NCBI GenBank assembly: GCA_035543335.1
Contig: DASZZH010000025.1
Span: 62,001-126,000 of the forward strand
Length of the DNA: 64,000 bases
Direction of reading: 5' to 3'
Origin: Burkholderiales bacterium
GTDB taxonomy: Bacteria; Pseudomonadota; Gammaproteobacteria; Burkholderiales; JAHFRG01
In this document: positions 1-64,000 of the stretch, in pieces
Layout of the letters: the number at the start of each line of letters is the position of its first letter
Numbering within the stretch: position 1 is the stretch's first letter
Made by a program: the position numbers and the translations under genes
The notes under the pieces: generated by a model
What the model was told of the DNA's origin: nothing
The model's database searches: none
What the model saw: only the letters and a program-made list of their open reading frames with translations

Positions 1-405
1 TCCCGACTGGTTTTCCTCAAGCAGCGCATCCAGCGTTTTCAGCGCAGGTTGCAGGCGCAGCTCGATTTTCTCCGTCACCCCCGCTTCTTTCCAGTAACGG
101 CGCGCGATTTGCGTCCACTCCTCGCTCACGTCGCAGGCGATGATTTTGCCATCTTGCGGAAGGGCAAGGGCGACGCACAGGGAGCTGTAGCCGGTGAAAA
201 CGCCGATTTCTATGCATTTTTTCGCGCTCATCAGCTTTATGAGCAGCGCCATGAATTGGCCCTGTTCCGGAGCAATTTGCATGCGGCTGTCGGGCAATTT
301 GGCTGTTTCCCTGCGCAGTCTGCTTAAGATTTGCGGCTCTCGCAGCGACGCCGACAGGAGATAGCTGTAAACGGTGTCGGTTAAGCCAAAGGTCTTGTTG
401 GCCAT
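1..405 (-). CDS. Class I SAM-dependent O-methyltransferase (CCoAOMT-like), partial
   Basis: The reading frame is open from an ATG at 405 to the window edge, giving 135 residues of the N-terminal part. It shows the Rossmann SAM-binding pattern of the caffeoyl-CoA O-methyltransferase family: an acidic-Gly motif (EIGVFTGYSS) followed by an acidic residue after the second strand (IIACDVS). An upstream stretch ending PEQGQFMALL is also typical of this family. The enzyme would move a methyl group from SAM to a hydroxyl of a small molecule; the substrate cannot be told. It starts 12 bases after the gluQ stop on the same strand, so the two are probably co-transcribed. The C-terminal third is missing only because the window ends. 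Confidence 0.82.
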   Translation of the reverse strand, partial: MANKTFGLTDTVYSYLLSASLREPQILSRLRRETAKLPDSRMQIAPEQGQFMALLIKLMSAKKCIEIGVFTGYSSLCVALALPQDGKIIACDVSEEWTQIARRYWKEAGVTEKIELRLQPALKTLDALLEENQSG

Positions 406-417
406 GATGAGCGGGTT

Positions 418-1320
418 CTAATGCGCCTGCAATGCGCGCGCTTGTGGAATTTTTTTGGCGTCCCAGTGCAATACCGCCCACTCCCAGAAGCTGACAAGAC
501 TGGCCTTGGCCAGCCTGGGCGGCGGATTTTGCCCGAGGAAGCGCAATGCGTGGTAAAGCCAGGGCATTTCCTGCCCCAGGCCCACTGCGGGTGCGTAAGT
601 TTGCTTGCTGAGTTTTTTGCCGGAACTGTCGAGCGCCACCGGCAGATGCAGATAGTACGGCGTGGGCAGGCCCAGAAGTTTCTGGAGGTAAATCTGCCGC
701 GGCGTCGAAGTCAGCAGATCCGCGCCGCGCACCACGTGAGTAATTCCCTGCTCCGCGTCATCCACCACCACCGCGAGCTGATAAGCGTAAACCCGGTCCA
801 CGCGATAAAGCACGTAATCGCCGATTTCTTTTTCCAGATGCTGCTTGATGCATCCTTGCAGAGCGTCGCTGAATTCGATTGCCCGCTTGTCGGTGCGCAC
901 CCGCAAGGAGCGCGCCGTTCTGTCTTTGGGCAGGCCGTTGCGGCAGGTGCCGGGATAGACCGGCCCGTCCGTGCCTTCCACCGCCGAATCGGCGATTTCG
1001 TGGCGGCTGCACGCGCACGGGTAAATCAGACCTTGCTGCTGCAGGTTGTGCAATGCGGCGTGATACGCGTCATGGCGCGCGCTCTGGTAAACGATTTCGC
1101 CGTCCCAGTACATGCCGCAGGCTTCGAGCACGCGCAGAATCTCGTCGCTGGCGCCGGGCTCTTCGCGTGGCGGATCGAGATCTTCGATGCGCACCAGCCA
1201 TTCGCCTTGGTGCGCCTTGGCTTCCAAAAAACTGCCCACTGCCGCGACCAGCGAACCGAAATGCAGCGGCCCGGTGGGCGAAGGGGCAAAGCGGCCGCGG
1301 TAGTGTGGTTCGGAAGGCAT
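418..1320 (-). CDS. gluQ: Glutamyl-Q tRNA(Asp) synthetase
   Basis: A 300-residue paralogue of the catalytic half of glutamyl-tRNA synthetase without the anticodon-binding domain, the usual length for GluQ-RS (YadB). It would activate glutamate and attach it to the queuosine base of tRNA-Asp in the cytoplasm. Visible motifs are the HIGH-like PSPTGPLHFGSL near residue 15, a zinc-type cysteine cluster (YPCACSRHE and YPGTC, residues 100-130), and a KMSKS equivalent KKLSKQ near 240. It follows the fhc genes at 86 bases on the same strand, and probably reads through from that operon; a functional link to C1 metabolism is not evident. Confidence 0.95.
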   Translation of the reverse strand: MPSEPHYRGRFAPSPTGPLHFGSLVAAVGSFLEAKAHQGEWLVRIEDLDPPREEPGASDEILRVLEACGMYWDGEIVYQSARHDAYHAALHNLQQQGLIYPCACSRHEIADSAVEGTDGPVYPGTCRNGLPKDRTARSLRVRTDKRAIEFSDALQGCIKQHLEKEIGDYVLYRVDRVYAYQLAVVVDDAEQGITHVVRGADLLTSTPRQIYLQKLLGLPTPYYLHLPVALDSSGKKLSKQTYAPAVGLGQEMPWLYHALRFLGQNPPPRLAKASLVSFWEWAVLHWDAKKIPQARALQAH

Positions 1321-1406
1321 AAGAAAAGCCGGGCACGTTGACCGCGCACGGTGTGAATGGAATAAACGGTTTTAAAGGGTAATTCTGTTTGAGGCGGCAC
1401 GGGGTG

Positions 1407-2219
1407 TCAATTTACAAAGACGAGAATCTCGCCTTTGCCTGCGCTGGCCAGATCGCCCATGTGGCGGCGCACGCGGGCGTGCGGTGTCAATTTGGCGAAT
1501 TTGCTGTCAAGCGATTGCCACGATTTAATCAAGAGCGGCAGGTAATTGAGGTCGTGCACGCCGCAGTCATTAAAAGTGGCGGGCATGGCGGGGACGCTGG
1601 AAAGGAGCAGCGTGCCGCGCTTCATGCCGTAGCCGGTAAAACTCCCGGCTTTGCCTAGCACCGCAATCGTTCCCGCCAGCATGCGCGAGCCGCAATAATT
1701 ACCCACATTGCCTTCGATGAGCACGTTGCCTCGGCGCATGTGATCGCCCACGCGGTCGCCGGCGCTGCCGGTGATAATGACCGTGCCGCCTTTCATGCCG
1801 TGCCGGTCGCCGGGGATTGCCGCAGCAAGAAAATCGCCAGCGTCACCGTGAATGCAAATCAGGCCGCCTTTCATGCCGCTCGCGGCAAAAACACCGGCAT
1901 GGCCGTGCACATTGATCGCCCCGTTTTTCATGCCCAGACCCAGATACGTGCCTGCATTGCCGCGGACCTGTATGCTGCCGCTGCTCATGCCTTGGCCGAT
2001 GCGGTCGAGCTTATCGCAACTGTTTTTGATAATGAGGTTTCCCGCATCCTCGCCGCTTAATTCGAACAATTCAGCCACGCGAATTTTACGGTTGCCGCTC
2101 GATAGTTCTAAAGCAGTGATTTCATTACGATTCATTCCGGCCAGAGCCTCGGGCGTGAGCGGCGAAAGGTCCACCCGCTGCCGCGGAATTTCTTTCAAGG
2201 TCAAAGTCAGCGGGCTCAT
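1407..2219 (-). CDS. fhcC: Formyltransferase/hydrolase complex subunit C
   Basis: About 270 residues rich in repeats of the GXXMXXGXIXVXGXAG type, the right-handed beta-helix fold shared with formylmethanofuran dehydrogenase subunit C and the glutamate synthase alpha C-terminal domain. In the bacterial Fhc complex this subunit is structural; the complex moves formyl from H4MPT to methylofuran and hydrolyses it to formate. The frame is open further upstream, but the ATG at 2219 overlaps the fhcD stop as ATGA and opens MSPLTLTL, so I use it. It is the last of four fhc genes read in the order B-A-D-C. Confidence 0.93.
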   Translation of the reverse strand: MSPLTLTLKEIPRQRVDLSPLTPEALAGMNRNEITALELSSGNRKIRVAELFELSGEDAGNLIIKNSCDKLDRIGQGMSSGSIQVRGNAGTYLGLGMKNGAINVHGHAGVFAASGMKGGLICIHGDAGDFLAAAIPGDRHGMKGGTVIITGSAGDRVGDHMRRGNVLIEGNVGNYCGSRMLAGTIAVLGKAGSFTGYGMKRGTLLLSSVPAMPATFNDCGVHDLNYLPLLIKSWQSLDSKFAKLTPHARVRRHMGDLASAGKGEILVFVN

Positions 2220-3112
2220 GACATGATCTCGCGCAGCTTGAAGTGAAACTGGCCGAGCTTGCCGCCGTAATTGCCGGCGGAAATGCGGCGTATGCCTTTT
2301 TTGCTTCCCAATTCGCACACCGCTTGCATTCCGGCTTGCATGGCGTTGCGCACATCGGCGTCGGTCAAGCCGTCAATCACGATTTCCAGCACCGCTTCGA
2401 TGCCTTCGGACAATTCGGATTTTGTGATCCCGCGGATGGTGGGGCAGAACGCATCATTGGTCGAAGCTATGAGCGTCTTGTATCTGGAGCCGACCTTGGA
2501 GCCGGAGCGCACGATGCCTCCCGGGAAGGGCATGATGACGTTTTGCACCTTGCGCATTGCTTCAATTGCCGCCTCGCCGGCAGCGAGCGCCTGCGCCTGC
2601 GATTCGGCGAGTATCAGGAAATTGCCGCCGCCCACCGCTTTTGCCATGCCGGTGGTTTCCTCGCACAGGAATTCGCCGTCCATCACGGGAATACGCCAGT
2701 AGCGCTTGCCGTTAATGAGCTTGGAAGATTGAAATCCGTCGCCGAAGTAACGCAGGTTTTTGCCCAGCGGCAGCGGCTCGCCGTCAAGGATTCCCGCGAA
2801 CGCCGCGCTGGTGGGGCTGGTCAACACGCATTGGCCGATGCGCCGCTCCAATTGCTTCGCCAGTTCCTTGCCGGACATTGCAAACAGCAATATCGCGGCG
2901 CCGGGGCGGGCGTCGGGTGTCTCATTGGGCTCGAGCTTGCGCTCGATACCCGCCTCGCAGCCGCAGGCGATCACCGAAGTGGCGAAGCCGGTCGCCGCGA
3001 GCGCCGCGTGGTATGCCCATTTCAAATTGTGCGCGGTGATGATGACGCGCGTCGCCTTCATGCCGAAGGCCTCTGCAAAAGTGTCGTCTATAGTGATGCC
3101 GTTAATGATCAT
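2216..3112 (-). CDS. fhcD: Formylmethanofuran:H4MPT N-formyltransferase
   Basis: 298 residues, the usual size of the Ftr/FhcD family. It would transfer the formyl group between N5-formyl-H4MPT and methylofuran inside the Fhc complex, working here in the oxidative direction. The start MIINGITIDDTFAEAF and the internal block CGCEAGIERKL are typical of the family. The gene overlaps fhcC by four bases and is separated from fhcA by 129 bases that hold a heptad-repeat palindrome (3137-3233). Translation of fhcC is probably coupled to it through the ATGA overlap. Confidence 0.95.
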   Translation of the reverse strand: MIINGITIDDTFAEAFGMKATRVIITAHNLKWAYHAALAATGFATSVIACGCEAGIERKLEPNETPDARPGAAILLFAMSGKELAKQLERRIGQCVLTSPTSAAFAGILDGEPLPLGKNLRYFGDGFQSSKLINGKRYWRIPVMDGEFLCEETTGMAKAVGGGNFLILAESQAQALAAGEAAIEAMRKVQNVIMPFPGGIVRSGSKVGSRYKTLIASTNDAFCPTIRGITKSELSEGIEAVLEIVIDGLTDADVRNAMQAGMQAVCELGSKKGIRRISAGNYGGKLGQFHFKLREIMS

Positions 3113-3136
3113 AAAAGTATTAACTGCAAAGCATTC

Positions 3137-3233
3137 ACCGCAGAGGTCGCAAAGGACGCGGAGGAAAACAAAACCATGAAAATTTATGCAAGGTTTCCTC
3201 TGCTTCCTCTGCTTCCTCTGCGTCCTCCGCGGT
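3137..3233. repeat. Heptad-repeat palindrome between fhcA and fhcD
   Basis: The left arm (3137-3164) begins ACCGCAGAGG and the right arm (3197-3233) ends CCTCCGCGGT. Both are built from about seven-base units around CGCAGAGG, so the arms fold on each other over some 28 bases. Two relatives occur at 4926-5033 and 29713-29790. It fills almost the whole gap between two co-directional fhc genes, and could act as a processing or stability hairpin or simply be a dispersed repeat. Confidence 0.75.
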
Positions 3234-3241
3234 AAAAGGGT

Positions 3242-4909
3242 TTACCCGTTTTTCCGGCAGGGATGCAGCAAGAGTTTGTTGCCATGCCCGCACTCGCCCA
3301 TTTCCTCGTCGCTGATCTTGAAATTGTCCATGCGCAGGGTTTGATAGCGCTCGAAATACGGTTTGAGCTCTTTCTCGATGCTGTTGTCGAATTCCGGTTT
3401 CACCACATGCGTGTTGCCCCAGGTGACTTTGATGATTTTACCGTTTTGCGCGACTAGCTCCCCGTCCTTGAACACGTAATCGGGCTTGGTGAACATTTTT
3501 TCCTTGTCCGCGTCCTCGCTGTAGACGGTGATGTCGGCGGCGGCGCCTGCGCCGAGATGTCCGCGATCAGAAAGGCCCAGGATTTTCGCCGGCGCGGCGC
3601 GGGTCATGATTGCGATTTCATATAAAGAGTATTCGCGGCTGAGGCTGCCCAGAGTCGAGAGCGCCGCGGCATCCGGGTTGACGCCGGCCAGCTTTTCGTT
3701 GCGGAAGCTTTTGTCCATCAGCAGCCGGATGAGGTGCGGGTAGCTCACGAACGGCGCGCCGTTCGGGTGGTCGGTGGTGAGAAAAATCCGCCACGGGTCC
3801 TCGACCATCAAAAAAATTTCCAGCCCAATCGCCCATTGCAGGGCGTTGACGAAATTCTTGTCGCGATATTTAAACGGCACTACGCCGCAGCCGGCGTCGC
3901 ATTCGATGTCCATCACCACCCATTTCTTGGGATTGCCGAGCGGCGCATTACGGTGCTGCGCCATGCTGTCGCCCGAAGCGGTGACGGTCTGCCCGAACAT
4001 GATTTGCCCGACGTCGGCGGAGACATTTTTGTTTTGGTTGATGGCTTCGGCAATGTGCACCGCGCCGGAGGAGAACTTGCGGTCGCCTTCAGTTCCGTAG
4101 CTGTGAAACTGGATGTGAGTGAGGTGGATCGGCAGGCCTTCCGCCGCCTGCATCGTCTCCAGCGTGGTGTCCACGTTGCCCGGCACGCCTAGATTGCTCG
4201 CGTGCACATGCAGCGGATGCGGCACACCCAAATCGTAAACCGCCCGCGACAGCGTTTTCAGAATTTGCCGCGGTGTGATTTGATAATGCGCATTCGGTTC
4301 GTCCACGTCGAGTTTTCTCTGGTTGAACTTGAATGCGGAAATCCCGCCGGGATTCACCACCTTGATACCGATGGCCTGCGCGGCGTGCAGCGTCCAGGCT
4401 ACGTAATCGTTGATGGCTTTCTGATCGGATTTGGCCGCGAGCATGCGCAGCAGAAAATCGTCACTTCCCAGCATCGCATACGCGCCTTTGTCGACGATGG
4501 GCGTATCGCCCATTTCCATGTGCGCCTGGCGCGCGTTGGCCGGCAGCATGGCGGGCTCGAAGCATGAAGTGTAGCCCATTTCGGCGTAGCGGTAGCCGGT
4601 GGTGAGTGTAGACGGCACGGCATGACCGCAGCCGGAGCGGGTGAGCGGCGTGCGCGCAACGGCATCGCCACGATGGTCTTCCGGCAGCATGACGCGCGCG
4701 ATGTTGACCTTGCCGCCGCCGATGTGAGTATGCAGGTCAATGGCGCCGGCCATGACGATTTTTCCGGAAAGATTGTATTCGCGGGCTATGTGTTCATCGC
4801 GGTCCGGCGCGCCAGCCATCTTGCCGTCACGCACAAACAGATCGCGCACCTCGCCGTTTATCTGGTTGGCCGGGTCGTAGATTTTTCCGCCGGTGAGTTT
4901 TATTAACAT
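3242..4909 (-). CDS. fhcA: Formyltransferase/hydrolase complex subunit A (amidohydrolase)
   Basis: A 555-residue amidohydrolase-superfamily protein. It is homologous to formylmethanofuran dehydrogenase subunit A, which in bacteria hydrolyses formyl-methylofuran to formate. Metal-site motifs are visible: IDLHTHIGGG (His60 and His62), a His-rich block LHVHASN and HLTHIQFH in the middle, and TTDHPNGAP near residue 380 with the catalytic-type Asp. Length is normal for the family. It lies between fhcB (122-base gap) and fhcD (129-base gap), and both gaps carry members of the same palindromic repeat family. No good Shine-Dalgarno is seen before the ATG at 4909. Confidence 0.95.
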   Translation of the reverse strand: MLIKLTGGKIYDPANQINGEVRDLFVRDGKMAGAPDRDEHIAREYNLSGKIVMAGAIDLHTHIGGGKVNIARVMLPEDHRGDAVARTPLTRSGCGHAVPSTLTTGYRYAEMGYTSCFEPAMLPANARQAHMEMGDTPIVDKGAYAMLGSDDFLLRMLAAKSDQKAINDYVAWTLHAAQAIGIKVVNPGGISAFKFNQRKLDVDEPNAHYQITPRQILKTLSRAVYDLGVPHPLHVHASNLGVPGNVDTTLETMQAAEGLPIHLTHIQFHSYGTEGDRKFSSGAVHIAEAINQNKNVSADVGQIMFGQTVTASGDSMAQHRNAPLGNPKKWVVMDIECDAGCGVVPFKYRDKNFVNALQWAIGLEIFLMVEDPWRIFLTTDHPNGAPFVSYPHLIRLLMDKSFRNEKLAGVNPDAAALSTLGSLSREYSLYEIAIMTRAAPAKILGLSDRGHLGAGAAADITVYSEDADKEKMFTKPDYVFKDGELVAQNGKIIKVTWGNTHVVKPEFDNSIEKELKPYFERYQTLRMDNFKISDEEMGECGHGNKLLLHPCRKNG

Positions 4910-4925
4910 GTTTGCAAAAAATTCG

Positions 4926-5033
4926 AACCGCAGAGACGCAGAGACGCGAAGAAAATCAATTCACATTTTTTTATTTTTGCGATTCTATATAAAACAATTA
5001 AATCTTTCTCTGTGCCTCAGCGCCTCGGCGGTT
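4926..5033. repeat. Heptad-repeat palindrome between fhcB and fhcA
   Basis: The left arm (4926-4953, AACCGCAGAGACGCAGAGAC) and right arm (5005-5033, ending CCTCGGCGGTT) are complementary and built from seven-base CGCAGAG units. The AT-rich spacer holds no gene. The right arm runs into the fhcB stop codon at 5032-5034, so the repeat encroaches on the coding end. It belongs to the same family as 3137-3233 and 29713-29790. Confidence 0.72.
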
Positions 5034-6300
5034 AGACAGCCTTTTCGATTGCTGTGACCACTTCCGCCACGCTGGACAAAGCGCTTTGGCGCAGCTTGCG
5101 CAAGCGCAGCGCCACCACGTTGTCGGTGCGGTAGATGTGCCCGGCATGATCTATCCCCGGTGTCGCCACCGGAATGTAAACATCCGGTTCTTTTTTAAAG
5201 ACCATGCCGTTGCAGCCTAGGACCACGGTGGGCGCCTGGCTTGCGGGCGGAACCCGTTTGGAGTTGAAACTAGAAACCCAAAGCAGAAAATCCGCTTCGC
5301 CCGTTTCCAGCATGCGCGGAGCCGAAAAATGGTGCGGATCATATTCGGGATGGCCGCTCCCGAAACCGATGCGCGCCGGATAGCCGCTTTGCCAGGCGCA
5401 GACCTGGCTGGCGGTCATGCCGCCTTCATTGCCGCCCAACGGAAAGCCCGAGAAGCGGGTGGCGCGGTTCAAATCCTTGATGAGTTCGCACAGGCTTTGC
5501 ACCGCCAGCTCGGCGTGAGGAAAATCAAAATCGGCGGCCGACCATACCAGCACGCCGTAACGCGCGTTTTGCATGCGCGAGGCCAGCTTTTGCAGTTCCA
5601 CCGGCGGCACGTCCGCGATTTTGCCGGCCTGCAGGGTTTTACCGGCAACGAGCGCGCGCAGCGCGCCGGCGAATTCGCCGAGGCGTGCAACATCACAATC
5701 AATAACTTCGGGCTTGCGCCCGTCGGGAGAAACGCCCGCTTGCACGTTGAGCCCGCGGCCGAGATAGACGATTTCACGCTTTCCATGCTCGAACAATGAA
5801 TCGCGGTTCCAGACGTAGCGCTCAAAAAAGCGCGGGAAGCGGCTGACTACGTCGGTGCCGGCCAGTATCAGCAAATCGGCGCGGTTTTTTATTTCGCTCA
5901 AAGTCGTGGTCAGCCAACCGCTGTCCTGCAGCGCCAGGACGTTGCGCATCAAAAAAGCGCTGTCCATGTGGTCCACCACCGCGCCGCAGCGGTCGGCGAG
6001 CTGAAGCAATGCGCGCATTCCCGCGACATCAGTGCCCAAACCGCCGAATAGCGGCTGCCGTGACGGGCGCAGCAACCGCGCGGCTTCAGCGGCAGTTTCA
6101 GCCAGCGTGGCGGTCTTTCCCGCGATCCGCGGGGCGGCGGTCTTGGGCGTATTGAATAAAGCAAAACTTGCGCGGGAAAGCTCGCAGCCGTTGGCCAAAA
6201 CGTCCAGCCGCCTCACATCGATGCGCAGGTCGTCGCAGGCGAGCCCGCAAAACGGGCACGGCACTTCGTCGCGCACGGCTGAAGAGGTTTTTTGCATCAT
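5032..6300 (-). CDS. fhcB: Formyltransferase/hydrolase complex subunit B
   Basis: About 420 residues of the formylmethanofuran dehydrogenase subunit B family. Starts are possible at 6339, 6300 and 6297; I use the first Met of the MM pair before QKTSSAVRDEV. The N-terminus keeps CPFCGLACDD and a later NGC, the cysteine pattern that holds an iron-sulfur cluster in the archaeal enzyme. Where archaeal FwdB has a Cys or Sec tungsten ligand (SVCHGP-like), this protein reads DHMDSAFLMRN, with no cysteine. That fits a bacterial subunit that no longer does the redox reaction. It is the promoter-proximal gene of fhcB-A-D-C. Confidence 0.92.
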   Translation of the reverse strand: MMQKTSSAVRDEVPCPFCGLACDDLRIDVRRLDVLANGCELSRASFALFNTPKTAAPRIAGKTATLAETAAEAARLLRPSRQPLFGGLGTDVAGMRALLQLADRCGAVVDHMDSAFLMRNVLALQDSGWLTTTLSEIKNRADLLILAGTDVVSRFPRFFERYVWNRDSLFEHGKREIVYLGRGLNVQAGVSPDGRKPEVIDCDVARLGEFAGALRALVAGKTLQAGKIADVPPVELQKLASRMQNARYGVLVWSAADFDFPHAELAVQSLCELIKDLNRATRFSGFPLGGNEGGMTASQVCAWQSGYPARIGFGSGHPEYDPHHFSAPRMLETGEADFLLWVSSFNSKRVPPASQAPTVVLGCNGMVFKKEPDVYIPVATPGIDHAGHIYRTDNVVALRLRKLRQSALSSVAEVVTAIEKAV

Positions 6301-6598
6301 TGCAGGATTGAGTAAATGATCATTAGAGCCCACAGGCACATACTATGCCATCGCGCGCGCTTTATGGGTAGGCGCCCCGGCTGCGGCGATTTGTCCGCTG
6401 CACAAGGGATTTTTGCTATATATTAAGCATATACGTTCAACGCGCGGAACATTGCAGCGCATCACACCAGGCACTGCGAAAGTGACATACTGCTCCGCGC
6501 GCGTCGCAACAAACACCTTGGGCCGCCGCGACCGGCTTGAAATACAATGCAAAAACCGAATGGCATGATAGTTGCTGAATTTTTCAGGCTGAAATCAC
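6301..6598. promoter_or_regulatory. Divergent intergenic region fhcB / mptG
   Basis: About 300 bases between the fhc operon (leftward) and the mptG-mtdB-mch-fae operon (rightward), so promoters for both halves of the H4MPT pathway should lie here. There is an AT-rich patch around 6416-6436 (TGCTATATATTAAGCATATA) inside otherwise GC-rich DNA. I cannot assign confident -35/-10 elements or an operator. Short frames here are not convincing genes. Confidence 0.45.
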
Positions 6599-7609
6599 AT
6601 GATAATGAACGGCTTGCTGAACGCCGATAAAGAAGCCCAGAGCGTAGTGGTGGAAGCCCCGGCGCGCTTGCATCTGGGTTTCATGGATTTGAATGGTGCA
6701 ACCGGCCGGCGCTTCGGCAGCTTGGGGCTCACGCTCGACGGTTTCAGCACCCGCATCTACGCCGAGCGCGCGGAAAGCTTTTCGGTGGAAGGCGCGCAAA
6801 CACAGCGCGTCATGAGCGTACTGCGCTGTCTGCAGCAAAAGCTGGGTTTGCGCGGCGCGGTGCGCATGGCGGTAGTGCAGGCGATTCCCGAACATGTGGG
6901 TTTGGGTTCGGGCACGCAGCTTGCGATTGCCGCTGGCATTGCCGTGGCGCGGCTTTACCAGCTTAACTTCGGCGCGCGGGAAATCGCGGCAGCACTGGGT
7001 CGCGGCTGCCGCTCCGGCATCGGCATCGGCGCGTTTGATCAGGGCGGTTTTTTGATTGACGGCGGCCGCCAAGGCGACGAGCCGCCGCGGATTACCAGCC
7101 GCATCGCGTTTCCGCCGCAGTGGCGCATCCTGCTGGTTTTCGATTTGCAGGCGCAGGGATTGCATGGCGCCGAGGAAACCAACGCTTTTCGCACCTTGCC
7201 GTCGTTTCCGGAAGCCAGTGCGGCGCACTTATGCCGGCTGGTGCTGATGCATGTCATGCCGGCATTGGTGGAGGCCAATCTGCAGGAATTCGGCAAGGCC
7301 GTGACCGAAGTGCAGCAGATGGTGGGCGACCATTTCGCGCCGGTGCAGGGCGGCCGCTACGCGAGCCGCAAGGTGAGCGAGGTGCTGGCCTGGCTGGAAA
7401 CGCAGGGCGTCGCTTGCCTGGGCCAGAGCTCGTGGGGGCCGACCGGTTTCGCGGTGGTGGATTCGGAAACGAACGCGGCAGCGCTGATGCGCGAGACGGA
7501 AGCGCGCTGGGGCCAGGAACGCCGGCTGCGCTTTCGCGTTTGCGCGGCGCGCAACCATGGTGGTGAAGTGCTGCTGCAACAGCGTAGCGTCAAGACCGGC
7601 ACGGCTTAA
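6599..7609 (+). CDS. mptG: Beta-ribofuranosylaminobenzene 5'-phosphate synthase
   Basis: A 336-residue GHMP-fold protein of the RFAP synthase family. It condenses 4-aminobenzoate with PRPP, the first committed step to the arylamine part of H4MPT, with loss of CO2 and PPi. The opening block APARLHLGFMDLNG and the glycine-rich EHVGLGSGTQLAIAAG near residue 100 are typical. SSWGPTGFA near residue 280 is another conserved block. A second ATG lies two codons in (6605). It leads the rightward operon and is 21 bases before mtdB. Its substrate could come from pabB at 16306, which is unusually placed within the same island. Confidence 0.93.
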   Translation: MIMNGLLNADKEAQSVVVEAPARLHLGFMDLNGATGRRFGSLGLTLDGFSTRIYAERAESFSVEGAQTQRVMSVLRCLQQKLGLRGAVRMAVVQAIPEHVGLGSGTQLAIAAGIAVARLYQLNFGAREIAAALGRGCRSGIGIGAFDQGGFLIDGGRQGDEPPRITSRIAFPPQWRILLVFDLQAQGLHGAEETNAFRTLPSFPEASAAHLCRLVLMHVMPALVEANLQEFGKAVTEVQQMVGDHFAPVQGGRYASRKVSEVLAWLETQGVACLGQSSWGPTGFAVVDSETNAAALMRETEARWGQERRLRFRVCAARNHGGEVLLQQRSVKTGTA

Positions 7610-7630
7610 AAAATAATTCTAGGGAAGGCT

Positions 7631-8533
7631 ATGCAGAAACCGCATTTGTTGCACATGTTCACACCCACCCCGAATGTAAGCCCTTTTGACGTCAACATGG
7701 CGTATGACGCAGGCTATAACGCGGTGATGGCTTACAGCAACGTCACGCTCGACCAGGTCGCGGCGCTGACGCAGGACGCGATTTTCTCGCGCGGCCCCAC
7801 GGGCGTGAAGCGCACCGGCATTTTCATTGGCGGGCGGGAGATCGGCATGGCGGCGGACATGCTGGATGCGGCGAAGAATGCCATGGTGCCGCCGTTCGAA
7901 GTGTCGGTTTTTGCCGACCCTTCCGGCGCTTTCACCACCGCGGCGGCGATGGTGGCGGCAGTGGAAAGACAATTGAAAAAAACGCATCGCCGCGGGCTGA
8001 AAGGTTGCGAAGTGCTGGTGCTGGGCGGCACCGGGCCGGTGGGCATGGCGGCGGCGGTGCTCGCCTCCGGCGCCGGCGCCAAGGTGCGCATCGCCAGCCA
8101 CTCGAGCGCGGTCCGAGCGCGGGTGTCCGCGGAAACGGCGAATGCGCGCTACGGCGCGAAGACCGAACCGGTGGATGCGAGCTCTGAACAAGGCAAGATG
8201 GCCATCATTCCCAACGTCGAAGTGGTGCTTGCCACCGCCAAAGCGGGCGTGCGGGTGTTGAGCCAGAAGGAATTGGCGCACGCCAAAAAGCTTTTGGTGG
8301 CGGCGGATGTCAACGCCGTACCTCCCACCGGCATCGAAGGCGTGGACGTGATGGATGACAGCGTGCCGTTTGCCGCGGGCTCCGGTAAAGCGGTCGGCAT
8401 CGGCGCACTTGCCATCGGCAATGTGAAATACCAGGTGCAGCGCAAGTTATTTGAGGCGATGCTAAACACCGAGAAACCCCTCTATCTGGATTTCCGCGAT
8501 GCATTTGCTTTGGCGCGAAAACATGTCAGCTGA
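7631..8533 (+). CDS. mtdB: NAD(P)-dependent methylene-tetrahydromethanopterin dehydrogenase
   Basis: A 300-residue enzyme that oxidises methylene-H4MPT to methenyl-H4MPT with NAD(P)+. The N-terminus (HMFTPTPNVSPFDVNMAYDAG) is the family signature. A Rossmann nucleotide-binding motif, VLVLGGTGPVG, lies near residue 130. A good ribosome site (AGGGAAGG) stands just before the ATG. Its 3' end overlaps the next ATP-grasp gene by 11 bases, which suggests translational coupling within the H4MPT operon. MtdB rather than MtdA is favoured because the whole H4MPT gene set surrounds it. Confidence 0.95.
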   Translation: MQKPHLLHMFTPTPNVSPFDVNMAYDAGYNAVMAYSNVTLDQVAALTQDAIFSRGPTGVKRTGIFIGGREIGMAADMLDAAKNAMVPPFEVSVFADPSGAFTTAAAMVAAVERQLKKTHRRGLKGCEVLVLGGTGPVGMAAAVLASGAGAKVRIASHSSAVRARVSAETANARYGAKTEPVDASSEQGKMAIIPNVEVVLATAKAGVRVLSQKELAHAKKLLVAADVNAVPPTGIEGVDVMDDSVPFAAGSGKAVGIGALAIGNVKYQVQRKLFEAMLNTEKPLYLDFRDAFALARKHVS

Positions 8534-9641
8534 GAAAGCGTATTTAATCGCCGCATTGACCGGCCGGGCGCTGGCGCAATCCGCAAGCCGCGCGCAGCTG
8601 CCGGTGGTGGTGCTCGACTTGTATAACGATGTGGACACGCGGCGCGTAGCAACGCGAGCCCGGGCGGTGGTCGCGCATAACGAAAGCTTCGATGCCAAAG
8701 CCTTGCTCAAAGCCGCGAAAGAGTTGTGCCCCGTTCAAGCTTGCGCCGGGCTCATTGAGGGCTCGGGTTTTGAAGACCGCCCGGAACTGTTGCGTCAGCT
8801 GGCGCACGCACGGCGCCTGTACGGCAACACACCGGAAATAGTGGCGCTGCTCAAGGATCCCGCGCGGTTTTTCCCGCTGCTTGATCGGCTGGCGATTCCG
8901 CATCCGGAAGTGAGCCTGCAGCCGCCGCGCAAGGCGCGAGGATGGCTTTCCAAGAAAACCGGCGGCAACGGCGGCGGCCATGTACTGCTCGCGGCGGGCA
9001 CGGTGGCGGATTCGCAACATTATTACCAGCGCCTCGAATCCGGTCGCAGCATGTCGGTGACTTTTCTCGCCAACGGCAAAGAAGCGCACATTATTGGCTT
9101 CAACGAACAATGGACCGTGAGCGCTGGCTCGCCTTTCCGCTATGCCGGCGCTGTCAATCACGCCGAGCCGCCGCAGGCGCTGCGCGCGGAAATCGTGACG
9201 AAACTCAATCTGCTGGTGGCAGAAACGGGATTGGCAGGTTTGAACGGCATGGATTTTCTTTTATGCGGCGATCATTACAGCGTGCTCGAAGTCAATCCGC
9301 GGCCTTGCGCGACCATGGATTTGTACGACGCGGATTATGCGCAAGGCCTGTTCGCCTGGCACCTGCTGGCGTGCGAGGGGCGCTTGCCGGAGCCGCCGCA
9401 GCTTGCGCGCAAAATTATCCGCGCCCATGCCGTGGTGTATGCCGAGCAGGCGTTCAGCATTCCTGCGAATCTGAAATTTCCGGAATGGGCGAGCGATATC
9501 CCGCAGGCGGGCAGCGAATTCGCGCCCGGCGCGCCGGTGTGCATGGTGCATGCGGAAGGTGCCTCCTCGTCGCAGGTGAAACGTCTTTTGCAGGAGCGGC
9601 GGATGCTGCTGGTGCGCGCCTTAAGAAAGGAAGCGGCATGA
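8523..9641 (+). CDS. ATP-grasp protein of the H4MPT cluster, function unknown
   Basis: About 372 residues from the ATG at 8523, which overlaps the mtdB stop; a longer start at 8499 lies deeper in mtdB and is less likely. The ATP-grasp core is seen as GNGGGHVLLA (glycine-rich loop, residues ~150-165) and NGMDFLLCGDHYSVLEVNPRP (metal-binding Asp/Glu/Asn, residues ~245-268). Such enzymes join a carboxylate to an amine or thiol using ATP. Its fixed position between mtdB and mch points to cofactor maturation or glutamate-tail addition, but the substrate is not known to me. It ends in an ATGA overlap with mch. Confidence 0.8.
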   Translation: MSAEKAYLIAALTGRALAQSASRAQLPVVVLDLYNDVDTRRVATRARAVVAHNESFDAKALLKAAKELCPVQACAGLIEGSGFEDRPELLRQLAHARRLYGNTPEIVALLKDPARFFPLLDRLAIPHPEVSLQPPRKARGWLSKKTGGNGGGHVLLAAGTVADSQHYYQRLESGRSMSVTFLANGKEAHIIGFNEQWTVSAGSPFRYAGAVNHAEPPQALRAEIVTKLNLLVAETGLAGLNGMDFLLCGDHYSVLEVNPRPCATMDLYDADYAQGLFAWHLLACEGRLPEPPQLARKIIRAHAVVYAEQAFSIPANLKFPEWASDIPQAGSEFAPGAPVCMVHAEGASSSQVKRLLQERRMLLVRALRKEAA

Positions 9642-10651
9642 GCGCCGTCCGGTCTGTCGCCGACCACACAGTGCTGCACGCCCAGGCAGCGGGCTGGCCG
9701 AGCGTCAATCGTTTGGCTTCGCCGTTGACCGAAGCCTTGCTTGGCGATGCGAAGGCGCTGCGGCTGGGTGTCGAGCGCAGCAGCAGAGGCTGCACGGTGG
9801 TGGACGCCGGCATTCGGCATCCGGGCGGCATCGAAGCCGGAAGACGCATCGCTGAAATCTGCCTCGGCGGATTGGGCACCGTCAGTGTGCAGCCTGGCGC
9901 GGGCCCGCTTTCGATCAATGTTCACACCGGCAATCCGGTGCTCGCCTGCCTGGGCAGCCAATACGCCGGCTGGAGTCTGTCCCACGGCAGCGGCAAGGGC
10001 GCGTTTCACGCCCTGGGTTCCGGTCCCGGCCGCTCGCTGGCCTGCAAAGAGGAATTGTTTGGAGAGCTTGGTTATCGCGACCAGGCCGACAGCACCTGCC
10101 TGGTTTTGGAAGTGGACAAGGCGCCGCCGCCTGAAATCGAGGAAAAAGTGATGCGCGACTGCGGGGTTGCCGCCGAGCATCTGATTTTTATACTGACGCC
10201 GACGCGCAGTCTCGCCGGCATAGTGCAGATCGTGGCGCGTTCGCTGGAAGTGGCGCTGCACAAGGCGCATGCGCTGGGTTTCCCCTTGCAGCATATCGTG
10301 GATGGCGCGGGGAGCGCGCCGCTGCCGCCGCCGGCAGCGGATTTTCTCGAGGCTATGGGACGCAGCAATGACGCGATTCTGTTCGGCGCGCAGGTGCAGC
10401 TGTTTGTTGACTGTAGTGATGATGAAGCGCGCCAGCTTGCGGAGAAATTACCCAGTTCCTCCTCGCGGGATTACGGCAGGCGCTTCGCACAGATTTTCAA
10501 GGATTATCAATACGATTTTTACAAGATTGATTCGATGCTGTTTGCTCCGGCGCGGGTGACGGTGAGCGTATTGAAAAGCGGCAAAAGCTTCAGCGGCGGA
10601 AAATTCAATCCGGAACTGCTTAAAGCGTCATTGGGGAATAAGAATGACTAG
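9638..10651 (+). CDS. mch: Methenyltetrahydromethanopterin cyclohydrolase
   Basis: 337 residues from the ATG at 9638, which overlaps the preceding stop as ATGA; the frame is open far upstream but that part is antisense-like filler. Mch hydrolyses N5,N10-methenyl-H4MPT to N5-formyl-H4MPT, linking MtdB to the Fhc complex. Family blocks are visible: INVHTGNPVLACLGSQYAGW near residue 90 and HGSGKGAFHALGSGPGR near 115. GGKFNPELLKAS lies at the C-terminus. It overlaps the next ATP-grasp gene by eight bases. Length is close to the usual ~320. Confidence 0.96.
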   Translation: MSAVRSVADHTVLHAQAAGWPSVNRLASPLTEALLGDAKALRLGVERSSRGCTVVDAGIRHPGGIEAGRRIAEICLGGLGTVSVQPGAGPLSINVHTGNPVLACLGSQYAGWSLSHGSGKGAFHALGSGPGRSLACKEELFGELGYRDQADSTCLVLEVDKAPPPEIEEKVMRDCGVAAEHLIFILTPTRSLAGIVQIVARSLEVALHKAHALGFPLQHIVDGAGSAPLPPPAADFLEAMGRSNDAILFGAQVQLFVDCSDDEARQLAEKLPSSSSRDYGRRFAQIFKDYQYDFYKIDSMLFAPARVTVSVLKSGKSFSGGKFNPELLKASLGNKND

Positions 10652-11558
10652 GCGCATCGCCATCATCACCGACGAGCCGGGCTGGCATGGCAAACAGCTG
10701 CGGCTCGCTTTCGCCGAACGCGGCTGTGAATCGCGCTATGTGTCGCTCACCCGCTGCCATTTCGATCTGGCGCATGCGCGCACTTCCGTAGTGATGCCGG
10801 GCTACGCACCGAATCTTCCGGACGGGGTATTTGTGCGCGGCGTGCCCGGCGGCACGCTGGAGCAGGTGATTCTGCGGCTGGATATCCTGCACGCGCTGCG
10901 CGAGCTTGGCGTGCCGGTGTACAACGATGCGCGCGCGATTGAAAGAAGCGTGGACAAGGCGATGACCAGTTTCCTGCTGCAGCACGCCGGCATTCCCACT
11001 CCGCCCACCTGGGTGTGCGAGTCGGCGGCGCAGGCGCGCGCGATTCTGATGCGAGAAACCGCAGCAGGACGCGAGCTGGTGCTGAAGCCTCTGTTCGGCT
11101 CGCAGGGCGTGGGCTTGCGCCGCCTGCAAAGCGGCATGGACATACCGGATTTGGGCGAATACGAGGGTGTCGCTTATCTGCAAAGCTTTATCGACTGCGG
11201 CGCGGGCAACTGGCAGGACTTCCGCGTGCTGGTGATAAACGGAGCCGCGCGCGCGGCGATGGTGCGCCGCGGCGCCACTTGGATCAACAATGTTGCGCAG
11301 GGCGGCGCCTGTGAGAAAATAGAGTTGGATCAAACCCTGCAGAAGCTGGCGCAGGATGCAGTGCGCGCCGTGGACATGGATTATGCCGGAGTGGACCTGA
11401 TGCGCGACCGCGACGGACGGCTGTGGGTGATTGAAGTCAACAGCATCCCGGCCTGGCGCGGCTTGCAAGGGGTGTGCGAATTCAATCTGGCACAATGCCT
11501 GGCGGACGACCTGTTGTCGCGCCGGTTGCCGCAAGCAAGCATGGAAATGGTATGCTAA
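10644..11558 (+). CDS. RimK-like ATP-grasp ligase of the H4MPT cluster
   Basis: 304 residues with a RimK/MptN-like ATP-grasp fold: VDKAMTSFLLQHAGIPTP is the central-domain entry, LVLKPLFGSQGVGL is the nucleotide-binding lysine and glycine loop, and LWVIEVNSIPAWRG carries the metal-binding Glu and Asn. Archaeal MptN and CofF add glutamates to H4MPT and F420 tails, so a glutamyl ligase acting on the H4MPT side chain is the best inference. Only general fold features support that. It is tightly coupled: it overlaps mch by 8 bases and the CitG-like gene by 7. Confidence 0.82.
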   Translation: MTRRIAIITDEPGWHGKQLRLAFAERGCESRYVSLTRCHFDLAHARTSVVMPGYAPNLPDGVFVRGVPGGTLEQVILRLDILHALRELGVPVYNDARAIERSVDKAMTSFLLQHAGIPTPPTWVCESAAQARAILMRETAAGRELVLKPLFGSQGVGLRRLQSGMDIPDLGEYEGVAYLQSFIDCGAGNWQDFRVLVINGAARAAMVRRGATWINNVAQGGACEKIELDQTLQKLAQDAVRAVDMDYAGVDLMRDRDGRLWVIEVNSIPAWRGLQGVCEFNLAQCLADDLLSRRLPQASMEMVC

Positions 11559-12481
11559 GAACGATTTCCTCCGCCAAACTGGCCAAAGCGTTTGTCCGGG
11601 CGTGTGAGCTAGAAGTGCGCGCTTTCAAGCCGGGCAATGTGAGCGTGATGAGCGCCGGCCACGGCATGACCGCACAGCAGTTTCTGGTCAGCGCACAAGC
11701 CGCGGCGGTACCTGTTGCCGCAGCCGGCTTGACCGTTGGCGAGCGAATTTTGCGCGCGGTCGAAGCTACGCGGGAAAAGGTCGGTTGCAACACCAATCTT
11801 GGCATCGTTCTGCTATGCGCGCCGCTTATTCACGCTGCGCAATCAGCCTCAGACGAGCGCAAATTGCAGCGTCGCGTTGAGCGCGTGTTGCGCGAATTGA
11901 CGCAAAAGGATGCCGAATGGGCTTACCGGGCGATCCGCCTGGCCGTGCCGGGCGGCCTGGGCAACAGCGCGCGTTATGATGTAAATGAAACGCCGCAAGT
12001 GACGCTGCTTGCGGCGATGCAGGAAGCGAAAGACAGGGACTCTATCGCCCGCCAGTATGCCAACGGCTTTGCCGATGTGTTTGAGTTTGGCGTATTGCGG
12101 GTAAAGGCAGCGCTCAGCCGATGGGGTGACGAGGAAGCCGCGATGCTCGCCGTCTATCTGGGTTGGCTGGCGCGTTTCCCCGACAGTCATGTCGAGCGCA
12201 AGTTCGGGCGGGCGGTGGCGCGCGAGGTGAGCGCCAGGGCCGCGGCTTTTGATGCGAAGTTGCAAAGCGGCTGCGCGCCGCGCGACTTGCAGGCGGAATT
12301 GAGCGCGTTCGACGCGGAGCTCAAGCACGACGGGATCAATCCCGGCACCTCGGCGGATTTGAGCGTGGCGAGCCTGCTTGCATTACGTTTGCAGGATTTA
12401 TTGCAAAAAAGCTTTACCGGCAGCGAGGCGAAGCTCGCCTCGCACCGTGGTAAAACGAAACCCCAGCATGTTGGCGCCTAG
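11552..12481 (+). CDS. CitG-like (triphosphoribosyl-dephospho-CoA synthase family) protein of the H4MPT cluster
   Basis: 309 residues from the ATG at 11552; the open frame extends to 11474 but only inside the previous gene. Family marks are AFKPGNVS near residue 25, NTNLGIVLLCAPL near 85 and HDGINPGTSADLSVASLLALRL near the C-terminus. CitG proteins make the phosphoribosyl prosthetic group of citrate lyase from ATP and dephospho-CoA; no citrate lyase is nearby. Methylotroph H4MPT clusters carry this paralogue, and a phosphoribosyl-transfer step in cofactor synthesis is a reasonable guess, not proven. It is followed by 70 bases and a strong ribosome site before fae. Confidence 0.85.
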   Translation: MLRTISSAKLAKAFVRACELEVRAFKPGNVSVMSAGHGMTAQQFLVSAQAAAVPVAAAGLTVGERILRAVEATREKVGCNTNLGIVLLCAPLIHAAQSASDERKLQRRVERVLRELTQKDAEWAYRAIRLAVPGGLGNSARYDVNETPQVTLLAAMQEAKDRDSIARQYANGFADVFEFGVLRVKAALSRWGDEEAAMLAVYLGWLARFPDSHVERKFGRAVAREVSARAAAFDAKLQSGCAPRDLQAELSAFDAELKHDGINPGTSADLSVASLLALRLQDLLQKSFTGSEAKLASHRGKTKPQHVGA

Positions 12482-12551
12482 GAGGGCGGCCGCCGCTGAG
12501 GTTTCGGAGTAGTGTTTCACCGTTTAACCAGCCAAACTAAGGAGAGGCAAA

Positions 12552-13061
12552 ATGGCTAAAATTGATCGTGTGCTCGTTGGAGAATCACTGGTCGGCGAAG
12601 GCAATGAAGTGGCCCACGTCGACCTTATCATGGGGCCGCGCGGCAGCGCCGTGGAAGCGGCGTTCTGCAGTGCGCTGACCAACCAAAAGGACGGCTTTAC
12701 CTCGCTACTCGCGTTGGTGGCGCCGAACTTGGCGACTAAGCCGAACACCATCCTGTTCAACAAGGTGACCATCAAGGGCGCCAAACAGGCGGTGCAGATG
12801 TTCGGCCCGGCGCAACACGCGGTGGCGATGGCGGTGGCGGATTGCGTGCAGGACGGCACCATTCCGGCGAACGAAGCCGATGACGTATTCATTTGCGTCG
12901 GCGTGTTCATCCACTGGCTGGCGGAGGACGACAAGAAGATTCACGACTACAACTACCAGGCCACCAAGGAATCCATTAAGCGCGCAGTTGCCCGCGAGCC
13001 CAAGGCCGCCGACGTCGTGGCCAAGAAAGGCACGGTCAAGCACCCGTTCTCTCCGAAGTAA
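12552..13061 (+). CDS. fae: Formaldehyde-activating enzyme
   Basis: 169 residues, full length for Fae. It catalyses condensation of formaldehyde with H4MPT to methylene-H4MPT and so protects the cell while feeding the pathway. The opening [20 protein letters not shown] contains the catalytic-type histidine (His22 here). [14 protein letters not shown] and the acidic [17 protein letters not shown] block are also conserved. The start is set by an AAGGAGAGG site six bases before the ATG, stronger than at neighbouring genes, as expected for an abundant protein. It is last in the mptG-fae operon and convergent with the HisA-like gene. Confidence 0.97.
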
Positions 13062-13092
13062 GTCGGGGTGCGGGCGGGCGTGGGCAAGCCGC

Positions 13093-13824
13093 TCACGGCG
13101 CGCCCGTTGCTCCGGTGACGGCAGCCCATGCGGCAAGCTCGCCCGGCGTGAGGCGGCGCTCGTGCAGGGCGCGGGCGAGCAGCACGCCGCGCGCGCCTGC
13201 TTGCCTTAGGGATTCAAGGTCGCGCGCATCGCGCACGCCGCCCGCGGCGTAGAATTTTTTTTGCGGGGCGCGGCGCTGTATCGAACGCAGCAACGCGAGA
13301 TCCGGCCCTGCGCCGCTGCCTACGCGGGAGAGCGTCATCGCGATGACGTGCTCAAACCAGAGTTCCGTCCGGTTGAGGAGTTGTTCGTCGCCGCGGAAAC
13401 GTGAACCCTTGAAATCCAGCGACAGCAGCGGGTAAAGCGCCTCGCCGTCTTGGCCGAGGCGGCGCAGCAATTTCATATCGGGCCTGGATTCGCTGCCGAT
13501 GACGGCATGGCCCAGTTTTCTTTTTTGCCACGCGGCGAGGGCTGCAAGGTCGGCAATGCCGGCGTCAACCCATAGTTCGAGCGCCGGGAAGCGCGCGCAC
13601 AAATTCTCGATGATCGCCAGATTGTTGCCGTTGCCTTCTATCGCGTCGATGTCGGCGATGTATAGCGTAGTGAAGGGATGGAGTTGTAGCAGTGCAGAAG
13701 CGATTTCGAGCGCGTTGCTGCCTTTGCATAACTGCGATTCAATCGGACGGTAGGCGTGGCGCTCGCCGCGATCGGCGCGCACCACCTGGCCGTGCATTAA
13801 ATCCAGAACTGGAATAATTTTCAT
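13093..13824 (-). CDS. HisA/HisF-like (beta/alpha)8 protein of the H4MPT cluster
   Basis: 243 residues with the TIM-barrel pattern of the HisA family: MKIIPVLDLMHGQVVRA at the start, TTLYIADIDAIEG near residue 55, and a phosphate-binding end, YAAGGVRDARDL near 200. True HisA isomerises ProFAR in histidine synthesis, but no his genes are near, and related HisA-like genes sit in methylotroph H4MPT islands. A role with a phosphoribosyl intermediate of H4MPT or methylofuran is inferred only. It faces fae tail-to-tail (31 bases) and is divergent from mfnD (20 bases), so the short spacer must carry both starts. Confidence 0.82.
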   Translation of the reverse strand: MKIIPVLDLMHGQVVRADRGERHAYRPIESQLCKGSNALEIASALLQLHPFTTLYIADIDAIEGNGNNLAIIENLCARFPALELWVDAGIADLAALAAWQKRKLGHAVIGSESRPDMKLLRRLGQDGEALYPLLSLDFKGSRFRGDEQLLNRTELWFEHVIAMTLSRVGSGAGPDLALLRSIQRRAPQKKFYAAGGVRDARDLESLRQAGARGVLLARALHERRLTPGELAAWAAVTGATGAP

Positions 13825-13844
13825 ACCCTACTTAACCGCTTCTA

Positions 13845-14849
13845 ATGCGTATCTTCGTATACGAGCATATTACCGGCGGCGGCCTGCTTGACCAAGCGCT
13901 GCCTGCCCGGCTGGCGCGCGAAGGCGGCGTGATGCTCACGGCGCTGCTGCGCGACCTGGCCGATATTCCCGATGTGGAAATCATCACCAGCCGTGACCCG
14001 CGCCTGCCCGCGCTCAACCAACCCGCAAAAGTCCTGGTTCCGCAAAACGCTGAAGAAGCGGCTTTTGTTTTTCGCGATGGCGTGGCAATGGCGGATGCGG
14101 TGTGGCCGATCGCCCCGGAAACCGCTGGGGTTCTGGAGCGCCTGAGCCGCACTGTGCTGGAGCAGGACAAAATTTTGCTTGGCAGTCATCCCGAAGCGGT
14201 GCGGCTTGCCGCAAGCAAGCTTGCTACCTCGCGGCGGCTAGCTCGCCACGGGATTTCCGCGGTTCCCACGCACGCCGTAACCGACCGCATTTCCGATACG
14301 GCGGAAGGCTGGGTGGTGAAACCCGATGACGGCGCGGGTTGCGGCGACACCCATTGGTTTTCCACGCTTCAAGCGGCCCAACACTGGCTGTCCCGGGCGA
14401 CCGGTGCGGAGCATTACGTGTTGCAACCGTTCATTCCTGGAAAAGCGTTGAGCCTTTCCCTATTGTGCCGCGCCGGCCAGGCTTTTCTTTTGAGCTGCAA
14501 TTGCCAGCGCATCGTGATCGAGGACGATAGCTTTCATTTTTTAGGCAGCCAGGTCAATGCGGCGCCCGATTCACAAGGTGCATTTGCCGATTTGGCGCAG
14601 CGTGTAACCGCCGCCATTCCGGGGTTGTGGGGTTATGTCGGCATTGATCTGGTGCAAAGCGGAACGGGCGTGGTGGTGATGGAAGTCAATCCCCGGCTCA
14701 CCACGTCTTACGCCGGATTGCATCAAGCGCTCAACTGCAATCCCGCCGCGCTGGTGTTGCGCCTGCTCGACGAACGGAGCCCGCTGCGTCTGCCCGAATT
14801 TTCCGCGTCCAGAGTTGATGTGGAAATCGAGGCCGCGCATGCCGTATAA
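13845..14849 (+). CDS. mfnD: ATP-grasp glutamate ligase, MfnD-like
   Basis: 334 residues opening MRIFVYEHITGGGL, the hallmark of the COG1821 ATP-grasp family to which MfnD belongs. MfnD joins L-glutamate to tyramine in methanofuran synthesis. The ATP-binding part shows GWVVKPDDGAGCGDT near residue 155 and the metal site VVVMEVNPRLTTSYAG near 275. In bacteria methylofuran is reported to contain tyrosine in place of tyramine, so the acceptor may be tyrosine. It overlaps mfnF by 11 bases. The assignment rests on the N-terminal signature plus linkage to mfnF, mfnE and mfnB. Confidence 0.83.
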   Translation: MRIFVYEHITGGGLLDQALPARLAREGGVMLTALLRDLADIPDVEIITSRDPRLPALNQPAKVLVPQNAEEAAFVFRDGVAMADAVWPIAPETAGVLERLSRTVLEQDKILLGSHPEAVRLAASKLATSRRLARHGISAVPTHAVTDRISDTAEGWVVKPDDGAGCGDTHWFSTLQAAQHWLSRATGAEHYVLQPFIPGKALSLSLLCRAGQAFLLSCNCQRIVIEDDSFHFLGSQVNAAPDSQGAFADLAQRVTAAIPGLWGYVGIDLVQSGTGVVVMEVNPRLTTSYAGLHQALNCNPAALVLRLLDERSPLRLPEFSASRVDVEIEAAHAV

Positions 14850-15894
14850 AACCCCGGATAACTCCATCATCGGGTGGGATGTAGGCGGCGCGCACCTTAA
14901 AGCGGCGTTGATCGATGGCAAGGGCCGCGTGCATAAAGTCCTGCAACTGCCTTGCCCTCTGTGGCAGGGCTTGCCGCATCTTGAGCGGGCGCTGTCGGAG
15001 GCGCTGAACCAATTGGACGAACCCGATGCGCTGCACGCTCTCACCATGACCGGGGAACTTGCGGATATCTTTCCCAATCGCGCAGCCGGCGTGGCCGCCA
15101 TTATTAATCTGGCGCAAAAAAAATTGCAGACCGTGAAAGTTTTCGCCGGAGGCAAAGGTTTTGTGCGCCCGGCGCAGGCGAAGAAGCTCGCAGAAGACGT
15201 GGCCTCGGCCAACTGGCTGGCGAGCGCTGCATTCGCCGCTGCCCGGGTCAAAGAAGCGCTGTTGGTGGACATCGGCAGCACCACTACCGATTTTATCCTG
15301 CTCAAGAATGGAAAAGTGCAAGCGCGCGGATTCAATGATCACCGGCGCATGGTTTACGGCGAGCTGGTGTATGCCGGTGTTACGCGCACGCCGGTGATGG
15401 CGGCGGTCTCCCGCGTGCCGTTTGCCGGGGAGTGGGTGGGCGTGATGGCGGAACTGTTCGCGACGATGGCGGATGTTTATAGACTCAGCGGCGAGCTGCC
15501 CGAAGCGGCGGACCAGATGCCTGCGGCGGATGGCGGAGAAAAAACCGTGCGCGGCAGCGCCAGAAGGCTGGCGCGCATGGTGGGCCTGGATTTGGAATCC
15601 GCGCCGCTCGCGGACTGGAAAGGTTTGGCCGCTTATATCGCTGAGCGGCAATTACAGCGGCTGCTCGCAGCCTGCGTGCGCCAGTTGTCTTCAGGAGTCG
15701 TCGGCGACAAGGCGCCGCTGATAGGCGCGGGCGTGGGGCGCTTTGTGGCGCGGAAGCTGGCTCTGCGCTGCAGCCGCGGCTATCGTGATTTTTCGAGCCT
15801 GGTGCAATCCCGTTTGTCCGATGCGGAATGGGTGAATGGCTGCGCTCCCGCGGTGGCAGTGGCGCTGCTGGCAAGAAGCGCGGCAGGCGCATAA
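14839..15894 (+). CDS. mfnF: Methylofuran synthesis protein MfnF (H4MPT-linked C1 pathway, hydantoinase/oxoprolinase-like)
   Basis: About 351 residues from the ATG at 14839 (MPYKTPDNSIIGWDVGG), which overlaps the mfnD stop. The protein has the actin-like ATPase/oxoprolinase fold: the phosphate-1 motif IIGWDVGGAHLKAAL at the start and LLVDIGSTTTDFILL near residue 150. Archaeal MfnF couples the aminomethylfuran diphosphate to the tyramine-glutamate part, forming the ether of methanofuran. With mfnD, mfnE and mfnB in the island the same job is likely. Seven bases after the stop begins a 401-base TIR-bounded repeat element. Confidence 0.88.
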   Translation: MPYKTPDNSIIGWDVGGAHLKAALIDGKGRVHKVLQLPCPLWQGLPHLERALSEALNQLDEPDALHALTMTGELADIFPNRAAGVAAIINLAQKKLQTVKVFAGGKGFVRPAQAKKLAEDVASANWLASAAFAAARVKEALLVDIGSTTTDFILLKNGKVQARGFNDHRRMVYGELVYAGVTRTPVMAAVSRVPFAGEWVGVMAELFATMADVYRLSGELPEAADQMPAADGGEKTVRGSARRLARMVGLDLESAPLADWKGLAAYIAERQLQRLLAACVRQLSSGVVGDKAPLIGAGVGRFVARKLALRCSRGYRDFSSLVQSRLSDAEWVNGCAPAVAVALLARSAAGA

Positions 15895-15900
15895 AATTAG

Positions 15901-16301
15901 GGAACCTCTAATTATGTCCTTCGTGAGCCGCGTTGCGGTCAAAATGCGGATGGCTGCAAGGCGCGCGACGAAGGTCGTAGTTCGGGCTACGAAGCCGAGG
16001 AGCGCAACGATGCAGACACCGCAGTTTGCCGCAACCCGCAAGGGACGGCTGCCGCGACACGGTCAGCGAAGCTTGGGGTGCGGGAGCGGCAGCATGAGCA
16101 CCCCGTTTAACGGTGTCTCTTGCGGCAGCTTGCGCCCCTTCCCGCGCCACGCTTCGCGAGACCGAGTCCGGGGTGCCTTCCCGGGCGGTCTGCTTTGTCG
16201 CTCAGCTTGCCAATGGGGCCCACCATTGGCGGCGCGTCGCTTCGCGCATCCCATCCCGGAAAGCCACCGTCGCAGCCACGCAGGACATAATTAGAGGTTC
16301 C
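15901..16301. mobile_element. TIR-bounded 401-bp non-coding element, copy 1
   Basis: Bounded by perfect 20-base inverted repeats: GGAACCTCTAATTATGTCCT at 15901-15920 and its complement at 16282-16301. The interior has no convincing gene, but shares long blocks with a second copy at 31201-31569, such as ACGAAGGTCGTAG, GCGGTCTGCTTTGTCGCTC and CGCGCATCCCATCCCGGAAA. This is the layout of a MITE-like non-autonomous element. No clear target duplication is seen. The right end stops four bases before the pabB ATG, so the terminal repeat forms the pabB leader. Confidence 0.8.
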
Positions 16302-16305
16302 TCTC

Positions 16306-17691
16306 ATGCCGCGCATCGCCGAACTCCCGTATTGCGAAGACAGCGCCCGACTGTTCGAGGCGGTGGCCGATTTGCCGTGGGCGGTGTTTCTCGACAGCGG
16401 CAGGCACTTCGGCTCGCAATCGCGTTACGATATTCTGGTGGCGGAGCCCTATGCCACGCTGGTCACGCGCGGCAAAGTGACCGAAATACGCCATAACGGC
16501 GCAAGTGAGCTTTCCCCCGAAGACCCTTTCATCCTGCTTAAGCGCTATCTCGAGCCTGCGCAGGAAAACCATTGCGGTTTGCCTTTCAGCGGCGGAGCAC
16601 TGGGTTATTTCGGCTATGATCTGGCGCGCCGGCTGGAACGGCTGCCGGCGATTGCCGAAGACGCGGAGAAACTCCCGGAAATGGCTATCGGCATTTACGA
16701 CTGGGCGCTGGTGGTGGACCATCACGCGCGCCGCAGCTGTCTGGTAAGCGGGGAACGCGACCCGGAAACCCGGAAAAAATGGGATGAGCTGGCGGCGCGT
16801 TTCAGCCAGCCGGCGGAAGAACGCCATCGCGCGCCGTTCCGGATAACGAGCAAGATCGTTTCCAACCTCACGCACGAGCATTATGCGCAGGCTTTCAAGC
16901 GTATTCACGACTACATCCGCGCCGGCGATTGCTACCAGGTGAATCTCGCGCAAAGATTTTCCGCCGCCGCCGCAGGCGATCCGTGGCTAGCTTACCAGGC
17001 GCTGCGCATCATCAATCCGGCGCCGTTTTCCGCTTATCTCAACACCCCTTACGCGCAAATCCTGAGCGCTTCCCCCGAGCGTTTTCTCCAACTCAGGGAC
17101 CGTCAAGTCGAGACTAAACCGATCAAGGGCACACGGCCGCGCGCCGGGCATCCGCGCCTGGATGCGGCGCTCGCCGAAGCGCTGCGCGAAAGCGAGAAAG
17201 ACCGCGCCGAAAACCTGATGATTGTGGATTTGCTGAGAAACGACCTCGGCAAATCATGTGAAACCGGCTCGGTCAAAGTGCCGAAACTGTTTGAGGTGGA
17301 GGGCTTCGCCACGGTGCATCATCTGGTGAGCACGGTGACCGGCACACTGGCAAAAGACAAAAGCGCGCTGGATTTGCTGCGCGGTTGTTTTCCGGGAGGC
17401 TCGATTACCGGCGCGCCGAAACTGCGCGCGATGCAGATTATCGAGGAACTCGAGCCGCACCGCCGCGGCGTGTATTGCGGCACCATCGGCTACATCGGCT
17501 TTGACGGCGGCATGGACAGCAACATCGTCATCCGCACCCTGGTTTATTCCGCGGGCACCATACGCTTCTGGGCGGGAGGCGGCATCGTCGCTGATTCGCG
17601 CATGGAAGACGAGTACCAGGAAACTTTCGACAAAGCCGCGGCTATGCTGCGGCTGCTTGAGCAGATTTTGATGGCCGATGTGGGTCATTAG
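16306..17691 (+). CDS. pabB: Aminodeoxychorismate synthase component I
   Basis: 461 residues of the chorismate-utilising family (PabB/TrpE). It converts chorismate plus ammonia to 4-amino-4-deoxychorismate, the precursor of 4-aminobenzoate for folate and for H4MPT. Conserved blocks are IRAGDCYQVNLAQRF near 205, PIKGTRPR near 265, FPGGSITGAPKLRAM near 365 and the C-terminal AGGGIVADSR. The start lies four bases after the mobile-element end, and AGAGG within that end could serve as the ribosome site. Placement between mfnF and mfnE suggests a supply dedicated to cofactor synthesis; pabA and pabC are not in the window. Confidence 0.95.
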   Translation: MPRIAELPYCEDSARLFEAVADLPWAVFLDSGRHFGSQSRYDILVAEPYATLVTRGKVTEIRHNGASELSPEDPFILLKRYLEPAQENHCGLPFSGGALGYFGYDLARRLERLPAIAEDAEKLPEMAIGIYDWALVVDHHARRSCLVSGERDPETRKKWDELAARFSQPAEERHRAPFRITSKIVSNLTHEHYAQAFKRIHDYIRAGDCYQVNLAQRFSAAAAGDPWLAYQALRIINPAPFSAYLNTPYAQILSASPERFLQLRDRQVETKPIKGTRPRAGHPRLDAALAEALRESEKDRAENLMIVDLLRNDLGKSCETGSVKVPKLFEVEGFATVHHLVSTVTGTLAKDKSALDLLRGCFPGGSITGAPKLRAMQIIEELEPHRRGVYCGTIGYIGFDGGMDSNIVIRTLVYSAGTIRFWAGGGIVADSRMEDEYQETFDKAAAMLRLLEQILMADVGH

Positions 17692-17834
17692 CGAAACTGC
17701 GGATTTTGCCTTGATGCTGCGTCGCTGCTCGGTTTACTTGCTCACATACTGTTTGGCTCCGCCGTAAACCTTTGCTGCTCCTTGCCTGAAGCCAAACTTC
17801 TTGTTTCGCTCTTTCTAACGCGGACACCCTAATC
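17692..17834. other. Non-coding spacer pabB-mfnE, possible dispersed repeat
   Basis: 143 bases, T-rich on the plus strand (for example 17699-17716 and 17796-17815) and unlike the GC-rich genes on both sides. The composition is abrupt and the spacer ends CACCCTAATC just before the mfnE ATG. No hairpin terminator or gene is visible. Its look is that of a dispersed intergenic repeat, but no second copy is present in this window to prove it. Confidence 0.35.
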
Positions 17835-18446
17835 ATGTGGGTCATTAAGCTCGGCGGTAGCCTCGCGAATTATCCCGACGATTTGAGGCGCTGGCTGAAA
17901 GAGCTCGCGGCAGCGGGCCGGGGCCGGGTGGTCATCGTTCCCGGCGGCGGAATTTTTGCCGCCGCGGTGTGCGAGGCCCAGAAAATATTGGGCTTCGATG
18001 ATATCGCCGCCCATGCCATGGGGTTGCGGGCCATGGAGCAGTACGGCCTCATGCTGTGCAAACTGCAAAAGAGCCTGGTACAGGCTTTCACCGAAGCTGA
18101 AATCCGAAAGGCACTGCAAAAAAATCAGGTACCGGTCTGGTCGCCGGTCCAAACCCTCGCCGCCGAAGATTTACCTCAAAGTTGGGACGTGACTTCCGAC
18201 AGCCTCGCCGCCTGGCTTGCCAAGCGTTTGAAGGCAGAACATCTCGTCCTCGTGAAATCTTGCGTGCTGCCCAATGGAAAAGTACAAGCGGCGGAGCTTT
18301 CAAAAAACGGGATTGTGGATGTTGCATTCCCGAGCCTTATTCAAGGTGCGGCGTTTGATACCTGGTTGCTGGGCCGGAAAGATTATTCCGGGGTTCGCTC
18401 ATTGCTCATTGAAAAAAAGGCCGGCGGCGCGGAGGTGTGCTGCTAG
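17835..18446 (+). CDS. mfnE: Amino acid kinase-fold methylofuran synthesis kinase MfnE
   Basis: 203 residues of the amino acid kinase superfamily: MWVIKLGGSLAN (phosphate-binding lysine and glycines) at the start, VVIVPGGGIFA near 37, and DVTSDSLAAWLA near 120. MfnE phosphorylates aminomethylfuranmethyl phosphate to the diphosphate, the substrate of MfnF. Short length (no regulatory ACT domain) fits. The stop overlaps a broken leftward DUF3617 gene by four bases. mfnE is the last cofactor gene before the accessory region; the set resumes near 28.4 kb with mfnB. Confidence 0.87.
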   Translation: MWVIKLGGSLANYPDDLRRWLKELAAAGRGRVVIVPGGGIFAAAVCEAQKILGFDDIAAHAMGLRAMEQYGLMLCKLQKSLVQAFTEAEIRKALQKNQVPVWSPVQTLAAEDLPQSWDVTSDSLAAWLAKRLKAEHLVLVKSCVLPNGKVQAAELSKNGIVDVAFPSLIQGAAFDTWLLGRKDYSGVRSLLIEKKAGGAEVCC

Positions 18447-18637
18447 GCGGCGGGATTTCTGGTGATGCAGCGGGTTTCCGTGGCCGGTGGCAGAGTTGGC
18501 GAGCCTTGCGGCAGGCTTTTGAAATCCACCTGGGTCGTGATTTCCCAAAGACCTTCGCGCATATTCACTTCAGCGAAAAGATCCGAAGATGAAAAGGTCA
18601 GGGCCATGGCTACGGCGATATTGATTAAGCGCAACAT
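18443..18637 (-). pseudogene. Truncated DUF3617-family exported protein
   Basis: 64 residues from an ATG with a good GGAGG site. It has a clear signal peptide (LRLINIAVAMALTFSSSDLFA) and the start of a DUF3617 domain, EVNMREGLWEITTQVDF. The family normally runs well over 100 residues with conserved cysteines later on. Here the frame stops right where it meets the 3' end of mfnE, so the C-terminal part has been lost. It is best read as a remnant at a rearrangement joint, and marks the edge between the H4MPT island and the accessory insert. Confidence 0.65.
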
Positions 18638-18711
18638 TTGCGGCCTCCATTTTGTTCGGGTATTATTTCTCACGAAACAAGATCAAAGCAACTCTAAATA
18701 TCAAGACCTAT

Positions 18712-19107
18712 ATGTTAAACAATCTGATTCCGTTCCTCTTGCACTGGGGAATTCTTGCGCTTTCGCTGTGGGTGGCAAGCCATATCTTTCACGGTGTTTC
18801 ATTTGACAGCAAGTCGGCTTTGATCGTTTCCGCGCTGCTGCTGGGATTCGTCAACGCGATACTCCGTCCGGTTCTTATTCTGTTCACATTGCCGTTGACC
18901 GTCATTACGTTCGGATTCTTCCTGCTCGTTATCAATGCGCTCATGGTCCTGCTGGTTTCTTCGCTGGTGCGCGGCTTCAAGGTCTCCGGGTTCTGGACCG
19001 CATTCTTTGCCAGCATCTTTATTTCCGTCCTCAGCTTCCTGGTAAGCTTTTTCATATTCGGCGGCGCCTCCGGATTCGAGCCGGCAAGCAGCCATATCTC
19101 GGTGTAG
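18712..19107 (+). CDS. Phage holin family 4 / YvlD-like membrane protein
   Basis: 131 residues from the ATG at 18712 (MLNNLIPFLLHWGILALSLW); the upstream open part is not protein-like. It has four hydrophobic segments and the family block LLGFVNAILRPVLILFTLPLTVITFG around residues 45-70. This small inner-membrane family (COG1950) is widespread in bacteria and of unknown function; the holin name does not imply lysis. It is followed 11 bases later by pldA on the same strand, so the two may share a transcript and an envelope role. Confidence 0.85.
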   Translation: MLNNLIPFLLHWGILALSLWVASHIFHGVSFDSKSALIVSALLLGFVNAILRPVLILFTLPLTVITFGFFLLVINALMVLLVSSLVRGFKVSGFWTAFFASIFISVLSFLVSFFIFGGASGFEPASSHISV

Positions 19108-19118
19108 GAGTTTTATCA

Positions 19119-20165
19119 ATGAACTTGCGTGCCATTACTTCAACCCATTCCGCCTCAGCAATTTCAATCGCAATTCTTTTATTTACTGCAAATAGTTCTT
19201 GGGCCGCTTCGCTTGCTGATTATGCGCAATGCGCGCAGATTGCCGACGAGGCCGAACGCTTGAAGTGTTATGATGCGCTCACAAAAGAAGCCCCCGACTT
19301 GCCTGCACCGGCAACTGAAGCAGAATCACTGTCCGCAGCAGAGCAAATAGCCAAGACCATCACAGCTACGCCATTGGCGCAGCGCTGGGAGCTCGATGAC
19401 GAAACCAAAGGAGGGACGTTCAATCTTCGTCCGCATAAACCGAATTACTTCCTGCCGGTCCGCTACAGCTCATCGCCGAACAACCAGCCCTTCAGCCCGT
19501 CGAGCGGTCCCGTGCCGCAGCAACCGGCGCTGGATCATGCCGAAGTCAAGTTCCAGCTGAGCTTCAAAACGAAAATAGCAGAAAATCTGTTCTCAGATCG
19601 TGCCGATCTGTGGTTCGCCTATACGCAGCAGTCACACTGGCAGGCATACCAGGAGCATCCCGCATTCCGGGAAACCGATTACGAGCCCGAAATCATGCTG
19701 GTGTTCCGCACCGATTACGATTTGCTCGGAATGAAAGGGCGTTTTATCAATTTCGGCCTGGTGCACCAATCGAACGGCCGCCGCGGGGTATTGGAGCGCG
19801 GTTGGAACCGGGCCTATCTCCAGTTCGGCTACGAACGCGGCGGTTTCGTATTGATGGTCAGGCCATGGTGGCGAATTCCCGAGAAGACTTCGAGCGACGA
19901 CAATCCGGATATCTCAAGCTACCTGGGATACGGCGACGTGCTCGCCGCCTACAAACGGGGTGAGCAAACCTATTCCCTGCTGCTGCGGAACAATCTGAGT
20001 GTCAATAACAACCGCGGCGCGGTGCAGTTTAGTTGGAGCTTCCCGATCTGGAGCAGATTGAAAGGCTACGTGCAACTGTTCTCGGGCTACGGCGAGAGCC
20101 TGATTGACTATAATCATCGCCAAAACACCATCGGGATCGGGGTCGTATTGACTGACTGGATGTAG
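19119..20165 (+). CDS. pldA: Outer membrane phospholipase A
   Basis: 348 residues with a signal peptide (to about residue 30, ANSSWAAS) followed by a soluble stretch and a C-terminal beta-barrel of the PldA family. The catalytic block LVHQSNGRRG near residue 215 carries the His and Ser of this esterase. Alternating aromatic strands continue to a barrel-type C-terminus. It hydrolyses phospholipids that reach the outer leaflet of the outer membrane and works as a calcium-dependent dimer. The N-terminal extension with YAQCAQIADEAERLKCYD is like that seen in other proteobacterial members. The accessory region begins just after it. Confidence 0.92.
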   Translation: MNLRAITSTHSASAISIAILLFTANSSWAASLADYAQCAQIADEAERLKCYDALTKEAPDLPAPATEAESLSAAEQIAKTITATPLAQRWELDDETKGGTFNLRPHKPNYFLPVRYSSSPNNQPFSPSSGPVPQQPALDHAEVKFQLSFKTKIAENLFSDRADLWFAYTQQSHWQAYQEHPAFRETDYEPEIMLVFRTDYDLLGMKGRFINFGLVHQSNGRRGVLERGWNRAYLQFGYERGGFVLMVRPWWRIPEKTSSDDNPDISSYLGYGDVLAAYKRGEQTYSLLLRNNLSVNNNRGAVQFSWSFPIWSRLKGYVQLFSGYGESLIDYNHRQNTIGIGVVLTDWM

Positions 20166-20247
20166 AAAGTGTTGTTAATTGACCTAACTGACTTATTTTG
20201 TACCAGGTTAATAGATAATTTCAATCTGGGTGAGAAAAGAGTTCGTT

Positions 20248-20376
20248 ATGGCGAAAAAGATATTTACCCCTGAACAAATCTTCGCCAAGCTGCGCCAGAT
20301 TGAGATGAGCGAGCGCTCTAACCTGTCAATCCAGAGCGGACGCGCGCAAGCGCGCGCCGCTGATTTCGAACGTTGA
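20248..20376 (+). pseudogene. IS3-type transposase OrfA stub
   Basis: The first ~20 codons read MAKKIFTPEQIFAKLRQIEM, the characteristic N-terminus of IS3-family OrfA (helix-turn-helix transposase). After codon 20 the frame runs into an attC site and ends at 20376. No OrfB and no right end follow. It is a dead fragment left where the cassette array joins the chromosome. The 80 bases between pldA and this stub are AT-rich and may hold the old IS end. Confidence 0.72.
20314..20374 (+). other. attC site 1 (interrupted at its core)
   Basis: Starts with an inverse core site ending CTCTAAC (20316-20322). A near-perfect hairpin with one extrahelical base (AGCGGACGCGCGC / GCGCGCGCCGCT) follows, then GAACGTT. 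The core should continue as AGGTG, but a 158-base TIR element is inserted after GTT and the core resumes at 20533 as GTTAGGTG. The structure matches integron attC sites. Confidence 0.72.
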
Positions 20377-20532
20377 GGCTGTGCAAAAAAACTCTTTGAA
20401 TTTACCTTTTGGGTTTGAATGACAAGTCGACCTCGTAGAACGGCCTACAAGCATCGATCGGACACCAGGGAATGGCAGAGCACCATCGATTTTTGATATG
20501 TGCGACCCCACAGTGGGTTTTTGCACAGCCTC
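20375..20532. mobile_element. 158-bp TIR element inserted in an attC core
   Basis: Ends are inverted repeats GAGGCTGTGCAAAAA (20375-20389) and TTTTTGCACAGCCTC (20518-20532). It is flanked on both sides by GTT, which looks like a three-base target duplication of the attC core G/TTAGGTG. There is no transposase gene, so it is non-autonomous. The same core is intact at 23523-23529, giving an empty-site comparison within this window. Confidence 0.75.
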
Positions 20533-20563
20533 GTTAGGTGTCAGACGAGGCGAGTACGCGAAA

Positions 20564-20953
20564 TTGCGAAGTGCATTAGAGTTGCATGATTCCCGCGTGA
20601 GCCGCATAGAGCTGTTGGATGGCCTTGCGATGATCTATTTTTCACACGCCTACGTTCACAAGTCAAAGGGGACACCAGGCAGAGACCCCGGCACGAGCTG
20701 GAGTCAGGAAGCGAAGTTAGTTCTGTGGGAGGCGACCGCATCGGCGCCGTTGCCACTGCTGCCCAATACGATATCCGAAGGATTTTTGGAAGTTGGGGGT
20801 ATTAGACACGAACTCATTCCTCTGCCATTTAAACGTAAAGTTGGTGCAAAGCTCTACCTGACATTTATTGACGGCGTCCAAACGGAAATTGCCGGTAATC
20901 GGCCGTTGATAGAATTGCTGGGTACACCGATTTACCTGGAGGATTTTTCATGA
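20564..20953 (+). CDS. Cassette-borne hypothetical protein, copy A
   Basis: About 129 residues if read from TTG at 20564. An ATG further up lies inside the inserted TIR element and would not be original. The protein (LELHDSRVSRIELLDG ... IPLPFKRKVGAKLYLTFIDG ... LLGTPIYLEDFS) has no motif I can name. It has a near-identical partner at 23554-23943: the two cassettes align over 421 bases with nine differences I can count and no gaps. The stop falls two bases before attC 2, as is usual in integron cassettes. It is likely a cytoplasmic single-domain protein; function unknown. Confidence 0.7.
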   Translation: MRSALELHDSRVSRIELLDGLAMIYFSHAYVHKSKGTPGRDPGTSWSQEAKLVLWEATASAPLPLLPNTISEGFLEVGGIRHELIPLPFKRKVGAKLYLTFIDGVQTEIAGNRPLIELLGTPIYLEDFS

Positions 20954-20954
20954 C

Positions 20955-21037
20955 ACCTAACCCGACGGTGAACACGGACTTGCAAACAGCGGCGCTGCGC
21001 GTGCTGTTTGCAAGCCGATTACCTTAGTTCGTTAGGC
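20955..21037 (+). other. attC site 2
   Basis: An 83-base site with inverse core ACCTAAC (20955-20961) and core GTTAGGC (21031-21037). The imperfect hairpin pairs ACTTGCAAACAGC with GCTGTTTGCAAGC around a GC-rich tip. Spacing and core sequences match integron attC sites. It closes the copy-A cassette. Confidence 0.85.
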
Positions 21038-21050
21038 ATCTAAGACACAC

Positions 21051-21743
21051 ATGCCATCACTACCGCTCAAACAACTCGGCGCCGAAGCGATCGGCACGTT
21101 TTGCCTTGTCTTTGCCGGCACGGGTGCCATCATCATCAACGACATCAGCGGCGGGGTCATTTCACACGTTGGTATCGCGCTCACGTTCGGCCTCGTTGTC
21201 CTCGCAATGATCTACGCCATCGGCGATATCTCTGGCGCACACATAAATCCCGCTGTCACGATTGCCTTTTTTGCCGCTCGGCGTCTTCCCGCTCGCTTCG
21301 TCTTGCCGTACATCGCCAGTCAAAGCCTCGGTGCGTTGCTCGCAAGCGGTTTGCTCCGTTTACTCTTCTCGACACAGGCCAACCTCGGCACGACAATCCC
21401 TGCCGATTCCATCTGGCAATCGTTTGTGCTGGAGTTCATCCTCACTTTCATCCTCATGTTCGTCATCCTTGGAGTATCAACTGGCGCTAAAGAGAAAGGG
21501 TTAACCGCCGGAATCGCTGTCGGAGCCGTCATTGCACTGGAAGCCCTCTTTGCTGGCCCGATATCGGGCGCCTCAATGAATCCGGCGCGATCACTCGGCC
21601 CCGCTATCGTCTCATTGCAATTTTCAAGCCTATGGATTTATTTGGCCGCACCTGTTCTTGGTGCGATTGCTGCTGTTTCTGCCTGCCGGTGTGTGCGTGA
21701 AACCGGTTGTTGCACATCAGCGGAAGCCCAAGGAACACAATGA
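21051..21743 (+). CDS. MIP-family channel (aquaporin/AqpS-like)
   Basis: 230 residues with six membrane segments and the two pore motifs of the major intrinsic protein family, SGAHINPAVT near residue 65 and SGASMNPARS near 170. The ATG lies only 14 bases after the attC 2 core. It overlaps arsC as ATGA, so the pair is one unit in a cassette. In Sinorhizobium an AqpS-ArsC pair detoxifies arsenate: ArsC makes arsenite and AqpS lets it out. The same logic is inferred here. The C-terminus has a short Cys-rich tail (CRCVRETGCC), which is unusual for the family. Confidence 0.9.
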   Translation: MPSLPLKQLGAEAIGTFCLVFAGTGAIIINDISGGVISHVGIALTFGLVVLAMIYAIGDISGAHINPAVTIAFFAARRLPARFVLPYIASQSLGALLASGLLRLLFSTQANLGTTIPADSIWQSFVLEFILTFILMFVILGVSTGAKEKGLTAGIAVGAVIALEALFAGPISGASMNPARSLGPAIVSLQFSSLWIYLAAPVLGAIAAVSACRCVRETGCCTSAEAQGTQ

Positions 21744-22171
21744 CCGCCCAAACGCCAAAACGCCTGCTGTTTGTCTGCGTCGAAAACGCCAATCGTAGTC
21801 AAATGGCCGAGGCCTTTGCGCGCATTCACGGTGGCACACACATTGAAGCGTACAGTGCTGGGTCGCGTCCTGCCGGTCAAATCAACCTCAAAGCAATCGC
21901 TGCAATGCAAGAACTTGGTTACGATCTTACGCAACATCATTCAAACTCACTGTCCGATATTCCGAATGTGGAATATGATTTTGTCGCAACGATGGGCTGT
22001 GGTGATGCGTGCCCATTCGTCCGCGCCAAGCGACGCGAAGATTGGAATATTCCAGACCCAAAGCATATGGAACTCGACGAGTTTCGCTCCGTACGCGACG
22101 ACATCGAGCAAAAAGTCAAAAGCGTCCTCACCACGTTGTTGCAAGAAGACGTCGCCCCCAAAGATGCCTAA
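21740..22171 (+). CDS. arsC: Arsenate reductase, low-molecular-weight phosphatase type
   Basis: 143 residues from the ATG at 21740, overlapping the channel gene. The N-terminal P-loop CVENANRS (Cys13 and Arg19, the CX5R signature) and the general-acid region NIPDPKHM near residue 112 place it in the LMW protein tyrosine phosphatase family. Pairing with the MIP channel and the MGCGDACPF block (extra cysteines for disulfide relay) favour arsenate reductase over a protein phosphatase. The stop lies inside the inverse core of the next attC (GCCTAAC). No arsR or arsB is present in the cassette. Confidence 0.88.
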   Translation: MTAQTPKRLLFVCVENANRSQMAEAFARIHGGTHIEAYSAGSRPAGQINLKAIAAMQELGYDLTQHHSNSLSDIPNVEYDFVATMGCGDACPFVRAKRREDWNIPDPKHMELDEFRSVRDDIEQKVKSVLTTLLQEDVAPKDA

Positions 22172-22190
22172 CCAGGCGATGCACCCGACC
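22166..22190 (+). other. Truncated attC site 3
   Basis: The left half of an attC: inverse core GCCTAAC (22166-22172) followed by CAGGCGATGCACCCGACC. The right half is missing, cut by an IS3-type fragment starting close to 22190. It shows that the channel-arsC pair was once a complete cassette. Confidence 0.72.
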
Positions 22191-22440
22191 CCAATCTTCC
22201 CCCGATAAAGTTGACACCCTGAGCTAACGAGCTTGGAGGTGTGAGATGGCGAGAGCTGGGCTGAGGAAGATCAACCGGTATAGCGAGGAATTCAAGGCCA
22301 CGGCGGTGAGGTTAAGCGATCTGCCGGAGGTGCTAATTCAGGATGTGGCGGCGGGATTGCGCACAAGCGGCAAATATGGTTTATTCGTTTGGCATCCAGT
22401 CTATTTTTCGGGTATTGGCGAGTTTGTTTGGATAGGTTAA
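22191..22440 (+). pseudogene. IS3-type transposase OrfA stub, second fragment
   Basis: From 22246 the frame reads MARAGLRKINRYSEEFKATA and continues VRLSDLPEVLIQDVAA, the N-terminal helix-turn-helix of an IS3-family OrfA, preceded by GGAGGTG and about 55 bases of IS end. After ~36 codons the similarity stops and unrelated AT-rich DNA follows to a stop at 22440. OrfB is absent. It is a different OrfA type from the stub at 20248, so at least two IS insertions have decayed in the array. Confidence 0.72.
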
Positions 22441-22449
22441 TCCAGGCTG

Positions 22450-22526
22450 TTTTCATGAAATCAGCGTACACTTGCCAATCTGGATTAGGCACCACTTTTG
22501 GTGTCCATTTTTAGTTAGAGCGCGCA
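22450..22526 (+). repeat. Repeated junction sequence, copy A
   Basis: Shares about 40 bases (TTTTCATGAAATCAGCGTAC and on to GGATTAG) with 23936-24032. It then shares a shorter CCACTTTTGG and GTGTCCATTT, ending in an attC-like core GTTAGAGCGC (22514-22523). Copy B has about 20 more bases in the middle. It stands where an attC left half would be expected, so it may be a mobile-element remnant joined to a surviving core site. Confidence 0.55.
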
Positions 22527-22600
22527 TGGCACTATGCGGCCCCTGGGACACCCGCATGTCGATCCGTAGTGTCGGCGACCTCAAACAAGGGAGATACGTT

Positions 22601-22885
22601 ATGCGCATGATCCTTCCTGGCGTGTTTTCCCTGTTGTTCCTAACAGCCTGCGCCAACTCTTCTGGCGTGTTCCGCGTAGATGACAATACTTACCAAGTTT
22701 CTACTCGAGCAACCTGGGAGCTAGGCGGCCGAGCAGGCGCGAAGCGTATGGCACTGGAAGAAGCGACTCGCCACTGTGATGCACAGCGCAGAGCTCTACG
22801 TGTTATTAAATCCACCGAAAACTATGGTCACTTCGAAGGTGGTACAGTCGACCTTGTTTTCAGCTGCGAACAGGCAAAGCAGTGA
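22601..22885 (+). CDS. Small cassette lipoprotein
   Basis: 94 residues from the ATG at 22601, chosen for the AAGGGAG site ten bases upstream; longer in-frame starts lack a ribosome site. The N-terminus is a lipoprotein signal (MRMILPGVFSLLFLTAC with the lipobox Cys at 17). The mature part has two cysteines (RHCDAQ, FSCEQA) that could form a disulfide. I do not recognise a family beyond small cassette-borne lipoproteins. Its cassette is bounded by the core at 22514 and attC 4. Confidence 0.72.
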   Translation: MRMILPGVFSLLFLTACANSSGVFRVDDNTYQVSTRATWELGGRAGAKRMALEEATRHCDAQRRALRVIKSTENYGHFEGGTVDLVFSCEQAKQ

Positions 22886-22902
22886 CGCTAGCAGATGTCG
22901 CG

Positions 22903-22971
22903 CTCTAACCGCTCGTTCGAGAGCGGACGCACGGCCATGCGGCCGCGCGCCGCCCAACGCGAACGTTAGGC
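22903..22971 (+). other. attC site 4
   Basis: A 69-base site: inverse core CTCTAAC (22903-22909) and core GTTAGGC (22965-22971). The interior is GC-rich and folds with GTTCG pairing to CGAAC near the ends. It closes the lipoprotein cassette. Confidence 0.82.
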
Positions 22972-22983
22972 AGTGAATTGGCT

Positions 22984-23451
22984 ATGGAAAACTTTTCAAA
23001 ATTGGAACCGCCTGTCAGAGACCGACTTATCGGGCATATCGACCGAAGATGGAGACAGCTTTATGAGCTTGAAAAAGAATGGGGCGAAAGAGCTTTAAAG
23101 TATCTGTTTCTTACAAATTCTGGTGGTGCTATTGCGACGTTAAGCTTTTTGGGCGCATACGATAAGGCGCTGAATTTGGTCAGCACAAAAATCGCTCTCT
23201 TTCTTTTCGTGTTCGGCGTTTTCCTCGCTGGCGTCTCAACAGCAAAAACATTTCATCATATGTCGCGCTTGCTCAAGGAATACAAGCTTGGAGTTGAGCA
23301 TTTTTATAGTGACAAGGTTTCGTGGGACTACTTGATTGAAGAAGATAAAAAGCGAGCCGAAGCCAGCTTCATGGACTATGCGATTCCATATGCATCATTT
23401 GGGTGTTTTGTCGGTGGAAGCATTGCAGGTGCCATCGCACTTTTTGCCTAA
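22984..23451 (+). CDS. Cassette membrane protein of unknown function
   Basis: 155 residues from ATG at 22984 (a TTG two codons earlier is possible). An N-terminal charged helical part (RDRLIGHIDRRWRQLYELEKEW) precedes two hydrophobic segments around residues 50-90 and a third at the C-terminal end (FGCFVGGSIAGAIALFA). The pattern resembles small membrane proteins common in integron cassettes; no function can be given. The stop codon lies within the inverse core GCCTAAC of attC 5, a compact cassette layout. Confidence 0.72.
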   Translation: MENFSKLEPPVRDRLIGHIDRRWRQLYELEKEWGERALKYLFLTNSGGAIATLSFLGAYDKALNLVSTKIALFLFVFGVFLAGVSTAKTFHHMSRLLKEYKLGVEHFYSDKVSWDYLIEEDKKRAEASFMDYAIPYASFGCFVGGSIAGAIALFA

Positions 23452-23529
23452 CGCATCGTTCGAGTCGTTCGCTTCGCTCACTGGGACTGGCCGCCTCCGG
23501 CGTCCAGCCCCTCAACTCAAACGTTAGGT
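23446..23529 (+). other. attC site 5
   Basis: An 84-base site with inverse core GCCTAAC (23446-23452) and core GTTAGGT (23523-23529). A strong hairpin pairs GGGACTGGCCGC with GGCGTCCAGCCC. Its right end is the intact version of the core that is interrupted by the TIR element at 20375-20532. Confidence 0.87.
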
Positions 23530-23553
23530 GTCAGACGAGGCGAGTACGCGAAA

Positions 23554-23943
23554 TTGCGAAGAGCATTGGAGTTGCACGATTCCCGCGTGAGCCGCATAGA
23601 GCTGTTGGATGGCCTTGCGATGATCTATTTTTCACACGCCTACGTTCACAAGTCAAAGGGGACACCAGGCAGAGACCCCGGCACGGGCTGGAGTCAGGAA
23701 GCGAGGTTAGTTCTGTGGGAGGCGACCGCATCGGCGCCGTTGCCCCCGCTGCCCAATACGATATCCGAAGGATTTTTGGAAGTTGGGGGTATTAGACACG
23801 AACTCATTCCTCTGCCATTTAAACGTAAAGTTGGTGCAAAGCTCCACCTGACATTTGTTGACGGCGTCCAAACGGAAATTGCCGGTAATCGGCCGTTGAT
23901 AGAATTGCTGGGTACACCGATTTACCTGGAGGATTTTTCATGA
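23554..23943 (+). CDS. Cassette-borne hypothetical protein, copy B
   Basis: About 129 residues from TTG at 23554, near-identical to the copy-A protein at 20564-20953. The whole cassette from the core GTTAGGTG to the stop is 421 bases in both. The few changes include conservative codons and a handful of replacements (for example Tyr to His in KLHLTF). Both copies keep an open frame, which argues that the protein is under selection or that the duplication is recent. Unlike copy A, no normal attC left half follows the stop; a repeated junction sequence does. Function unknown. Confidence 0.7.
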   Translation: MRRALELHDSRVSRIELLDGLAMIYFSHAYVHKSKGTPGRDPGTGWSQEARLVLWEATASAPLPPLPNTISEGFLEVGGIRHELIPLPFKRKVGAKLHLTFVDGVQTEIAGNRPLIELLGTPIYLEDFS

Positions 23944-24032
23944 AATCAGCGTACACTTGCCAATCTGGATTAGACCCCACTTTTGGGGTAATTAATTGCA
24001 CCTTTTCGTGTGTCCATTTCTAGTTAGGGCGC
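23936..24032 (+). repeat. Repeated junction sequence, copy B
   Basis: Homologous to 22450-22526 over TTTTCATGAAATCAGCGTAC through GGATTAG, then with extra bases ACCCCACTTTTGGGGTAATT (a small palindrome) before GTGTCCATTT and the core-like GTTAGGGC (24023-24030). It replaces the attC left half expected after copy B. Confidence 0.55.
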
Positions 24033-24038
24033 ATTGAC

Positions 24039-24419
24039 GTGCGAACTGCAGCCGCAATTTTCCTAGTATTCGGGTTTGCCTATCTGGCCTGGGATATCAG
24101 TCTCATCGTTGCTCACGGCGTTCAACTTGGCTCCGGATTGATGGTCGTCTTCGCAGCCGCGGTGTTGTATCAAGGTTATGCGCTTTGGAAGCGGGACCCT
24201 CGTGTCCGGTGGAGTGCGCTCGTGAGTGCTGTGGCGATTGCGGGCACCTGCGCGTACATTGCCTCAGTTTTCATTGCATCGCCGTTTCCAGAGAGCCTGC
24301 TGCATTTGCCGGGCGAGGTGTTGCCGCTGTTTGGCAGTGTGGTAGCGCTGAGCATCGCATTCGGGGTGGCGTCAGTTGTGCTTATCCTGCCTATCAGGCG
24401 TCGCCCCAATGCGCCCTAA
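24039..24419 (+). CDS. Cassette membrane protein (four-helix), unknown function
   Basis: 126 residues from a GTG start at 24039. Four hydrophobic segments (FLVFGFAYLAWDISLIV, LMVVFAAAVLYQGYALW, VSAVAIAGTCAYIASVF, VVALSIAFGVASVVLIL) leave little soluble sequence. It ends in an Arg-rich cytoplasmic tail. No family motif is recognised. The stop is inside the inverse core GCCCTAAC of attC 6. It is a typical integron-borne small membrane protein. Confidence 0.68.
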   Translation: MRTAAAIFLVFGFAYLAWDISLIVAHGVQLGSGLMVVFAAAVLYQGYALWKRDPRVRWSALVSAVAIAGTCAYIASVFIASPFPESLLHLPGEVLPLFGSVVALSIAFGVASVVLILPIRRRPNAP

Positions 24420-24494
24420 CCACGCGGTCAACACGGACGCCCACCGGCGGCGCTTCGCGCCTTGGTGGTCGCCGGTTACCTTGATCCGTTAGCA
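24413..24494 (+). other. attC site 6
   Basis: An 82-base site with inverse core GCCCTAAC (24413-24420) and core GTTAGCA (24488-24494). The hairpin pairs GCCCACCGGCGGCGC with GCGCCTTGGTGGTCGC around a TTC tip. The core departs slightly from GTTRRRY but the fold and spacing are right. Confidence 0.8.
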
Positions 24495-24507
24495 GCCAAA
24501 GGACGGT

Positions 24508-25137
24508 ATGGAAGAGTTCATCAATGTAATTACTTGGCAACACCTCGCTTTCATATTTGCGTTGGTGTTCATAGCCCTATTCCGTCAACCGCTTTCTGAT
24601 CTTATTCGCCGAATCACGAAAATTGATAAAAAAGGATTAACTGCTGGTCCGGCTCCGGAAGCGCAGCGAGAGAAATCTGATCCAGAGGCTGTGCAGCAAC
24701 TTCTTGATGTTGTAGGAAACTCAATCGTAATTACGGACATTGAGGGTCGTATTAAGAACGAGCTAAAAGCAAAAGGTCTCAGTACTGAGGGGGACAGCGT
24801 TAAAGTTCTCATTAGGCATTTGGTCGGTACGCAACTACTTTTGTCTTTTGAGCAAATACACAGCCTTATATTCGGCAGTCAGATTTTTTTGCTTAAAAAG
24901 CTAAACGAGGTTGCCGGGCAAGGCAGGCCTTTGTCCTTTGTTAACGGTCATATTGATCACGTTAAGACGCTATATTCAAACGCGCTTGGTGATTGGTCTC
25001 ACAACCAATATCTCGAATTTATGTATGGTCGTTTACTTATCATTCGTCATGGCGACCAAATTCATATTACGAATCTCGGCGTAGAATATTTAACATGGGT
25101 AGCACGTAATGGGCGTAGAGAAGACAATCCACTATAA
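24508..25137 (+). CDS. Cassette protein with N-terminal membrane anchor, unknown function
   Basis: 209 residues with an AAAGGA site before the ATG. One hydrophobic segment (LAFIFALVFIALF, residues ~12-25) would anchor it. A charged linker and a mostly alpha-helical soluble domain follow (QQLLDVVGNSIVI to YLTWVARNG), the last part resembling a winged-helix-like end (GRLLIIRHGDQIHITNLGVEYL). I do not recognise a family with certainty. Codon use is more AT-rich than in the H4MPT genes, in line with a captured cassette. Confidence 0.7.
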   Translation: MEEFINVITWQHLAFIFALVFIALFRQPLSDLIRRITKIDKKGLTAGPAPEAQREKSDPEAVQQLLDVVGNSIVITDIEGRIKNELKAKGLSTEGDSVKVLIRHLVGTQLLLSFEQIHSLIFGSQIFLLKKLNEVAGQGRPLSFVNGHIDHVKTLYSNALGDWSHNQYLEFMYGRLLIIRHGDQIHITNLGVEYLTWVARNGRREDNPL

Positions 25138-25138
25138 G

Positions 25139-25221
25139 GCTGCTAATAAATCGCTCAACCCGGACGTGCAAAAGTGGCGCTTCGCTCTGCTTTTGCTCTC
25201 TGGTTAGCTCAATCGTTAGAG
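25139..25221 (+). other. attC site 7
   Basis: An 83-base site: left end GCTGCTAAT (25139-25147), complementary to the GTTAGCAGC core of attC 6, and core GTTAGAG (25215-25221). The interior pairs GCAAAAG with CTTTTGC around TGGCGCTTCGCTC. The left core is AAT rather than AAC, so it may be weak. Confidence 0.7.
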
Positions 25222-25225
25222 CGCT

Positions 25226-25852
25226 ATGCCGAAGAAAACTGACCTGACGAAGTTCCGTACGTCATCGCTCAAGGATGTCACTGAGCTTCGTAATCGTTTT
25301 AAGGCTTTAGTCGCAGGGCAACCAGCGCCTTCGGTCGACGATCTGCGCTGGTTCACATATATGACGGCAGTGGAGCTACATGCTATCTGGGAAAGGTATG
25401 CGGAAGGTCGTCTGGTAGTGGCGCTAAATCACTCACCGGCGCACTTTCTCGCGCAGAATTCAGTAAAGGGAGTAAAAAAGGTGCCTGCGGGTCTCGCCGA
25501 ATATGTCGTGCGTGGTGGTTCAAAGTACTTCAACTTTCGATCCATTGACGACCTTAACGACAAAGCTAACAAGTTGCTCTCAAGTGCTCACAATCCGTTT
25601 GCGCCCCTGACAAAAGTCCACAAAGATCATTTGGATTCGCTAGCCTCGGTCAGGAACCTGATTGTGCACAAAAGCGACGCAGCGAAATCTTCTTACAAGA
25701 CGAATCTTGGCAAAGTCTTCGGCTTTAAGTCCGCACCTTCTCCCGGTGAGTTTTTGGACTCCATTGACCACCGTACAAGTAGTCCATGCAGAGGGCAGCA
25801 GAGAATCTGGACCTTTTTTCATTATGTCAAGGATGCCATCAACAAGAGCTGA
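25226..25852 (+). CDS. HEPN-like cassette protein
   Basis: 208 residues, starting five bases after the attC 7 core. It is mostly alpha-helical, and near residue 142 carries RNLIVH, the R-x4-H signature of HEPN-fold proteins, within SLASVRNLIVHKSDAAKSSYK. An upstream helix reads TYMTAVELHAIWERYAEGRL. Many HEPN proteins are RNases in toxin-antitoxin or phage-defence systems; others only bind nucleotides or RNA. No partner nucleotidyltransferase or antitoxin gene lies in the cassette. The HEPN call rests on the motif and helical context alone. Confidence 0.65.
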   Translation: MPKKTDLTKFRTSSLKDVTELRNRFKALVAGQPAPSVDDLRWFTYMTAVELHAIWERYAEGRLVVALNHSPAHFLAQNSVKGVKKVPAGLAEYVVRGGSKYFNFRSIDDLNDKANKLLSSAHNPFAPLTKVHKDHLDSLASVRNLIVHKSDAAKSSYKTNLGKVFGFKSAPSPGEFLDSIDHRTSSPCRGQQRIWTFFHYVKDAINKS

Positions 25853-25854
25853 GC

Positions 25855-25932
25855 ACTCTAACCTGCGCTTCCACCCGACGCGCGAAAGCGCCGCTTCGCG
25901 CTCACTCGCGCGGGTCACCGCGCACGTTAGGC
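25855..25932 (+). other. attC site 8
   Basis: A 78-base site with inverse core ACTCTAAC (25855-25862) and core GTTAGGC (25926-25932). The GC-rich interior folds (CGACGCGCGAAAGCG against CGCTCACTCGCGCG). It is the last recognisable attC; none follows the next gene. Confidence 0.82.
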
Positions 25933-25956
25933 ACCGAATCCAAAAGGAATTCGACA

Positions 25957-26352
25957 ATGAGAACTGTCATTCGTCAAACCGTGGTATTACCGGCTTCGGC
26001 TGAAGCACTTTTTGAAATGTATTTAGATCCCTCCGCACACGCAGCCATTACGGGTGCGCGAGTCGTTATTGGAGACGAACCAGGTGCCAAGTTCCAGGCT
26101 TTCGACTGCGCTTTGACCGGCACGATTCTTAAAGTGGTAAGGCCGAGGCTGATTGTGCAGTCGTGGCGGTCCACCGAATTTAAGTCGGAGAATCCGGATT
26201 CCACTTTGATACTGTACTTCTCGCCGGAAGGAGATAAAGGGCGAATTGACCTGATTCACCTGGATGTGCCCGACCATGACTACGATGGGGTAACCCAAGG
26301 CTGGGAGAAATACTACTGGGTGCCTTGGCGCAAATATTTGGAAAGCCGGTAA
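25957..26352 (+). CDS. SRPBCC/AHSA1-family protein
   Basis: 131 residues from the ATG at 25957, with AAAAGGA 10 bases before; the open frame upstream runs through attC 8 and is not coding. The START/Bet v1-like pattern is clear: RQTVVLPASAEALFEMYLDP at the start, ITGARVVIGDEPGAKFQAFD in the middle, and a C-terminal helix GWEKYYWVPWRKYLES. Members bind hydrophobic ligands or act with Hsp90; the substrate is unknown. It follows the attC 8 core and has no attC after it, so it is the terminal cassette or the array is truncated here. Confidence 0.85.
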   Translation: MRTVIRQTVVLPASAEALFEMYLDPSAHAAITGARVVIGDEPGAKFQAFDCALTGTILKVVRPRLIVQSWRSTEFKSENPDSTLILYFSPEGDKGRIDLIHLDVPDHDYDGVTQGWEKYYWVPWRKYLESR

Positions 26353-26379
26353 AGGAATGGGGTCGGGGGCATTTTTTCA

Positions 26380-26418
26380 TTGACACTTCGGCTATTCTGG
26401 CTATAATCTAGCCAGAAT
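26380..26418 (+). promoter_or_regulatory. Promoter and palindromic operator of the RelE/antitoxin module
   Basis: TTGACA (26380-26385) and TATAAT (26402-26407) are separated by 16 bases, a near-consensus sigma-70 promoter. A perfect ten-base inverted repeat, ATTCTGGCTA and TAGCCAGAAT (26394-26403 and 26409-26418), covers the -10 box and the toxin start codon. Expected transcription starts about 5 bases before the ATG at 26417, so the message would be almost leaderless. The palindrome is the natural site for antitoxin autorepression. Confidence 0.82.
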
Positions 26419-26719
26419 GCGTTTCGAGATCATTTTGGCCCCTGAGGCGGTTGAGGATTTTCGAGCATTGAAAGCCAACCCCCGCGCAGCCGTCCGGGAG
26501 GCTCTCGAAACACATCTTCGCCACGAACCGACGAAGACGAGTCAAAGTCGAATTAAACGGTTGCGTGGCTTGTCACGCCCTCAGTATCGCCTAAGGGTGG
26601 ATGAAGTACGCGTCTTTTACGATGTCACAACGACGACCGTAGAGGTTTTGGCGATCGTACCTAAATCGGAGGCCGCATTATGGCTGGCGAGATTCGGAAA
26701 TCCCGGAGGAAGGAAATAG
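26417..26719 (+). CDS. RelE/ParE-family toxin
   Basis: 100 residues of the RelE/ParE fold: FEIILAPEAVEDFRAL at the start, KRLRGLSRPQYRLRVDEVRVFYDV in the middle with the Arg-rich core of mRNA interferases, and a C-terminal KSEAALWLARFG. RelE toxins cut mRNA in the ribosome; ParE poisons gyrase. The RLRVDEVRVFYDV pattern favours RelE. The toxin comes first and overlaps the antitoxin gene by 40 bases. It lies just beyond the cassette array and could stabilise it. Confidence 0.87.
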   Translation: MRFEIILAPEAVEDFRALKANPRAAVREALETHLRHEPTKTSQSRIKRLRGLSRPQYRLRVDEVRVFYDVTTTTVEVLAIVPKSEAALWLARFGNPGGRK

Positions 26720-26952
26720 CGTTATCGGAAATCAAGGATGATTTGTCCCGTTATCTTCGAGAAGCGGAGAAACAGGAAATCCTGATTACCCGTCACGGAA
26801 AACCCGCAGGGGTTCTAATTGGCTTTCAGTCGGAGGATGATTGGTTCGACTACCGACTGGAGAACGACCCTCGTTTTCTTGAACGTGTCGAGAAGGCGCG
26901 CAGGAGCCTGCGCGCAGGTCACGGAGTCAAAATCGAGAATCTGAAAGCTTAG
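26680..26952 (+). CDS. Phd/YefM-like antitoxin
   Basis: 90 residues: an N-terminal DNA-binding part (IALSEIKDDLSRYLREAEKQEILITRHGKPAGVLIGF), typical of the Phd/YefM family, and an acidic-basic C-terminal tail that would wrap the toxin. It would neutralise the RelE-like toxin and repress the shared promoter at the palindrome 26394-26418. Its ATG lies inside the toxin frame, so its level depends on translation of the toxin cistron. The toxin-first order is less common for this family. Confidence 0.85.
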   Translation: MAGEIRKSRRKEIALSEIKDDLSRYLREAEKQEILITRHGKPAGVLIGFQSEDDWFDYRLENDPRFLERVEKARRSLRAGHGVKIENLKA

Positions 26953-27009
26953 AGTCTGTAGCAGAATTAGCTACGTGTGTGCCAGGACAGCTGCATCGCG
27001 TTCGTGGGC

Positions 27010-28398
27010 TTACTGAAATTGAGTGTCGCGGCTGTGGGTAAGCAGCACGTTCAGCAAATTGTCCTGGAAGTTAGTGTTGCCGGTGAGCCGTTCATGGGTC
27101 TCGCACAAAGAAAAGGAAAACGCCAGCGGAAAAAACGAGTAATCATGCCGCGGCACCGCGGGGTTGAGGGCATCGCGTCCCAGCAACGAAGGCTTGGTGA
27201 CCCGGCCGTCCCCCGGCTCCAGCATCAGACTCTCGTAAGGCACGCCGGGGAGAGGCTTGCTGATCTCGCTGGGAAATAACCGGATTACGGATTCGCCGTT
27301 GACCTCTTCCACCAGCAGGCGCGCCGGAGTGAGCTCGCAATCGCCGCCGAACACCACGTAGCGGATCGGTACTTCATCAACTCGTATTGACAAAGACCAG
27401 ACGAATCTTCTCGCCCGCTCCAGGTTCTTCTCGAAATAATGCTGCAGCGTCGTCACGTATTTTTCGCCTTGCTGCGGATCGGCGAGTCGGTCTTTTATCC
27501 GCCGGGTGACTTTGGGGTCGAACACCGACCATTCGAAACGCTGCCAGATTTCCCGATCGAACAGATCCCGGTCCAGGGGCTGGCCTTTGGCGGTGATGAG
27601 CCAGTCCGTGATCGGATGGGGAAAGAGCTGGTAGACGCTGGGCATGGTGGCGAGCACTTCGGTGGGAATGCTGCCCAGGCCTACCTGGTGTCCTTTCAGA
27701 AAGGAATGCAGCGAACTCACGGAGCCCAGGTTGGGAGTGCCCAGCATGATGAATCTGCGCACCCGCTGCGCGCCGTGATGATTGGCAGGAAAATCGTTGC
27801 CGTCGAGCACGTCCATGGTGCCGTAGCGCAAGTAGTAGCGCACCACCAGCCCGCCCATGCTGTGAGCGATGATGTCCACCTTCAGCTGCGGATCGTTGTA
27901 GTCGCGCCTGATCTGCTCGATGAGCCGATCCAGCTGGCGCGCGGTCTGCACGTTGTCCTGGCGCCAGTCGTGGGGAAAAAGATAGTAACGGGGCCCTTTG
28001 GTCTTAACCGGAACTCCGGGCTCGCCCCGCGTATAACCTCCATACCGGCTCAAGGTCTTGATGATTTCCCCATAGAAATCGCGCCCCAGTGCACCCTCGG
28101 TGATGGCGTAGGCTTCCAGCGATGAAGGCTTGGGAAGCAGGGTATCCGGGTGGATTTCCAAGCCCAGGTCTTCGTATTTGCCGAATACGATGTCGAGCGT
28201 CGAGCCCGGCCAGACTTCTTTTCCCGTGGCGCGGTCGCGCAGCTTGGAGCCGAACAGGCCGGGCACCACGATCACCGGCGGCTGCTCGGTATTCCTTTCG
28301 CTCATCTGGTACAGGCGTTTGAAGTCGGGCCGTATCACTTCCGTGCAAGCCGCAAGCGACAGGGAGAGCAGCAGCACGGGAACCAGCAAAGGATGCAT
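27010..28398 (-). CDS. LCAT-like lipoprotein acylhydrolase
   Basis: 462 residues with a lipoprotein signal (lipobox LAAC, Cys18) and an alpha/beta hydrolase domain of the lecithin:cholesterol acyltransferase type. It has PPVIVVPGLFGSKLRD near residue 40, YYLFPHDWRQDN near 140, and the nucleophile elbow IIAHSMGGLVVRYYLRYG near 180. It probably acts on phospholipids or other esters at the cell surface. It starts 15 bases after the mfnB stop on the same strand, so it may be read from the cofactor operon though no link to C1 chemistry is apparent. Confidence 0.85.
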   Translation of the reverse strand: MHPLLVPVLLLSLSLAACTEVIRPDFKRLYQMSERNTEQPPVIVVPGLFGSKLRDRATGKEVWPGSTLDIVFGKYEDLGLEIHPDTLLPKPSSLEAYAITEGALGRDFYGEIIKTLSRYGGYTRGEPGVPVKTKGPRYYLFPHDWRQDNVQTARQLDRLIEQIRRDYNDPQLKVDIIAHSMGGLVVRYYLRYGTMDVLDGNDFPANHHGAQRVRRFIMLGTPNLGSVSSLHSFLKGHQVGLGSIPTEVLATMPSVYQLFPHPITDWLITAKGQPLDRDLFDREIWQRFEWSVFDPKVTRRIKDRLADPQQGEKYVTTLQHYFEKNLERARRFVWSLSIRVDEVPIRYVVFGGDCELTPARLLVEEVNGESVIRLFPSEISKPLPGVPYESLMLEPGDGRVTKPSLLGRDALNPAVPRHDYSFFPLAFSFSLCETHERLTGNTNFQDNLLNVLLTHSRDTQFQ

Positions 28399-28413
28399 GG
28401 GAATGCGTTCCGT

Positions 28414-29118
28414 TCATCTAATGGCCGCCATACTGCTGTCGGCTGACAAGCGGGGAATTGCATGGCGCAAGACGGAGACCCGGGATGCCTGCAAACCGCG
28501 GCTTCTTTCTGTTCCCGCGCACAAGGCGCCGCGGAACCCCAGGTAGTCGGGGCCAAGCTTGATCAGATCGGGAACGTCTTCGAGCTGCAGCGATCCGGCA
28601 AGGCCGGTGATTAAGCTCAAGCGCTGCGCTCTTTTCACGAAATGGCGCAGGCCGGCGTCGTCCCAATGCCGGCGCAACCCGCCTTGTGTTTTGTCCGCAG
28701 TGTCGAGCATGACGCCGGCAAAGCCCGCTTGCGCCAAATCTTCGACGAGGGAGAAATCCGGATTGCAATCCGCGAACAGCACCGCGACGAGGCCAACCCG
28801 CCGCGCATGGCGCGCCAGCGCATGGATGCAGGCGCGGGAATCGCCGTGCGGGAAAAACCCGACCTTCACAAAATCCACGCCCGCCGCCGCTTTCTTAACC
28901 GCTTGCACCAGCGTCGCGGGTTCCATCGGCAGGTCGCCGAGGGTGGCGCTCACCGGGCAGCGGCGGTTGACCCATTGCACCGCTTCCCGAACGGTGTCGG
29001 AAGGCAGCGCGCCCAGCGCGCCGTTGGCCGGATCTTTGAAGTCAATGATGTCGGCGCCGCACTCCAGGGCGATGCGCGCTTCATCCAGCGATTTCACGCT
29101 CACCAGGAGTCGGGTCAT
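28414..29118 (-). CDS. mfnB: (5-formylfuran-3-yl)methyl phosphate synthase
   Basis: 234 residues of the MfnB (DUF556) TIM-barrel family. It condenses two glyceraldehyde 3-phosphates into the furan ring of methylofuran, the first step of that branch. The signature MTRLLVSVKSLDEARIALE is followed by DIIDFKDPANGALGAL, with the likely Schiff-base Lys28. ATLGDLP near 60 and VKVGFFPHGD near 85 are also conserved. It overlaps the upstream DUF447 gene by four bases (ATGA). It supplies the substrate of an aminotransferase (mfnC) that is not in the window, ahead of MfnE and MfnF at 14.8-18.4 kb. Confidence 0.93.
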   Translation of the reverse strand: MTRLLVSVKSLDEARIALECGADIIDFKDPANGALGALPSDTVREAVQWVNRRCPVSATLGDLPMEPATLVQAVKKAAAGVDFVKVGFFPHGDSRACIHALARHARRVGLVAVLFADCNPDFSLVEDLAQAGFAGVMLDTADKTQGGLRRHWDDAGLRHFVKRAQRLSLITGLAGSLQLEDVPDLIKLGPDYLGFRGALCAGTERSRGLQASRVSVLRHAIPRLSADSSMAAIR

Positions 29119-29690
29119 GCGATGCTGCTGTGCCTGAGTGTCGCGCGGTGCGCTTTGATTTTTTCCATGAGCCAGCCCCAGGCCTCTTGTTCGCGGGGCC
29201 CCGCGGTCTTGCTGATGGCGATGGCGAGGTATTTCACCTCGGCTTCGATTTTTTCCCAGGGCAGCAGATGCAAGCGCGAAACCAGGATCGCCGCTTCCAG
29301 CACTGCCGCCTGGGCGCGGTTAAAGCCGCGAAACGGCGAGTGGGAGACTTGGTGCATCACCCGGCATAAAAGCCGGGGGCGCAGTTCGTCCTCTTCTATT
29401 TTTTCCAGCTTCAATTCCCAGTGAGCCAGCGCCGCCGCGAGCCTGACGCCCGGCACCTTGTCCGCAGAAACAGTCGGCCAATCGCGGCGGTTGGTCAGGC
29501 ATCCAGCAAAGATGCGCACGTCGTCGCAGGAGTTGAGCACGGCATGGCCGTTGGCGAGCACATTGTCCAAAGTGGTGGAAGGGCGGAAGGGCGTGAGCAC
29601 AATGAGGCCGCTTTCCTCGCGGATTCCCATCGGCGCGATGTGGATGCGGCGGTCTTGCGCCTGGGTGGTGACGATAGTCTCGTGGATCAT
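29115..29690 (-). CDS. DUF447-family protein of the H4MPT/MYFR cluster
   Basis: 191 residues of the DUF447 family, a split-barrel fold related to flavin reductases. Opening MIHETIVTTQAQDRRIHIAPMGIRE and the block GLIVLTPFRPSTTLDNVLANG are typical. The gene is found with H4MPT genes in methylotrophs and in methanogens, so it probably takes part in cofactor synthesis or handling, but its reaction is not established. It is coupled to mfnB by ATGA and separated from the DHPS-like gene by a 98-base gap with a palindromic repeat. Confidence 0.85.
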   Translation of the reverse strand: MIHETIVTTQAQDRRIHIAPMGIREESGLIVLTPFRPSTTLDNVLANGHAVLNSCDDVRIFAGCLTNRRDWPTVSADKVPGVRLAAALAHWELKLEKIEEDELRPRLLCRVMHQVSHSPFRGFNRAQAAVLEAAILVSRLHLLPWEKIEAEVKYLAIAISKTAGPREQEAWGWLMEKIKAHRATLRHSSIA

Positions 29691-29712
29691 AAAAATTCCT
29701 AAAAATCTTTAG

Positions 29713-29790
29713 CCACAGAGGTCACAGAGATCATAGAGCAAGAACTCGCAAGCTTATTTTGTCTACGTGCCCTCTGTGTACTCTGTGGTT
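29713..29790. repeat. Heptad-repeat palindrome between DHPS-like and DUF447 genes
   Basis: Left arm CCACAGAGGTCACAGAGATC (from 29713) and right arm CCCTCTGTGTACTCTGTGG (29770-29789) pair and are made of about seven-base CACAGAG units. It is a relative of the elements at 3137-3233 and 4926-5033 with A for G at one position of the unit. The spacer is AT-rich. Confidence 0.7.
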
Positions 29791-31195
29791 ATTTAACTTT
29801 TGCTTTTTGTCTTTTCGCTTCAAGAGTCGTGCCTGCTGCTTTCTGCTGATTCAAATCTTCGGGTTTACGCTCCACCGCGCAACCCCAGTCCAGTTCCTCG
29901 TCCTGATTGTAACGCTTGCCGAGCTGCCAGGCGATTTGCGCGCGCGCCAGTTCCACGCCCAGATAAAACGCGTGCGCCGGGTCGTTTTGCAAGTCGAGCA
30001 GAGGAAACAGCGCGAAGGGGTCGGCGGCCACCTGCATCCCGTCGCGGTTGTAGATGTGTATACCCTGTTCGCTGATCTGAATGCGGTAGCTCGGGTCCTT
30101 GATGGCGCGGGACAATTCGGCGATTTCCTGCGGCGTGTCGGGAAACGGCTTGCGCGAGTGCAAGGTGAGCAGCGCGGAAGAAAAATCGCGCGGCAGACTC
30201 CCGGCTTCGCGCGCGGCATACAGCATGCGCCGCGCTGCATCGGCTTCGCGCACCGCGCGCCGGGCGTGCGGGCTCACTTCGGTGGTGAGGATGTGGGTGA
30301 TCCGCAATTCGGAAATAACGCCCATCAGCAGCGCGTTGATGCCGGTGGTGTCGGCGTCGGTGAGCTCGGTGAGGTTGCCCACGCCCATCATGATTTCAAT
30401 CTCGGGGTGGCGGCGCCGCAATTCGTGATAGCGCACCAGCGAATCGGTGAAACCGAAATGAATCGGGTCGAGGACCGAATCGGTGATGAAGCGGCGCTTG
30501 CGTTTCATCATGCCTTCCATCGCGCGTTCCAATGAAGCCAAATCTCCGGGCTGTGCCGGAATCAGCACCGGAATGGAAGCGACTTCATCGGCGACCCACA
30601 GCGTGTCTTCCTTGAGGCTCAGCAGATAATCCGCGCCGGCTTTGCCGCCGCGCAATAATTCCTCCGGCTCGACCGAATCGACGCTTACCGCAAAACCCGC
30701 TTTTTTCAGCGCGGCGACCGCTTCTTCAAGGTGGGGAAACGGCGTTTCCGGCAGGCAGCCGAGATCGATGACATCGGCGCCGTCCTTGCGGTAGCGTTCC
30801 GCGCGCTTGAGGATTTGCTCGATGCTTGCCTGCGGCGCGTCAACGATTTCGGCGAAGATTTTCACGTCGTAGCGGCTCAAGTCCTGTTCCCTGCCTTTTT
30901 TTCCGAAAAACTGTGGGAGGTCTTTGAGTTCTTCCGGCCCGCGCGCAACCGGCACGCCGTAGCGTTTTGAAAGCGCGTCGAGATCGCCGCGGCAGCGGCC
31001 CGGCACCATGATGCGGGTCGAGTTGCCGGGGTTGGGCAGGCGCCGCAGAATCAGGTCTGCGGTCATCAATCCGGCGACGCTGATGCCGATATTGAGCACG
31101 TCGTAACCGAACTCGCTCGGATGCATTTCCGCCAGCACCTTGTGCAGGCTTTTTTCGGCAAGCTTGCCGGTAAGAAAAAGAATATGTTCGGGCAT
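29789..31195 (-). CDS. Dihydropteroate synthase-like protein (DUF6513 type)
   Basis: 468 residues from the ATG at 31195. The open frame extends much further upstream, but only through a mobile element. The N-terminal part (MPEHILFLTGKLAEKSLHKV) is the DUF6513 domain. The C-terminal TIM barrel resembles dihydropteroate synthase, with GADVIDLGCLPETPFPH near residue 140 and MMGVGNLTELTDADTTGIN near 270. In archaea a DHPS-like protein joins the pterin to ribofuranosylaminobenzene phosphate in H4MPT synthesis; that role is inferred here. The start lies five bases from the end of element copy 2, whose terminal repeat forms the leader. Confidence 0.85.
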   Translation of the reverse strand: MPEHILFLTGKLAEKSLHKVLAEMHPSEFGYDVLNIGISVAGLMTADLILRRLPNPGNSTRIMVPGRCRGDLDALSKRYGVPVARGPEELKDLPQFFGKKGREQDLSRYDVKIFAEIVDAPQASIEQILKRAERYRKDGADVIDLGCLPETPFPHLEEAVAALKKAGFAVSVDSVEPEELLRGGKAGADYLLSLKEDTLWVADEVASIPVLIPAQPGDLASLERAMEGMMKRKRRFITDSVLDPIHFGFTDSLVRYHELRRRHPEIEIMMGVGNLTELTDADTTGINALLMGVISELRITHILTTEVSPHARRAVREADAARRMLYAAREAGSLPRDFSSALLTLHSRKPFPDTPQEIAELSRAIKDPSYRIQISEQGIHIYNRDGMQVAADPFALFPLLDLQNDPAHAFYLGVELARAQIAWQLGKRYNQDEELDWGCAVERKPEDLNQQKAAGTTLEAKRQKAKVK

Positions 31196-31200
31196 ACGAG

Positions 31201-31569
31201 GGAATCTCTGATTAAGTCCTCCGCGGATTGCGTTGCTGGCAAAATGCGGATGGATGCGAGAGGCGCGACGAAGGTCGTAGCCCGGACTACGACACCGAGG
31301 AGGGCCCGCGCAGCGTCCGCACCTGCGAAGCTGTGCAGTGAAGGCGTGCCAGCGCTCGCCTTCGCGGTCGCACGTGCCGAGGCTCCACGCTCCGGCGAGC
31401 ACGACGCAGACACCGCATTTTACCGCAACCCAGCGGGACGGGGCTTTCCGAGCGGTCTGCTTTGTCGCTCGGCTTGCCAAGGGGGTCTGGCCATTGGCTG
31501 CGCCTCGCTTCGCGCATCCCATCCCGGAAAGCCGCCGTCGCAACCGCGTGGGACTTAATCAGAGGTTCC
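31201..31569. mobile_element. TIR-bounded 369-bp non-coding element, copy 2
   Basis: Inverted ends GGAATCTCTGATTAAGTCC (31201-31219) and the complement of GGAACCTCTGATTAAGTCC (31551-31569), one mismatch. The interior shares AAAATGCGGATGG, GCGACGAAGGTCGTAG, GCAGACACCGCA and GCATCCCATCCCGGAAAGCC with copy 1 at 15901-16301, in the same order, with insertions between. No transposase is encoded. Its left end abuts the start of the DHPS-like gene; its right end lies 32 bases beyond the end of the DmrB-like gene. Confidence 0.8.
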
Positions 31570-31601
31570 ATACTATACTCCAGACTCCAGCGGGCGCGGC
31601 C

Positions 31602-32153
31602 TCAGGTCTCAAGTCCAAGTTTTTGCATGCGCGCATTCACCGCGTCGCGCAATTCCTCGACGCGCGAGACCACGGTGACGTTTTCAAAGCTTTTCAGCTT
31701 TTCCATGTTGTCGAGATCGATTTTGCGCGGGTACAGCGTCACCCATTCCTTCGGCGCTTCGGTGGTGACCATCGGCTCGGTGTCGCAGGCGAAGACGATG
31801 CTGGGAATGCGGCATTTGCCGGCCTGCGCGAAGATATTGGTGACCAGGGTGTCGGAAATGCCCCACACGCATTTGGCCACGGTGTTCGAGGTGGCGGGCG
31901 CAATCACCACGGTGTGATAGTGGCCGTAATAGAACAACCCGACCGGGGCGGCGCTGGCGGTGGTGTCGCGGAACACGCGAAAACGGGCGCGCAGCTCTTT
32001 CAGACTGTGGGCGTACATGTGCACGACTTCGGCGGACGCCTTGGACAAATACAGGTCCACATGCGGCAGTTGCAGCGCGATGTCCAGCGATTCCTTGAGG
32101 TAATGGCCTGAGCCGGTCAGCGCCCAGGCGAGGCGGGGCTTGTGGTCATGCAC
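31602..32153 (-). CDS. dmrB: DmrB-like flavoprotein (dihydromethanopterin reductase type)
   Basis: 183 residues from a GTG start that directly follows the stop of the sigma-54 activator. It belongs to the HFCD flavoprotein family: LAWALTGSGHYLKES (FMN-binding N-terminus), VVIAPATSNTVAKCVWGISDTLVTNIFAQ near residue 85, and PSIVFACDTEP near 120. Archaeal DmrB reduces dihydromethanopterin to H4MPT with FMN as cofactor. Since Methylorubrum uses DmrA for this step, a DmrB-like enzyme here would be the alternative solution. A gap of element DNA separates it from the DHPS-like gene downstream. Confidence 0.78.
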   Translation of the reverse strand: MHDHKPRLAWALTGSGHYLKESLDIALQLPHVDLYLSKASAEVVHMYAHSLKELRARFRVFRDTTASAAPVGLFYYGHYHTVVIAPATSNTVAKCVWGISDTLVTNIFAQAGKCRIPSIVFACDTEPMVTTEAPKEWVTLYPRKIDLDNMEKLKSFENVTVVSRVEELRDAVNARMQKLGLET

Positions 32154-34109
32154 TTAGTGGACTGAATCCTTGTTGGGATCCTTGATGTTCAGCCGCTGCA
32201 TCTTGCGGTACAGGGTGTTGCGGCTGATTTTGAGCTGTCGTGCCACGCTGGTGATGTTCCAGTGATAGTTTTCCAGTTCGCGGACGAGGGCGCCGCGTTC
32301 CGCGGATTCGAGCGGGTTGAGCGCCGCCGCCGCGGCGCCGCCTTCACGCGCGTGCGCGCGGCCGCCGACGATTTCCTGCGGCAGGTCCTTTACGGTGATT
32401 ACGTCGCCTTCGCGCAGCGCCAGCACGGTGCGCAACACGTTTCGCAGCTGGCGGATATTGCCCGGCCACAGGTAGTGTTCCAGTTGGCCCAGCGCCGCAT
32501 CGTCGATTTCCACATTCTGGTCGTCGGGATTTTCGGCGGCGAGGATGTGTTTGATGAGCTCGCACTTGTCGGCGCGCTCCCTGAGCGGCGGCAGTGTCAG
32601 GCACAGGCCGTGCAGGCGGTAATAAAGATCCTGGCGGAATTCACCCTTGACGATTTTGTCGGCAAGATTGCTGTGGGTGGCGGAAATGAGGCGGATATCT
32701 ACTTTAACCGGCACTTCGCCGCCCAAAGGCAGGATTTCGCGTTCTTCCAGCACGCGCAGCAAGCGCGCCTGCAGTTGTATCGGCATGTCGCCGATTTCAT
32801 CGAGGAACAGCGTGCCGCCGTTGGCCTGGAAAATCTTGCCGCGCTGGCCCTCGCGGCTCGCGCCGGTGAACGCGCCCGCCTTGTAGCCGAACAGTTCCGA
32901 TTCAATCAGCGTCTCCGGGATGGACGCGCAATTGATGGCGACAAAAGGCTTATCGGCGCGGTTGCTTGAATAGTGCAGCGCCTTGGCGAACATTTCCTTG
33001 CCGGTGCCGGTTTCACCGTAGAGCAGCACCGCGACGTCGCGGCTGAGGATACGCTTGGCGGCGCTGATATTTTTTTCCAGCAGCGGGTCGCCGAAAGCCA
33101 GTTCATCCAGAAGCGGCACGGTGGTGGCGTTGGAGCGCGCGGACTTGCGCGGCCCGCGCACGGCGGTGGCGACCAATGGCGCAAGGGATTTTGCGCCTTC
33201 CGGCTGCTGTGTCACCGCGAAGAAGCGGCTGCCGTGCCGCGCTTCGAAAATTGGCATCGGGTGGAACGAGTTGCGCGCCGAGAGTTCGACCAGCGAATGC
33301 AAGGAGGTGTTGAATAGTTCGCCGATATCCTTGCCCACTGCATCGCGCGGCGCCTGGTAGCCCAGCTGGAACAATGCGCTGTGGTTCGCCGCCAGTACGC
33401 GGCCTTCGCCGGAGAAGGCAATTGCGCCTTCGCCCAGGGTGCCGACGAATTCGGGACGGCTGTGGAAACGCACGATATAGTCGCGCAAGAAACTCGACAG
33501 GAACGCCCGGTTTTCTATCATCTGCGCCGACATGTTGACCAGCACCAGAGTATGCTGCTGCGCGAGGCGCGACTCGCCGGAGGCATCGAGCACCGCAAGG
33601 AGTTTTCCCGAGTGGTCGAAAATCGGCGCGGCGGAGCAGGTCAACCCGATGTTGCGCGCGAGAAAATGCTCGCGGTGGTGCACAATCAGCGGCTTTTTCT
33701 CGAGCAGGCAGGTGCCCATGCCGTTGGTGCCCTGGTATTGCTCGCTCCAAACCGCGCCCAGCATCAGCCCGGTTTTCGATGCGGTGTGAGTGAACTCCGG
33801 ATCGCCGAAGTAGTTCAAAAGCACGCCGTCAACATCGGTAAGCATGATGGCGTAACCGGAACCGGCGAGCTGCTGATAGAGGTTGGCCATTTCGATTTTG
33901 GCGATGGAGAGCACGTCAGCCATGCGTTGCTGGCGTTCAATCAGTTCGGCTCTATCCACGACCACGGGATTCTGGGTGCTGGCGGGATCAAGGCGGTAAT
34001 CGTCAATGCAGCGCCGCCACGAGCGGGTGATGCGCTCGTCGTCAATCTTCACTGCGCCCTTGAGCACGGAGTGGATGAATTTGGCGTGGGTGGTTACGAG
34101 GTCCGACAT
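32154..34109 (-). CDS. Sigma-54-dependent activator, AcoR type
   Basis: 651 residues with an N-terminal GAF-type sensor part (residues ~60-220) and a PAS-like middle. An AAA+ domain has Walker A GETGTGKE near 365 and the sigma-54 contact loop GAFTGA near 440. A Fis-type helix-turn-helix at the C-terminus has VARQLKISRNTLYRKM. It would drive transcription from sigma-54 promoters in response to a small ligand. It is the first gene of the leftward cofactor cluster (dmrB follows with no gap) and is divergent from a gene preceded by a sigma-54-like promoter at 34241. Control of C1 genes is likely; the signal is unknown. Confidence 0.93.
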   Translation of the reverse strand: MSDLVTTHAKFIHSVLKGAVKIDDERITRSWRRCIDDYRLDPASTQNPVVVDRAELIERQQRMADVLSIAKIEMANLYQQLAGSGYAIMLTDVDGVLLNYFGDPEFTHTASKTGLMLGAVWSEQYQGTNGMGTCLLEKKPLIVHHREHFLARNIGLTCSAAPIFDHSGKLLAVLDASGESRLAQQHTLVLVNMSAQMIENRAFLSSFLRDYIVRFHSRPEFVGTLGEGAIAFSGEGRVLAANHSALFQLGYQAPRDAVGKDIGELFNTSLHSLVELSARNSFHPMPIFEARHGSRFFAVTQQPEGAKSLAPLVATAVRGPRKSARSNATTVPLLDELAFGDPLLEKNISAAKRILSRDVAVLLYGETGTGKEMFAKALHYSSNRADKPFVAINCASIPETLIESELFGYKAGAFTGASREGQRGKIFQANGGTLFLDEIGDMPIQLQARLLRVLEEREILPLGGEVPVKVDIRLISATHSNLADKIVKGEFRQDLYYRLHGLCLTLPPLRERADKCELIKHILAAENPDDQNVEIDDAALGQLEHYLWPGNIRQLRNVLRTVLALREGDVITVKDLPQEIVGGRAHAREGGAAAAALNPLESAERGALVRELENYHWNITSVARQLKISRNTLYRKMQRLNIKDPNKDSVH

Positions 34110-34160
34110 GCCGGCTTCCGCCTTTAGTTTAAGGATTTACGCCGCTCCCCAAGGCGCTTC

Positions 34161-34185
34161 AACCCCGCGATGCGGTGGGGTTTTT
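34161..34185 (+). terminator. Hairpin with T-run in the activator upstream region
   Basis: AACCCCGCGATGCGGTGGGGTTTTTA forms a GC stem followed by five T on the plus strand, the form of a rho-independent terminator. No plus-strand gene ends just before it, so it may stop antisense or divergent transcripts, or be a regulatory hairpin in the activator leader region. Confidence 0.4.
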
Positions 34186-34240
34186 AGCTTAAACGCAGCG
34201 AGTATGTGTATTATAGTGCTTAACGCTGGAAGTATAAATA

Positions 34241-34255
34241 TGACACGCAACTTGC
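34241..34255 (+). promoter_or_regulatory. Candidate sigma-54 promoter
   Basis: TGACACGCAACTTGC matches the -24/-12 pattern TGGCACG-N4-TTGC with one change (A for the second G of the -24 GG) and the correct spacing. It stands 45 bases before the ATG at 34300, and the divergent neighbour encodes a sigma-54 activator. Confidence 0.55.
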
Positions 34256-34299
34256 GATTTTGCAAAAGTTTTTTGTTGTTTTAGTCAAGGAGTTTGCAG

Positions 34300-34632
34300 A
34301 TGCGGAAATACCTGGTGTTAGGCCTGATGCTGTTGTCGGGCTCGACGTGGGCCCATGAATATCCCGCGAGCGAGGTGGCGATGTTCGTGCTCCAGTGCAT
34401 GCAGAAGCACCCCGGCAAGTTCGAGTACCTTTACAAGTGCTCGTGCGTCATGGACACCTTCACCAAGCAACTGAAATACGATGACTATGTCGAGCTGTCC
34501 ACCGCCTCACGCGGCCAGAGCACCACGGGTGAGGCCGGCGGCGTCTTCCGCGATCCTCCCGAGATCAAGGAAATGGCCAAGCGCTACAACACTATGAAAG
34601 CCCAGGCCGAAAAAGAATGCCTGATTCAGTGA
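34300..34632 (+). CDS. Small exported protein of the methanol-oxidation locus
   Basis: 110 residues from the ATG at 34300, chosen because AAGGAG lies seven bases upstream (a TTG two codons earlier is possible). A signal peptide (RKYLVLGLMLLSGSTWA) is followed by a short mature protein with cysteines in LQCMQKH, YKCSCVMD and KECLIQ, suggesting disulfides. No named family is recognised. It overlaps the DUF2380-type gene by 16 bases, so they form a unit. The unit sits behind a sigma-54-like promoter, opposite the AcoR-type activator, near the quinoprotein relay genes. Confidence 0.72.
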   Translation: MRKYLVLGLMLLSGSTWAHEYPASEVAMFVLQCMQKHPGKFEYLYKCSCVMDTFTKQLKYDDYVELSTASRGQSTTGEAGGVFRDPPEIKEMAKRYNTMKAQAEKECLIQ

Positions 34633-35147
34633 CGCGGTGGCTCGCCGCCGCATTGCTTTGTGCATTCAGCGCGCCCTGCGTCGCGACCCAGCAGCTTGCC
34701 AGCCTTGCCGTGCTGGATTTCGAGCTGATTGACGACACCCTGGATAAAAATCCCGAAACGCTTGCCGCCCAGCAAAAACGGCTGGCGCTCGTCAGCGAAC
34801 AGCTGCGCAAAGAGTTTAACCAGGCGGGACTTTATCGCGTACTCGACAACACCCCCGCAGCGGATTTCGTCGCGCAGCTCAAAGCCAGCCAGGAGCTCCA
34901 CTCTTGCAACGGCTGCGAGCTCGACATCGGCAAAAAACTCGGCGCCGATTTCGTGCTTACCGCCTGGGTGCAGAAAGTCAGCAACCTCATTCTCAACCTC
35001 AACATCGAAATTAAGAACGTCGCTACCGGACAGAAGGTCCTGAATAAATCAGTGGATATCCGCGGCAACACCGACCAATCGTGGTCGCGTGGCATCAGCT
35101 ATATGGTGCGCGACATGGTGGAGAAAAAGCAGGGCGGGAGCAAGTAA
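34617..35147 (+). CDS. DUF2380/DUF3280-family exported protein
   Basis: 176 residues with a signal peptide (residues 1-23, ending APCVAT). The domain opens LASLAVLDFELIDDTLD and continues LGADFVLTAWVQKVSNLILNLNIEIKNVATGQ, typical of DUF2380/DUF3280 proteins. These occur beside PQQ-dependent alcohol dehydrogenase genes in methylotrophs; the function is not known. The start overlaps the previous gene's end. It converges with the SoxYZ-like gene with a two-base gap. Confidence 0.83.
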   Translation: MPDSVTRWLAAALLCAFSAPCVATQQLASLAVLDFELIDDTLDKNPETLAAQQKRLALVSEQLRKEFNQAGLYRVLDNTPAADFVAQLKASQELHSCNGCELDIGKKLGADFVLTAWVQKVSNLILNLNIEIKNVATGQKVLNKSVDIRGNTDQSWSRGISYMVRDMVEKKQGGSK

Positions 35148-35149
35148 GC

Positions 35150-36004
35150 TTAACTGCCTGAGGCAGTCACGCCGGGTTTGACATCGATGTGGCTGTTGAA
35201 TTGCAGTTCATTTGAGTCGATGACTTGCGCCTTGAGTTCGCCGGTACCGTGCGGCGTGAAGTAGAAGCGGAAATTGGGATTTTCGCTGATTGAGAAGTTC
35301 ACTTCGGCGGACAGCACCAGCTTGTCGTTGTAGGTCACGTCGATTTTTTTCACGTAACGCGGCGGGATGTACAAGCGCGTCAATTGATCCAGCTGCAGCC
35401 CTGAATTGTTTGGGTGGCTGATCATGAGCTGCACGAGATTCGGCTGGTTGAGCGCGATGTCATTGTCCAGGCGGAATTTCATCTTGCCCAATCTTGCCAG
35501 CGCCGCCTCCTGATCCTTGCCAGCCGGCGCCGAGCAACCGCCGGACGCCCTGATGTAGCGCGTCGTCATGTAGAGTTTGCCATCGCTGGTTTCCGCGATG
35601 GCGCGCACGTGGGAGTATTCCTCGATGCGCACCCGTGTATCAATGTCGGCGCGGCCGCTGTCGGGCGTGAAATTAAACACCGCGGCAATCGGCGAGGGGT
35701 TTTTATCAATGATGAGGTAAATGCGCTGCACGAATTTGTCCGCGCCTTGCGCAATTTGCAACTTGATGGAAATCGGCACGGTGGCGGCGTCTTCCGCGCG
35801 CACCGGCGTCTCAAGCGCGATGACCGATTCGGCGTTGCTTTCGAACGGCCGGTTTTCAAACAGCGAATTTTTAACCTTCTGCCAGATTTGCGACTGCGCC
35901 GGATCCGGATCGGGGTCGGCGGCGAGTACCAGTGTCGCAAAGCACGCCGCGGTAACCGCCAGCGCCAACCGCGGCCACCCCATATAAGAAAGAGCAAATT
36001 TCAT
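35150..36004 (-). CDS. Quinoprotein dehydrogenase-associated SoxYZ-like carrier
   Basis: 284 residues from ATG at 36004, with a signal peptide (MKFALSYMGWPRLALAVTAA). The protein is a fusion of SoxY-like and SoxZ-like domains. The SoxY part ends in SGGCSAP near residue 165 with the carrier-type cysteine in a glycine context, and the SoxZ-like part runs from ~200 to the end (HPNNSGLQL ... FYFTPHGTGELKAQVID). Such fusions accompany PQQ dehydrogenases rather than thiosulfate oxidation and are thought to form a relay with a zinc hydrolase, which is the next gene upstream here. Confidence 0.88.
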   Translation of the reverse strand: MKFALSYMGWPRLALAVTAACFATLVLAADPDPDPAQSQIWQKVKNSLFENRPFESNAESVIALETPVRAEDAATVPISIKLQIAQGADKFVQRIYLIIDKNPSPIAAVFNFTPDSGRADIDTRVRIEEYSHVRAIAETSDGKLYMTTRYIRASGGCSAPAGKDQEAALARLGKMKFRLDNDIALNQPNLVQLMISHPNNSGLQLDQLTRLYIPPRYVKKIDVTYNDKLVLSAEVNFSISENPNFRFYFTPHGTGELKAQVIDSNELQFNSHIDVKPGVTASGS

Positions 36005-36066
36005 GTTGTGCTCCTCAAGCCGCATTAGAGCCATTATAGACCTTGCCCGGTCCTCAGGTTAAGACC

Positions 36067-37008
36067 TCAGTCTTCCCACTCCAGTTCGGCGTAAGCCGCG
36101 GTGACATTGCGCCGGTGGAAAGCGTCAAACAACAACCACTGACCGCGTGCCGACAAGCCCACCGTGTCCACCGCCTGCTGCAAGGTGCGCCTTTGCTTGA
36201 TCGCCTCGCGCACCTCGAGCAGCAAAAGGTTGAGATAATCGGATTCGGGCTGCAATGCCTGCGGCCACGCGGCATCCACCGTGCCGTGGCCGGGCACGAC
36301 GTGGCGCGGCTGCATCTGGCGCAATTCCTTGAGTGTCTCCAGCCAGCCTTTCAGGCTGCCGTCCACCGCCGGGAGATGGCCGAGAAACAGCAGGTCCGCA
36401 AGCCACAGCGTTTGTGTCTCGTCGTCGAACACGGTGAGGTCATTGTCGGTATGGGAAGTGCGCCAGGACTTGAGCTTGAGCGTGCGGCCGCCAAGATCAA
36501 GGTCGAGCACATCCTTGACCGTAAGCGTGGGCAGGATGATTTCAGTGCCCGCCGTCATCGTGCCCACGTCGCGTTTCAGCGCATTCAAATAATTGCTCTC
36601 GCGCGCCGCCATGGCCTGCGGCAATTTCTCGTGGCCGACAAAAGTCGGAGAGTCCGGCTTGAAAGCGGCATTGCCGAAAATATGATCGGGATGCACGTGG
36701 GTGTTAATCACATAGCAAACCGGCACACGGGTTGTGTTTTTAATCGCTTGGCGCAGGCGCCGGCCCACCACGATGCTGCCGCCGGTGTCGATCACCGCCA
36801 CGCATCGGCTTCCCACGATAAAGCCAATGTTGGCGATGTCGCCGAGGTTTTGCGGCGAGCTTTCCTCCTGCGCGCCGCTGTGCACGTAAACACCCGGCGC
36901 AATTTCGGCCATGCTTAGGGCTGGCGTATCAGCGGCGAACACCGCGTTAACCGCAAGCAGCGAGCAGACGGCAATCAGGTGTTTAACGTCGAACCGGAAA
37001 GTGCGCAT
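36067..37008 (-). CDS. Quinoprotein relay system zinc metallohydrolase (MBL fold)
   Basis: About 313 residues from the ATG at 37008; starts at 37035 or 37032 would lengthen the signal-peptide n-region. The exported metallo-beta-lactamase fold has the metal motif THVHPDH near residue 105. DLLFLGHLPAVDGS comes near 215 and a final metal His in VVPGHGTVD. It resembles SoxH and the TIGR04558/04559-type hydrolases that co-occur with SoxYZ-like carriers and PQQ dehydrogenases. It lies upstream of the SoxYZ-like gene on the same strand, and is divergent from ndh across 73 bases. Confidence 0.87.
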   Translation of the reverse strand: MRTFRFDVKHLIAVCSLLAVNAVFAADTPALSMAEIAPGVYVHSGAQEESSPQNLGDIANIGFIVGSRCVAVIDTGGSIVVGRRLRQAIKNTTRVPVCYVINTHVHPDHIFGNAAFKPDSPTFVGHEKLPQAMAARESNYLNALKRDVGTMTAGTEIILPTLTVKDVLDLDLGGRTLKLKSWRTSHTDNDLTVFDDETQTLWLADLLFLGHLPAVDGSLKGWLETLKELRQMQPRHVVPGHGTVDAAWPQALQPESDYLNLLLLEVREAIKQRRTLQQAVDTVGLSARGQWLLFDAFHRRNVTAAYAELEWED

Positions 37009-37081
37009 GCCGGCAAGCGAAGGAACGGGCATCATTTCTGATACTATTACACAGACAGCAACTTGCGGAAAAACATTTTGC

Positions 37082-38410
37082 ATGAGCGCGAATAATTTTC
37101 CCTTCTTGCACCAAATCGTGATTGTCGGCGGCGGCGCGGGCGGGCTGGAGCTGGCTACGCGGCTGGGGGACACGCTGGGCAAGAAGCGCCTGGCGCAGAT
37201 CACGCTCATCGACAAAACGCGCACGCATTTGTGGAAACCGCTGCTGCACGAAGTCGCGGCGGGCAGCATGGACTTAGACACCCACTCGCTCGAGTATCTG
37301 GCGCAGGCGCACTGGCATCATTTCCGCTTTCGTCTTGGCAGCATGGACGGGCTGGACCGCGCCGCGCGCCAGGTTTACGTTGCGCCGGCTTTCGATGAAC
37401 AAGGCAATGAGCTGATTCCGCGGGGCGTGATTGGCTACGACACGCTGGTCATTTGCGTGGGCAGCACCACCAACGACTACGGCACGTCGGGCGTGGCCGA
37501 GCATGCGATTGCACTCGACACGGCGGAAGAAGCGGAGCGCTTCCGCCAGCGGCTCATCAACGCCTGCACCCGCGCCAACGCGCAAGCCGAGCCCTTGCGC
37601 CCCGAGCAACTGCACGTCGCCATCGTTGGCGGCGGCGCCACCGGCGTGGAACTCGCCGCGCAATTGCACAACACCACGCGGCAGCTCATCATCTACGGGC
37701 TCGACCAGATCAATCCGGAAAAAGATGTCAAGCTCAACATCATCGAAGCCGCGGAGCGAATTCTACCGGCCTTGCCTGAGCGCTTGACGGGCGCCGTGGA
37801 AAAGCAGCTCAAGCGGCTCGGCGTGCAGATTTACACCGACGAGCGGGTGACCCAGGTCACGGCCAACAGCGTGCAAACGCAAAGCGGCAGAATGATTCCG
37901 GCGGAACTCATCGTCTGGGCGGCAGGCATCAAGGCGCCGGATTTCCTGCGCGAGCTCGACGGGCTGGAAACCAATCCCATGAATCAATTGATGGTGCGGC
38001 CCACGCTGCAAACCACGCGCGACGAAAATATTTTTGCCTTCGGCGATTGCGCCTCGTGCCCATGGCCGGGAAAAAACACCAGCGTGCCGCCGCGCGCGCA
38101 GGCCGCGCACCAACAAGCCTCGTTTCTGGTGAAAGCCATCAAGTCTCGATTGTGCGGACGCAGCTTGCCCGCCTACCATTACCGCGATTTCGGTTCGCTG
38201 ATATCGCTGGGCGAATACAGCACCGTCGGCAATTTGATGGGCTGGATCACCGGCGGCAGCCTCTTTCTGGAAGGCTATTTCGCGCGGCTGATGTATCTCT
38301 CGCTCTACAAAATGCATCTTTACGCGCTGCACGGCTTCGTCAAGGTGTTTTTCGACACGCTGGCACGGCTGATGACGCGCCGTACCGAGCCGCCGGTGAA
38401 GCTGCATTAG
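37082..38410 (+). CDS. ndh: Type II NADH dehydrogenase
   Basis: 442 residues from the ATG at 37082; the upstream open frame is antisense to the hydrolase gene. It is a two-dinucleotide-binding flavoprotein: FAD motif IVIVGGGAGGLELA near residue 15, NADH motif VAIVGGGATGVELA near 183, and the FAD-binding DENIFAFGDCASC near 320. A C-terminal amphipathic and aromatic part (LFLEGYFARLMYLSLYKMH) would dock it to the inner membrane. It passes electrons from NADH to quinone without pumping protons. It could dispose of NADH made by MtdB. It converges with the pentapeptide gene. Confidence 0.93.
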   Translation: MSANNFPFLHQIVIVGGGAGGLELATRLGDTLGKKRLAQITLIDKTRTHLWKPLLHEVAAGSMDLDTHSLEYLAQAHWHHFRFRLGSMDGLDRAARQVYVAPAFDEQGNELIPRGVIGYDTLVICVGSTTNDYGTSGVAEHAIALDTAEEAERFRQRLINACTRANAQAEPLRPEQLHVAIVGGGATGVELAAQLHNTTRQLIIYGLDQINPEKDVKLNIIEAAERILPALPERLTGAVEKQLKRLGVQIYTDERVTQVTANSVQTQSGRMIPAELIVWAAGIKAPDFLRELDGLETNPMNQLMVRPTLQTTRDENIFAFGDCASCPWPGKNTSVPPRAQAAHQQASFLVKAIKSRLCGRSLPAYHYRDFGSLISLGEYSTVGNLMGWITGGSLFLEGYFARLMYLSLYKMHLYALHGFVKVFFDTLARLMTRRTEPPVKLH

Positions 38411-38416
38411 AGCCTC

Positions 38417-39196
38417 TTAGTTCATTAGCGCCTTGTCTCGGTTCACCGCCTGGTCCCAGCCCTTCACTTGATCCAGGCCCTTGGCGTTTTTGAGTATCGT
38501 ACCGTCGAGATTGGTTTCAGTGAGATCCGCACCGGTCAAATCCGCCCCGGTGAGATCCGCGCCGGACAGATTGGCGCGAAACAGGTTCGCTCCCTTGAAA
38601 TTCGCGCCGGAGAGATTGGCAAACGCGAACAGCGCGCGGTTGACATCGGCGCCTGAAAAATCCGCGCCGGCGAGATCGGCGCTGGAGAAATCATTGCGCA
38701 TCTGGCCCATCGGCTGGTTTTTCAAGTCCACTCCCATGTGCGCCCCGGCAAAGTTCGCTCCGCTCAAGTTGAGCTGGTTGAAGCGCGCGATGATGCGTGC
38801 GCCGGCAAAATTGACCCCGCGGAAATCCGGGCGCTCGGCGAGATTAATGTCAAGGCTCGGATAAATTACCGGACCGAACAGGCTGGCGTTGGTCAGATTC
38901 GCTTTTGCGAAATTGGCGCGCATCAGCCAGGCGGCATCGAGATTCGCTCCCGACAAGTTCGCGCCGGATAGATTGACGCTTACCAATTTTGTGCCGAACA
39001 AATTGGCTTTGGCGAGATTGGCTTTTTTGAAATCGAGCCCGCTCAAGTCGAGGTTGGACAGGTCCTTTCCGGAGAGATCGGCGGGTTTTTCGGCGGTCGA
39101 GCGCTCAAGCAGCGCCCGCACCTCGTCGCGCGTGAGGTCGGCGGCGACGGCATTTCCCAGAGCGGCAAGCAAAACGGCTGCACAAAGCGTACGCAT
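38417..39196 (-). CDS. Exported pentapeptide-repeat protein
   Basis: 259 residues: a signal peptide (MRTLCAAVLLAALGNAVAA), a short helical part (LTRDEVRALLERST) and then about 30 A(D/N)LXX repeats, which form a right-handed square beta-helix. There is a break around residues 110-125 (FGPVIYPSLDINLAERP) dividing two repeat blocks. Pentapeptide proteins of this exported kind are seen near methanol dehydrogenase genes in methylotrophs; their role is unknown. Its start region faces the small gene at 39330 and the pterin dehydratase. Confidence 0.9.
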   Translation of the reverse strand: MRTLCAAVLLAALGNAVAADLTRDEVRALLERSTAEKPADLSGKDLSNLDLSGLDFKKANLAKANLFGTKLVSVNLSGANLSGANLDAAWLMRANFAKANLTNASLFGPVIYPSLDINLAERPDFRGVNFAGARIIARFNQLNLSGANFAGAHMGVDLKNQPMGQMRNDFSSADLAGADFSGADVNRALFAFANLSGANFKGANLFRANLSGADLTGADLTGADLTETNLDGTILKNAKGLDQVKGWDQAVNRDKALMN

Positions 39197-39329
39197 GTGA
39201 TTTATTCCTCAATTTACGGATTTGAAGGGATGACCCTATAATACGCCAAAGGTTTATCTCCCGGCATGAAGCTCTCAATGATGCCTTGCTGGAAGACTGG
39301 CGCACCCGCGGCTGGAGCTGGAACGTGAA

Positions 39330-39596
39330 GTGGCACGCGCCGTGATTGGCCAGGAACAAGCCATCCGCCTCATCAACATTGCCGTCTTCGCTGCGGAGCT
39401 CTATCTCAAGCTGCTGGCAGAGGAAACGGGATTGATATCGGCGGCTGCAAAACCGCAGGATTTGAGCGCGGCGTTGAACGATCCCGCGCTCGCCAGAAAG
39501 CAAACGGTCGCAACAGATCTTGCGTGGATTCCGGCGTTACTTGCTCTGGTTTGTCTTGTTTCGATGTACGCAATCCAACTTATTCGTCGTATTTGA
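39330..39596 (+). CDS. Small C-terminally anchored protein, possibly frame-damaged
   Basis: 88 residues from a GTG at 39330 with no clear ribosome site. It has a helical N-terminus (VARAVIGQEQAIRLINIAVFAAELYLKLLAEE) and one C-terminal membrane helix (AWIPALLALVCLVSMYAIQL). Just upstream, another frame reads HEALNDALLEDWRTR and ends at a stop near 39345, as if the original protein began there and a frameshift split it. The 3' end overlaps the pterin dehydratase gene tail-to-tail by 17 bases. Not assigned to a family; may be a pseudogene. Confidence 0.4.
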   Translation: MARAVIGQEQAIRLINIAVFAAELYLKLLAEETGLISAAAKPQDLSAALNDPALARKQTVATDLAWIPALLALVCLVSMYAIQLIRRI

Positions 39597-39960
39597 TGTA
39601 TTTGAACCGTTGATCTTCGTTCGGTGTTCCTTCGAGCGGGCCGTCTTCCTTGCCCGGCTGCCATTGAATCACTTCTTCTATTTTTTTCGCCAGCGTGAAG
39701 TCCTTGTCGGTGACGCCCTTCGCCGCGTGGTTGACGAGCTTCACGATGACGAAAGCGTAGGACACCGCAAGATCGGGATGATGCCATGCCGCTTCGGCCA
39801 GATGCCCCACCGTGTTCACGACCATGAGCGTGCCTTTCCAGCTTCCGGTGCGGTATTTGCGGCGAATCCAGCCGTCTTCGTAATACCAGTGCGGCAATTC
39901 CTTGGCCAGCCGCTCCTTGATTTCCTGCTCGGAGTAAACCTGCTCGGGTTTTCTTTCCAT
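39580..39960 (-). CDS. phhB: Pterin-4a-carbinolamine dehydratase
   Basis: 126 residues. The dehydratase core is clear: WYYEDGWIRRKYRTGSWKGTLMVVNTVGHLAEAAWHHPDLAVSY-type blocks with the active-site HHPD near residue 62, followed by VKLVNHAAKGVTDKDFTLAKKIEE. The enzyme dehydrates 4a-hydroxytetrahydropterin and recycles pterin cofactors. Position next to xoxF in a methylotroph that makes a methanopterin suggests it may act on an H4MPT-type pterin rather than with phenylalanine hydroxylase, which is not seen. It is divergent from xoxF. Confidence 0.9.
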   Translation of the reverse strand: MERKPEQVYSEQEIKERLAKELPHWYYEDGWIRRKYRTGSWKGTLMVVNTVGHLAEAAWHHPDLAVSYAFVIVKLVNHAAKGVTDKDFTLAKKIEEVIQWQPGKEDGPLEGTPNEDQRFKYIKYDE

Positions 39961-40331
39961 GATTACACCTCTTTTATAAACTGCGTTTGCAGCGTCAACT
40001 TGCTGTTATGGCGGAGAGATGCTGGTTATCCGATGCTTTCATTTCTGACACAAGGTGTTAATTCACCGGTATTTCACGTTCATTTCTGACACACCACGGC
40101 GACCCTCGCGTTTTTATATAACATGCTGTATTTAAAGTGATAACTGTAGTTGAGTACAAGCGGGGAAACGGCTCTTGCTTCGGGCATGTAATGTGCTATA
40201 GTGACGGCAGGTAATGTAACGCGTTACCTCTTCCCTATAAACCGGCAAGTCAATAAAAGTTCGTCCTTTTTAGGGGTCGTAGTCAATAATACTGTGCTTC
40301 ATATGTATTCTAGCTTAAGGAGGAAGTTGTT
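39961..40331 (+). promoter_or_regulatory. xoxF upstream region with direct repeats and a palindrome
   Basis: 371 bases without a gene. A 15-base direct repeat TTCATTTCTGACACA occurs at 40038-40052 and 40079-40093, spaced 41 bases, about four helical turns. A perfect 12-base palindrome GTAACGCGTTAC lies at 40216-40227. The xoxF ribosome site AAGGAGGAAG (near 40317) is close to ideal. The repeats could be regulator sites or the end of an old insertion sequence. I cannot assign a promoter with confidence. Confidence 0.55.
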
Positions 40332-42146
40332 ATGACGATTAAACCGCAAGTAAAACGTCTGCCGTTGGTATTGGCAGCACTGGCTCTGGCGGTACCGGGC
40401 CTGGCGCTGGCAAATGCTGACTCGGCGTCGCTCCAGAAAGATGCAAAAAACTGGGCGCACGCCAACGGCAACTACTGGCAGTGGCGTTACAGCGATCTGA
40501 AGCAAATCAACAAGGACAATGTGAAAAGCATGAAAGTGGCCTGGGCTTTCTCGACCGGTGTTTTGCGCGGTCATGAAGGCGGCCCCTTGGTGATTGGCGA
40601 CACGATGTGGATCCACTCCGCGTTTCCCAACAAGGTATTTTCGATCAACCTAGCCGACCAAACCATCAATTGGAAGTATACCCCGGTGCAGGACCCGAGC
40701 GTGATTCCCGTAATGTGCTGCGACACGGTGAACCGCGGTCTGGCCTATGCCGAAGGCAAGATCTTCCTGCAACAGGCTGACACCACCCTGGTGGCCCTGG
40801 ATGCGAAGAGCGGCAAAGTTGTCTGGTCAATTAAGAATGGCAATCCCAAAAAAGGCGAGACCAACACCAACGCGCCGTTCATCTTCAAGGACAAGGTCCT
40901 AACCGGCATTTCTGGTGGTGAGTTCGGCGTGCAAGGTTTTGTTGCCGCGTATGACATCAACAGTGGCAGGCAGGTGTGGAAGGCTTACAGCGTAGGACCA
41001 GATGATCAAATGCTGATGGACGGCAACAAGACCATGACTTGGACCAACGGTAAGATGGCGCCGGTGGGTGCAGATTCCTCCCTGAAGACCTGGAAAGGCG
41101 ATCAGTGGAAAATCGGCGGCGGCACAACCTGGGGGTGGTACGGTTATGACTCAAGCCTGAACCTGATGTACTACGGTTCCGGCAACCCCAGCACCTGGAA
41201 CCCGGCGCAACGTCCCGGCGACAACAAATGGTCGATGACCATTTGGGCCCGTGACGTGGATACCGGCGTGGCCAAGTGGGTGTATCAAATGACGCCGTAT
41301 GACGAGTGGGATTTCGACGGCGTGAATGAGATGATCCTGGCCGACATTCCAGTGCATGGCAAGCAAACCAAAGCAGTAGTGCATTTCGACCGCAATGGTT
41401 TTGGCTATACGCTGGATCGCGTCACCGGCGCCCTGCTGGTGGCCGAGAAGTATGATCCGAAAGTCAACTGGGCAACCCACGTTGACATGAAGACCGGCCG
41501 TCCGCAAGTCGTTTCCAAGTACTCGACCGCGCAAAACGGTCCTGATGTCGACACCAAAGGCATCTGCCCCGCGGCGCTGGGAACCAAAGACGAGCAACCT
41601 GCGTCCTTCAGCCCGCAAACCGGCCTGTTCTATGTGCCCACCAACCATGTGTGCATGAACTACGAGCCGTTCAAGGTTGAATACACCGCCGGCCAACCGT
41701 ACGTGGGCGCGACTCTGTCGATGTTCCCCGCGCCGGGCAGCCACGGCGGCATGGGCAACTTCATCGCCTGGGATGCCGGCAAGGGAAAGATCGTCCAGTC
41801 CAAGCCGGAGAAATTCTCGGTGTGGAGCGGCGTTCTGACTACCGCTGGCGGCATTGCCTGCTACGGTACGCTTGAAGGCTATCTGAAGTGTGTGGATGCC
41901 AAAAACATCAACAAGGAACTGTTCAAGTTCAAGACCCCGTCCGGCATCATCGGCAACGTCAATACCTGGGAATATAATGGCAAGCAGTACATCGGTATTC
42001 TCTCGGGGATTGGCGGCTGGGCTGGCATCGGTCTGGCAGCCGGCTTGGAGAAAGACACTGACGGCCTTGGCGCCGTGGGTGGTTACAAAGAACTCAACAA
42101 GTACACCGAACTGGGTGGCGTGCTGACTGTGTTCTCTTTGCCCTGA
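40332..42146 (+). CDS. xoxF: Lanthanide-dependent PQQ methanol dehydrogenase
   Basis: 604 residues with a signal peptide (to about residue 28, LALANADS). It oxidises methanol in the periplasm and passes electrons to XoxG. Tryptophan-docking beta-propeller repeats are evident, the vicinal disulfide Cys129-Cys130 (VMCCDT) caps PQQ, and metal ligands are Glu197 (GGEFG), Asn285 (GSGNPSTWN) and Asp327. The residue two past the catalytic Asp, Asp329 in DEWDFDG, is the extra ligand diagnostic of lanthanide enzymes; calcium-type MxaF has Ala there. Downstream come a strong terminator hairpin, then xoxG and xoxJ. Confidence 0.97.
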
Positions 42147-42185
42147 TAGGGAAAGAAACCGTTTGGCAAATTAGTTGAACTGAAT

Positions 42186-42225
42186 AACTGGCATCTTGAC
42201 TAAGGTTAAGATGCCAGTTTTTTTT
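42186..42225 (+). terminator. Strong hairpin terminator/attenuator between xoxF and xoxG
   Basis: AACTGGCATCTT (42186-42197) pairs perfectly with AAGATGCCAGTT (42208-42219). The stem can extend by three more pairs to 15 with loop TAAG, and is followed by T at 42218-42225. It is textbook rho-independent. It lies inside the xoxF-xoxG-xoxJ unit, so most transcripts should end after xoxF. Confidence 0.88.
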
Positions 42226-42255
42226 GTGGCTTCTGAAACTAAAAAGGTACTACCG

Positions 42256-42639
42256 TTGAAATCTCAAATTTTCCTTTTTGCCGGTCTGTTGCTGGCCAGT
42301 AGTTTTGCAGTTGCGGATGACCTGTACAAAGTGGTGGACGGCAACAAGGTGGATGCCAATACTCTTGCCGGATGGAAAACCTGGCGGGCGATGGCTTGCG
42401 AACGTTGCCACGGCGCGAAGCAGGAAGGTCTGGTCGGCCCTTCGCTGATTGACGGCTTGAAAAATTTGAGCAAGGACGAATTCAAAAAGGCCGTATTGGA
42501 AGGCCGGCCGGGAACGGTAATGGCGCCGTTCAAGGAAGCGAAAACCGTGGTCGACAACATCGACAATCTTTACGCCTACCTCAAGGGGCGCTCTGACGGG
42601 GCCATCAAGCCCGGGCACCTGCAGCTATTGGACCAGTAA
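42256..42639 (+). CDS. xoxG: Cytochrome c, electron acceptor of XoxF
   Basis: 127 residues if started at TTG 42256, which gives a normal signal peptide (KSQIFLFAGLLLASSFAVA). Starts at 42196 or ATG 42211 fall within the terminator hairpin and add a long, unlikely leader. The mature protein has one haem site, CERCH near residue 53, and an axial Met probably in TVMAPF. XoxG takes electrons from XoxF and passes them to the respiratory chain. It is short for an XoxG. The TTG start and the upstream terminator both point to low expression relative to xoxF. Confidence 0.9.
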   Translation: MKSQIFLFAGLLLASSFAVADDLYKVVDGNKVDANTLAGWKTWRAMACERCHGAKQEGLVGPSLIDGLKNLSKDEFKKAVLEGRPGTVMAPFKEAKTVVDNIDNLYAYLKGRSDGAIKPGHLQLLDQ

Positions 42640-42655
42640 GCGGCTCTGCGGCGTA

Positions 42656-42676
42656 CCGGCTTCCCAGTGAAGCCGG
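42656..42676 (+). other. Intercistronic hairpin xoxG-xoxJ
   Basis: CCGGCTTC (42656-42663) and GAAGCCGG (42669-42676) form a perfect eight-pair stem with loop CCAGT. There is no T-run, so it is more likely an RNA stability or processing element than a terminator. Confidence 0.6.
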
Positions 42677-42700
42677 ACCGCGATTGACAAAAGGAAAAGC

Positions 42701-43552
42701 ATGACTCGTCTCCCGTTCTTGCGCTTGTGCCTGTCGCTCATGCTGGCGGGTTGGACGTCAATCATCAGCCTGCCGGCTTCTGCCGCTGCGGAAGAGGACA
42801 AGGTATTCCGCGTTTGTGCCGATCCCAACAATCTGCCGTTTTCCAACAGCAACCGTGAAGGATTTGAAAACAAGATTGCGGAACTGTTTGCCAAAGAACT
42901 CGGTTGGCCGGTGGAATACACCTGGTACCCGCAGCGCATGGGGTTTCTTCGCAACACACTGCGATCAAAGCAGGAGAGCGGGCGCTACAAATGCGACATC
43001 ATAATGGGTGTGCCGTTCAACTACCCCCAAACGGCGACGACCCGGCCGTATTACCGCTCCACTTGGGTGATGGTGTACGTAAAAGGCAGGGGACTCGACG
43101 GCGTGCAGGTGCCCAGTGACCTGCTCAAGGTAACCAATCTGAGCTCGCTCAAGCTCGGTGTGTTTGGCGGCAGCCCGGCCGCGGATTGGATGCTCAAGTA
43201 CAATCTGATGGACCAGCTCGTGCCCTATCGTCCGCAGTCCGGCGCCATCGAGGATTACACCGGCAAGGTGATTATCGATGATTTGCTGCCGGGGAATATC
43301 GACGTGCTTTTCATCTGGGGGCCGATCGCGGGTTATTTCGCCAAGAAACATCCCGAGCTCGTCACCGTCTCCATGCAGTCGGAAAACGAAAAGCACAAGG
43401 AAGTCATTTTTGACTACGATATCTCCATGGGCATGCGCCAGCCCGACAAGGAATGGAAAGAGCAGATCAACCAGCTGATCGAACGCAATCAGGACAAGAT
43501 CAATGACATCCTCACCGACTACGGCGTGCCATTGGTCAAATCAGCGAAGTGA
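42701..43552 (+). CDS. xoxJ: Periplasmic XoxJ protein
   Basis: 283 residues with a signal peptide (to SLPASAAAEE, ~31) and a substrate-binding-protein fold: VFRVCADPNNLPFSNSNREGFENKIAELFAKELGWPVEY-type start, then TTRPYYRSTWVMVY near 120. XoxJ is needed for XoxF activity in Methylorubrum and is proposed to assist its maturation or activation; it is the partner of MxaJ in the calcium system. AAAAGGA before the ATG is a good ribosome site. Its stop overlaps the protease gene start as GTGA. Confidence 0.94.
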   Translation: MTRLPFLRLCLSLMLAGWTSIISLPASAAAEEDKVFRVCADPNNLPFSNSNREGFENKIAELFAKELGWPVEYTWYPQRMGFLRNTLRSKQESGRYKCDIIMGVPFNYPQTATTRPYYRSTWVMVYVKGRGLDGVQVPSDLLKVTNLSSLKLGVFGGSPAADWMLKYNLMDQLVPYRPQSGAIEDYTGKVIIDDLLPGNIDVLFIWGPIAGYFAKKHPELVTVSMQSENEKHKEVIFDYDISMGMRQPDKEWKEQINQLIERNQDKINDILTDYGVPLVKSAK

Positions 43553-44577
43553 GTGGTTCTAGTCAAGCGGATTTGGGCGCACTGCTGCCGCTGGCACTGA
43601 TGCTGTGTTCGCCTGTTTCCGAAGCGGCCCCTGATTTTGAGCTCTATGCCCGGCTTGCCGCATCTGTGGTGAAAATCGAGGCGCACAATCCCGACGGCAG
43701 CACTTCCATTGGCTCGGCCGTGATGGTGGCGCCGGGAAAGCTCGTGACCAGCTGCCATGTCACGCGAAACGCCAGCAGTATCGAAGTGGTTAAATCCGGT
43801 TTGCGCTGGGACGCCCAAAAGCAGCAGGGCGATATCGCACACGACCTGTGCCTGCTCTATGTGCCTTCGGCGAGTGCGCCGGTGGCGCAGCTGGGCAGCG
43901 GCAAGCTTAAGGTTGGGCAGCAGGTTTACGCCATAGGCTATGTCGGCGGGCTGGGACCGCGCTTTTCCGCCGGATGGGTGCGCGCGCTTTATGATTACGA
44001 CGGCGGCAAAGTCATTCAAACCACCACGCCATTCCGCTCCGGCGCGAGCGGCGGCGGGTTGTTCGATGAGCAAGGCCGATTGATCGGCGTCGTCGCCTTC
44101 CTGTCGCGGCTCGACCAGACTTATCATTTTTCTTTACCGGTGAGCTGGGTTGTCAATAGTCTTGCCATGAACCAGGCCGAGGATGTGGCGCCGCTGCCGG
44201 AAGACGGCCGCGCGTTCTGGCAGGAGTCCAACGAGAGACAGCCGTATTTTCTGCAAGCCGCCGCGCTGGAAGCGGCCGAGAATTGGGGTGACTTGTTGGA
44301 GCTCGCCGAAAAATGGTCCACGGCGGAAAAAAATAACGCCGATTCGTGGCTGGCGCTGGGTAAGGCGCACTATCACATGCGTCGGCATGATCGGGCGATT
44401 GCCGCTTATCGCCAGGCAATTGCCGTGGAACGCGACTACCCGGAAGCTTGGTACAATCTCGGTCTCGTGTATCTGGACGAGCACAGGCAAAACGAGCTCG
44501 CAGAAGTGCGCAAGACGCTCGCCGCGCTGGACCAGGAACTCGAAAAAGAATTGGCTAAGGCACAGCCTTTGCGTTAA
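43549..44577 (+). CDS. Exported trypsin-like protease with TPR tail
   Basis: 342 residues from a GTG that overlaps the xoxJ stop. A hydrophobic start (ALLPLALMLCSPVSEA) suggests export. The serine protease domain has the triad His70 (TSCHVT), Asp99 (AHDLCLL) and Ser167 (GASGGG). The C-terminal part (~240-342) has TPR-like helices (ADSWLALGKAHYHMRRHDRAIAAYRQAI). It may process or guard periplasmic methanol dehydrogenase proteins; that is inferred from coupling to xoxJ only. A paralogue with the same layout, broken by a frameshift, lies at 51046-52048. Confidence 0.85.
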   Translation: MSGSSQADLGALLPLALMLCSPVSEAAPDFELYARLAASVVKIEAHNPDGSTSIGSAVMVAPGKLVTSCHVTRNASSIEVVKSGLRWDAQKQQGDIAHDLCLLYVPSASAPVAQLGSGKLKVGQQVYAIGYVGGLGPRFSAGWVRALYDYDGGKVIQTTTPFRSGASGGGLFDEQGRLIGVVAFLSRLDQTYHFSLPVSWVVNSLAMNQAEDVAPLPEDGRAFWQESNERQPYFLQAAALEAAENWGDLLELAEKWSTAEKNNADSWLALGKAHYHMRRHDRAIAAYRQAIAVERDYPEAWYNLGLVYLDEHRQNELAEVRKTLAALDQELEKELAKAQPLR

Positions 44578-44605
44578 ACCGGAAAGCACATCGTCACGCA
44601 TGTGT

Positions 44606-44625
44606 AGGGCTTAATCAGAGATTCC
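44606..44625. repeat. Solo terminal repeat of the TIR element family
   Basis: AGGGCTTAATCAGAGATTCC matches one end of the elements at 15901-16301 and 31201-31569 (the complement of GGAATCTCTGATTAAGTCC, one change). No second end is nearby. It stops two bases before the ATG of the next gene, the same start-adjacent position as at pabB and the DHPS-like gene. Confidence 0.65.
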
Positions 44626-44627
44626 TT

Positions 44628-45317
44628 ATGCACCTGAAAAAACTTTTTGCTACGACCACCGCGCTGCTGCTGTTGTGCGCCGCTCAAGCGCTGCACGCCG
44701 ATGACAAACATTCGGACGCTGAAGTGTTGCTGTTCGAAACCAATCATCTGAAGAAGGTCACTAAACCGGCGGCTTTGCATTACCGTTTCGTCAAGACGGG
44801 CTCGATGGAGGACGGCTTCACCGACAGCGTCGAGATTTTTATCGATAAGATACGCTCAAACGGTACCAAATCGGTTTCCACCAACTACTTAAACGGCAAG
44901 AACCATATCGATTTCCCCCCAGTAGAGGAAACGAAAAATGGTGGAAATCCGGTAATACTGTATTTTCTCGAGCGTGATGTTCGCGAAATGAAACGCCTGA
45001 CCGGTGGAGGCGTAATCTATTTCCGAAAACGTATCAGGATTAACCTTGCCGACAATGCGGAAGTGCGCCCGGTTAAATTCGCTTTCGGTGGCAGGGAAGT
45101 GAACGGGAAGGAAATAAATATCACGCCGTATGAGAACGATCAACTGAAAGAGCGTTTCGGCAAACATGTAGGCAAATATTACGTGTTTACTCTCTCCGAT
45201 GACGTCCCGGGCCAGGTATTTCAAGTGCGTTGCGTGACGCCGGACCCGCAGGCGGGCGGCAAACAGCCGCTGATTGAGGAGACGCTGACGTTCAGCGAAA
45301 TAGGCAAGAAGGGCTGA
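44628..45317 (+). CDS. Exported protein of unknown function in the xox locus
   Basis: 229 residues with a signal peptide (KKLFATTTALLLLCAAQALHA). The mature part is beta-rich and charged: AALHYRFVKTGSMEDGFTDSVEIFIDKIR, FLERDVREMKRLTGGGVIYFRKRIRINLAD, and a C-terminal RCVTPDP. No family with known function comes to mind. It lies 50 bases after the protease gene and 27 before the thioredoxin gene on the same strand, so it is likely part of the methanol-oxidation region. Its leader is the end of a TIR element, which may supply its ribosome site. Confidence 0.78.
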   Translation: MHLKKLFATTTALLLLCAAQALHADDKHSDAEVLLFETNHLKKVTKPAALHYRFVKTGSMEDGFTDSVEIFIDKIRSNGTKSVSTNYLNGKNHIDFPPVEETKNGGNPVILYFLERDVREMKRLTGGGVIYFRKRIRINLADNAEVRPVKFAFGGREVNGKEINITPYENDQLKERFGKHVGKYYVFTLSDDVPGQVFQVRCVTPDPQAGGKQPLIEETLTFSEIGKKG

Positions 45318-45344
45318 AAATACTCAGGGAAAGGGGTTGCCAGC

Positions 45345-45716
45345 ATGGCCACCGTTGAAATCACCAAGGACAATTTCGAGCAAGTCGTTGCCGGCAATCC
45401 GATGGTCATCGTGGATTTCTGGGCGCCGTGGTGTGCGCCCTGCATCAACTTTGCGTCGATTTTCAACGCCGCTTCGGAGAAATATCCGGACATCGTGTTC
45501 GGCAAGGTCAATACCGACGAAGAACAGGAGCTCGCGGCGTATTTCCAGATCCGCTCGATCCCGACGCTGATGATGCTGCGCGAGCAGGTGATACTGTTCT
45601 CGCAGCCGGGAGCGTTGCCGGCATCCGGGCTGGAAGGCATCATCGGCCAGGTTCAGGCCGTTGACATGACCAAGGTGCACGAGGAAATCACGCGGCCAGT
45701 GCCGGTCTACGGTTAA
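45345..45716 (+). CDS. Thioredoxin-family protein with CAPC site
   Basis: 123 residues with a thioredoxin fold and no signal peptide: VIVDFWAPWCAPCINFASIF around residue 30 and the cis-proline RSIPTLMML near 75. The active site is CAPC instead of the usual CGPC, which should change its redox potential. The C-terminus is extended by about 15 residues (MTKVHEEITRPVPVYG). It would act in the cytoplasm as a dithiol reductant. It ends the xox block; the next gene is on the other strand. Confidence 0.9.
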   Translation: MATVEITKDNFEQVVAGNPMVIVDFWAPWCAPCINFASIFNAASEKYPDIVFGKVNTDEEQELAAYFQIRSIPTLMMLREQVILFSQPGALPASGLEGIIGQVQAVDMTKVHEEITRPVPVYG

Positions 45717-45819
45717 TCCTGTTTTACGTTTGCATTCTTCGGAGCGGGAAAGCAAGCCCTCCGCCGTTTTTGCTTGAAATGCGGGTTTTCGCTGCCTTCC
45801 CAGACTAGATCTCGGTGAA

Positions 45820-48800
45820 TCAATCAGAGGCGCCTAAAGCGCCAATCGAGTCTGGAGTCTTATGAGCTTTTTCCTCCGTGTGATGTTCCCGAGCCAGGAC
45901 CAAATACATCGCAGGGACCACGAACAGCGTGAATAGCGTGCCGATCGACATTCCGGTTGCGATCACCAGCCCGATGTCAAACCGGCTGATCGCGCCAGCG
46001 CCGCTCGCAGTGATAAGCGGGATCACGCCCACCACCATTGCGGCGGTGGTCATGAGTACCGGTCTCAAGCGCACGCTCGCAGCTTCTTCTATGGCTTGAC
46101 GTTTGCTGAAATGCGCCTTTTCTTTGAGCTGGTTGGCAAACTGAACGATTAATATTCCGTGCTTGCTTATCAACCCGATTAGCGTGATCAGTCCCACCTC
46201 GGTGTAGATATTGATGGTTGCGGCACCTATGCTCAAGAAAATCAAGGCGCCTGATATCGACATGGGCACACTGACAAGAATGATCACGGGGTCGCGAAAG
46301 CTCTCGAATTGCGCGGCTAGGACTAAGAAAATTATAATGAGGGCAAAGAAAAAGGTGACGATTAACGCGCTTCCTTCCTGGATGTATTGCCTCGATTGTC
46401 CGGCATAATCCACGTTGTAGCTTTTGGGAAAGATTTCCTGCGCTTGCGCCTTTAGATAGTCCAAGGCCTGTCCGACTGTCACGCCGGGGGCGGGGACGGC
46501 GGACAAAGTGGCTGAATTAAGCTGTTGGAAGCGCTTCAGTTGCTCGGGTTGAACTGTGTTTTTTAACTTGACGATGGTGGACAGCGCGACCAGTTCGCCG
46601 CTTGCCGTCCTGACGTGAAATTGATCAAGCTGATTTGGGTTGAGCCGGTAACGTTGACGCACCTGAGGAATAACCTTGTAACTGCGCCCCTGGATGCTGA
46701 AGAAATTGACATAGTTGCCGCCAAGCATCGACGCTAAATCTGCCCCCACCCGTTGCATGTCCAAGCCGAGGCTTGCCGCTTTGTCGCGATCGATTTCGAT
46801 TTCGATTTGCGGGTTATCGTATTTGAGGTCGACGTCTGCGTAGGCAAACAGTCCGCTGCGCCGTGCCCGTTGCAGCAATTCCTGGCTGACTGCGTTGATC
46901 TGCAATGGCGGCTCAGTCGATCCGATCACGAACTGGATCGGCAGCCCTGCGCCTGCGCCCGGCAGGGGCGGGCGCGTGAAAGCCACCGATTGCAGGCCGG
47001 AAATCCCGTTGATCTTTTGCTGAACTAATGGCAGAAGTTGTGCCTGACTGCGCTCTCTCTCGCTCCAGGGCTTGAGAACCATGCCCGAAATCGCAGAATT
47101 AGTGGTTGATGCCGAAGCGCCTCCGCCCAAGCCATTCAAAAGAAAAATATTCGCTGCCTCGGGGAAACCCTGATATATTTTGGTAAGCCCCGTTGTATAT
47201 CGGGCAGTCTGGTCGAGCGAGGCGTTGGGAGCGGCAATGGCCTGGACAATGATGATGCCCTGGTCTTCGGTCGGCGCCAGTTCGCGCTTGGTTGACACAA
47301 ACAGGAAATAGCAGCTAGAAAACACGACGGCAGCAAACACCATGGTGACCGGCAGGTAATTCAAGGTATTGTGCAGTATTCCTCGGTAGGCGTTTTTCAA
47401 GCGCTCGAACGTGACATCCAGGAAATGCACAAACCCACGCTTGTTGCTGTGCGGCCTAAGCAGCTTCGAGCACATCATCGGTGATAGTGTGAGTGCGACA
47501 ACTCCCGAAATGAGTACCGAACCTGCGAGCGTCAGGGCAAATTCTGTAAAAAGGCTGCCGGTAAGGCCGCCAATAAACGCGATTGGAGAGTAAACGGCGA
47601 CCAGTGTGATGGTCATGGCGATTACCGGCCCGCCCAGTTCTCTGGCGCCATCGAGTGAAGCCTTAAGCGGCGACGCGCCATGCTCGATATGGCGGTTGAT
47701 ATTTTCGACAACGATGATGGCATCGTCCACGACCAGGCCAATGGCCAGCACCATGGCAAGCAGCGTCAACAGATTAATCGTAAATCCCATAATCAGCATG
47801 AGAAATGCGGCGCCGATCATCGACAATGGCATGGCGGCCACGGGGATGATCACTGAACGCACCGAGCCCAGGAAAAGGTAAATCACCAGCACTACGATTG
47901 CCAAAGCCGCAACCAACGTGCGCACAACTTCGTTGATCGAATCGTTAATGTACTTGGTGGCGTCGTACGGGATTCTGGCCTTGAGCCCTTCTGGAAATTG
48001 GGATTCAATGTCGGGGAATATGCGCCGGATCTCTTTTACCACGGTAAGTGGGTTGGCGGTCGGCAGCACATTGATCCCGATAAAAGTGGCATTTTCGCCA
48101 TTAAAGCTGACACTCGTGTCGTAGCTCTCCGCACCCAGATCCACGACCGCGACGTCTTGCAGGCGGATGATCGTTCCATTCTCCTGCTTTACGATCAACC
48201 GCTTGAATTCTTCGACCGAATGCAAATCGGTTTGGGCGTTAAGGTTCACGGAGATCATCTCGCCCTTGGTTTTGCCGACCGCGGCTAGATAATTATTGCC
48301 GGCAAGAGCGTTTCTCACATCTGAAGGCGTAATGCCGCGCGCCGCCATTTCATCCGGCTTGAGCCAAATGCGCATGGCGAACGTTCTCGCTCCGAGAATT
48401 TGCGCCTGCTGTACCCCGCTCACGGCGGAGAGTTTGGGCTGTACCACCCGGGTGAGATAATCGGTAATTTGATTGGATTGCAGGATGTCGCTGTAGAAAC
48501 TCAAATACATGACCGCCGTAGTGTCTCCCACCGATACATCGATCGTCGGATCCAGACTGCCCGGGGGAAGTTGGTTGCGGACCTTGTTTACTTTCGAGGT
48601 AATCTGTGTCAGGGCAATATTCGGGTCATAGTTAAGCTTGATGTGAGCGGTAATCGTGCTTAATCCTTGAACACTGCTTGATTCCAAATAATCTATGCCA
48701 TCGGCGCTCGCGATTTGCGTTTCAAGCGGGGTGGTGATGAATCCTTGCACGAGGTCCGGGCTGGCGCCGGTATAAACGGTAGACACCGTGACAATTGCGT

Positions 48801-48924
48801 TTGTAGTGTAGGGGTACTGGCGGACATTCATCAGGTCCAGCGAGCGCATCCCCAGCAGCAAAATGAGCAGGCTAACCACAGTGGCCAACACCGGGCGCTT
48901 TATGAAAAGATCGGTAAACTTCAT
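45820..48924 (-). CDS. RND efflux permease (HAE1 family)
   Basis: 1034 residues, full length for AcrB-type proton-drug antiporters, with twelve membrane segments and two large periplasmic loops. The start MKFTDLFIKRPVLATVVSLLIL and the proton-relay block GLVVDDAIIVVENINRHIEHG near residue 400 are typical. It pumps amphiphilic compounds from periplasm or membrane through a tripartite channel. It lies eight bases after the adaptor gene; no outer-membrane TolC-like gene is in the window, so one elsewhere must serve. A MarR regulator is upstream. Confidence 0.95.
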   Translation of the reverse strand: MKFTDLFIKRPVLATVVSLLILLLGMRSLDLMNVRQYPYTTNAIVTVSTVYTGASPDLVQGFITTPLETQIASADGIDYLESSSVQGLSTITAHIKLNYDPNIALTQITSKVNKVRNQLPPGSLDPTIDVSVGDTTAVMYLSFYSDILQSNQITDYLTRVVQPKLSAVSGVQQAQILGARTFAMRIWLKPDEMAARGITPSDVRNALAGNNYLAAVGKTKGEMISVNLNAQTDLHSVEEFKRLIVKQENGTIIRLQDVAVVDLGAESYDTSVSFNGENATFIGINVLPTANPLTVVKEIRRIFPDIESQFPEGLKARIPYDATKYINDSINEVVRTLVAALAIVVLVIYLFLGSVRSVIIPVAAMPLSMIGAAFLMLIMGFTINLLTLLAMVLAIGLVVDDAIIVVENINRHIEHGASPLKASLDGARELGGPVIAMTITLVAVYSPIAFIGGLTGSLFTEFALTLAGSVLISGVVALTLSPMMCSKLLRPHSNKRGFVHFLDVTFERLKNAYRGILHNTLNYLPVTMVFAAVVFSSCYFLFVSTKRELAPTEDQGIIIVQAIAAPNASLDQTARYTTGLTKIYQGFPEAANIFLLNGLGGGASASTTNSAISGMVLKPWSERERSQAQLLPLVQQKINGISGLQSVAFTRPPLPGAGAGLPIQFVIGSTEPPLQINAVSQELLQRARRSGLFAYADVDLKYDNPQIEIEIDRDKAASLGLDMQRVGADLASMLGGNYVNFFSIQGRSYKVIPQVRQRYRLNPNQLDQFHVRTASGELVALSTIVKLKNTVQPEQLKRFQQLNSATLSAVPAPGVTVGQALDYLKAQAQEIFPKSYNVDYAGQSRQYIQEGSALIVTFFFALIIIFLVLAAQFESFRDPVIILVSVPMSISGALIFLSIGAATINIYTEVGLITLIGLISKHGILIVQFANQLKEKAHFSKRQAIEEAASVRLRPVLMTTAAMVVGVIPLITASGAGAISRFDIGLVIATGMSIGTLFTLFVVPAMYLVLAREHHTEEKAHKTPDSIGALGASD

Positions 48925-48932
48925 GATCGTTT

Positions 48933-50078
48933 CTACTGGTCTCGGTCCGGTGTCGGCGAGGGGTTATTGGAGGGCAATACGCTGTTATCAATCCTGATGC
49001 TTGACCCTTCCTTGAGTTTGATCTGCCCCGCAGTCACTATTTGTTCTCCAGGATTGATACCCTTCGCGATTGCTATTTGATCGCCGCGAGTCTCTCCGGC
49101 TATGACAAAACGGCGCGCTGCCTTAAGCTTGGGCTGGCCTTGTATATCCTTGCCTTCTTCTTTGATGACATAGACCGAATCCCCGTAAGGATCATGAACC
49201 AGAGCGGTTTGGGGCAGGGTAATCACAGAAATATTTTGAGGCAGCACTACTTTTGCTTCACCGAACATGCCCGGGTGAAGCAAGCGCTCTTCGTTCTGCA
49301 ATGTGGCCTGGAGAGCAAAGTTGCGTGTGCCTTCGTTCACTTTCGGGTCGATGGCGCTGAGGTTGCCCTCGAACCGGATATTCGGATAGGTGTTTACTGC
49401 CAGTTGCACAGTCTGGTCCAGGCGCACGTCTTTCAGGTTTTGCTGAGGCAGGGAAAAGTTGACGTAAATCGGTGAAATTGCCTGCAGGCTGACAATAACT
49501 GTCCCGGGTGCGAGATACTGCCCAAGGTTTATTTGTCGGATCCCCAGTCGACCGCTAAACGGAGCCTTAATGGCTTTTTTCCCGATTAATATTTCCTTGT
49601 TCAGAACTTGGGCCTGGTCCTGTTTGTACTGCGAGAGGGCGGCGTCTAAATTTGCCTCAGACACGAAATGCTTGGCCACCAAATCCTGCTGTCGTTTTAG
49701 ATTCAGGTTGTCGAGTTCCGCCTGGGCTTTCAGCTTGGTTAATTCCGCACGGTCGGCCGCATCGTCGAGTTGGGCCAACAATTGGCCACTTTTGAATTCT
49801 TGACCGGACTCGAAATTGATTTTTACGACCATGCCCGCCACCTCCGGACTTACATTCACTCCGCGCACGGCGGCCAAGCTTGCGACGGCGGTAAGTTCCG
49901 ACTGCCATATTTCTTTCCCGGCTGTCGCGGAGGAAACAGTGACCGGGGGCGGTTCTTGATTGGCCATCTGTTTGGCAATGACATGGCCGACATAGGCTTT
50001 CCAGCCAAATATGCCTCCGAAGACCAGCGCCAGACCGGTTATAACGATTAACATCCGCTTGAACATGAATGAACCCAC
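48933..50078 (-). CDS. RND efflux periplasmic adaptor
   Basis: 381 residues (start at 50078, or at 50066, MFKRMLI). An N-terminal membrane anchor or signal (MLIVITGLALVFGGIFGW) is followed by the membrane-fusion-protein order: lipoyl half-motif near 70-100 (VNVSPEVAGMVVKINFESG), coiled-coil hairpin (~100-170), second lipoyl part (IKAPFSGRLGIRQINLGQYL), and beta-barrel and proximal domains. It bridges the RND permease and an outer-membrane channel. Co-transcribed with the permease. Confidence 0.94.
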   Translation of the reverse strand: MGSFMFKRMLIVITGLALVFGGIFGWKAYVGHVIAKQMANQEPPPVTVSSATAGKEIWQSELTAVASLAAVRGVNVSPEVAGMVVKINFESGQEFKSGQLLAQLDDAADRAELTKLKAQAELDNLNLKRQQDLVAKHFVSEANLDAALSQYKQDQAQVLNKEILIGKKAIKAPFSGRLGIRQINLGQYLAPGTVIVSLQAISPIYVNFSLPQQNLKDVRLDQTVQLAVNTYPNIRFEGNLSAIDPKVNEGTRNFALQATLQNEERLLHPGMFGEAKVVLPQNISVITLPQTALVHDPYGDSVYVIKEEGKDIQGQPKLKAARRFVIAGETRGDQIAIAKGINPGEQIVTAGQIKLKEGSSIRIDNSVLPSNNPSPTPDRDQ

Positions 50079-50231
50079 ATCAGTATGTTTAGGAAAAACA
50101 TGGAGCGCTTTACGAAAAACAGCCAGTTTTTTTGAGAAACCTAATCTTGTTCCCGAGTTTTAAAAGCTTTCCTTTGCATGCTGCCGGTTATACCCGGCAT
50201 AATCCGGATATCATTGCGGCCAGAACAAGTT

Positions 50232-50672
50232 TTATAATGATTCAATTCGATCGTGAATACGTCTCAAGACCGCAAGGCTTATTGTTAATTCCTTGTCGGG
50301 AACAGCGGACAGAACCTCCGTTCGCAGGTCGTTCACTATCTTTCGGATTTTGATCACCACGGGCGCCGCTTTGTCCGACAGGAAGACAAGCTTGCTTCGC
50401 CGGTCGGATGCCAAACTCCGTCGTTCCACCCATCCATCCGCCTCCAGGCGATCGAGCAACCTCACAAGAGTCGGGCCTTCGATGCCCATCAACTGGGCAA
50501 GCTCCTTCTGGATGATGCCTTTCTTGCATTTTGACAAATGCATGAACGTCAGCCATTTTGCCTGAGTGAGCCCGAGTGGCTTCAGGCGTTCGTTTACTGT
50601 AGTGCGCCACCCGCGGGCAACGTCGCATAAAGCCAAGCTGAATTGTTCATGGACATTCTTCATGGCAAGCAC
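50232..50672 (-). CDS. MarR-family regulator
   Basis: 146 residues with the winged helix-turn-helix of the MarR/SlyA family: TQAKWLTFMHLSKCKKGIIQKELAQLMGIEGPTLVRLLDRLEADGWVERR in the middle and the wing ASDRRSKLVFLS. It lies 153 bases before the RND pump genes on the same strand. It probably represses itself and the pump until a phenolic or similar ligand binds. Candidate operator repeats are found upstream at 50728-50760. Confidence 0.9.
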   Translation of the reverse strand: MLAMKNVHEQFSLALCDVARGWRTTVNERLKPLGLTQAKWLTFMHLSKCKKGIIQKELAQLMGIEGPTLVRLLDRLEADGWVERRSLASDRRSKLVFLSDKAAPVVIKIRKIVNDLRTEVLSAVPDKELTISLAVLRRIHDRIESL

Positions 50673-51045
50673 GGAGTTCTTCCTGCGGTTCGCGGTTGAT
50701 TTAAATGTGTTGCTATTGAATAGTATGGCTATCTTATTTTAGATAGTAAAGCTATCTTAATTGGGTGGCCTTGAAGGAAACCCCGCTGAGGGGTTATGTC
50801 ACAAAAAGACTTTCTTCGCACCAACAGGGTGCTAAAGCCAACGAAATGCACCTGGCAGGCGCAGTCTGGCATGGCAGTCATTCGAGTGCCGGGATTTAGA
50901 CTGACTAGTGCTGTTTCGTAACTTCCTGTAAAAGCGTATAAATCCTGATAAAAATCCACCAGCGCAATCGCGTGCCTGCGGAACCGCTTGAGGCAGGTAC
51001 GGTTTATGCGGTTCACCATACTGACCGCTGTTTTGGAGTGGCATT
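50673..51045. promoter_or_regulatory. Intergenic region with MarR-type operator repeats
   Basis: 373 bases between the MarR gene (leftward) and a broken protease gene (rightward). At 50729-50757 CTATCT, AGATAG and CTATCT occur in an AT-rich stretch (CTATCTTATTTTAGATAG is an inverted repeat), a plausible MarR-type operator over the promoter. The rest (50760-51045) shows no convincing gene; a short leftward frame there lacks protein character. Confidence 0.55.
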
Positions 51046-52048
51046 ATGCGAATTGCGGTTTTTCTACTTATACTGGGGCTGTCGTCCCCCTTCACGGTTC
51101 GCGCCGAGTATGTCTCGGCTGGCGCGTTTATGCCAACCTCGAGCGTTTTCAGGGTTCGAGCACAAAATCCTAATGGCGTAGTTAATATCGGCTCTGCCGT
51201 CTTGGTCCAACCGGGTAAATTGGTGACTAATTGCCACGTTACACGGGAAGCTCGGCACATCATGGTGATTCGCGGTTCCGCAGGGTGGAACGTCGAATCC
51301 CAATTCCGCGACATTGAACACGACCTGTGTATCCTGGCAGTACCCGATGTTGTGGGTGAAGTTCCCGGCTTTGCTAAAGCAAGCGAACTTAAGGTCGGAG
51401 AGACAGTACATGCACTCGGTAATGCCGGGCGCCGCCAGTTGGCCTTCAGCGATGGAGAAGTCATCGCTCTACACTCTTATGATGGCGCGCGGATCATCCA
51501 AACGTCGGCATCGTTTGCCTTGGGGGAGAGCGGCGGCGGTCTCTTCGACGAACAGGGTCGCTTGGTTGGGATTATTACCTTTAAAGCACGCGCCAGCGGG
51601 GTATTTCACTTTGCGTTACCGGTGGAGTGGGTGCATGCCGTCCTGGCTATGGCCGAGAGCAAGGTCGCGAAGGCCATACCGGAGGCAGACAGAGCTTTCT
51701 GGGAACGTCCAAGCGAAGCGCAACCCATATTTTATGCGGGCCGCATCATTCGAATCTGAAAAGAACTGGAGCAGACTTCTTGCATTTGCCCAAGGATGGA
51801 TCGAGGCTGACACAACCAACGCAGGGGCATGGGTCGCAAAAAGCAAGGCGTTACACTACCTCAACCATGAATTTGAGGCCGCATCAGCCTTCCGGGAAGC
51901 GGTGCGGCTTAATCCTTCTTATACACAAAATGAATACCAGCTTAATGTAACCCACGATGATCTGGACGAAAGTACCCAAGCCCGGAACATGTGCACTCTT
52001 CTCAACCCGTCTCGTCAGTTTATTCTGATGGAGACTAGGGCTCATTAG
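51046..52048 (+). pseudogene. Frameshifted trypsin-like protease with TPR tail
   Basis: A paralogue of the xox-linked protease at 43549. The first frame (51046-51759) has a signal peptide and the protease triad blocks TNCHVT, EHDLCIL and GESGGGLFDEQG, then ends early. The TPR-like tail continues in another frame to 52048 (PYFMRAASFESEKNW and on). Removing one C from the CCC at 51724-51726 restores a single 333-residue protein aligned with the 342-residue paralogue. So it is a single-base insertion, either a true mutation or a sequencing error. The 3' end overlaps the sensor kinase gene by 14 bases. Confidence 0.82.
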
Positions 52049-53387
52049 CCGTCAAGCTGGGCAGGTCCATAATAAATGCCGCGCCGCCGAGCTCGCTGCG
52101 CGCAATCCGAATGGTTCCCTGATAAGCATCAACGATATCGCGTGCTACCGCGAGCCCGATCCCATGTCCCGGGACGGCCTGATCCGCGCGCACGCCACGC
52201 TGTAGCAGCAGGGTTGCTTGCGCCTCGCCGATTCCCGGACCGTCATCTTCCACGTTGAGTTGCAGGCGCTGCCCTTGCCGGGAAGCGGAAAGGCGCACGG
52301 TCTTTCTGCACCATTTGTGCGCGTTATCGAGCAAATTGCCAAGCAGTTCCACAAGATCGCCTTCATCGCCGCGAAAGCAAGCGGCGCCGTCCATGAAGAG
52401 CCGCGAAGTGATGTTTTTATTGGAATAGACCTTGGAGAGCGTAGCGAGGATTTTTTCGGCGACGGGTTTAACCGGCACCGGCGCGGCGATTCTGGATTGG
52501 CCTGAAGTGGCGGCGCGCTGCAGCTGGTAGTCGACGATTCTATCCATTCGCGCTACTTGTTCTTCCACTGTGCCTGCGAGCGTATCGCTTGTATTTGATC
52601 CCAGCGCGCCGCGCAGCACCGCCAACGGGGTTTTGAGGCTGTGCGCCAGGTCGGCGAGCGCATCGCGGTAGCGCTTCTGCCGCGCATGTTCGTGCTCGAT
52701 GAGCGTGTTGAGGTTGTTGGTGAGCCGTTTAAGTTCTTCGGGATAATCGCCTTCGACGCGCTCCTTGCCGCCTGATTCAATCGCGGAAACTTCAGCCGCC
52801 ACTTTGCGCAGGGGTTGCAGGCCCCAGCGCAGCACCAAACCCTGGCCTGCCAGCAACAGCAGCGCCATGGCACCAAGCCAGCCCCAGAGGCTTCCCCGGT
52901 ATTGCGCCATCTGGTCATCGAACGCTTGCATGTCTTCGATGACGTGGAAGGTAAACTTGTGCGGCGTCGCGCCGGTCAGCCAGTTCACGCCGTAACTTTC
53001 AACGAAATAGCGCTCGCCGCCAGAGTCGGTGAGCTCGCCGAAACGCTTTTCTCCCGGCAACACCAATTCGCGGAAGGGCGCGGTGACACCGAGGCTGGAA
53101 GGCGAGCGCCACACCACCTTGTCCAGCGCGTCGGTAATCACCGCGTACAGGCCCGAGCCCGGGAGGCTGAAGCGCGCCTCCTCGAGCCTCTGCGGCAGTG
53201 TGATGCGGCCCTCTTCACTCACTTCTGCCGCCGCCATCAGCAGAAATAATTCTCCCAGCAGGCGTTCCTGCCGCGCGTTCTTCGCGCTATCCCGGAATGC
53301 CTGATCCAGCGCGAATCCGGTAAGTGCAATAAAGACCGCCAGCACCAGTCCGGCGCTTAAAGTGATGCGCGCTTTAAGCGACAACAT
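52035..53387 (-). CDS. phoQ: PhoQ-like sensor histidine kinase
   Basis: 450 residues: two membrane segments (near 10-30 and 170-190) around a periplasmic sensor of ~140 residues, a HAMP-type linker, the H-box LAHSLKTPLA near 245, N-box NLLDNAHKW near 350 and G-box VEDDGPGIG near 385. LAHSLKTPLA is typical of the PhoQ-like kinases. The start directly follows the stop of the regulator gene (TAAATG). The signal is likely divalent cations or envelope stress by analogy. Assigned to the PhoQ subgroup with moderate certainty. Confidence 0.88.
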   Translation of the reverse strand: MLSLKARITLSAGLVLAVFIALTGFALDQAFRDSAKNARQERLLGELFLLMAAAEVSEEGRITLPQRLEEARFSLPGSGLYAVITDALDKVVWRSPSSLGVTAPFRELVLPGEKRFGELTDSGGERYFVESYGVNWLTGATPHKFTFHVIEDMQAFDDQMAQYRGSLWGWLGAMALLLLAGQGLVLRWGLQPLRKVAAEVSAIESGGKERVEGDYPEELKRLTNNLNTLIEHEHARQKRYRDALADLAHSLKTPLAVLRGALGSNTSDTLAGTVEEQVARMDRIVDYQLQRAATSGQSRIAAPVPVKPVAEKILATLSKVYSNKNITSRLFMDGAACFRGDEGDLVELLGNLLDNAHKWCRKTVRLSASRQGQRLQLNVEDDGPGIGEAQATLLLQRGVRADQAVPGHGIGLAVARDIVDAYQGTIRIARSELGGAAFIMDLPSLTANEP

Positions 53388-54065
53388 TTATTTGTCTGCC
53401 AGCATGAAGCGGTAACCGCGGCCGCGCAGGGTTTCAATGGGATTAAGCCTGCTGTCGGGATCGAGCTTGCGTCGTAATCTTCCGATCAGAACTTCAATTA
53501 CATTGCTGTCGCGATCTTCGTCGTGGGGGTAAAGATAATCCGCGAGCTCGTCCTTGGACACCACCTTGTCGCGCTGCTTGACCAGATGTTCGAGCAGACG
53601 GTATTCAAAGGTGGTGAGCTCGATGTTCTTGCCGTCAAGCTGCACCGTCTGCGCACCGAGGTCCAGCGTGAGGGCGCCGAGAGCGAGAATGTTCTGAGCG
53701 GTACCGGTGGCGCGCCGCAGCAGCGCTTTCAGGCGCGCCAGCAGCTCTTCCATTTGAAACGGTTTCACCACATAGTCGTCCGCGCCGGCTTCCAAACCTT
53801 CCACCTTGTCCTGCCAGCGGCCGCGCGCCGTGAGAATTAGGATCGGCAGAATCTTGCCCTGCGTGCGCAGCTTGCGGATGATTTCAATGCCGGAAAGCCC
53901 CGGCAGGCCAAGATCGACGATGAGGACGTCGTGCGGATATTCGGCGGCGCGGTAGAATCCGTCCTTGCCGTCGCTGCTGGAGTCGACCACATAGCCTTCC
54001 GCCTCCAGGCGCGTCGCAATTTGTTTTTGCAGCAGCAGCTCGTCTTCGATGACCAGGACGCGCAT
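53388..54065 (-). CDS. phoP: PhoP-like OmpR-family response regulator
   Basis: 225 residues from the ATG at 54065 (MRVLVIEDELLLQKQI); an earlier in-frame ATG would add a non-homologous leader. Receiver domain with acidic pocket Glu7-Asp8, phospho-acceptor Asp51 (LIVDLGLPG) and Lys101 (VVKPF). The C-terminal winged helix has LTTFEYRLLEHL and NVIEVLIGRLRRKLD. It lies between a PepSY gene (13-base gap) and the kinase gene (no gap), all on one strand, so they form one operon. Confidence 0.93.
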   Translation of the reverse strand: MRVLVIEDELLLQKQIATRLEAEGYVVDSSSDGKDGFYRAAEYPHDVLIVDLGLPGLSGIEIIRKLRTQGKILPILILTARGRWQDKVEGLEAGADDYVVKPFQMEELLARLKALLRRATGTAQNILALGALTLDLGAQTVQLDGKNIELTTFEYRLLEHLVKQRDKVVSKDELADYLYPHDEDRDSNVIEVLIGRLRRKLDPDSRLNPIETLRGRGYRFMLADK

Positions 54066-54078
54066 TACAAAGAGATAT

Positions 54079-54357
54079 TTATTGCACTGCGCCGGTTTGG
54101 GCATCCACAAAGTACACCCGCACCTCGCCCTGGCGCGTGAGCACCTTGACGCGGTAACCGTCGCGCGCCGGCTGGGCGTCGAGCACGCGCGCGCCGGTTC
54201 GACGCTGCACGATTTGCGCCGCTTCGCCAGCCGAGATGCGGCTCCGCTGCGCTACCAAGGATGTATCCCAGTCATCCGCGTCCCGCCCGTGTGCGGCCGT
54301 AACAGGCTCTGCCGCACACAAGGCGAGAAGAGTGAATGAGTAGACTAGGTTTTTCAC
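54079..54357 (-). CDS. Exported PepSY-domain protein
   Basis: 92 residues: signal peptide (KNLVYSFTLLALCAAEPVTA) and a single PepSY domain (ISAGEAAQIVQRRTGARVLDAQPARDGYRVKVLTRQGEVRVYFVDAQTG-type pattern). PepSY domains often inhibit proteases or modulate sensor kinases in the periplasm. Small PepSY genes at the head of PhoPQ-like operons are common in betaproteobacteria, so it may feed back on the kinase sensor domain. Confidence 0.88.
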   Translation of the reverse strand: MKNLVYSFTLLALCAAEPVTAAHGRDADDWDTSLVAQRSRISAGEAAQIVQRRTGARVLDAQPARDGYRVKVLTRQGEVRVYFVDAQTGAVQ

Positions 54358-54407
54358 AAGTCTGCCATCTTGGTGGGCACGTGGGGCAAAGTCAAGCCGC
54401 CGGCCGG

Positions 54408-54935
54408 TTAGTGATTATAGTGCGCGGGACCACCCACCGGATCTACGTTCACCCGCACGTGCAATTCGCGGCCGGGATCGTATGGAAGCAAGGCAGTATA
54501 AGTCCTGCCCGCGTACTCGTACACCACGTGGTAGCCGATAAGGCGGGATTCGAAGTTATCCACAACTTTGCAACGGCGTACTTCCTGGGTCGCGCCACCG
54601 TCGTATTCGGCGCTGCGTTGCATACGATCACCGACTACTGCGCCAAGTACTGCGCCGCCGGCGGTGGCCGCAACGTTGCCGCTGCCGCGGCCCACGGTGT
54701 GACCGAGCAGTGCGCCAGCCAAGCCGCCGATGAGCGGACCGGCAAGGGATTCATTGCTGCGATAGCGCGGCGCCGGAACGTACTCGGTGTAGCACTGATT
54801 GCGCGGCACGTTGACTTGCTCGTATTGCGGGCTCGCGCTTTTGACGATGGCGATATCTTCATAGTTATTGGCGAATGCGGTCGCAGAAGCGGACGCCAGC
54901 GCCAGGGCTGCGATCAGGGGAATGCGCTTGTTCAT
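54408..54935 (-). CDS. Exported glycine-zipper 2TM-domain protein
   Basis: 175 residues with a signal peptide (KRIPLIAALALASASATAFA) and a glycine zipper of the 2TM type, LAGPLIGGLAGALLGHTVGRGSG and AATAGGAVLGAVVGDRM, near residues 65-105. A C-terminal beta-rich part with RRCKVVDNFESRLIGYHVVYEYAGR follows, as in the SlyB/YgdR-like outer-membrane-associated family. It probably inserts in or associates with the outer membrane. In some bacteria slyB-like genes belong to the PhoPQ regulon, which fits the neighbour. Confidence 0.87.
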   Translation of the reverse strand: MNKRIPLIAALALASASATAFANNYEDIAIVKSASPQYEQVNVPRNQCYTEYVPAPRYRSNESLAGPLIGGLAGALLGHTVGRGSGNVAATAGGAVLGAVVGDRMQRSAEYDGGATQEVRRCKVVDNFESRLIGYHVVYEYAGRTYTALLPYDPGRELHVRVNVDPVGGPAHYNH

Positions 54936-54974
54936 TTTGTGCTCCTTCCAGTAAATAGTTAAGAGTTAATCGAA

Positions 54975-55247
54975 TCAATAAATGCGATAAATGATGGTCA
55001 AGTGATTTCCATAAGCTGGGTAGCTGTAACCATACCCGCCGCCATAGTAGTAATCGCCGCTGTAATAAGACGGGTAGTAATGGTGATGATGGTAATGTCC
55101 GTAATAACTGTTTCCCGGATAGACCACCACAGGATAGCCGCCGCCGATGTAAACGCGGTCACGCGCTTGCGCCACCATCGGCACCGCGGCGCTGACTAGC
55201 ATTGCCGTTCCCAGCGCCAATCCCGAAACAACATGTTTGCTTAACAT
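54975..55247 (-). CDS. Small exported His/Tyr/Gly-rich protein
   Basis: 90 residues from the ATG at 55247, set by GGAGG seven bases before; the open frame upstream lacks sense. Signal peptide ending MVAQA. The mature part is of low complexity: YGHYHHHHYYPSYYSGDYYY followed by GGGYGYSYP. The four-His run and tyrosines could bind metal. Such short proteins occur beside glycine-zipper genes in betaproteobacteria; no function is known. Whether it shares the neighbour's transcript is unclear (39-base gap). Confidence 0.75.
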   Translation of the reverse strand: MLSKHVVSGLALGTAMLVSAAVPMVAQARDRVYIGGGYPVVVYPGNSYYGHYHHHHYYPSYYSGDYYYGGGYGYSYPAYGNHLTIIYRIY

Positions 55248-55448
55248 TTGAAACCTCCTTTCATAAAGTCTCAGGTCTTGCCTGATGACTCGCATCCTAC
55301 GCGGGGCATGCTGAACGAAAGCTGAACGGGATGCTCGAAGCAAGGTGAAATCCCGGCGGTTTAGGAATATAATTGCCTATCAATGACTTAATGCGGGACA
55401 GGCGGGGTCTAAAATGGCTCGCGCCTGTGAATTTCTCAAGGATTTGCC

Positions 55449-56147
55449 ATGATTGTTTTAAGAAAAAGCGCGGATCGCGGCTATTTCGATCACGGCTGGC
55501 TCAAGACCTACCATAGCTTTTCATTCGCCGATTATTTCGACCGCGAGCACATGAGCTTCGGCAGCTTGCGCGTCATCAATGAAGATTTTGTTCAAGCAGG
55601 AAAAGGCTTTGGCACGCACTCACACCGCGACATGGAAATCATCACTTACCTCCTAGAAGGGCAGCTTGCGCACAAAGACAGCATGGGCAACGGCTCCGTC
55701 ATCAAGCGTGGCGATGTGCAGCGCATGAGCGCGGGCACCGGCGTGACGCACAGCGAATACAATGCTTCGCTAACGGAAGTGGCGCATCTATTGCAAATCT
55801 GGATTCTGCCCAAATTTAACGGGATCAAGCCGGGCTACGAGCAGAAATTCTTCAGCGATGCGGAGAAAACCGGGAAGTTGCGGCTGGTGGCTTCACCCGA
55901 TGGCCGCGATGGCTCGGTGACGATACATCAGGATGCCTTCATGTATGCGGGGCTTTTGAGCAAAGGCAAGGAATTGAGCCACTCGCCGGCAAGCGGGCAG
56001 CGCGCTTACCTCCAGGTAGCGCGCGGCGCACTCTGGGTGAACGGCGAGCGGCTGGAAGCGGGGGATGGCGCGAAAGTCACTGACGAAAAAACCATAACGC
56101 TTGCCGCTTCGGAAAACAGTGAATTACTGTTGTTTGATCTTGCTTGA
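55449..56147 (+). CDS. Pirin-family protein
   Basis: 232 residues of the bicupin pirin family. The N-terminal cupin shows the metal-site block GFGTHSHRDMEIITYLLEGQLAHKDSMGN around residues 55-85 (His, His, Glu), then RMSAGTGVTHSEYN. The opening DRGYFDHGWLKTYHSFSFADYF is the family signature. Some members (YhhW-like) oxidise quercetin; others act as redox or iron sensors. It starts a plus-strand group with DoxX and the VOC-nitroreductase gene, a set that looks like a small redox-stress unit. Confidence 0.93.
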   Translation: MIVLRKSADRGYFDHGWLKTYHSFSFADYFDREHMSFGSLRVINEDFVQAGKGFGTHSHRDMEIITYLLEGQLAHKDSMGNGSVIKRGDVQRMSAGTGVTHSEYNASLTEVAHLLQIWILPKFNGIKPGYEQKFFSDAEKTGKLRLVASPDGRDGSVTIHQDAFMYAGLLSKGKELSHSPASGQRAYLQVARGALWVNGERLEAGDGAKVTDEKTITLAASENSELLLFDLA

Positions 56148-56174
56148 GTGTATTAACTAGAAAGGAGCGCAATC

Positions 56175-56591
56175 ATGAACAAAGCATGCGAAATGACCAA
56201 GCAGTATGCACCGCTGGTCGGTCGGGCGCTGCTGTCGTTAATTTTTATTCTTTCCGGCTGGGGCAAGATCACCAGTTTTTCCGGCACCGCCGCTTACATG
56301 GCGAGCCAGGGCATGCCGATGCCTGATGTGCTGCTGGTGCCGACCATTATTATCGAGCTGGGCGGCGGCTTGATGCTGCTTCTGGGCTGGAAAGCGCGCT
56401 GGGCCGCGCTGGCGATTTTCCTGTTTATCATTCCGACGACGCTCATCTTTCATCCATTCTGGGTAGCGGACGCGGCGCAAATGCAAAACCAGATAAATTT
56501 CATGAAAAATCTCGCCATCATGGGCGGCATGCTTTACATCATGGCATACGGTTCCGGCCCCTACAGCCTGGACAAGAAAGATAGTTGCTGA
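56175..56591 (+). CDS. DoxX-family membrane protein
   Basis: 138 residues with four hydrophobic helices: PLVGRALLSLIFILSGWGKI at the start, LLVPTIIIELGGGLMLLLGW in the middle, and ALAIFLFIIPTTLIFHPF. The DoxX/YphA pattern (GRALLSLIFILSGWGKI) is clear. Members are inner-membrane proteins tied to thiol and oxidative stress; the exact reaction is not known. AAAGGAG stands before the ATG. The stop overlaps closely with the next gene start (three bases before ATG 56594). Confidence 0.92.
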   Translation: MNKACEMTKQYAPLVGRALLSLIFILSGWGKITSFSGTAAYMASQGMPMPDVLLVPTIIIELGGGLMLLLGWKARWAALAIFLFIIPTTLIFHPFWVADAAQMQNQINFMKNLAIMGGMLYIMAYGSGPYSLDKKDSC

Positions 56592-56593
56592 AA

Positions 56594-57658
56594 ATGGCGA
56601 ACGGGCTGCGCGGCATCAATCATGTCGTGCTCAAGGTGAGCGATTTGCGCATAGCCGACAGTTTCTACCGCGACGTACTCGGCTTGGTGAAGATCGGTGA
56701 GCGTTCGGGCATGTGGTTTTACAGCGCGGGCGGCCATCCGCATGATCTGGCGCTGGTGGAAATCGGATCAGCTCCGGCGCAAAACGGCGTGGGTCTTTTC
56801 CATTTTTGCCTGGATGTGGCGAATGAAAATTCGCTTGCTGCGCTCTATCGGCGCTGCCGGAAAGAAGGCGTGCCGCTGCTCGGCAGCGTGGATCACACCG
56901 TGATGCGCTCGTTCTACGTAAGCGATCCCGACGGCAACGTCGTGGAACTCGGCGTGGATATGCCGCGCGAAACATGGCCGGCAGACCCGTTTGCCTGCGA
57001 CAAGCCGTACGCCATCGAGTTAACAGTTTGTAGTCAGGAAAAAGGAAATCTCATGCCCGTAACGAAAATCGCACTCACTTCCCAAGCCATTCACGACCTC
57101 ATCGCGCGGCGCTGGAGCCCGCGCGCGTTCGACAAAAACAAGCCGGTGAGCCGCGAGCAGTTGAAGGCGCTATTGGAAGCGGCGCGCTGGGCTCCGTCCT
57201 GTTTTGGCGATGAACCATGGCGCTATCTGGTTTGGGACAAGAGCCGCGATGCGGCAGGCTGGCAGAAGGCGTTTGAATGCCTGGCCGAAGGCAACCAGGC
57301 GTGGGTGAAGAACGCGCCGCTGTTGCTGGCCTCCATCGCCGGCAGCCAATTCGCGCGTAACGGCAAACCCAACCGCTGGGGGCAGCACGACACCGGCGCG
57401 GCGAGCGAAAACCTGGTGTTGCAGGCGGTCGCGCTGGGCCTGGTTGCGCACCAGATGGGAGGTTTTGATGCCGAGAAGCTGCGCGAACAATTTGCGATTC
57501 CTGCGGGCTATACGCCGATGGCTATGATAGTGGTAGGCTACCAAGCGGACGCCGGCATCCTCGAAGGGGAGTTGCAAGAACGTGAGCTCGCGCCGCGCTC
57601 ACGCGGACCATTGGGAGAAAATTTTTTTGAGGGAGCCTGGGGAAAGTCGGTCGTTTAA
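56594..57658 (+). CDS. VOC-nitroreductase fusion protein
   Basis: 354 residues. Residues 1-~140 are a glyoxalase/dioxygenase-fold (VOC) domain: INHVVLKVSDLRIADSFYRDVLGL and DPDGNVVELGVDMP. Residues ~155-354 are an FMN nitroreductase: LIARRWSPRAFD, LLEAARWAPSCFGDEPWRYLVW, ENLVLQAVALGLVAHQMGGF. The joint (IELTVCSQEKGNLMP) reads like a former spacer: AAAAAGGAAATCTC directly before ATG 57052 is a good ribosome site, so the nitroreductase could also be made alone. Each domain is complete, so this is either a genuine fusion or two genes left in frame by loss of a stop. Confidence 0.85.
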   Translation: MANGLRGINHVVLKVSDLRIADSFYRDVLGLVKIGERSGMWFYSAGGHPHDLALVEIGSAPAQNGVGLFHFCLDVANENSLAALYRRCRKEGVPLLGSVDHTVMRSFYVSDPDGNVVELGVDMPRETWPADPFACDKPYAIELTVCSQEKGNLMPVTKIALTSQAIHDLIARRWSPRAFDKNKPVSREQLKALLEAARWAPSCFGDEPWRYLVWDKSRDAAGWQKAFECLAEGNQAWVKNAPLLLASIAGSQFARNGKPNRWGQHDTGAASENLVLQAVALGLVAHQMGGFDAEKLREQFAIPAGYTPMAMIVVGYQADAGILEGELQERELAPRSRGPLGENFFEGAWGKSVV

Positions 57659-57665
57659 CTATGTT

Positions 57666-58880
57666 TCAAGCCGCGCTTTCCTTCACGCGCAACCGCTCCA
57701 CCTGACGCTCATCTATCGGCCAGTTGGCGAGCGCCGCCACTACGCCCAGACCTATGGAAATGAGCCAGACCAGCCGGTACGAGCCGGTCACGTCATACAA
57801 ATAGCCGCCCAGCCACACGCCGAGAAAACTGCCGATCTGATGACACAGGAACACGACGCCGAACAGCGTCGAGACATAACGCACGCCGAAAATCTGCGCG
57901 ACAATGCCATTGGTCAACGGCACCGTCCCAAGCCACAGGATGCCAATCACAGCAGCGAAAATGTAAACCGATGCCGAAGTCAGCGGCAGTGAAATGAAAA
58001 TGGTGATGGCGACTCCGCGCAAAAAGTAAATTCCGGAGAGCAAGTATTTCTTGGTGTAGCGCCCGCCCAGGTAGCCGAACATATAGGTGCCAACGATATT
58101 GAAAAGCCCGATCAGCGCCAGCGCCATGGTGCCCACGAAGGGCGAGAACTTCTGGTCAATCAGGAACGCCGGCAGATGCACGCCGATGAACACGACCTGG
58201 AAGCCGCACACGAAAAAGCCGAAGCACAAAAGCCAAAACCCTTTATGGGTGGCCGCTTCGTGCAGTGCCGCTGAAATCGACTGCTGCGGTACGCCAGTGT
58301 GCTCGGGTTCGCGTTTTTCCGCCAGCGCGGAAGCGAGCGGGGCCATCAGCACTGCAGTAGCGGCAAGCACCAGCAGCGAAGCGAGCCAGCCGAAATTCGA
58401 TATCAGCGTTTGTCCGTAAGGCAGCATGATGAACTGGCCGAACGAGCCGGCGGCGCCGGCAATACCCAATGCCATGCTGCGCTTTTCCGGCGCGAAAGTG
58501 CGGCCAATCACACCATAGACAATGGTGAAGCTTGTCCCGGAAAGACCGAGGCCGATCAATATGCCGGCGCTCGCGCTCAATTGCAGGCCGCTGTGCGAGA
58601 GCGCCATCAGCATCAGGCCGGCGACGTAAAGCAGCGCTCCGCCGACCAGGACGCGTCCCGAACCATAGCGGTCGGCGATGGCGCCTGAAAACGGTTGCGC
58701 CGCGCCCCAGATGAGGTTCTGCAGAGCGATGGCGAACGCAAAGGTCTCGCGGCCCCAGCCGAACTCCATGCTCATCGGCGCGAGAAACAGGCCGAAGCTG
58801 TGGCGGATGCCGAGGGAAAGGGCAAGGATGACCCCGCCGCAGATTAATACCATGGCGGGAGTGCGCCAGTTGTTGCGCAT
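57666..58880 (-). CDS. MFS transporter
   Basis: About 404 residues from the ATG at 58880 (MRNNWRTPAMVLICGGVILALSLGIRHSFGLFLAP), with twelve predicted membrane helices. MFS marks: GAIADRYGSGRVLVGGALLY between helices 2 and 3, GYLGGRYTKKYLLSG in the second half. SLGIRHSFGLFLAPM resembles the oxalate/formate-monocarboxylate antiporter branch, so a carboxylate substrate such as formate is possible but unproven. Converges with the nitroreductase gene (7-base gap). Confidence 0.88.
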   Translation of the reverse strand: MRNNWRTPAMVLICGGVILALSLGIRHSFGLFLAPMSMEFGWGRETFAFAIALQNLIWGAAQPFSGAIADRYGSGRVLVGGALLYVAGLMLMALSHSGLQLSASAGILIGLGLSGTSFTIVYGVIGRTFAPEKRSMALGIAGAAGSFGQFIMLPYGQTLISNFGWLASLLVLAATAVLMAPLASALAEKREPEHTGVPQQSISAALHEAATHKGFWLLCFGFFVCGFQVVFIGVHLPAFLIDQKFSPFVGTMALALIGLFNIVGTYMFGYLGGRYTKKYLLSGIYFLRGVAITIFISLPLTSASVYIFAAVIGILWLGTVPLTNGIVAQIFGVRYVSTLFGVVFLCHQIGSFLGVWLGGYLYDVTGSYRLVWLISIGLGVVAALANWPIDERQVERLRVKESAA

Positions 58881-58973
58881 GGTTGCGCTACTATACCTCA
58901 GCAAGGATTGTTGTCCTACTGCGTTTGCAGAGGCTGCGGCGCGCATCGCGAGATGCGTTACGGCTTTAGGTAA

Positions 58974-59708
58974 TCAATGATGGAGAATCTTTGACAAGAA
59001 CTGCTGCGCCCGCTCCGAGCGTGGCGTGCCGAAAAATTCTCCCTTCTTCGCGTCTTCGACGATCCGGCCCTGGTCCATGAAAATCACTCGGTGCGCGACC
59101 TTGCGTGCGAAGCCCATTTCGTGGGTCACGCACATCATGGTCATGCCTTCCTTGGCCAGCTCGACCATCACATCCAGCACCTCGTTAATCATCTCCGGGT
59201 CGAGCGCAGAGGTCGGCTCGTCGAACAGCATGGCGATCGGGTCCATCGCCAACGCCCTGGCGATGGCGACGCGCTGCTGCTGACCGCCGGAAAGTTGGCC
59301 AGGGAACTTGTGGGCGTGCGCCGTGAGGCCGACACGCTCGAGCATTTTCAAGCCTCGCGCCGTCGCCTCCTCTCGGCTTCGGTCCAGCACCTTGGTCTGG
59401 GCCAAGGTCAGGTTGTCAGTGATGTTCATGTGGGGGAACAGCTCGAAGTGTTGGAACACCATGCCGACGCGGGCGCGCAGCTTGGAGAGATTCGTTTTCG
59501 GGTCTGCCACCGAGATGCCATCGACGGTCACGTCGCCCTTCTGGAACGGTTCCAGGCCGTTCACGCATTTGATTAACGTGGATTTGCCGGAGCCGGACGG
59601 CCCGCAGACGACCACCACCTCGCCTTTCTTCACTTGGGTCGTGCAGTCGGTCAGCACCTGGAACTGGCCGTACCACTTCGAAATGTTGTTGATCCGGATC
59701 ATGCTCAT
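58974..59708 (-). CDS. gltL: Glutamate/aspartate ABC transporter ATPase
   Basis: 244 residues from the ATG at 59708, overlapping the gltK stop as ATGA; the long open frame upstream is a shadow of the permease. Walker A GPSGSGKST near 40, Q-loop FQHFELFPHM, signature LSGGQQQRVAIARAL near 137, Walker B MLFDEPTSALDPE near 160, and H-loop VTHEMGFARKVA. It powers uptake of glutamate/aspartate with GltJK and GltI. The product is full length. Confidence 0.95.
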   Translation of the reverse strand: MSMIRINNISKWYGQFQVLTDCTTQVKKGEVVVVCGPSGSGKSTLIKCVNGLEPFQKGDVTVDGISVADPKTNLSKLRARVGMVFQHFELFPHMNITDNLTLAQTKVLDRSREEATARGLKMLERVGLTAHAHKFPGQLSGGQQQRVAIARALAMDPIAMLFDEPTSALDPEMINEVLDVMVELAKEGMTMMCVTHEMGFARKVAHRVIFMDQGRIVEDAKKGEFFGTPRSERAQQFLSKILHH

Positions 59709-60385
59709 ATGGCGAACCTCTTCTGCAGGCGCTTCACCAGCCATGAAGCCGAATAGGAGATGACGAGATAAATCACGGCCGCGAACAGGTACATCTCGAC
59801 CAGACGGCCATCCCGCTGGCCGACTTTGCTGGCCACGCCGAGGAAGTCGGCGAGGCTGATGACATACACCAGCGAGGTGTCTTGAAAGAGGATGATGCTC
59901 TGCGTGAGCAGCAGCGGGATCATGTTGCGGAACGCTTGGGGCAGGATCACGTAGCGCATTGCCTGGCCGTAAGTCATGCCCAGGGCGTAGGCGGCGGATA
60001 CCTGGCCGCGCGGAATGCTCTGGATACCCGCGCGGATAATCTCGCAGTAGTAGGCCGCCTCGAAGATCATGAAGGCGATCAGCGCCGAGTAGAACGGGCC
60101 GACAATAATGGCCGGGTTCCCAGTGATGGCTTTTAGCATGAAGGGCACCAGGAAGTAGAACCAGAAAATCACCAGCACCAGCGGGATAGAGCGGAACAGG
60201 TTCACATAAGCGCCGGCGAGGCTGGAGAGCCATGCCTTGCTTGAAAGACGCATCAGTGCGAGCAGCGTGCCGAATATGATGCCGCCCGTCATCGCCAGGA
60301 TTAGCAGGGTGAGCGTCAAGCTCATCCCCTGCACGAGAAAGGGGATGGCGCCCGGGATCGAACTCCAGTCGAATTTGTAGATCAT
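59705..60385 (-). CDS. gltK: Glutamate/aspartate ABC transporter permease
   Basis: 226 residues of the polar amino acid permease family: LTLLILAMTGGIIFGTLLALMRLSSK near the start, and the EAA loop EIIRAGIQSIPRGQVSAAYALGMTYGQAMRYVILPQA near residues 115-150 that contacts the ATPase. Overlaps gltJ and gltL by four bases each. Confidence 0.93.
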   Translation of the reverse strand: MIYKFDWSSIPGAIPFLVQGMSLTLTLLILAMTGGIIFGTLLALMRLSSKAWLSSLAGAYVNLFRSIPLVLVIFWFYFLVPFMLKAITGNPAIIVGPFYSALIAFMIFEAAYYCEIIRAGIQSIPRGQVSAAYALGMTYGQAMRYVILPQAFRNMIPLLLTQSIILFQDTSLVYVISLADFLGVASKVGQRDGRLVEMYLFAAVIYLVISYSASWLVKRLQKRFAI

Positions 60386-61125
60386 CGTTCGCCTCCGCCG
60401 ATATAGCCGGGCACGCGGTTGCGGTTCTCCAGCCAGCGCATGATGATGACCGCGGTCAACGTGATGCAGATGTAGAGCATAGTCGCGGCAATGAAAGCTT
60501 CAAAGGTGTTTGCCGTGTACTCACTGATCTGGCGGCTTTGGGCGGTGAGTTCGAGCAGTCCGATGGTGAGCGCCACAGAGGAGTTCTTGAAGATGTTCAT
60601 GAACTCGCTGCCGAGCGGCGGGATGATGATGCGGAAAGCCATCGGCAGCAGCACATGGCGGTAAGTCTGGGCCAGGGTCAACCCCAAGGCAGTGCCGGCA
60701 GCCTTTTGCCCCTTCGGCAGGGAGTTGATGCCGGCGCGCACCTGCTCGCACACCCGCGCCGCGGTGAACCAGCCGAGACAGAGGAAAGCGGTCAGGTACG
60801 CGTTGAGCGTCGGGTCCATCGTCTTGAGTTTCTCGCCCAGTCCCCAAGGGAGCAGCTCAGGCACGACGTAAAACCAGATGAAAAGCTGCACCAGCAGGGG
60901 AATGTTGCGGAAGACCTCGACATAAGCGGAAGCGATACCGGCAAGCCACTTGTTCGGGACGGTGCGCATCACGCCCAGCACCGAGCCCAGCGCCAGCGCC
61001 ATGACCCAGCCGGACAAAGCGACCACCACGGTCCAACCCAAGCCCGAAATTAACCACTGCAGGTAGGTGGCAGAACCGTCGGGCGTCTGCTGAAGGAAAA
61101 CGCCCCAATTCCAGTGATAGTTCAC
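60382..61125 (-). CDS. gltJ: Glutamate/aspartate ABC transporter permease
   Basis: 247 residues, partner of GltK: MNYHWNWGVFLQQTPDG start, VVVALSGWVMALALGSVLGVMRTVPNKW near 40, and the EAA loop EQVRAGINSLPKGQKAAGTALGLTLAQTYRHVLLPMA near 130-165. The two form the membrane channel. It follows gltI at 88 bases; that gap holds a hairpin at 61165-61192. Confidence 0.94.
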   Translation of the reverse strand: MNYHWNWGVFLQQTPDGSATYLQWLISGLGWTVVVALSGWVMALALGSVLGVMRTVPNKWLAGIASAYVEVFRNIPLLVQLFIWFYVVPELLPWGLGEKLKTMDPTLNAYLTAFLCLGWFTAARVCEQVRAGINSLPKGQKAAGTALGLTLAQTYRHVLLPMAFRIIIPPLGSEFMNIFKNSSVALTIGLLELTAQSRQISEYTANTFEAFIAATMLYICITLTAVIIMRWLENRNRVPGYIGGGER

Positions 61126-61164
61126 TCTTGTCCTCTATAGACCGCTTGCCCGCACGACGACATG

Positions 61165-61192
61165 AAAGGGGAACCGCAGCGGGTTCCCCTTT
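61165..61192 (-). other. Intercistronic hairpin gltI-gltJ
   Basis: AAAGGGGAACC (61165-61175) and GGTTCCCCTTT (61182-61192) form a perfect 11-pair stem with loop GCAGCG. No T-run follows in the reading direction. Such hairpins after binding-protein genes protect the upstream message and set a higher level of binding protein than permease. Confidence 0.75.
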
Positions 61193-61213
61193 GCATCCGA
61201 ACCGATAGGCGCT

Positions 61214-62113
61214 CTAATCGTAGGCTTTGTCGCTCGGGTTCTTGAACACGGCCTTGAGCTTGTCGCTTATGGGGAAGTTCAGGTTCAACCCCTTCGGCGG
61301 GATGGGGCTCAGGAACCACTTGGCGTAAATTTTCTCGATCTCGCCACTCTTCATGATGCCGGACAGAGTGTCGTCCACCAGCTTCTTGAATTGGGGATCG
61401 TCTTTGCGCAGCATGCAGCCGTAGGCCTCAAACGACTGGGGTTGGCCGACGATTACCCATTCACCGGGGTCCTTCGCCTTGGCCATCTCGCCCGCGAGCA
61501 AGGCATCGTCCATCATGAACGCGGCAGCGCGGCCCGACTCCACCATGAGGAACGACTCTCCGTGGTCCTTCGCGCTGATGATGTTCATGCCCAGCTTCTT
61601 CTCTTCGTTCATCTTGCGGATGAGGCGCTCGGAGGTGGTGCCGGCGGTGGTCACCGCGGTCTTGCCGGCGAGGCCGGGAAAATCCTTAATGCCGGAGTTC
61701 TTCCTGGTAAGCAGCCGTGTTCCGATCAAGAAAATGGTGTTGGAGAAGGCGACCTGTTTCTGGCGCTCCAGGTTGTTGGTGGTGGATCCGCATTCGAGAT
61801 CGATGGTGCCGTTCTGGATCAGCGGAATCCGGGTCTGGGAGGTTACCGGATTGAGCTGAACCTGGAGCTTCGGCATGTTGAGCCGCTTTTTCACCGCATC
61901 GACGATTTTGTAGGCGATTTCCATGGAGTATCCCACCACCTGCTGTTTGTCGTCGTAGTAAGCGAACGGGATCGAAGATTCGCGGTGGCCGAGAAGAATA
62001 GTGCTGGAATCCTTAATTTTCTTGAGGGTGCCGGAGAGTTCCTCGGCGACGGCAGGAGCAGTGAATACCGAGCACGCGACGCATGCCAGAAGCAAACGGG
62101 AAAAGTGGTTCAT
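61214..62113 (-). CDS. gltI: Glutamate/aspartate-binding periplasmic protein
   Basis: 299 residues with a signal peptide (NHFSRLLLACVACSVFTAPAVA). Substrate-binding protein family 3: ILGHRESSIPFAYYDDKQQVVGYSMEIA-like start, NPVTSQTRIPLIQNGTIDLECGSTTNN near 100 and AFSNTIFLIGTRLLTRK. It delivers glutamate or aspartate to GltJK. It leads the gltIJKL operon; the AT-rich stretch upstream (62114-62370) should hold the promoter. Confidence 0.94.
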   Translation of the reverse strand: MNHFSRLLLACVACSVFTAPAVAEELSGTLKKIKDSSTILLGHRESSIPFAYYDDKQQVVGYSMEIAYKIVDAVKKRLNMPKLQVQLNPVTSQTRIPLIQNGTIDLECGSTTNNLERQKQVAFSNTIFLIGTRLLTRKNSGIKDFPGLAGKTAVTTAGTTSERLIRKMNEEKKLGMNIISAKDHGESFLMVESGRAAAFMMDDALLAGEMAKAKDPGEWVIVGQPQSFEAYGCMLRKDDPQFKKLVDDTLSGIMKSGEIEKIYAKWFLSPIPPKGLNLNFPISDKLKAVFKNPSDKAYD

Positions 62114-62372
62114 GAGTTTCTCCTCCGGGATATTTTAGGTGATTGTTGTAGGTAACAAGGCGGCATGAGTGAAGGCTGGCCACGTTTTTAATCTAGCTGA
62201 TGAACATTTTATTGTCCAGCAGTATACATTGTTGATTTGGCTATTTTTATTGTTCTGGAACCTGGCTTGAATGCCGATTCCTTTGAGCCCTATGCTTTTT
62301 TGGAATTTGTTTTTAAAAGGGCCAGATGTCCGATGTCGCGGTGAGATATAAAAGAGAACAAACCGTAACCGG
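62114..62372. promoter_or_regulatory. gltI upstream region
   Basis: About 260 bases of AT-rich DNA (for example TGTTGATTTGGCTATTTTTA around 62230) with no gene. The promoter for gltIJKL should be here on the minus strand, but no clear -35/-10 pair or operator could be picked out. Confidence 0.35.
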
Positions 62373-62561
62373 TCAAAGATGCACGGCCAATTTTTGGGGG
62401 ACTTTTATTCCTGCCCCATCATGAGGCCCACCTCGCTGGCGGATAGTCCGCAGCGAAATCAATCCGAGCGTCATCGCGCCCTCGCTGTTTTTGCGCAGGA
62501 TTTCTCTCGTTCGCGGCTCGGCAGTTTTCCCGTCGGCGTCATCAACTTTCGGGATTTTCAT
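62373..62561 (-). CDS. Possible small protein, unknown
   Basis: 62 residues whose ATG overlaps the stop of the alpha/beta hydrolase gene as ATGA, the kind of overlap seen in real operons. The sequence (MKIPKVDDADGKTAEPRTREIL and on to GPHDGAGIKVPQKLAVHL) is charged, with no membrane segment and no motif I know. It may be a real small gene, a truncated gene, or chance. Confidence 0.3.
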   Translation of the reverse strand: MKIPKVDDADGKTAEPRTREILRKNSEGAMTLGLISLRTIRQRGGPHDGAGIKVPQKLAVHL

Positions 62562-63430
62562 GGCGCGGTCTTTAGAAAATCTTCAATGGCTTTCGCAACC
62601 CGGGCGGGCTGGTCGTGATGCAGCATGTGGCCCGCGTCCGCAATCGTGGATTCGCTGAAGTGCTTGAATGCTTGTTTACGCTCGGCGAATTGTTCCAGGC
62701 TGTCCTTCAGCCAGTCGCGTATCCAGGAATCAGAACCATAAACCCACAGCACGGGCGCCGTCACGGCTTGCCAGCAGGCCAGCGCTTCCTCAAGCCGGTA
62801 GCGCACCGCATTGATGATTTTATGCTTAGGGTCGCTCACCAATACAATTTTTCCGGCGTCGTCCTGTTTTGCCCAGTGGCGGGCGAGAAAAGCCGTTTTG
62901 TCAATGGTCAGCCGCGGATTATTTTTTTGCAAACGCTCGGCCACTTCGTCGAAGGAAGCGTAGGGTTTGAACTGCGGCGGGTTGGTGACTTCATCCAGCC
63001 ATTTGGCGAATTGCGTCGGTGTTTCCGCCGGGTCGGTGCGCGGGACGCCGAAGCCTTCGAGCGAGATGATGCATTTTGCGCGCTGCGGCCTGACTCCGCC
63101 GTAGAGGCACGCCACGCTTCCGCCGAGGCTGTGCCCAACCAGATTCGCCGGCTGGTTCGGGCTGTAGATATTTAATAGCGCGTCGAGGTCGGCGAGATAA
63201 TCCGGAAACCAGTAAACGCCCTGGTTCCACTGCGTGAGGCCGAAGCCGCGCCAGTCGGGGGCAATCACGTGCCAGTCGCGCTTGAGTTCATCCACCAAAA
63301 ACTGGAACGAGGCCGAAACGTCCATCCAGCCGTGCAGCAGAAAGAGCTTGGGGTGGCGCGGCTCGCCCCAGTTGCGCACGTGGTAGCGCAAGCCGTTGAT
63401 GCTGTGGAAAACCGAATCGCCGGGTTTCAT
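62558..63430 (-). CDS. Alpha/beta hydrolase
   Basis: About 290 residues from the ATG at 63430 (MKPGDSVFHSINGLRYHVRNWG); longer starts are antisense to the next gene. Fold marks: LFLLHGWMDVSASFQFLVDEL (oxyanion HGW) near 35, VIAPDWRGFGLT near 60, nucleophile elbow LVGHSLGGSVACLYG with Ser near 105, acid Asp in VYGSDSW near 225 and final His in DAGHMLHHDQP near 270. An esterase- or lipase-like cytoplasmic hydrolase of broad family; the substrate is unknown. Confidence 0.87.
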   Translation of the reverse strand: MKPGDSVFHSINGLRYHVRNWGEPRHPKLFLLHGWMDVSASFQFLVDELKRDWHVIAPDWRGFGLTQWNQGVYWFPDYLADLDALLNIYSPNQPANLVGHSLGGSVACLYGGVRPQRAKCIISLEGFGVPRTDPAETPTQFAKWLDEVTNPPQFKPYASFDEVAERLQKNNPRLTIDKTAFLARHWAKQDDAGKIVLVSDPKHKIINAVRYRLEEALACWQAVTAPVLWVYGSDSWIRDWLKDSLEQFAERKQAFKHFSESTIADAGHMLHHDQPARVAKAIEDFLKTAP

Positions 63431-63515
63431 ATTTACCGCGTTTCGTGCGATGATGCGGTGAGCAGTCTTTGAAAAGGCTGCACTGTAACTCACCCCCCTT
63501 GTTTTAAGCAACAAC

Positions 63516-64000
63516 ATGAGCAAGCTCACTGGTTTGGTCTTGGCCTCATTTCTTGCGCTGGCTTCGTGCTTTGCCGCCGGGGATGACCTGCCTATGCCGT
63601 TTTCCAAGGGCTTGCTGTGGAAAGTGGAGAAGGCCGATGCCCGTCCCAGCCACATCTTCGGCACCATTCATCTCGATGATGCGCGCGTCACCAATCTGCC
63701 TGCGCCGGTGAGGCAGGCTTTTGCGCACAGCACCAGCTTCACCATGGAAATGATTATTGACGAGGCGAGCACACAAAAATTTCTTACGGCCATGCTGCTC
63801 GCAGACAGCAGCTTGCAATCACTGCTGGGCGAGTCTTTGTTTGCAGAAACCGCCGGCTTGATGGCCGAATACGGCATGCCGCAGGAAATCACCGCGCGCT
63901 TCAAGCCCTGGGCGGTCATGCTCACGCTGGTCTTGCCCAAGGAGCGGCAGGGCGTCATCGTGGACAATGTACTGTACCAACAAGCGCTGTCGCAGAAGAA
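63516..64000 (+). CDS. TraB/GumN-family exported protein, partial
   Basis: 161 residues to the window edge. Signal peptide (SKLTGLVLASFLALASCFA) and the TraB/GumN start: LLWKVEKADARPSHIFGTIHLDD, with the conserved GTIH. The family is thought to act as metal-dependent proteases or hydrolases (Tiki-like), often in the periplasm. The C-terminal half with the second GX2H motif lies outside the window. Confidence 0.87.
   Translation, partial: MSKLTGLVLASFLALASCFAAGDDLPMPFSKGLLWKVEKADARPSHIFGTIHLDDARVTNLPAPVRQAFAHSTSFTMEMIIDEASTQKFLTAMLLADSSLQSLLGESLFAETAGLMAEYGMPQEITARFKPWAVMLTLVLPKERQGVIVDNVLYQQALSQK

Follow-up and report, generated by a model that had tools for sequence, protein, structure and literature searches.

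Terminal inverted repeats of IS5-derived MITEs as probable replacements of ribosome-binding sites in a Burkholderiales genome

Mobile elements bring promoters. The region upstream of pabB in the window (the whole stretch of 64,000 nucleotides that was analysed) raised the question of whether the tip of a small mobile element may bring a ribosome-binding site as well. A sequence-only reading had proposed a family of short elements with terminal inverted repeats (TIRs), represented by two full copies and a solo end, with ends abutting start codons. The TIR pattern search confirmed the family: all five named ends were present in the window, against 0.06 matches expected from shuffles of the 64 kb. 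The TIRs were found exactly at 15901/16301, 31201/31569 and 44607-44625 (19-bp core, 0 mismatches to GGAAYCTCTRATTAWGYCC). The solo end had been placed at 44606-44625; the end itself stood and its start was corrected to 44607, where the core begins. About 47 bp of the element end were left at this locus.

The elements and the genes adjoining them are as follows.

15901-16301: full MITE copy 1, 401 bp, between the H4MPT-pathway gene at 14839-15894 and pabB; flanks TTAG (left) and TCTC (right)
15901-15919, plus strand: left TIR of copy 1, GGAACCTCTAATTATGTCC
16283-16301, minus strand: right TIR of copy 1, reading outward GGACATAATTAGAGGTTCC, with the Shine-Dalgarno (SD) core GAGGT; GAGG to the pabB ATG is 8 nt
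31201-31569: full MITE copy 2, 369 bp
31201-31219, plus strand: variant TIR of copy 2, starting GGAATCTCT; toward the minus-strand gene it reads CAGAGATTCC, with a weakened GAGAT
31551-31569, minus strand: distal TIR of copy 2, standard GGAACCTCTGATTAAGTCC
44579-44625 (approximate left border), minus strand: solo MITE end, TIR core 44607-44625, GAGAT variant
16306-17691, plus strand: pabB (aminodeoxychorismate synthase component I), ATG 4 nt beyond the TIR, with a start that both sister genomes conserve
29789-31195, minus strand: DUF6513/dihydropteroate-synthase (DHPS)-like gene (TIGR00284), ATG 5 nt beyond the TIR, with a start that the sister genomes conserve
44628-45317, plus strand: exported protein, function unassigned, ATG 2 nt beyond the solo end, with a start that the sister genomes conserve

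Hence, an end adjoins an ATG at all three window sites, as had been reported. That two of the three targets are cofactor genes, as had been remarked, is a neighbourhood effect, the window harbouring an H4MPT-type C1-pathway cluster. The H4MPT-linked C1 genes near pabB comprise TIGR03123 at 14839-15894, TIGR00284/DUF6513 at 29789-31195 and a dihydromethanopterin-reductase-like flavoprotein gene at 31602-32153.

The whole genome (2,246,682 bases in 41 contigs) contained 121 TIR ends at no more than two mismatches, the reversed control pattern gave no matches in it, and BLAST with copy 1 returned 76 matching stretches. These whole-genome figures come from pattern searches; flanks and gene starts were counted on 869 kb fetched around the copies, which hold 119 ends in 54 paired copies and 11 solo ends. 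The paired copies span 48-787 bp and cluster at 274-276, 354-371, 386-402, 481-495 and 539-604 bp. Their flanks favour TTAG, CTAA, TTAA and CTAG, that is YTAR, which was present at 57/119 flanks, and identical 4-bp flanks were kept in eight of the 54 pairs. Three TIR ends (G000:C38:81033, C36:76035 and C3:60052) directly adjoin tRNA-like genes, judged by eye from the flanks.

YTAR is the documented IS5 target (PMC10359306). Among named genomes, mostly of beta- and gammaproteobacteria, at least 120 stretches contain the exact 19-mer, and many foreign copies had matching YTAR flanks. Elements of 1149-1180 bp found elsewhere (L128, L150, L178 and L166) encode IS5-family transposases matching NF033581 (E 7e-95 to 1e-101), PF01609 and PF05598, and share the exact 19-bp TIR and YTAR flanks (one flank in L166). 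The TIR identity was 19/19 at both ends of L128, and one end was exact in L150 and L178, with two and four mismatches, respectively, at the other. The exact TIR and 4-bp YTAR target are thus common to the MITEs and to IS5 insertion sequences (NF033581-type; PMC10359306), whereas the transposase sits in the full-length relatives, the copies described here carry none and none was found in their genus. The IS5_4 transposase was not detected in three genomes of the genus, while the control was positive in 6/14 reference genomes; an autonomous copy in the window genome was rejected on the same ground, no transposase being found there. Since TIR and target are shared with transposase-bearing elements and no transposase was found in the genus, the copies are, on sequence grounds, non-autonomous MITEs of IS5 descent, either mobilised from elsewhere or fossil. 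Searches for plasmid and viral carriage of the element gave no match. No order-wide spread was seen, the pattern being patchy and present in only 9/399 genomes.

The preference for start codons anticipated from the window was borne out in the wider count. With gene starts called across the 869 kb by a home-made finder, 13/119 ends had a start 2-8 nt outside, against 1.7% per end (about 2 of 119) expected from non-disruptive YTAR sites (p = 1.5e-7). Among the 25 ends with a start within 40 nt, 13 fell at 2-8 nt against 19% expected (p = 2e-4). All 13 start-adjacent genes begin with ATG; most ends (106/119) lie away from starts. The pattern was replicated in the two sister genomes G001 and G002, where 7/50 ends had an ATG with a long ORF within 10 nt, and at the loci of other hosts (11/173, a few entries being G001 copies counted twice), both above the following bins. 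Each of the three sets also showed an excess when ATG alone was counted, independently of gene calls (p = 0.002, 0.037 and 0.029, with the G001 rows removed from the third). YTAR flanks were kept at 4/13 ends by starts and at 53/106 elsewhere, a non-significant difference.

The targets are mostly conserved genes: pabB, the DUF6513/DHPS-like gene, serC, comEC, xseB, an FtsX-like permease gene and others, with further ends before genes for an EVE-like protein (named from sequence), a WrbA-like flavoprotein, a thioesterase and a PHP-domain protein. The trmL gene, missed by the gene finder, starts 2 nt outside one end, and a 12-nt TIR relic lies 5 nt before the queA start. The element before trmL is common to the window genome and G001; trmL of the window genome (G000:C7:20258 onward) gives a good reading over about 95 residues, beyond which it diverges in a frameshift-like manner. 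In the sisters and other hosts, the targets include rpsH, ssb, rlmE, panC and purL-, purH-, dprA- and ubiB-like ORFs, names given from sequence except for those profile-tested, including S8 and SSB; rpsH and ssb are among the start-adjacent targets in a sister genome.

The TIR read outward ends AGAGGTTCC (...TTAATCAGAGGTTCC) and contains GAGGT, the five-base SD core, complementary to the canonical 16S tail. This core was retained at 10 of the 13 start-adjacent ends, where the predicted anti-SD pairing is -6.5 kcal/mol, stronger than in 83% of host genes (a canonical anti-SD is assumed for the host). The GAGG-to-ATG spacing was 6-12 at start-adjacent ends, overlapping the 5-11 of the host. GAGAT takes its place at the remaining three ends (two in the window), with a predicted pairing of only -2.9, near the host median. 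GAGAT was over-represented at starts (3/13 vs 5/106 elsewhere, p = 0.04), and no better conservation of GAGGT was observed there (10/13 vs 94/106). The earlier suggestion that the TIR supplies the leader, and perhaps the ribosome site, stood for the leader, in which the TIR usually supplies the only SD-like motif; as for the ribosome site, the motif is the weakened GAGAT in two of the three window copies, and the window is therefore not the best showcase. In folding predictions, the full read-through RNA pairs both TIRs and almost fully buries the motif (P unpaired 0.00-0.18), and shortened leaders free it in most cases tested. It is conjecture that the burial might be relieved by cleavage, by transcripts that start internally or where the distal TIR has been lost. 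An outward promoter inside the element was rejected: the single promoter-like match in 15850-16320 lies in the flank and ends before the element.

In the two sister genomes, none of the three window sites holds an insertion, and the start codons are conserved. Upstream of the DHPS-like gene, the element now separates a GGAG motif from the start. The exported-protein gene lacks the GGAG/GGGGG leader motifs of the sisters and has the solo end where they would be; for pabB, the sisters have no strong leader motif. In G002, the ribosomal spc operon contains a 274-bp copy (L305:6916-7189) in the rpsN-rpsH spacer, 2 nt ahead of the ATG of rpsH, and the leader no longer has the GGGAGAG motif present in the window genome. 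In G001, one copy was cut down to about 36 bp and still precedes a start, and another was reduced to CAGAGGTTCC alone before the permease gene, the ortholog of which in the window genome has a full copy. At the EVE-like gene of G001, apparently the other TIR alone remains, without an SD motif.

Altogether, these results suggest that the TIR has repeatedly been co-opted as a ribosome-binding site, tolerated or kept by selection, a reading to which we assign a probability of about 0.72; ribosome recruitment by the TIR and its retention through selection are what we infer. YTAR, the IS5-type insertion target, is common at gene boundaries and contains TAA/TAG stop codons. A copy inserted into the narrow gap immediately before an ATG would place its TIR as a ribosome-binding site at normal spacing, the displaced native signal, now dispensable, could be lost or stranded beyond the element, and later deletion of the remainder would leave a solo end. 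Whether the element "rewires" expression, as had been proposed, is a separate matter: tolerance and retention would account for the observations just as well.

The ends found at gene 3' ends bear on the first rival, in which insertions at boundary YTAR sites break nothing, the TIR motif stays idle and initiation is SD-independent. Among the 119 ends, 3'-end placements outnumber start placements; a stop codon lies flush against the TIR at 15 ends (5.3% expected, p = 0.0017), and at 12 more it lies inside the TIR (10) or overlaps it by one base (2). Therefore, insertion at gene boundaries is the general rule, and the start placements are its most interesting part. These stops speak for pure tolerance, as do the three GAGAT ends and the clear SD motif in only 27% of host genes, so that starts here may need none. 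However, the elements peak at 2-8 nt (13 ends vs 5 at 11-20) where YTAR sites show no peak, and several sites, rpsH in G002 among them, have lost their native motif or had it displaced. Pure tolerance is unlikely.

Slightly less likely still is an insertion preference, by which the transposase would favour open, AT-rich sequence beside start codons irrespective of translation. In its favour, unrelated hosts show the pattern too, and in several of them an intact YTAR flank immediately precedes the ATG; however, a preference for leaders alone would not yield the SD spacing window, and copies are fewer further upstream, where native motifs would survive. That errors in calling starts, or repeats wrongly joined in draft assemblies, produced the pattern is very improbable: G001 and most other named genomes with the 19-mer are MAGs and the starts came from a home-made finder, but ortholog starts are conserved in the sister genomes at eight sites, the S8 and SSB starts agree with profile starts, the ATG-only excess recurs in three separate sets and the elements are short.

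Co-option of the TIR as a ribosome-binding site may have a further side. Read inward, the TIR has stop codons within its first 15 nt in two of the three frames, and the target often duplicates a stop codon. It is conceivable, and in our view doubtful, that the tips are adapted to gene boundaries, either end closing the preceding gene or opening the following one, and that paired TIRs in read-through RNA might work as a switch, hiding or exposing the ribosome site.

Several known systems resemble these MITEs in part. Correia/NEMIS, RUP and ERIC are likewise short non-autonomous TIR repeats that lie mainly between genes and may affect neighbouring mRNAs; in contrast, the available text of PMC2229807 describes promoters, IHF sites, RNA processing and ORF fusions and no TIR-borne ribosome-binding site. 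MITEAba12 of Acinetobacter also acts outward on its neighbours, and its TIR gives the first codons of a gene in some copies, but outward promoters were proposed rather than an SD motif, and "ribosome" does not occur in the main text (PMC6382973). Insertion sequences of Amoebophilus asiaticus similarly lie so close to starts that the native leader has no room, whereas the authors invoke IS promoters and co-transcription (PMC3196728). Within the accessible parts of the open-licence PMC literature, no description of a recurrent TIR-supplied ribosome-binding site was found.

In sum, these IS5-derived MITEs are ordinary, but they have a by-product that is unusual, recurs and has statistical support: tips that stand in place of ribosome-binding sites and most likely function in that way. 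A transposon tip recurrently supplying the ribosome-binding site of housekeeping genes in several hosts would be a little-described route of translation-signal replacement.

Elsewhere in the window, the stretch 20160-27010 holds almost no genes with host-like scores and contains small one-off ORFs, among them a MIP aquaporin-like ORF (21051-21743) and an AHSA1-domain ORF (25786-26352). Two attC-like folded sites lie at 20955-21037 and 23446-23529, and shuffles also yield 0-4 such sites; the stretch is possibly an integron cassette array, which is only a lead. It is bordered by a phospholipase A1 family gene (PF02253) at 19119-20165.

Follow-up and report, generated by a model that had tools for sequence, protein, structure and literature searches.

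An array of integron cassettes with seven full attC sites and no adjacent integrase gene lies between mfnE and mfnB in the genome of a betaproteobacterial methylotroph (2.25 Mb, 41 contigs, 98.5% complete). The array is a CALIN of ordinary size made up of genuine integron cassettes, and it is probably a decayed, rearranged and composite integron that lost its integrase gene (intI) while keeping remnants of attI sites. The window, meaning the whole 64-kb stretch of DNA that was analysed, comprises bases 62001-126000 of contig C25 (313 kb), and all genome comparisons were made with draft assemblies.

The mfnE-mfnB interval

To the left of the array lie genes for an H4MPT-linked/MfnF-like protein, pabB and an MfnE-like kinase, and to its right genes for an MfnB-like synthase, a DHPS-like protein and a flavoprotein. 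Because mfnE is encoded on the plus strand and mfnB on the minus strand, the two genes converge, and the array inside their interval is placed between two 3' ends and interrupts no operon. An earlier note on this DNA had stated that the array splits cofactor genes that work together, which is correct as to its position between mfnE and mfnB, but the genes are convergent and no operon is cut. The cargo gives no hint of a link to methanofuran or H4MPT biology, and the convergent gap is probably just tolerated as the array's place. Also present between mfnE and the array (18652-20165) are a phage-holin-4-family gene and a phospholipase A1 gene, found in the mfnE-mfnB interval of neither of two congeners, G001 and G002. 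Immediately after the last cassette, beyond the attC array, come genes for a ParE-like toxin and a Phd/YefM-like antitoxin (26417-26952).

The corresponding interval measures 287 bp and holds no cassette in G001, whereas in G002 it extends over 2.4 kb and contains an attI-type site, a copy of cassette 1 with its attC, and further genes. The uninterrupted interval that the earlier note sought in relatives thus exists in one congener, but the other has its own cassettes there. Cassette 1 of the present genome shares 94% DNA identity with its G002 copy, compared to 68-89% for the flanking stretches compared, and this greater likeness of the cassette than of any flanking stretch points to exchange after the species split. 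The asmA-mutY interval behaves alike, being 190 bp long in G001 and filled with cassettes in the present genome. A repeat of roughly 30 bp (L113 13029-13056 and 14831-14862) borders the G002 cassettes on both sides; it corresponds to the 3' end of a DUF1761-like gene, as though the cassettes had inserted there.

Anatomy of the array

The features of the array are, from left to right (R1 and R3 are the attC and attI models introduced below):

20316-20374, +, attC A0, split (R'' to L' plus GTT); R1 match 20316-20377, 24.0 bits; the remainder of its core (GTTAGGT) is found at 20533, past the MITE-like insert
20375-20532, no strand, MITE-like element of 158 bp with 24-bp terminal inverted repeats (83%); GTT on both sides, a possible target duplication as read from the sequence
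20533-20961, +, cassette 1, one ORF ending at 20953, protein without assigned function; a 98% identical copy at 23523
20955-21037, +, attC A1; R1 15.2 bits, fold z -4.2
21051-21743, +, first gene of cassette 2, aquaporin of the MIP family; Pfam MIP 1.1e-52, NCBIfam TIGR00861 just above its cut-off
21740-22171, +, second gene of cassette 2, ArsC-like, low-molecular-weight phosphatase fold; Pfam LMWPc 4e-21
22166-22174, +, attC half site A2, consisting of the inverse core; 11 nt agree with the start of cassette 2
22206-22449, +, transposase-like remnant of IS3 type, recognised by eye, replacing the rest of A2
22481-22518, +, attI relic 1, the right-hand end of an attI-type site as far as its GTTAG core; R3 31.4 bits
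22514-22909, +, cassette 3, small ORF ending at 22885, lipoprotein-like; ends match over 11 nt
22903-22971, +, attC A3; R1 31.9 bits
22984-23451, +, cassette 4, ORF of 155 aa, probable membrane protein by eye
23446-23529, +, attC A4; R1 27.8 bits, fold z -4.1
23523-23943, +, cassette 5, the second copy of cassette 1 (98%), without its attC
23981-24027, +, attI relic 2; R3 36.6 bits; cassette 6 starts exactly at its core
24039-24419, +, cassette 6, ORF of 126 aa; cassette ends match over 14 nt
24414-24494, +, attC A6; R1 22.7 bits
24508-25137, +, cassette 7, ORF of 209 aa
25141-25221, +, attC A7; R1 25.3 bits
25226-25852, +, cassette 8, ORF of 208 aa with weak similarity to HEPN (RiboL-PSP), under the Pfam cut-off
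25856-25932, +, attC A8; R1 13.9 bits, fold z -3.3
25957-26352, +, last cassette, AHSA1-family protein; Pfam AHSA1 1.8e-11

No attC follows the AHSA1-family cassette, as judged by the lack of an R1 match downstream, and the left edge of the array is eroded, with A0 coming after an IS3-like remnant. The IS3-like remnants and the MITE-like element were recognised by eye and by their repeats, without a family model. The split A0, the half site A2, the attI relics and a cassette 5 devoid of its attC together indicate that the array is both composite and eroded.

The cassettes have no function in common, and cassettes 1, 3, 4, 6 and 7 carry no function assigned by Pfam, in agreement with the earlier description of the cargo as mostly of unknown function. 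The one clear functional module is the pair of aquaporin and ArsC-like genes, a plausible arsenic-detoxification unit; if it works as known ars operons do, it would reduce arsenate and allow arsenite out of the cell. The start of the ArsC-like gene overlaps the aquaporin gene, and ArsC models match its product at 1e-24, which is under their own cut-offs. No match above 60% identity to the ArsC-like protein was found on any of 72,556 plasmids, and a search for phage defence functions among the cassettes gave no significant PADLOC match.

attC sites and cassette ends

Detection of attC sites relied on a covariance model (R1) made from 10 attC sites at other loci of the genome, none of them from the window; like the two attI models below, it was built in this analysis, and its E-values are rough. 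The initial collection of attC sites came from a simple pairing-and-folding detector that also scores unrelated places, and conclusions therefore rest on the covariance model. The variable central loop of attC made full-length MAFFT alignments poor, and R1 accordingly uses trimmed arms. Seven full-length matches of 13.9-31.9 bits were found in the 64-kb window, all on the plus strand and within 20316-25932 (starts at 20316, 20955, 22903, 23446, 24414, 25141 and 25856), and the sole other match in the window was a 17-nt partial one of 11.5 bits. With the half site at 22168, these correspond to the attC-like sites (at least seven) and one half site that had been noticed by inspection between 20.3 and 25.9 kb, all in one orientation; the covariance check proposed at the time, run with R1 in place of IntegronFinder's model, thus recovered every one of the seven. 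That ORF stops fall in or adjoin the inverse cores of the attC sites, as had also been noticed, was borne out by the sequence and the ORFs. The two weakest sites, at 20955 and 25856, have R1 E-values of 0.36 and 0.73 that are not significant alone, and they were accepted because of their place, their spacing and their matching cassette ends. The bottom strands of the sites fold into attC-type hairpins, four of the seven folds beating all 200 shuffles and three not. A search of the array region with Rfam returned nothing relevant.

A test independent of R1 is provided by the cassette ends. Since the two halves of the core in a circular cassette come from a single attC, the start and end of the cassette must match once it is inserted. 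When each cassette start was compared with the reverse complement of the cassette's own 3' inverse core, 73 of 84 positions matched over the seven cassettes with both ends; as many matches were obtained in 2 of 5040 permutations, whose mean was 53. That the array could instead be ordinary genes separated by chance palindromes, with no integron involved, is so improbable that it can be set aside: three of the seven folds are indeed no better than some shuffles, but R1 matches are confined to the array sites, the cassette ends match, attI relics are present and the interval in G001 is free of cassettes.

Genome-wide, R1 gives 31 matches at E-values up to 1, compared to three in G002 and one in G001. 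Some attC sites of the window closely resemble sites on contigs C9 and C6 and in integron B, a likeness suggesting that all draw on one pool.

attI-type sites and relics

Two places in the array carry a repeat that matches the sequence between the integrase gene of contig C25 and its first cassette. Relic 1 is 97% identical to the site beside this integrase gene over 36 nt, and cassette 3 begins exactly at the core of the relic. A model of ten attI-type ends (R2) yielded 15 genomic matches, of which one was weak. An 85-nt attI model from which the window copies were left out (R3) found 14 sites, a count that may include variants because contigs C31 and C9 are possible strain variants, and among these are both relics, which cover model positions 47-85 (relic 1) and 39-85 (relic 2). 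G001 and G002 have four R3 sites each; among 297 further genomes of the order, only 7 had any, one or two apiece. An intI gene adjoins only one of the 14 sites in the present genome, the other 13 being without an adjacent integrase and most of them bordering cassettes. The identification of R3 sites as attI sites is supported, by sequence context, at 222.8 kb of C25 and outside the genus, where an R3 match lies between intI and an attC both in G127, whose intI is intact, and in G205, whose intI is decayed. Furthermore, 14 of 18 attI-type sites examined adjoin a cassette whose far end agrees with the junction in 11 or more of 14 bases, compared to 5.9% of mismatched pairs, which indicates that cassettes were inserted precisely at attI-type sites.

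The repeated 36-nt ends were also considered as ends of an insertion sequence of the IS1111-attC type; this reading was dropped because the sequence also occurs between intI and the first cassette at 223 kb of C25, and a related site is found in G127. An unexplained 39-nt stretch upstream is common to the two relics of the array, and thus one relic may be a copy of the other rather than a separate event.

Several further features of attI-type sites were observed. Contigs C31 and C9 (L022 and L023) have the 3' end of asmA in common at 93% identity, each continuing with attI-type sites and cassettes, and they may be strain variants or a duplication. In integron A, the attI region beside intI A on C38 (L009 18469-18719) contains two diverged tandem copies (76%) of a stretch of about 111 bp, both matched weakly by R3. 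Most attI-type sites (for instance L134 2753-2837, minus strand) share a conserved, partly palindromic motif near TTGATTCTGnTRTAGGATGACA, located approximately 60-75 nt upstream of the core; it is also present beside intI A and in G127, and could serve as a promoter or as a site for a regulator or an integrase.

Integron integrases

The window contains no integron integrase, as neither a TIGR02249 match nor, by tblastn with the genome's own IntI proteins, an IntI remnant was found, in line with the earlier remark that no tyrosine recombinase is present there. Three integrase genes above the TIGR02249 cut-off were found elsewhere in the genome, two of them intact (on C38 and C23). The third, at 223 kb of C25, is about 135 kb from the array and is the nearest TIGR02249 match on the contig; it spans two frames and is thus apparently frameshifted, which could be a sequencing error. 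The array is therefore without an integrase only locally: the description holds for the window, but the genome has three intI genes and cassettes at many loci, and the search for intI elsewhere that the earlier note proposed contradicts an integrase-less state of the genome. Genomes with several intI genes are not rare: 22% of intI-bearing genomes have more than one (PMC9024848), as do several genomes in our sample of the order.

Direct traces of intI loss exist in this genome. Contig C41 carries an N-terminal intI fragment near an attC, and on C6, at 4302, a C-terminal remnant lies just upstream of an attI-type site, the latter illustrating one route by which intI is deleted while attI and cassettes are left. 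A search for intI remnants at the array locus and beside most other orphan attI sites found none. In the congeners, integrase searches gave only weak matches of the XerC/XerD kind, and for G002 this absence is weaker evidence because the assembly is 85% complete.

Relation to known cassette arrays

CALINs, as defined with IntegronFinder 2.0, have at least two attC sites, one cassette orientation and no integrase nearby (PMC9024848). The array, with its seven full attC sites, matching cassette ends and nearest integrase gene 135 kb away, corresponds to this class, as the earlier note had it in describing a cluster of attC sites lacking an integrase, and its size is close to the average of almost six attC sites per CALIN (PMC9024848). 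In a complete integron intI adjoins attI and cassettes, whereas here there are attI relics but no intI. The two relics also set the array apart from the standard CALIN definition, which does not mention them; IntegronFinder does not search for attI outside class 1 (PMC9024848). CALINs have been proposed to be degraded integrons (PMC9024848) and can be mobilised in trans (PMC12444791). Those of Xanthomonas likewise lie away from the integrase locus and at the same chromosomal place in related species (PMC12444791), but here only two species have cassettes at the locus, their contents differ, and the genome has three intI genes and 13 attI sites without one. The array resembles sedentary chromosomal integrons in being chromosomal and in its cargo mostly without assigned function, and differs from them in its small size, mixed attC sites and lack of an adjacent integrase.

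Origin of the array

In the preferred reading, an integron integrase would have inserted cassettes between mfnE and mfnB by site-specific recombination. At least one integron with its attI at this place would then have lost intI, and cassette duplication, the MITE-like insertion and the IS3-like remnant would have scrambled the array into at least three segments, two still starting with a worn attI. This reading draws on the confinement of attC to the seven sites, the matching ends, the attI relics and the cassette-free interval of G001. It is also supported by the presence of the same attI family beside intact and decayed intI genes in other genera and beside intI here, by the intI traces on C6 and C41, and by the attC pool common to C9, C6 and integron B. 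Against it, the locus holds no intI remnant, the relics may be copies, and the two weakest attC sites are not significant alone. We infer that intI was lost at the mfnE-mfnB place itself, and the two intact integrases could possibly still move the cassettes of the array in trans.

Alternatively, the locus may never have possessed its own integrase, distant integrases instead inserting cassettes in trans, first at a chance genomic site (attG) and then at attC; the missing intI remnant would suit this origin. Cassette insertion at attG sites has been published (Loot et al. 2024, as cited in PMC12444791 and PMC11023631), and as described there would also put cassettes far from an integrase; moreover, two intact integrases exist in the genome and a congener has a different cassette set in the same interval. 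An attG site, in these accounts, is neither attC nor attI, however, and two attI relics inside the array would be unexpected from insertion there; traces of intI loss at sister loci also count against it. This origin is unlikely.

Assembly of the array elsewhere, for example behind another attI, followed by its transfer as a block through homologous recombination or an insertion sequence, is very unlikely. The duplication of cassette 1 and of an attI relic with its upstream sequence, the IS3-like remnants at the left edge and in mid-array, and the 94% identity of cassette 1 to its G002 copy as against 68-89% for flanking genes would all suit such a transfer, but the array is not flanked by a complete insertion sequence, and the stretches compared contain no further copy of the block.

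Significance

Arrays without an integrase are a known kind; what is unusual is the many stray attI sites without an integrase throughout one genome. A search of the literature, mostly outside subscription journals, found no description of integrase-less attI sites in this pattern. A genus-wide distributed integron, in which scattered attI sites of one family (13 without an integrase here) would be filled in trans by distant integrases, is distinctly unlikely.

What the locus adds to knowledge of CALINs is the presence of attI relics inside the array. With these relics retained, and with attI of this kind accompanied by integrase remnants at a sister locus of the genome, the array clearly illustrates how CALINs can arise. 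The 85-nt attI family, found 14 times in one small genome and also beside integrases in other genera, makes it testable whether attI sites without an integrase are fossils or are used in trans.
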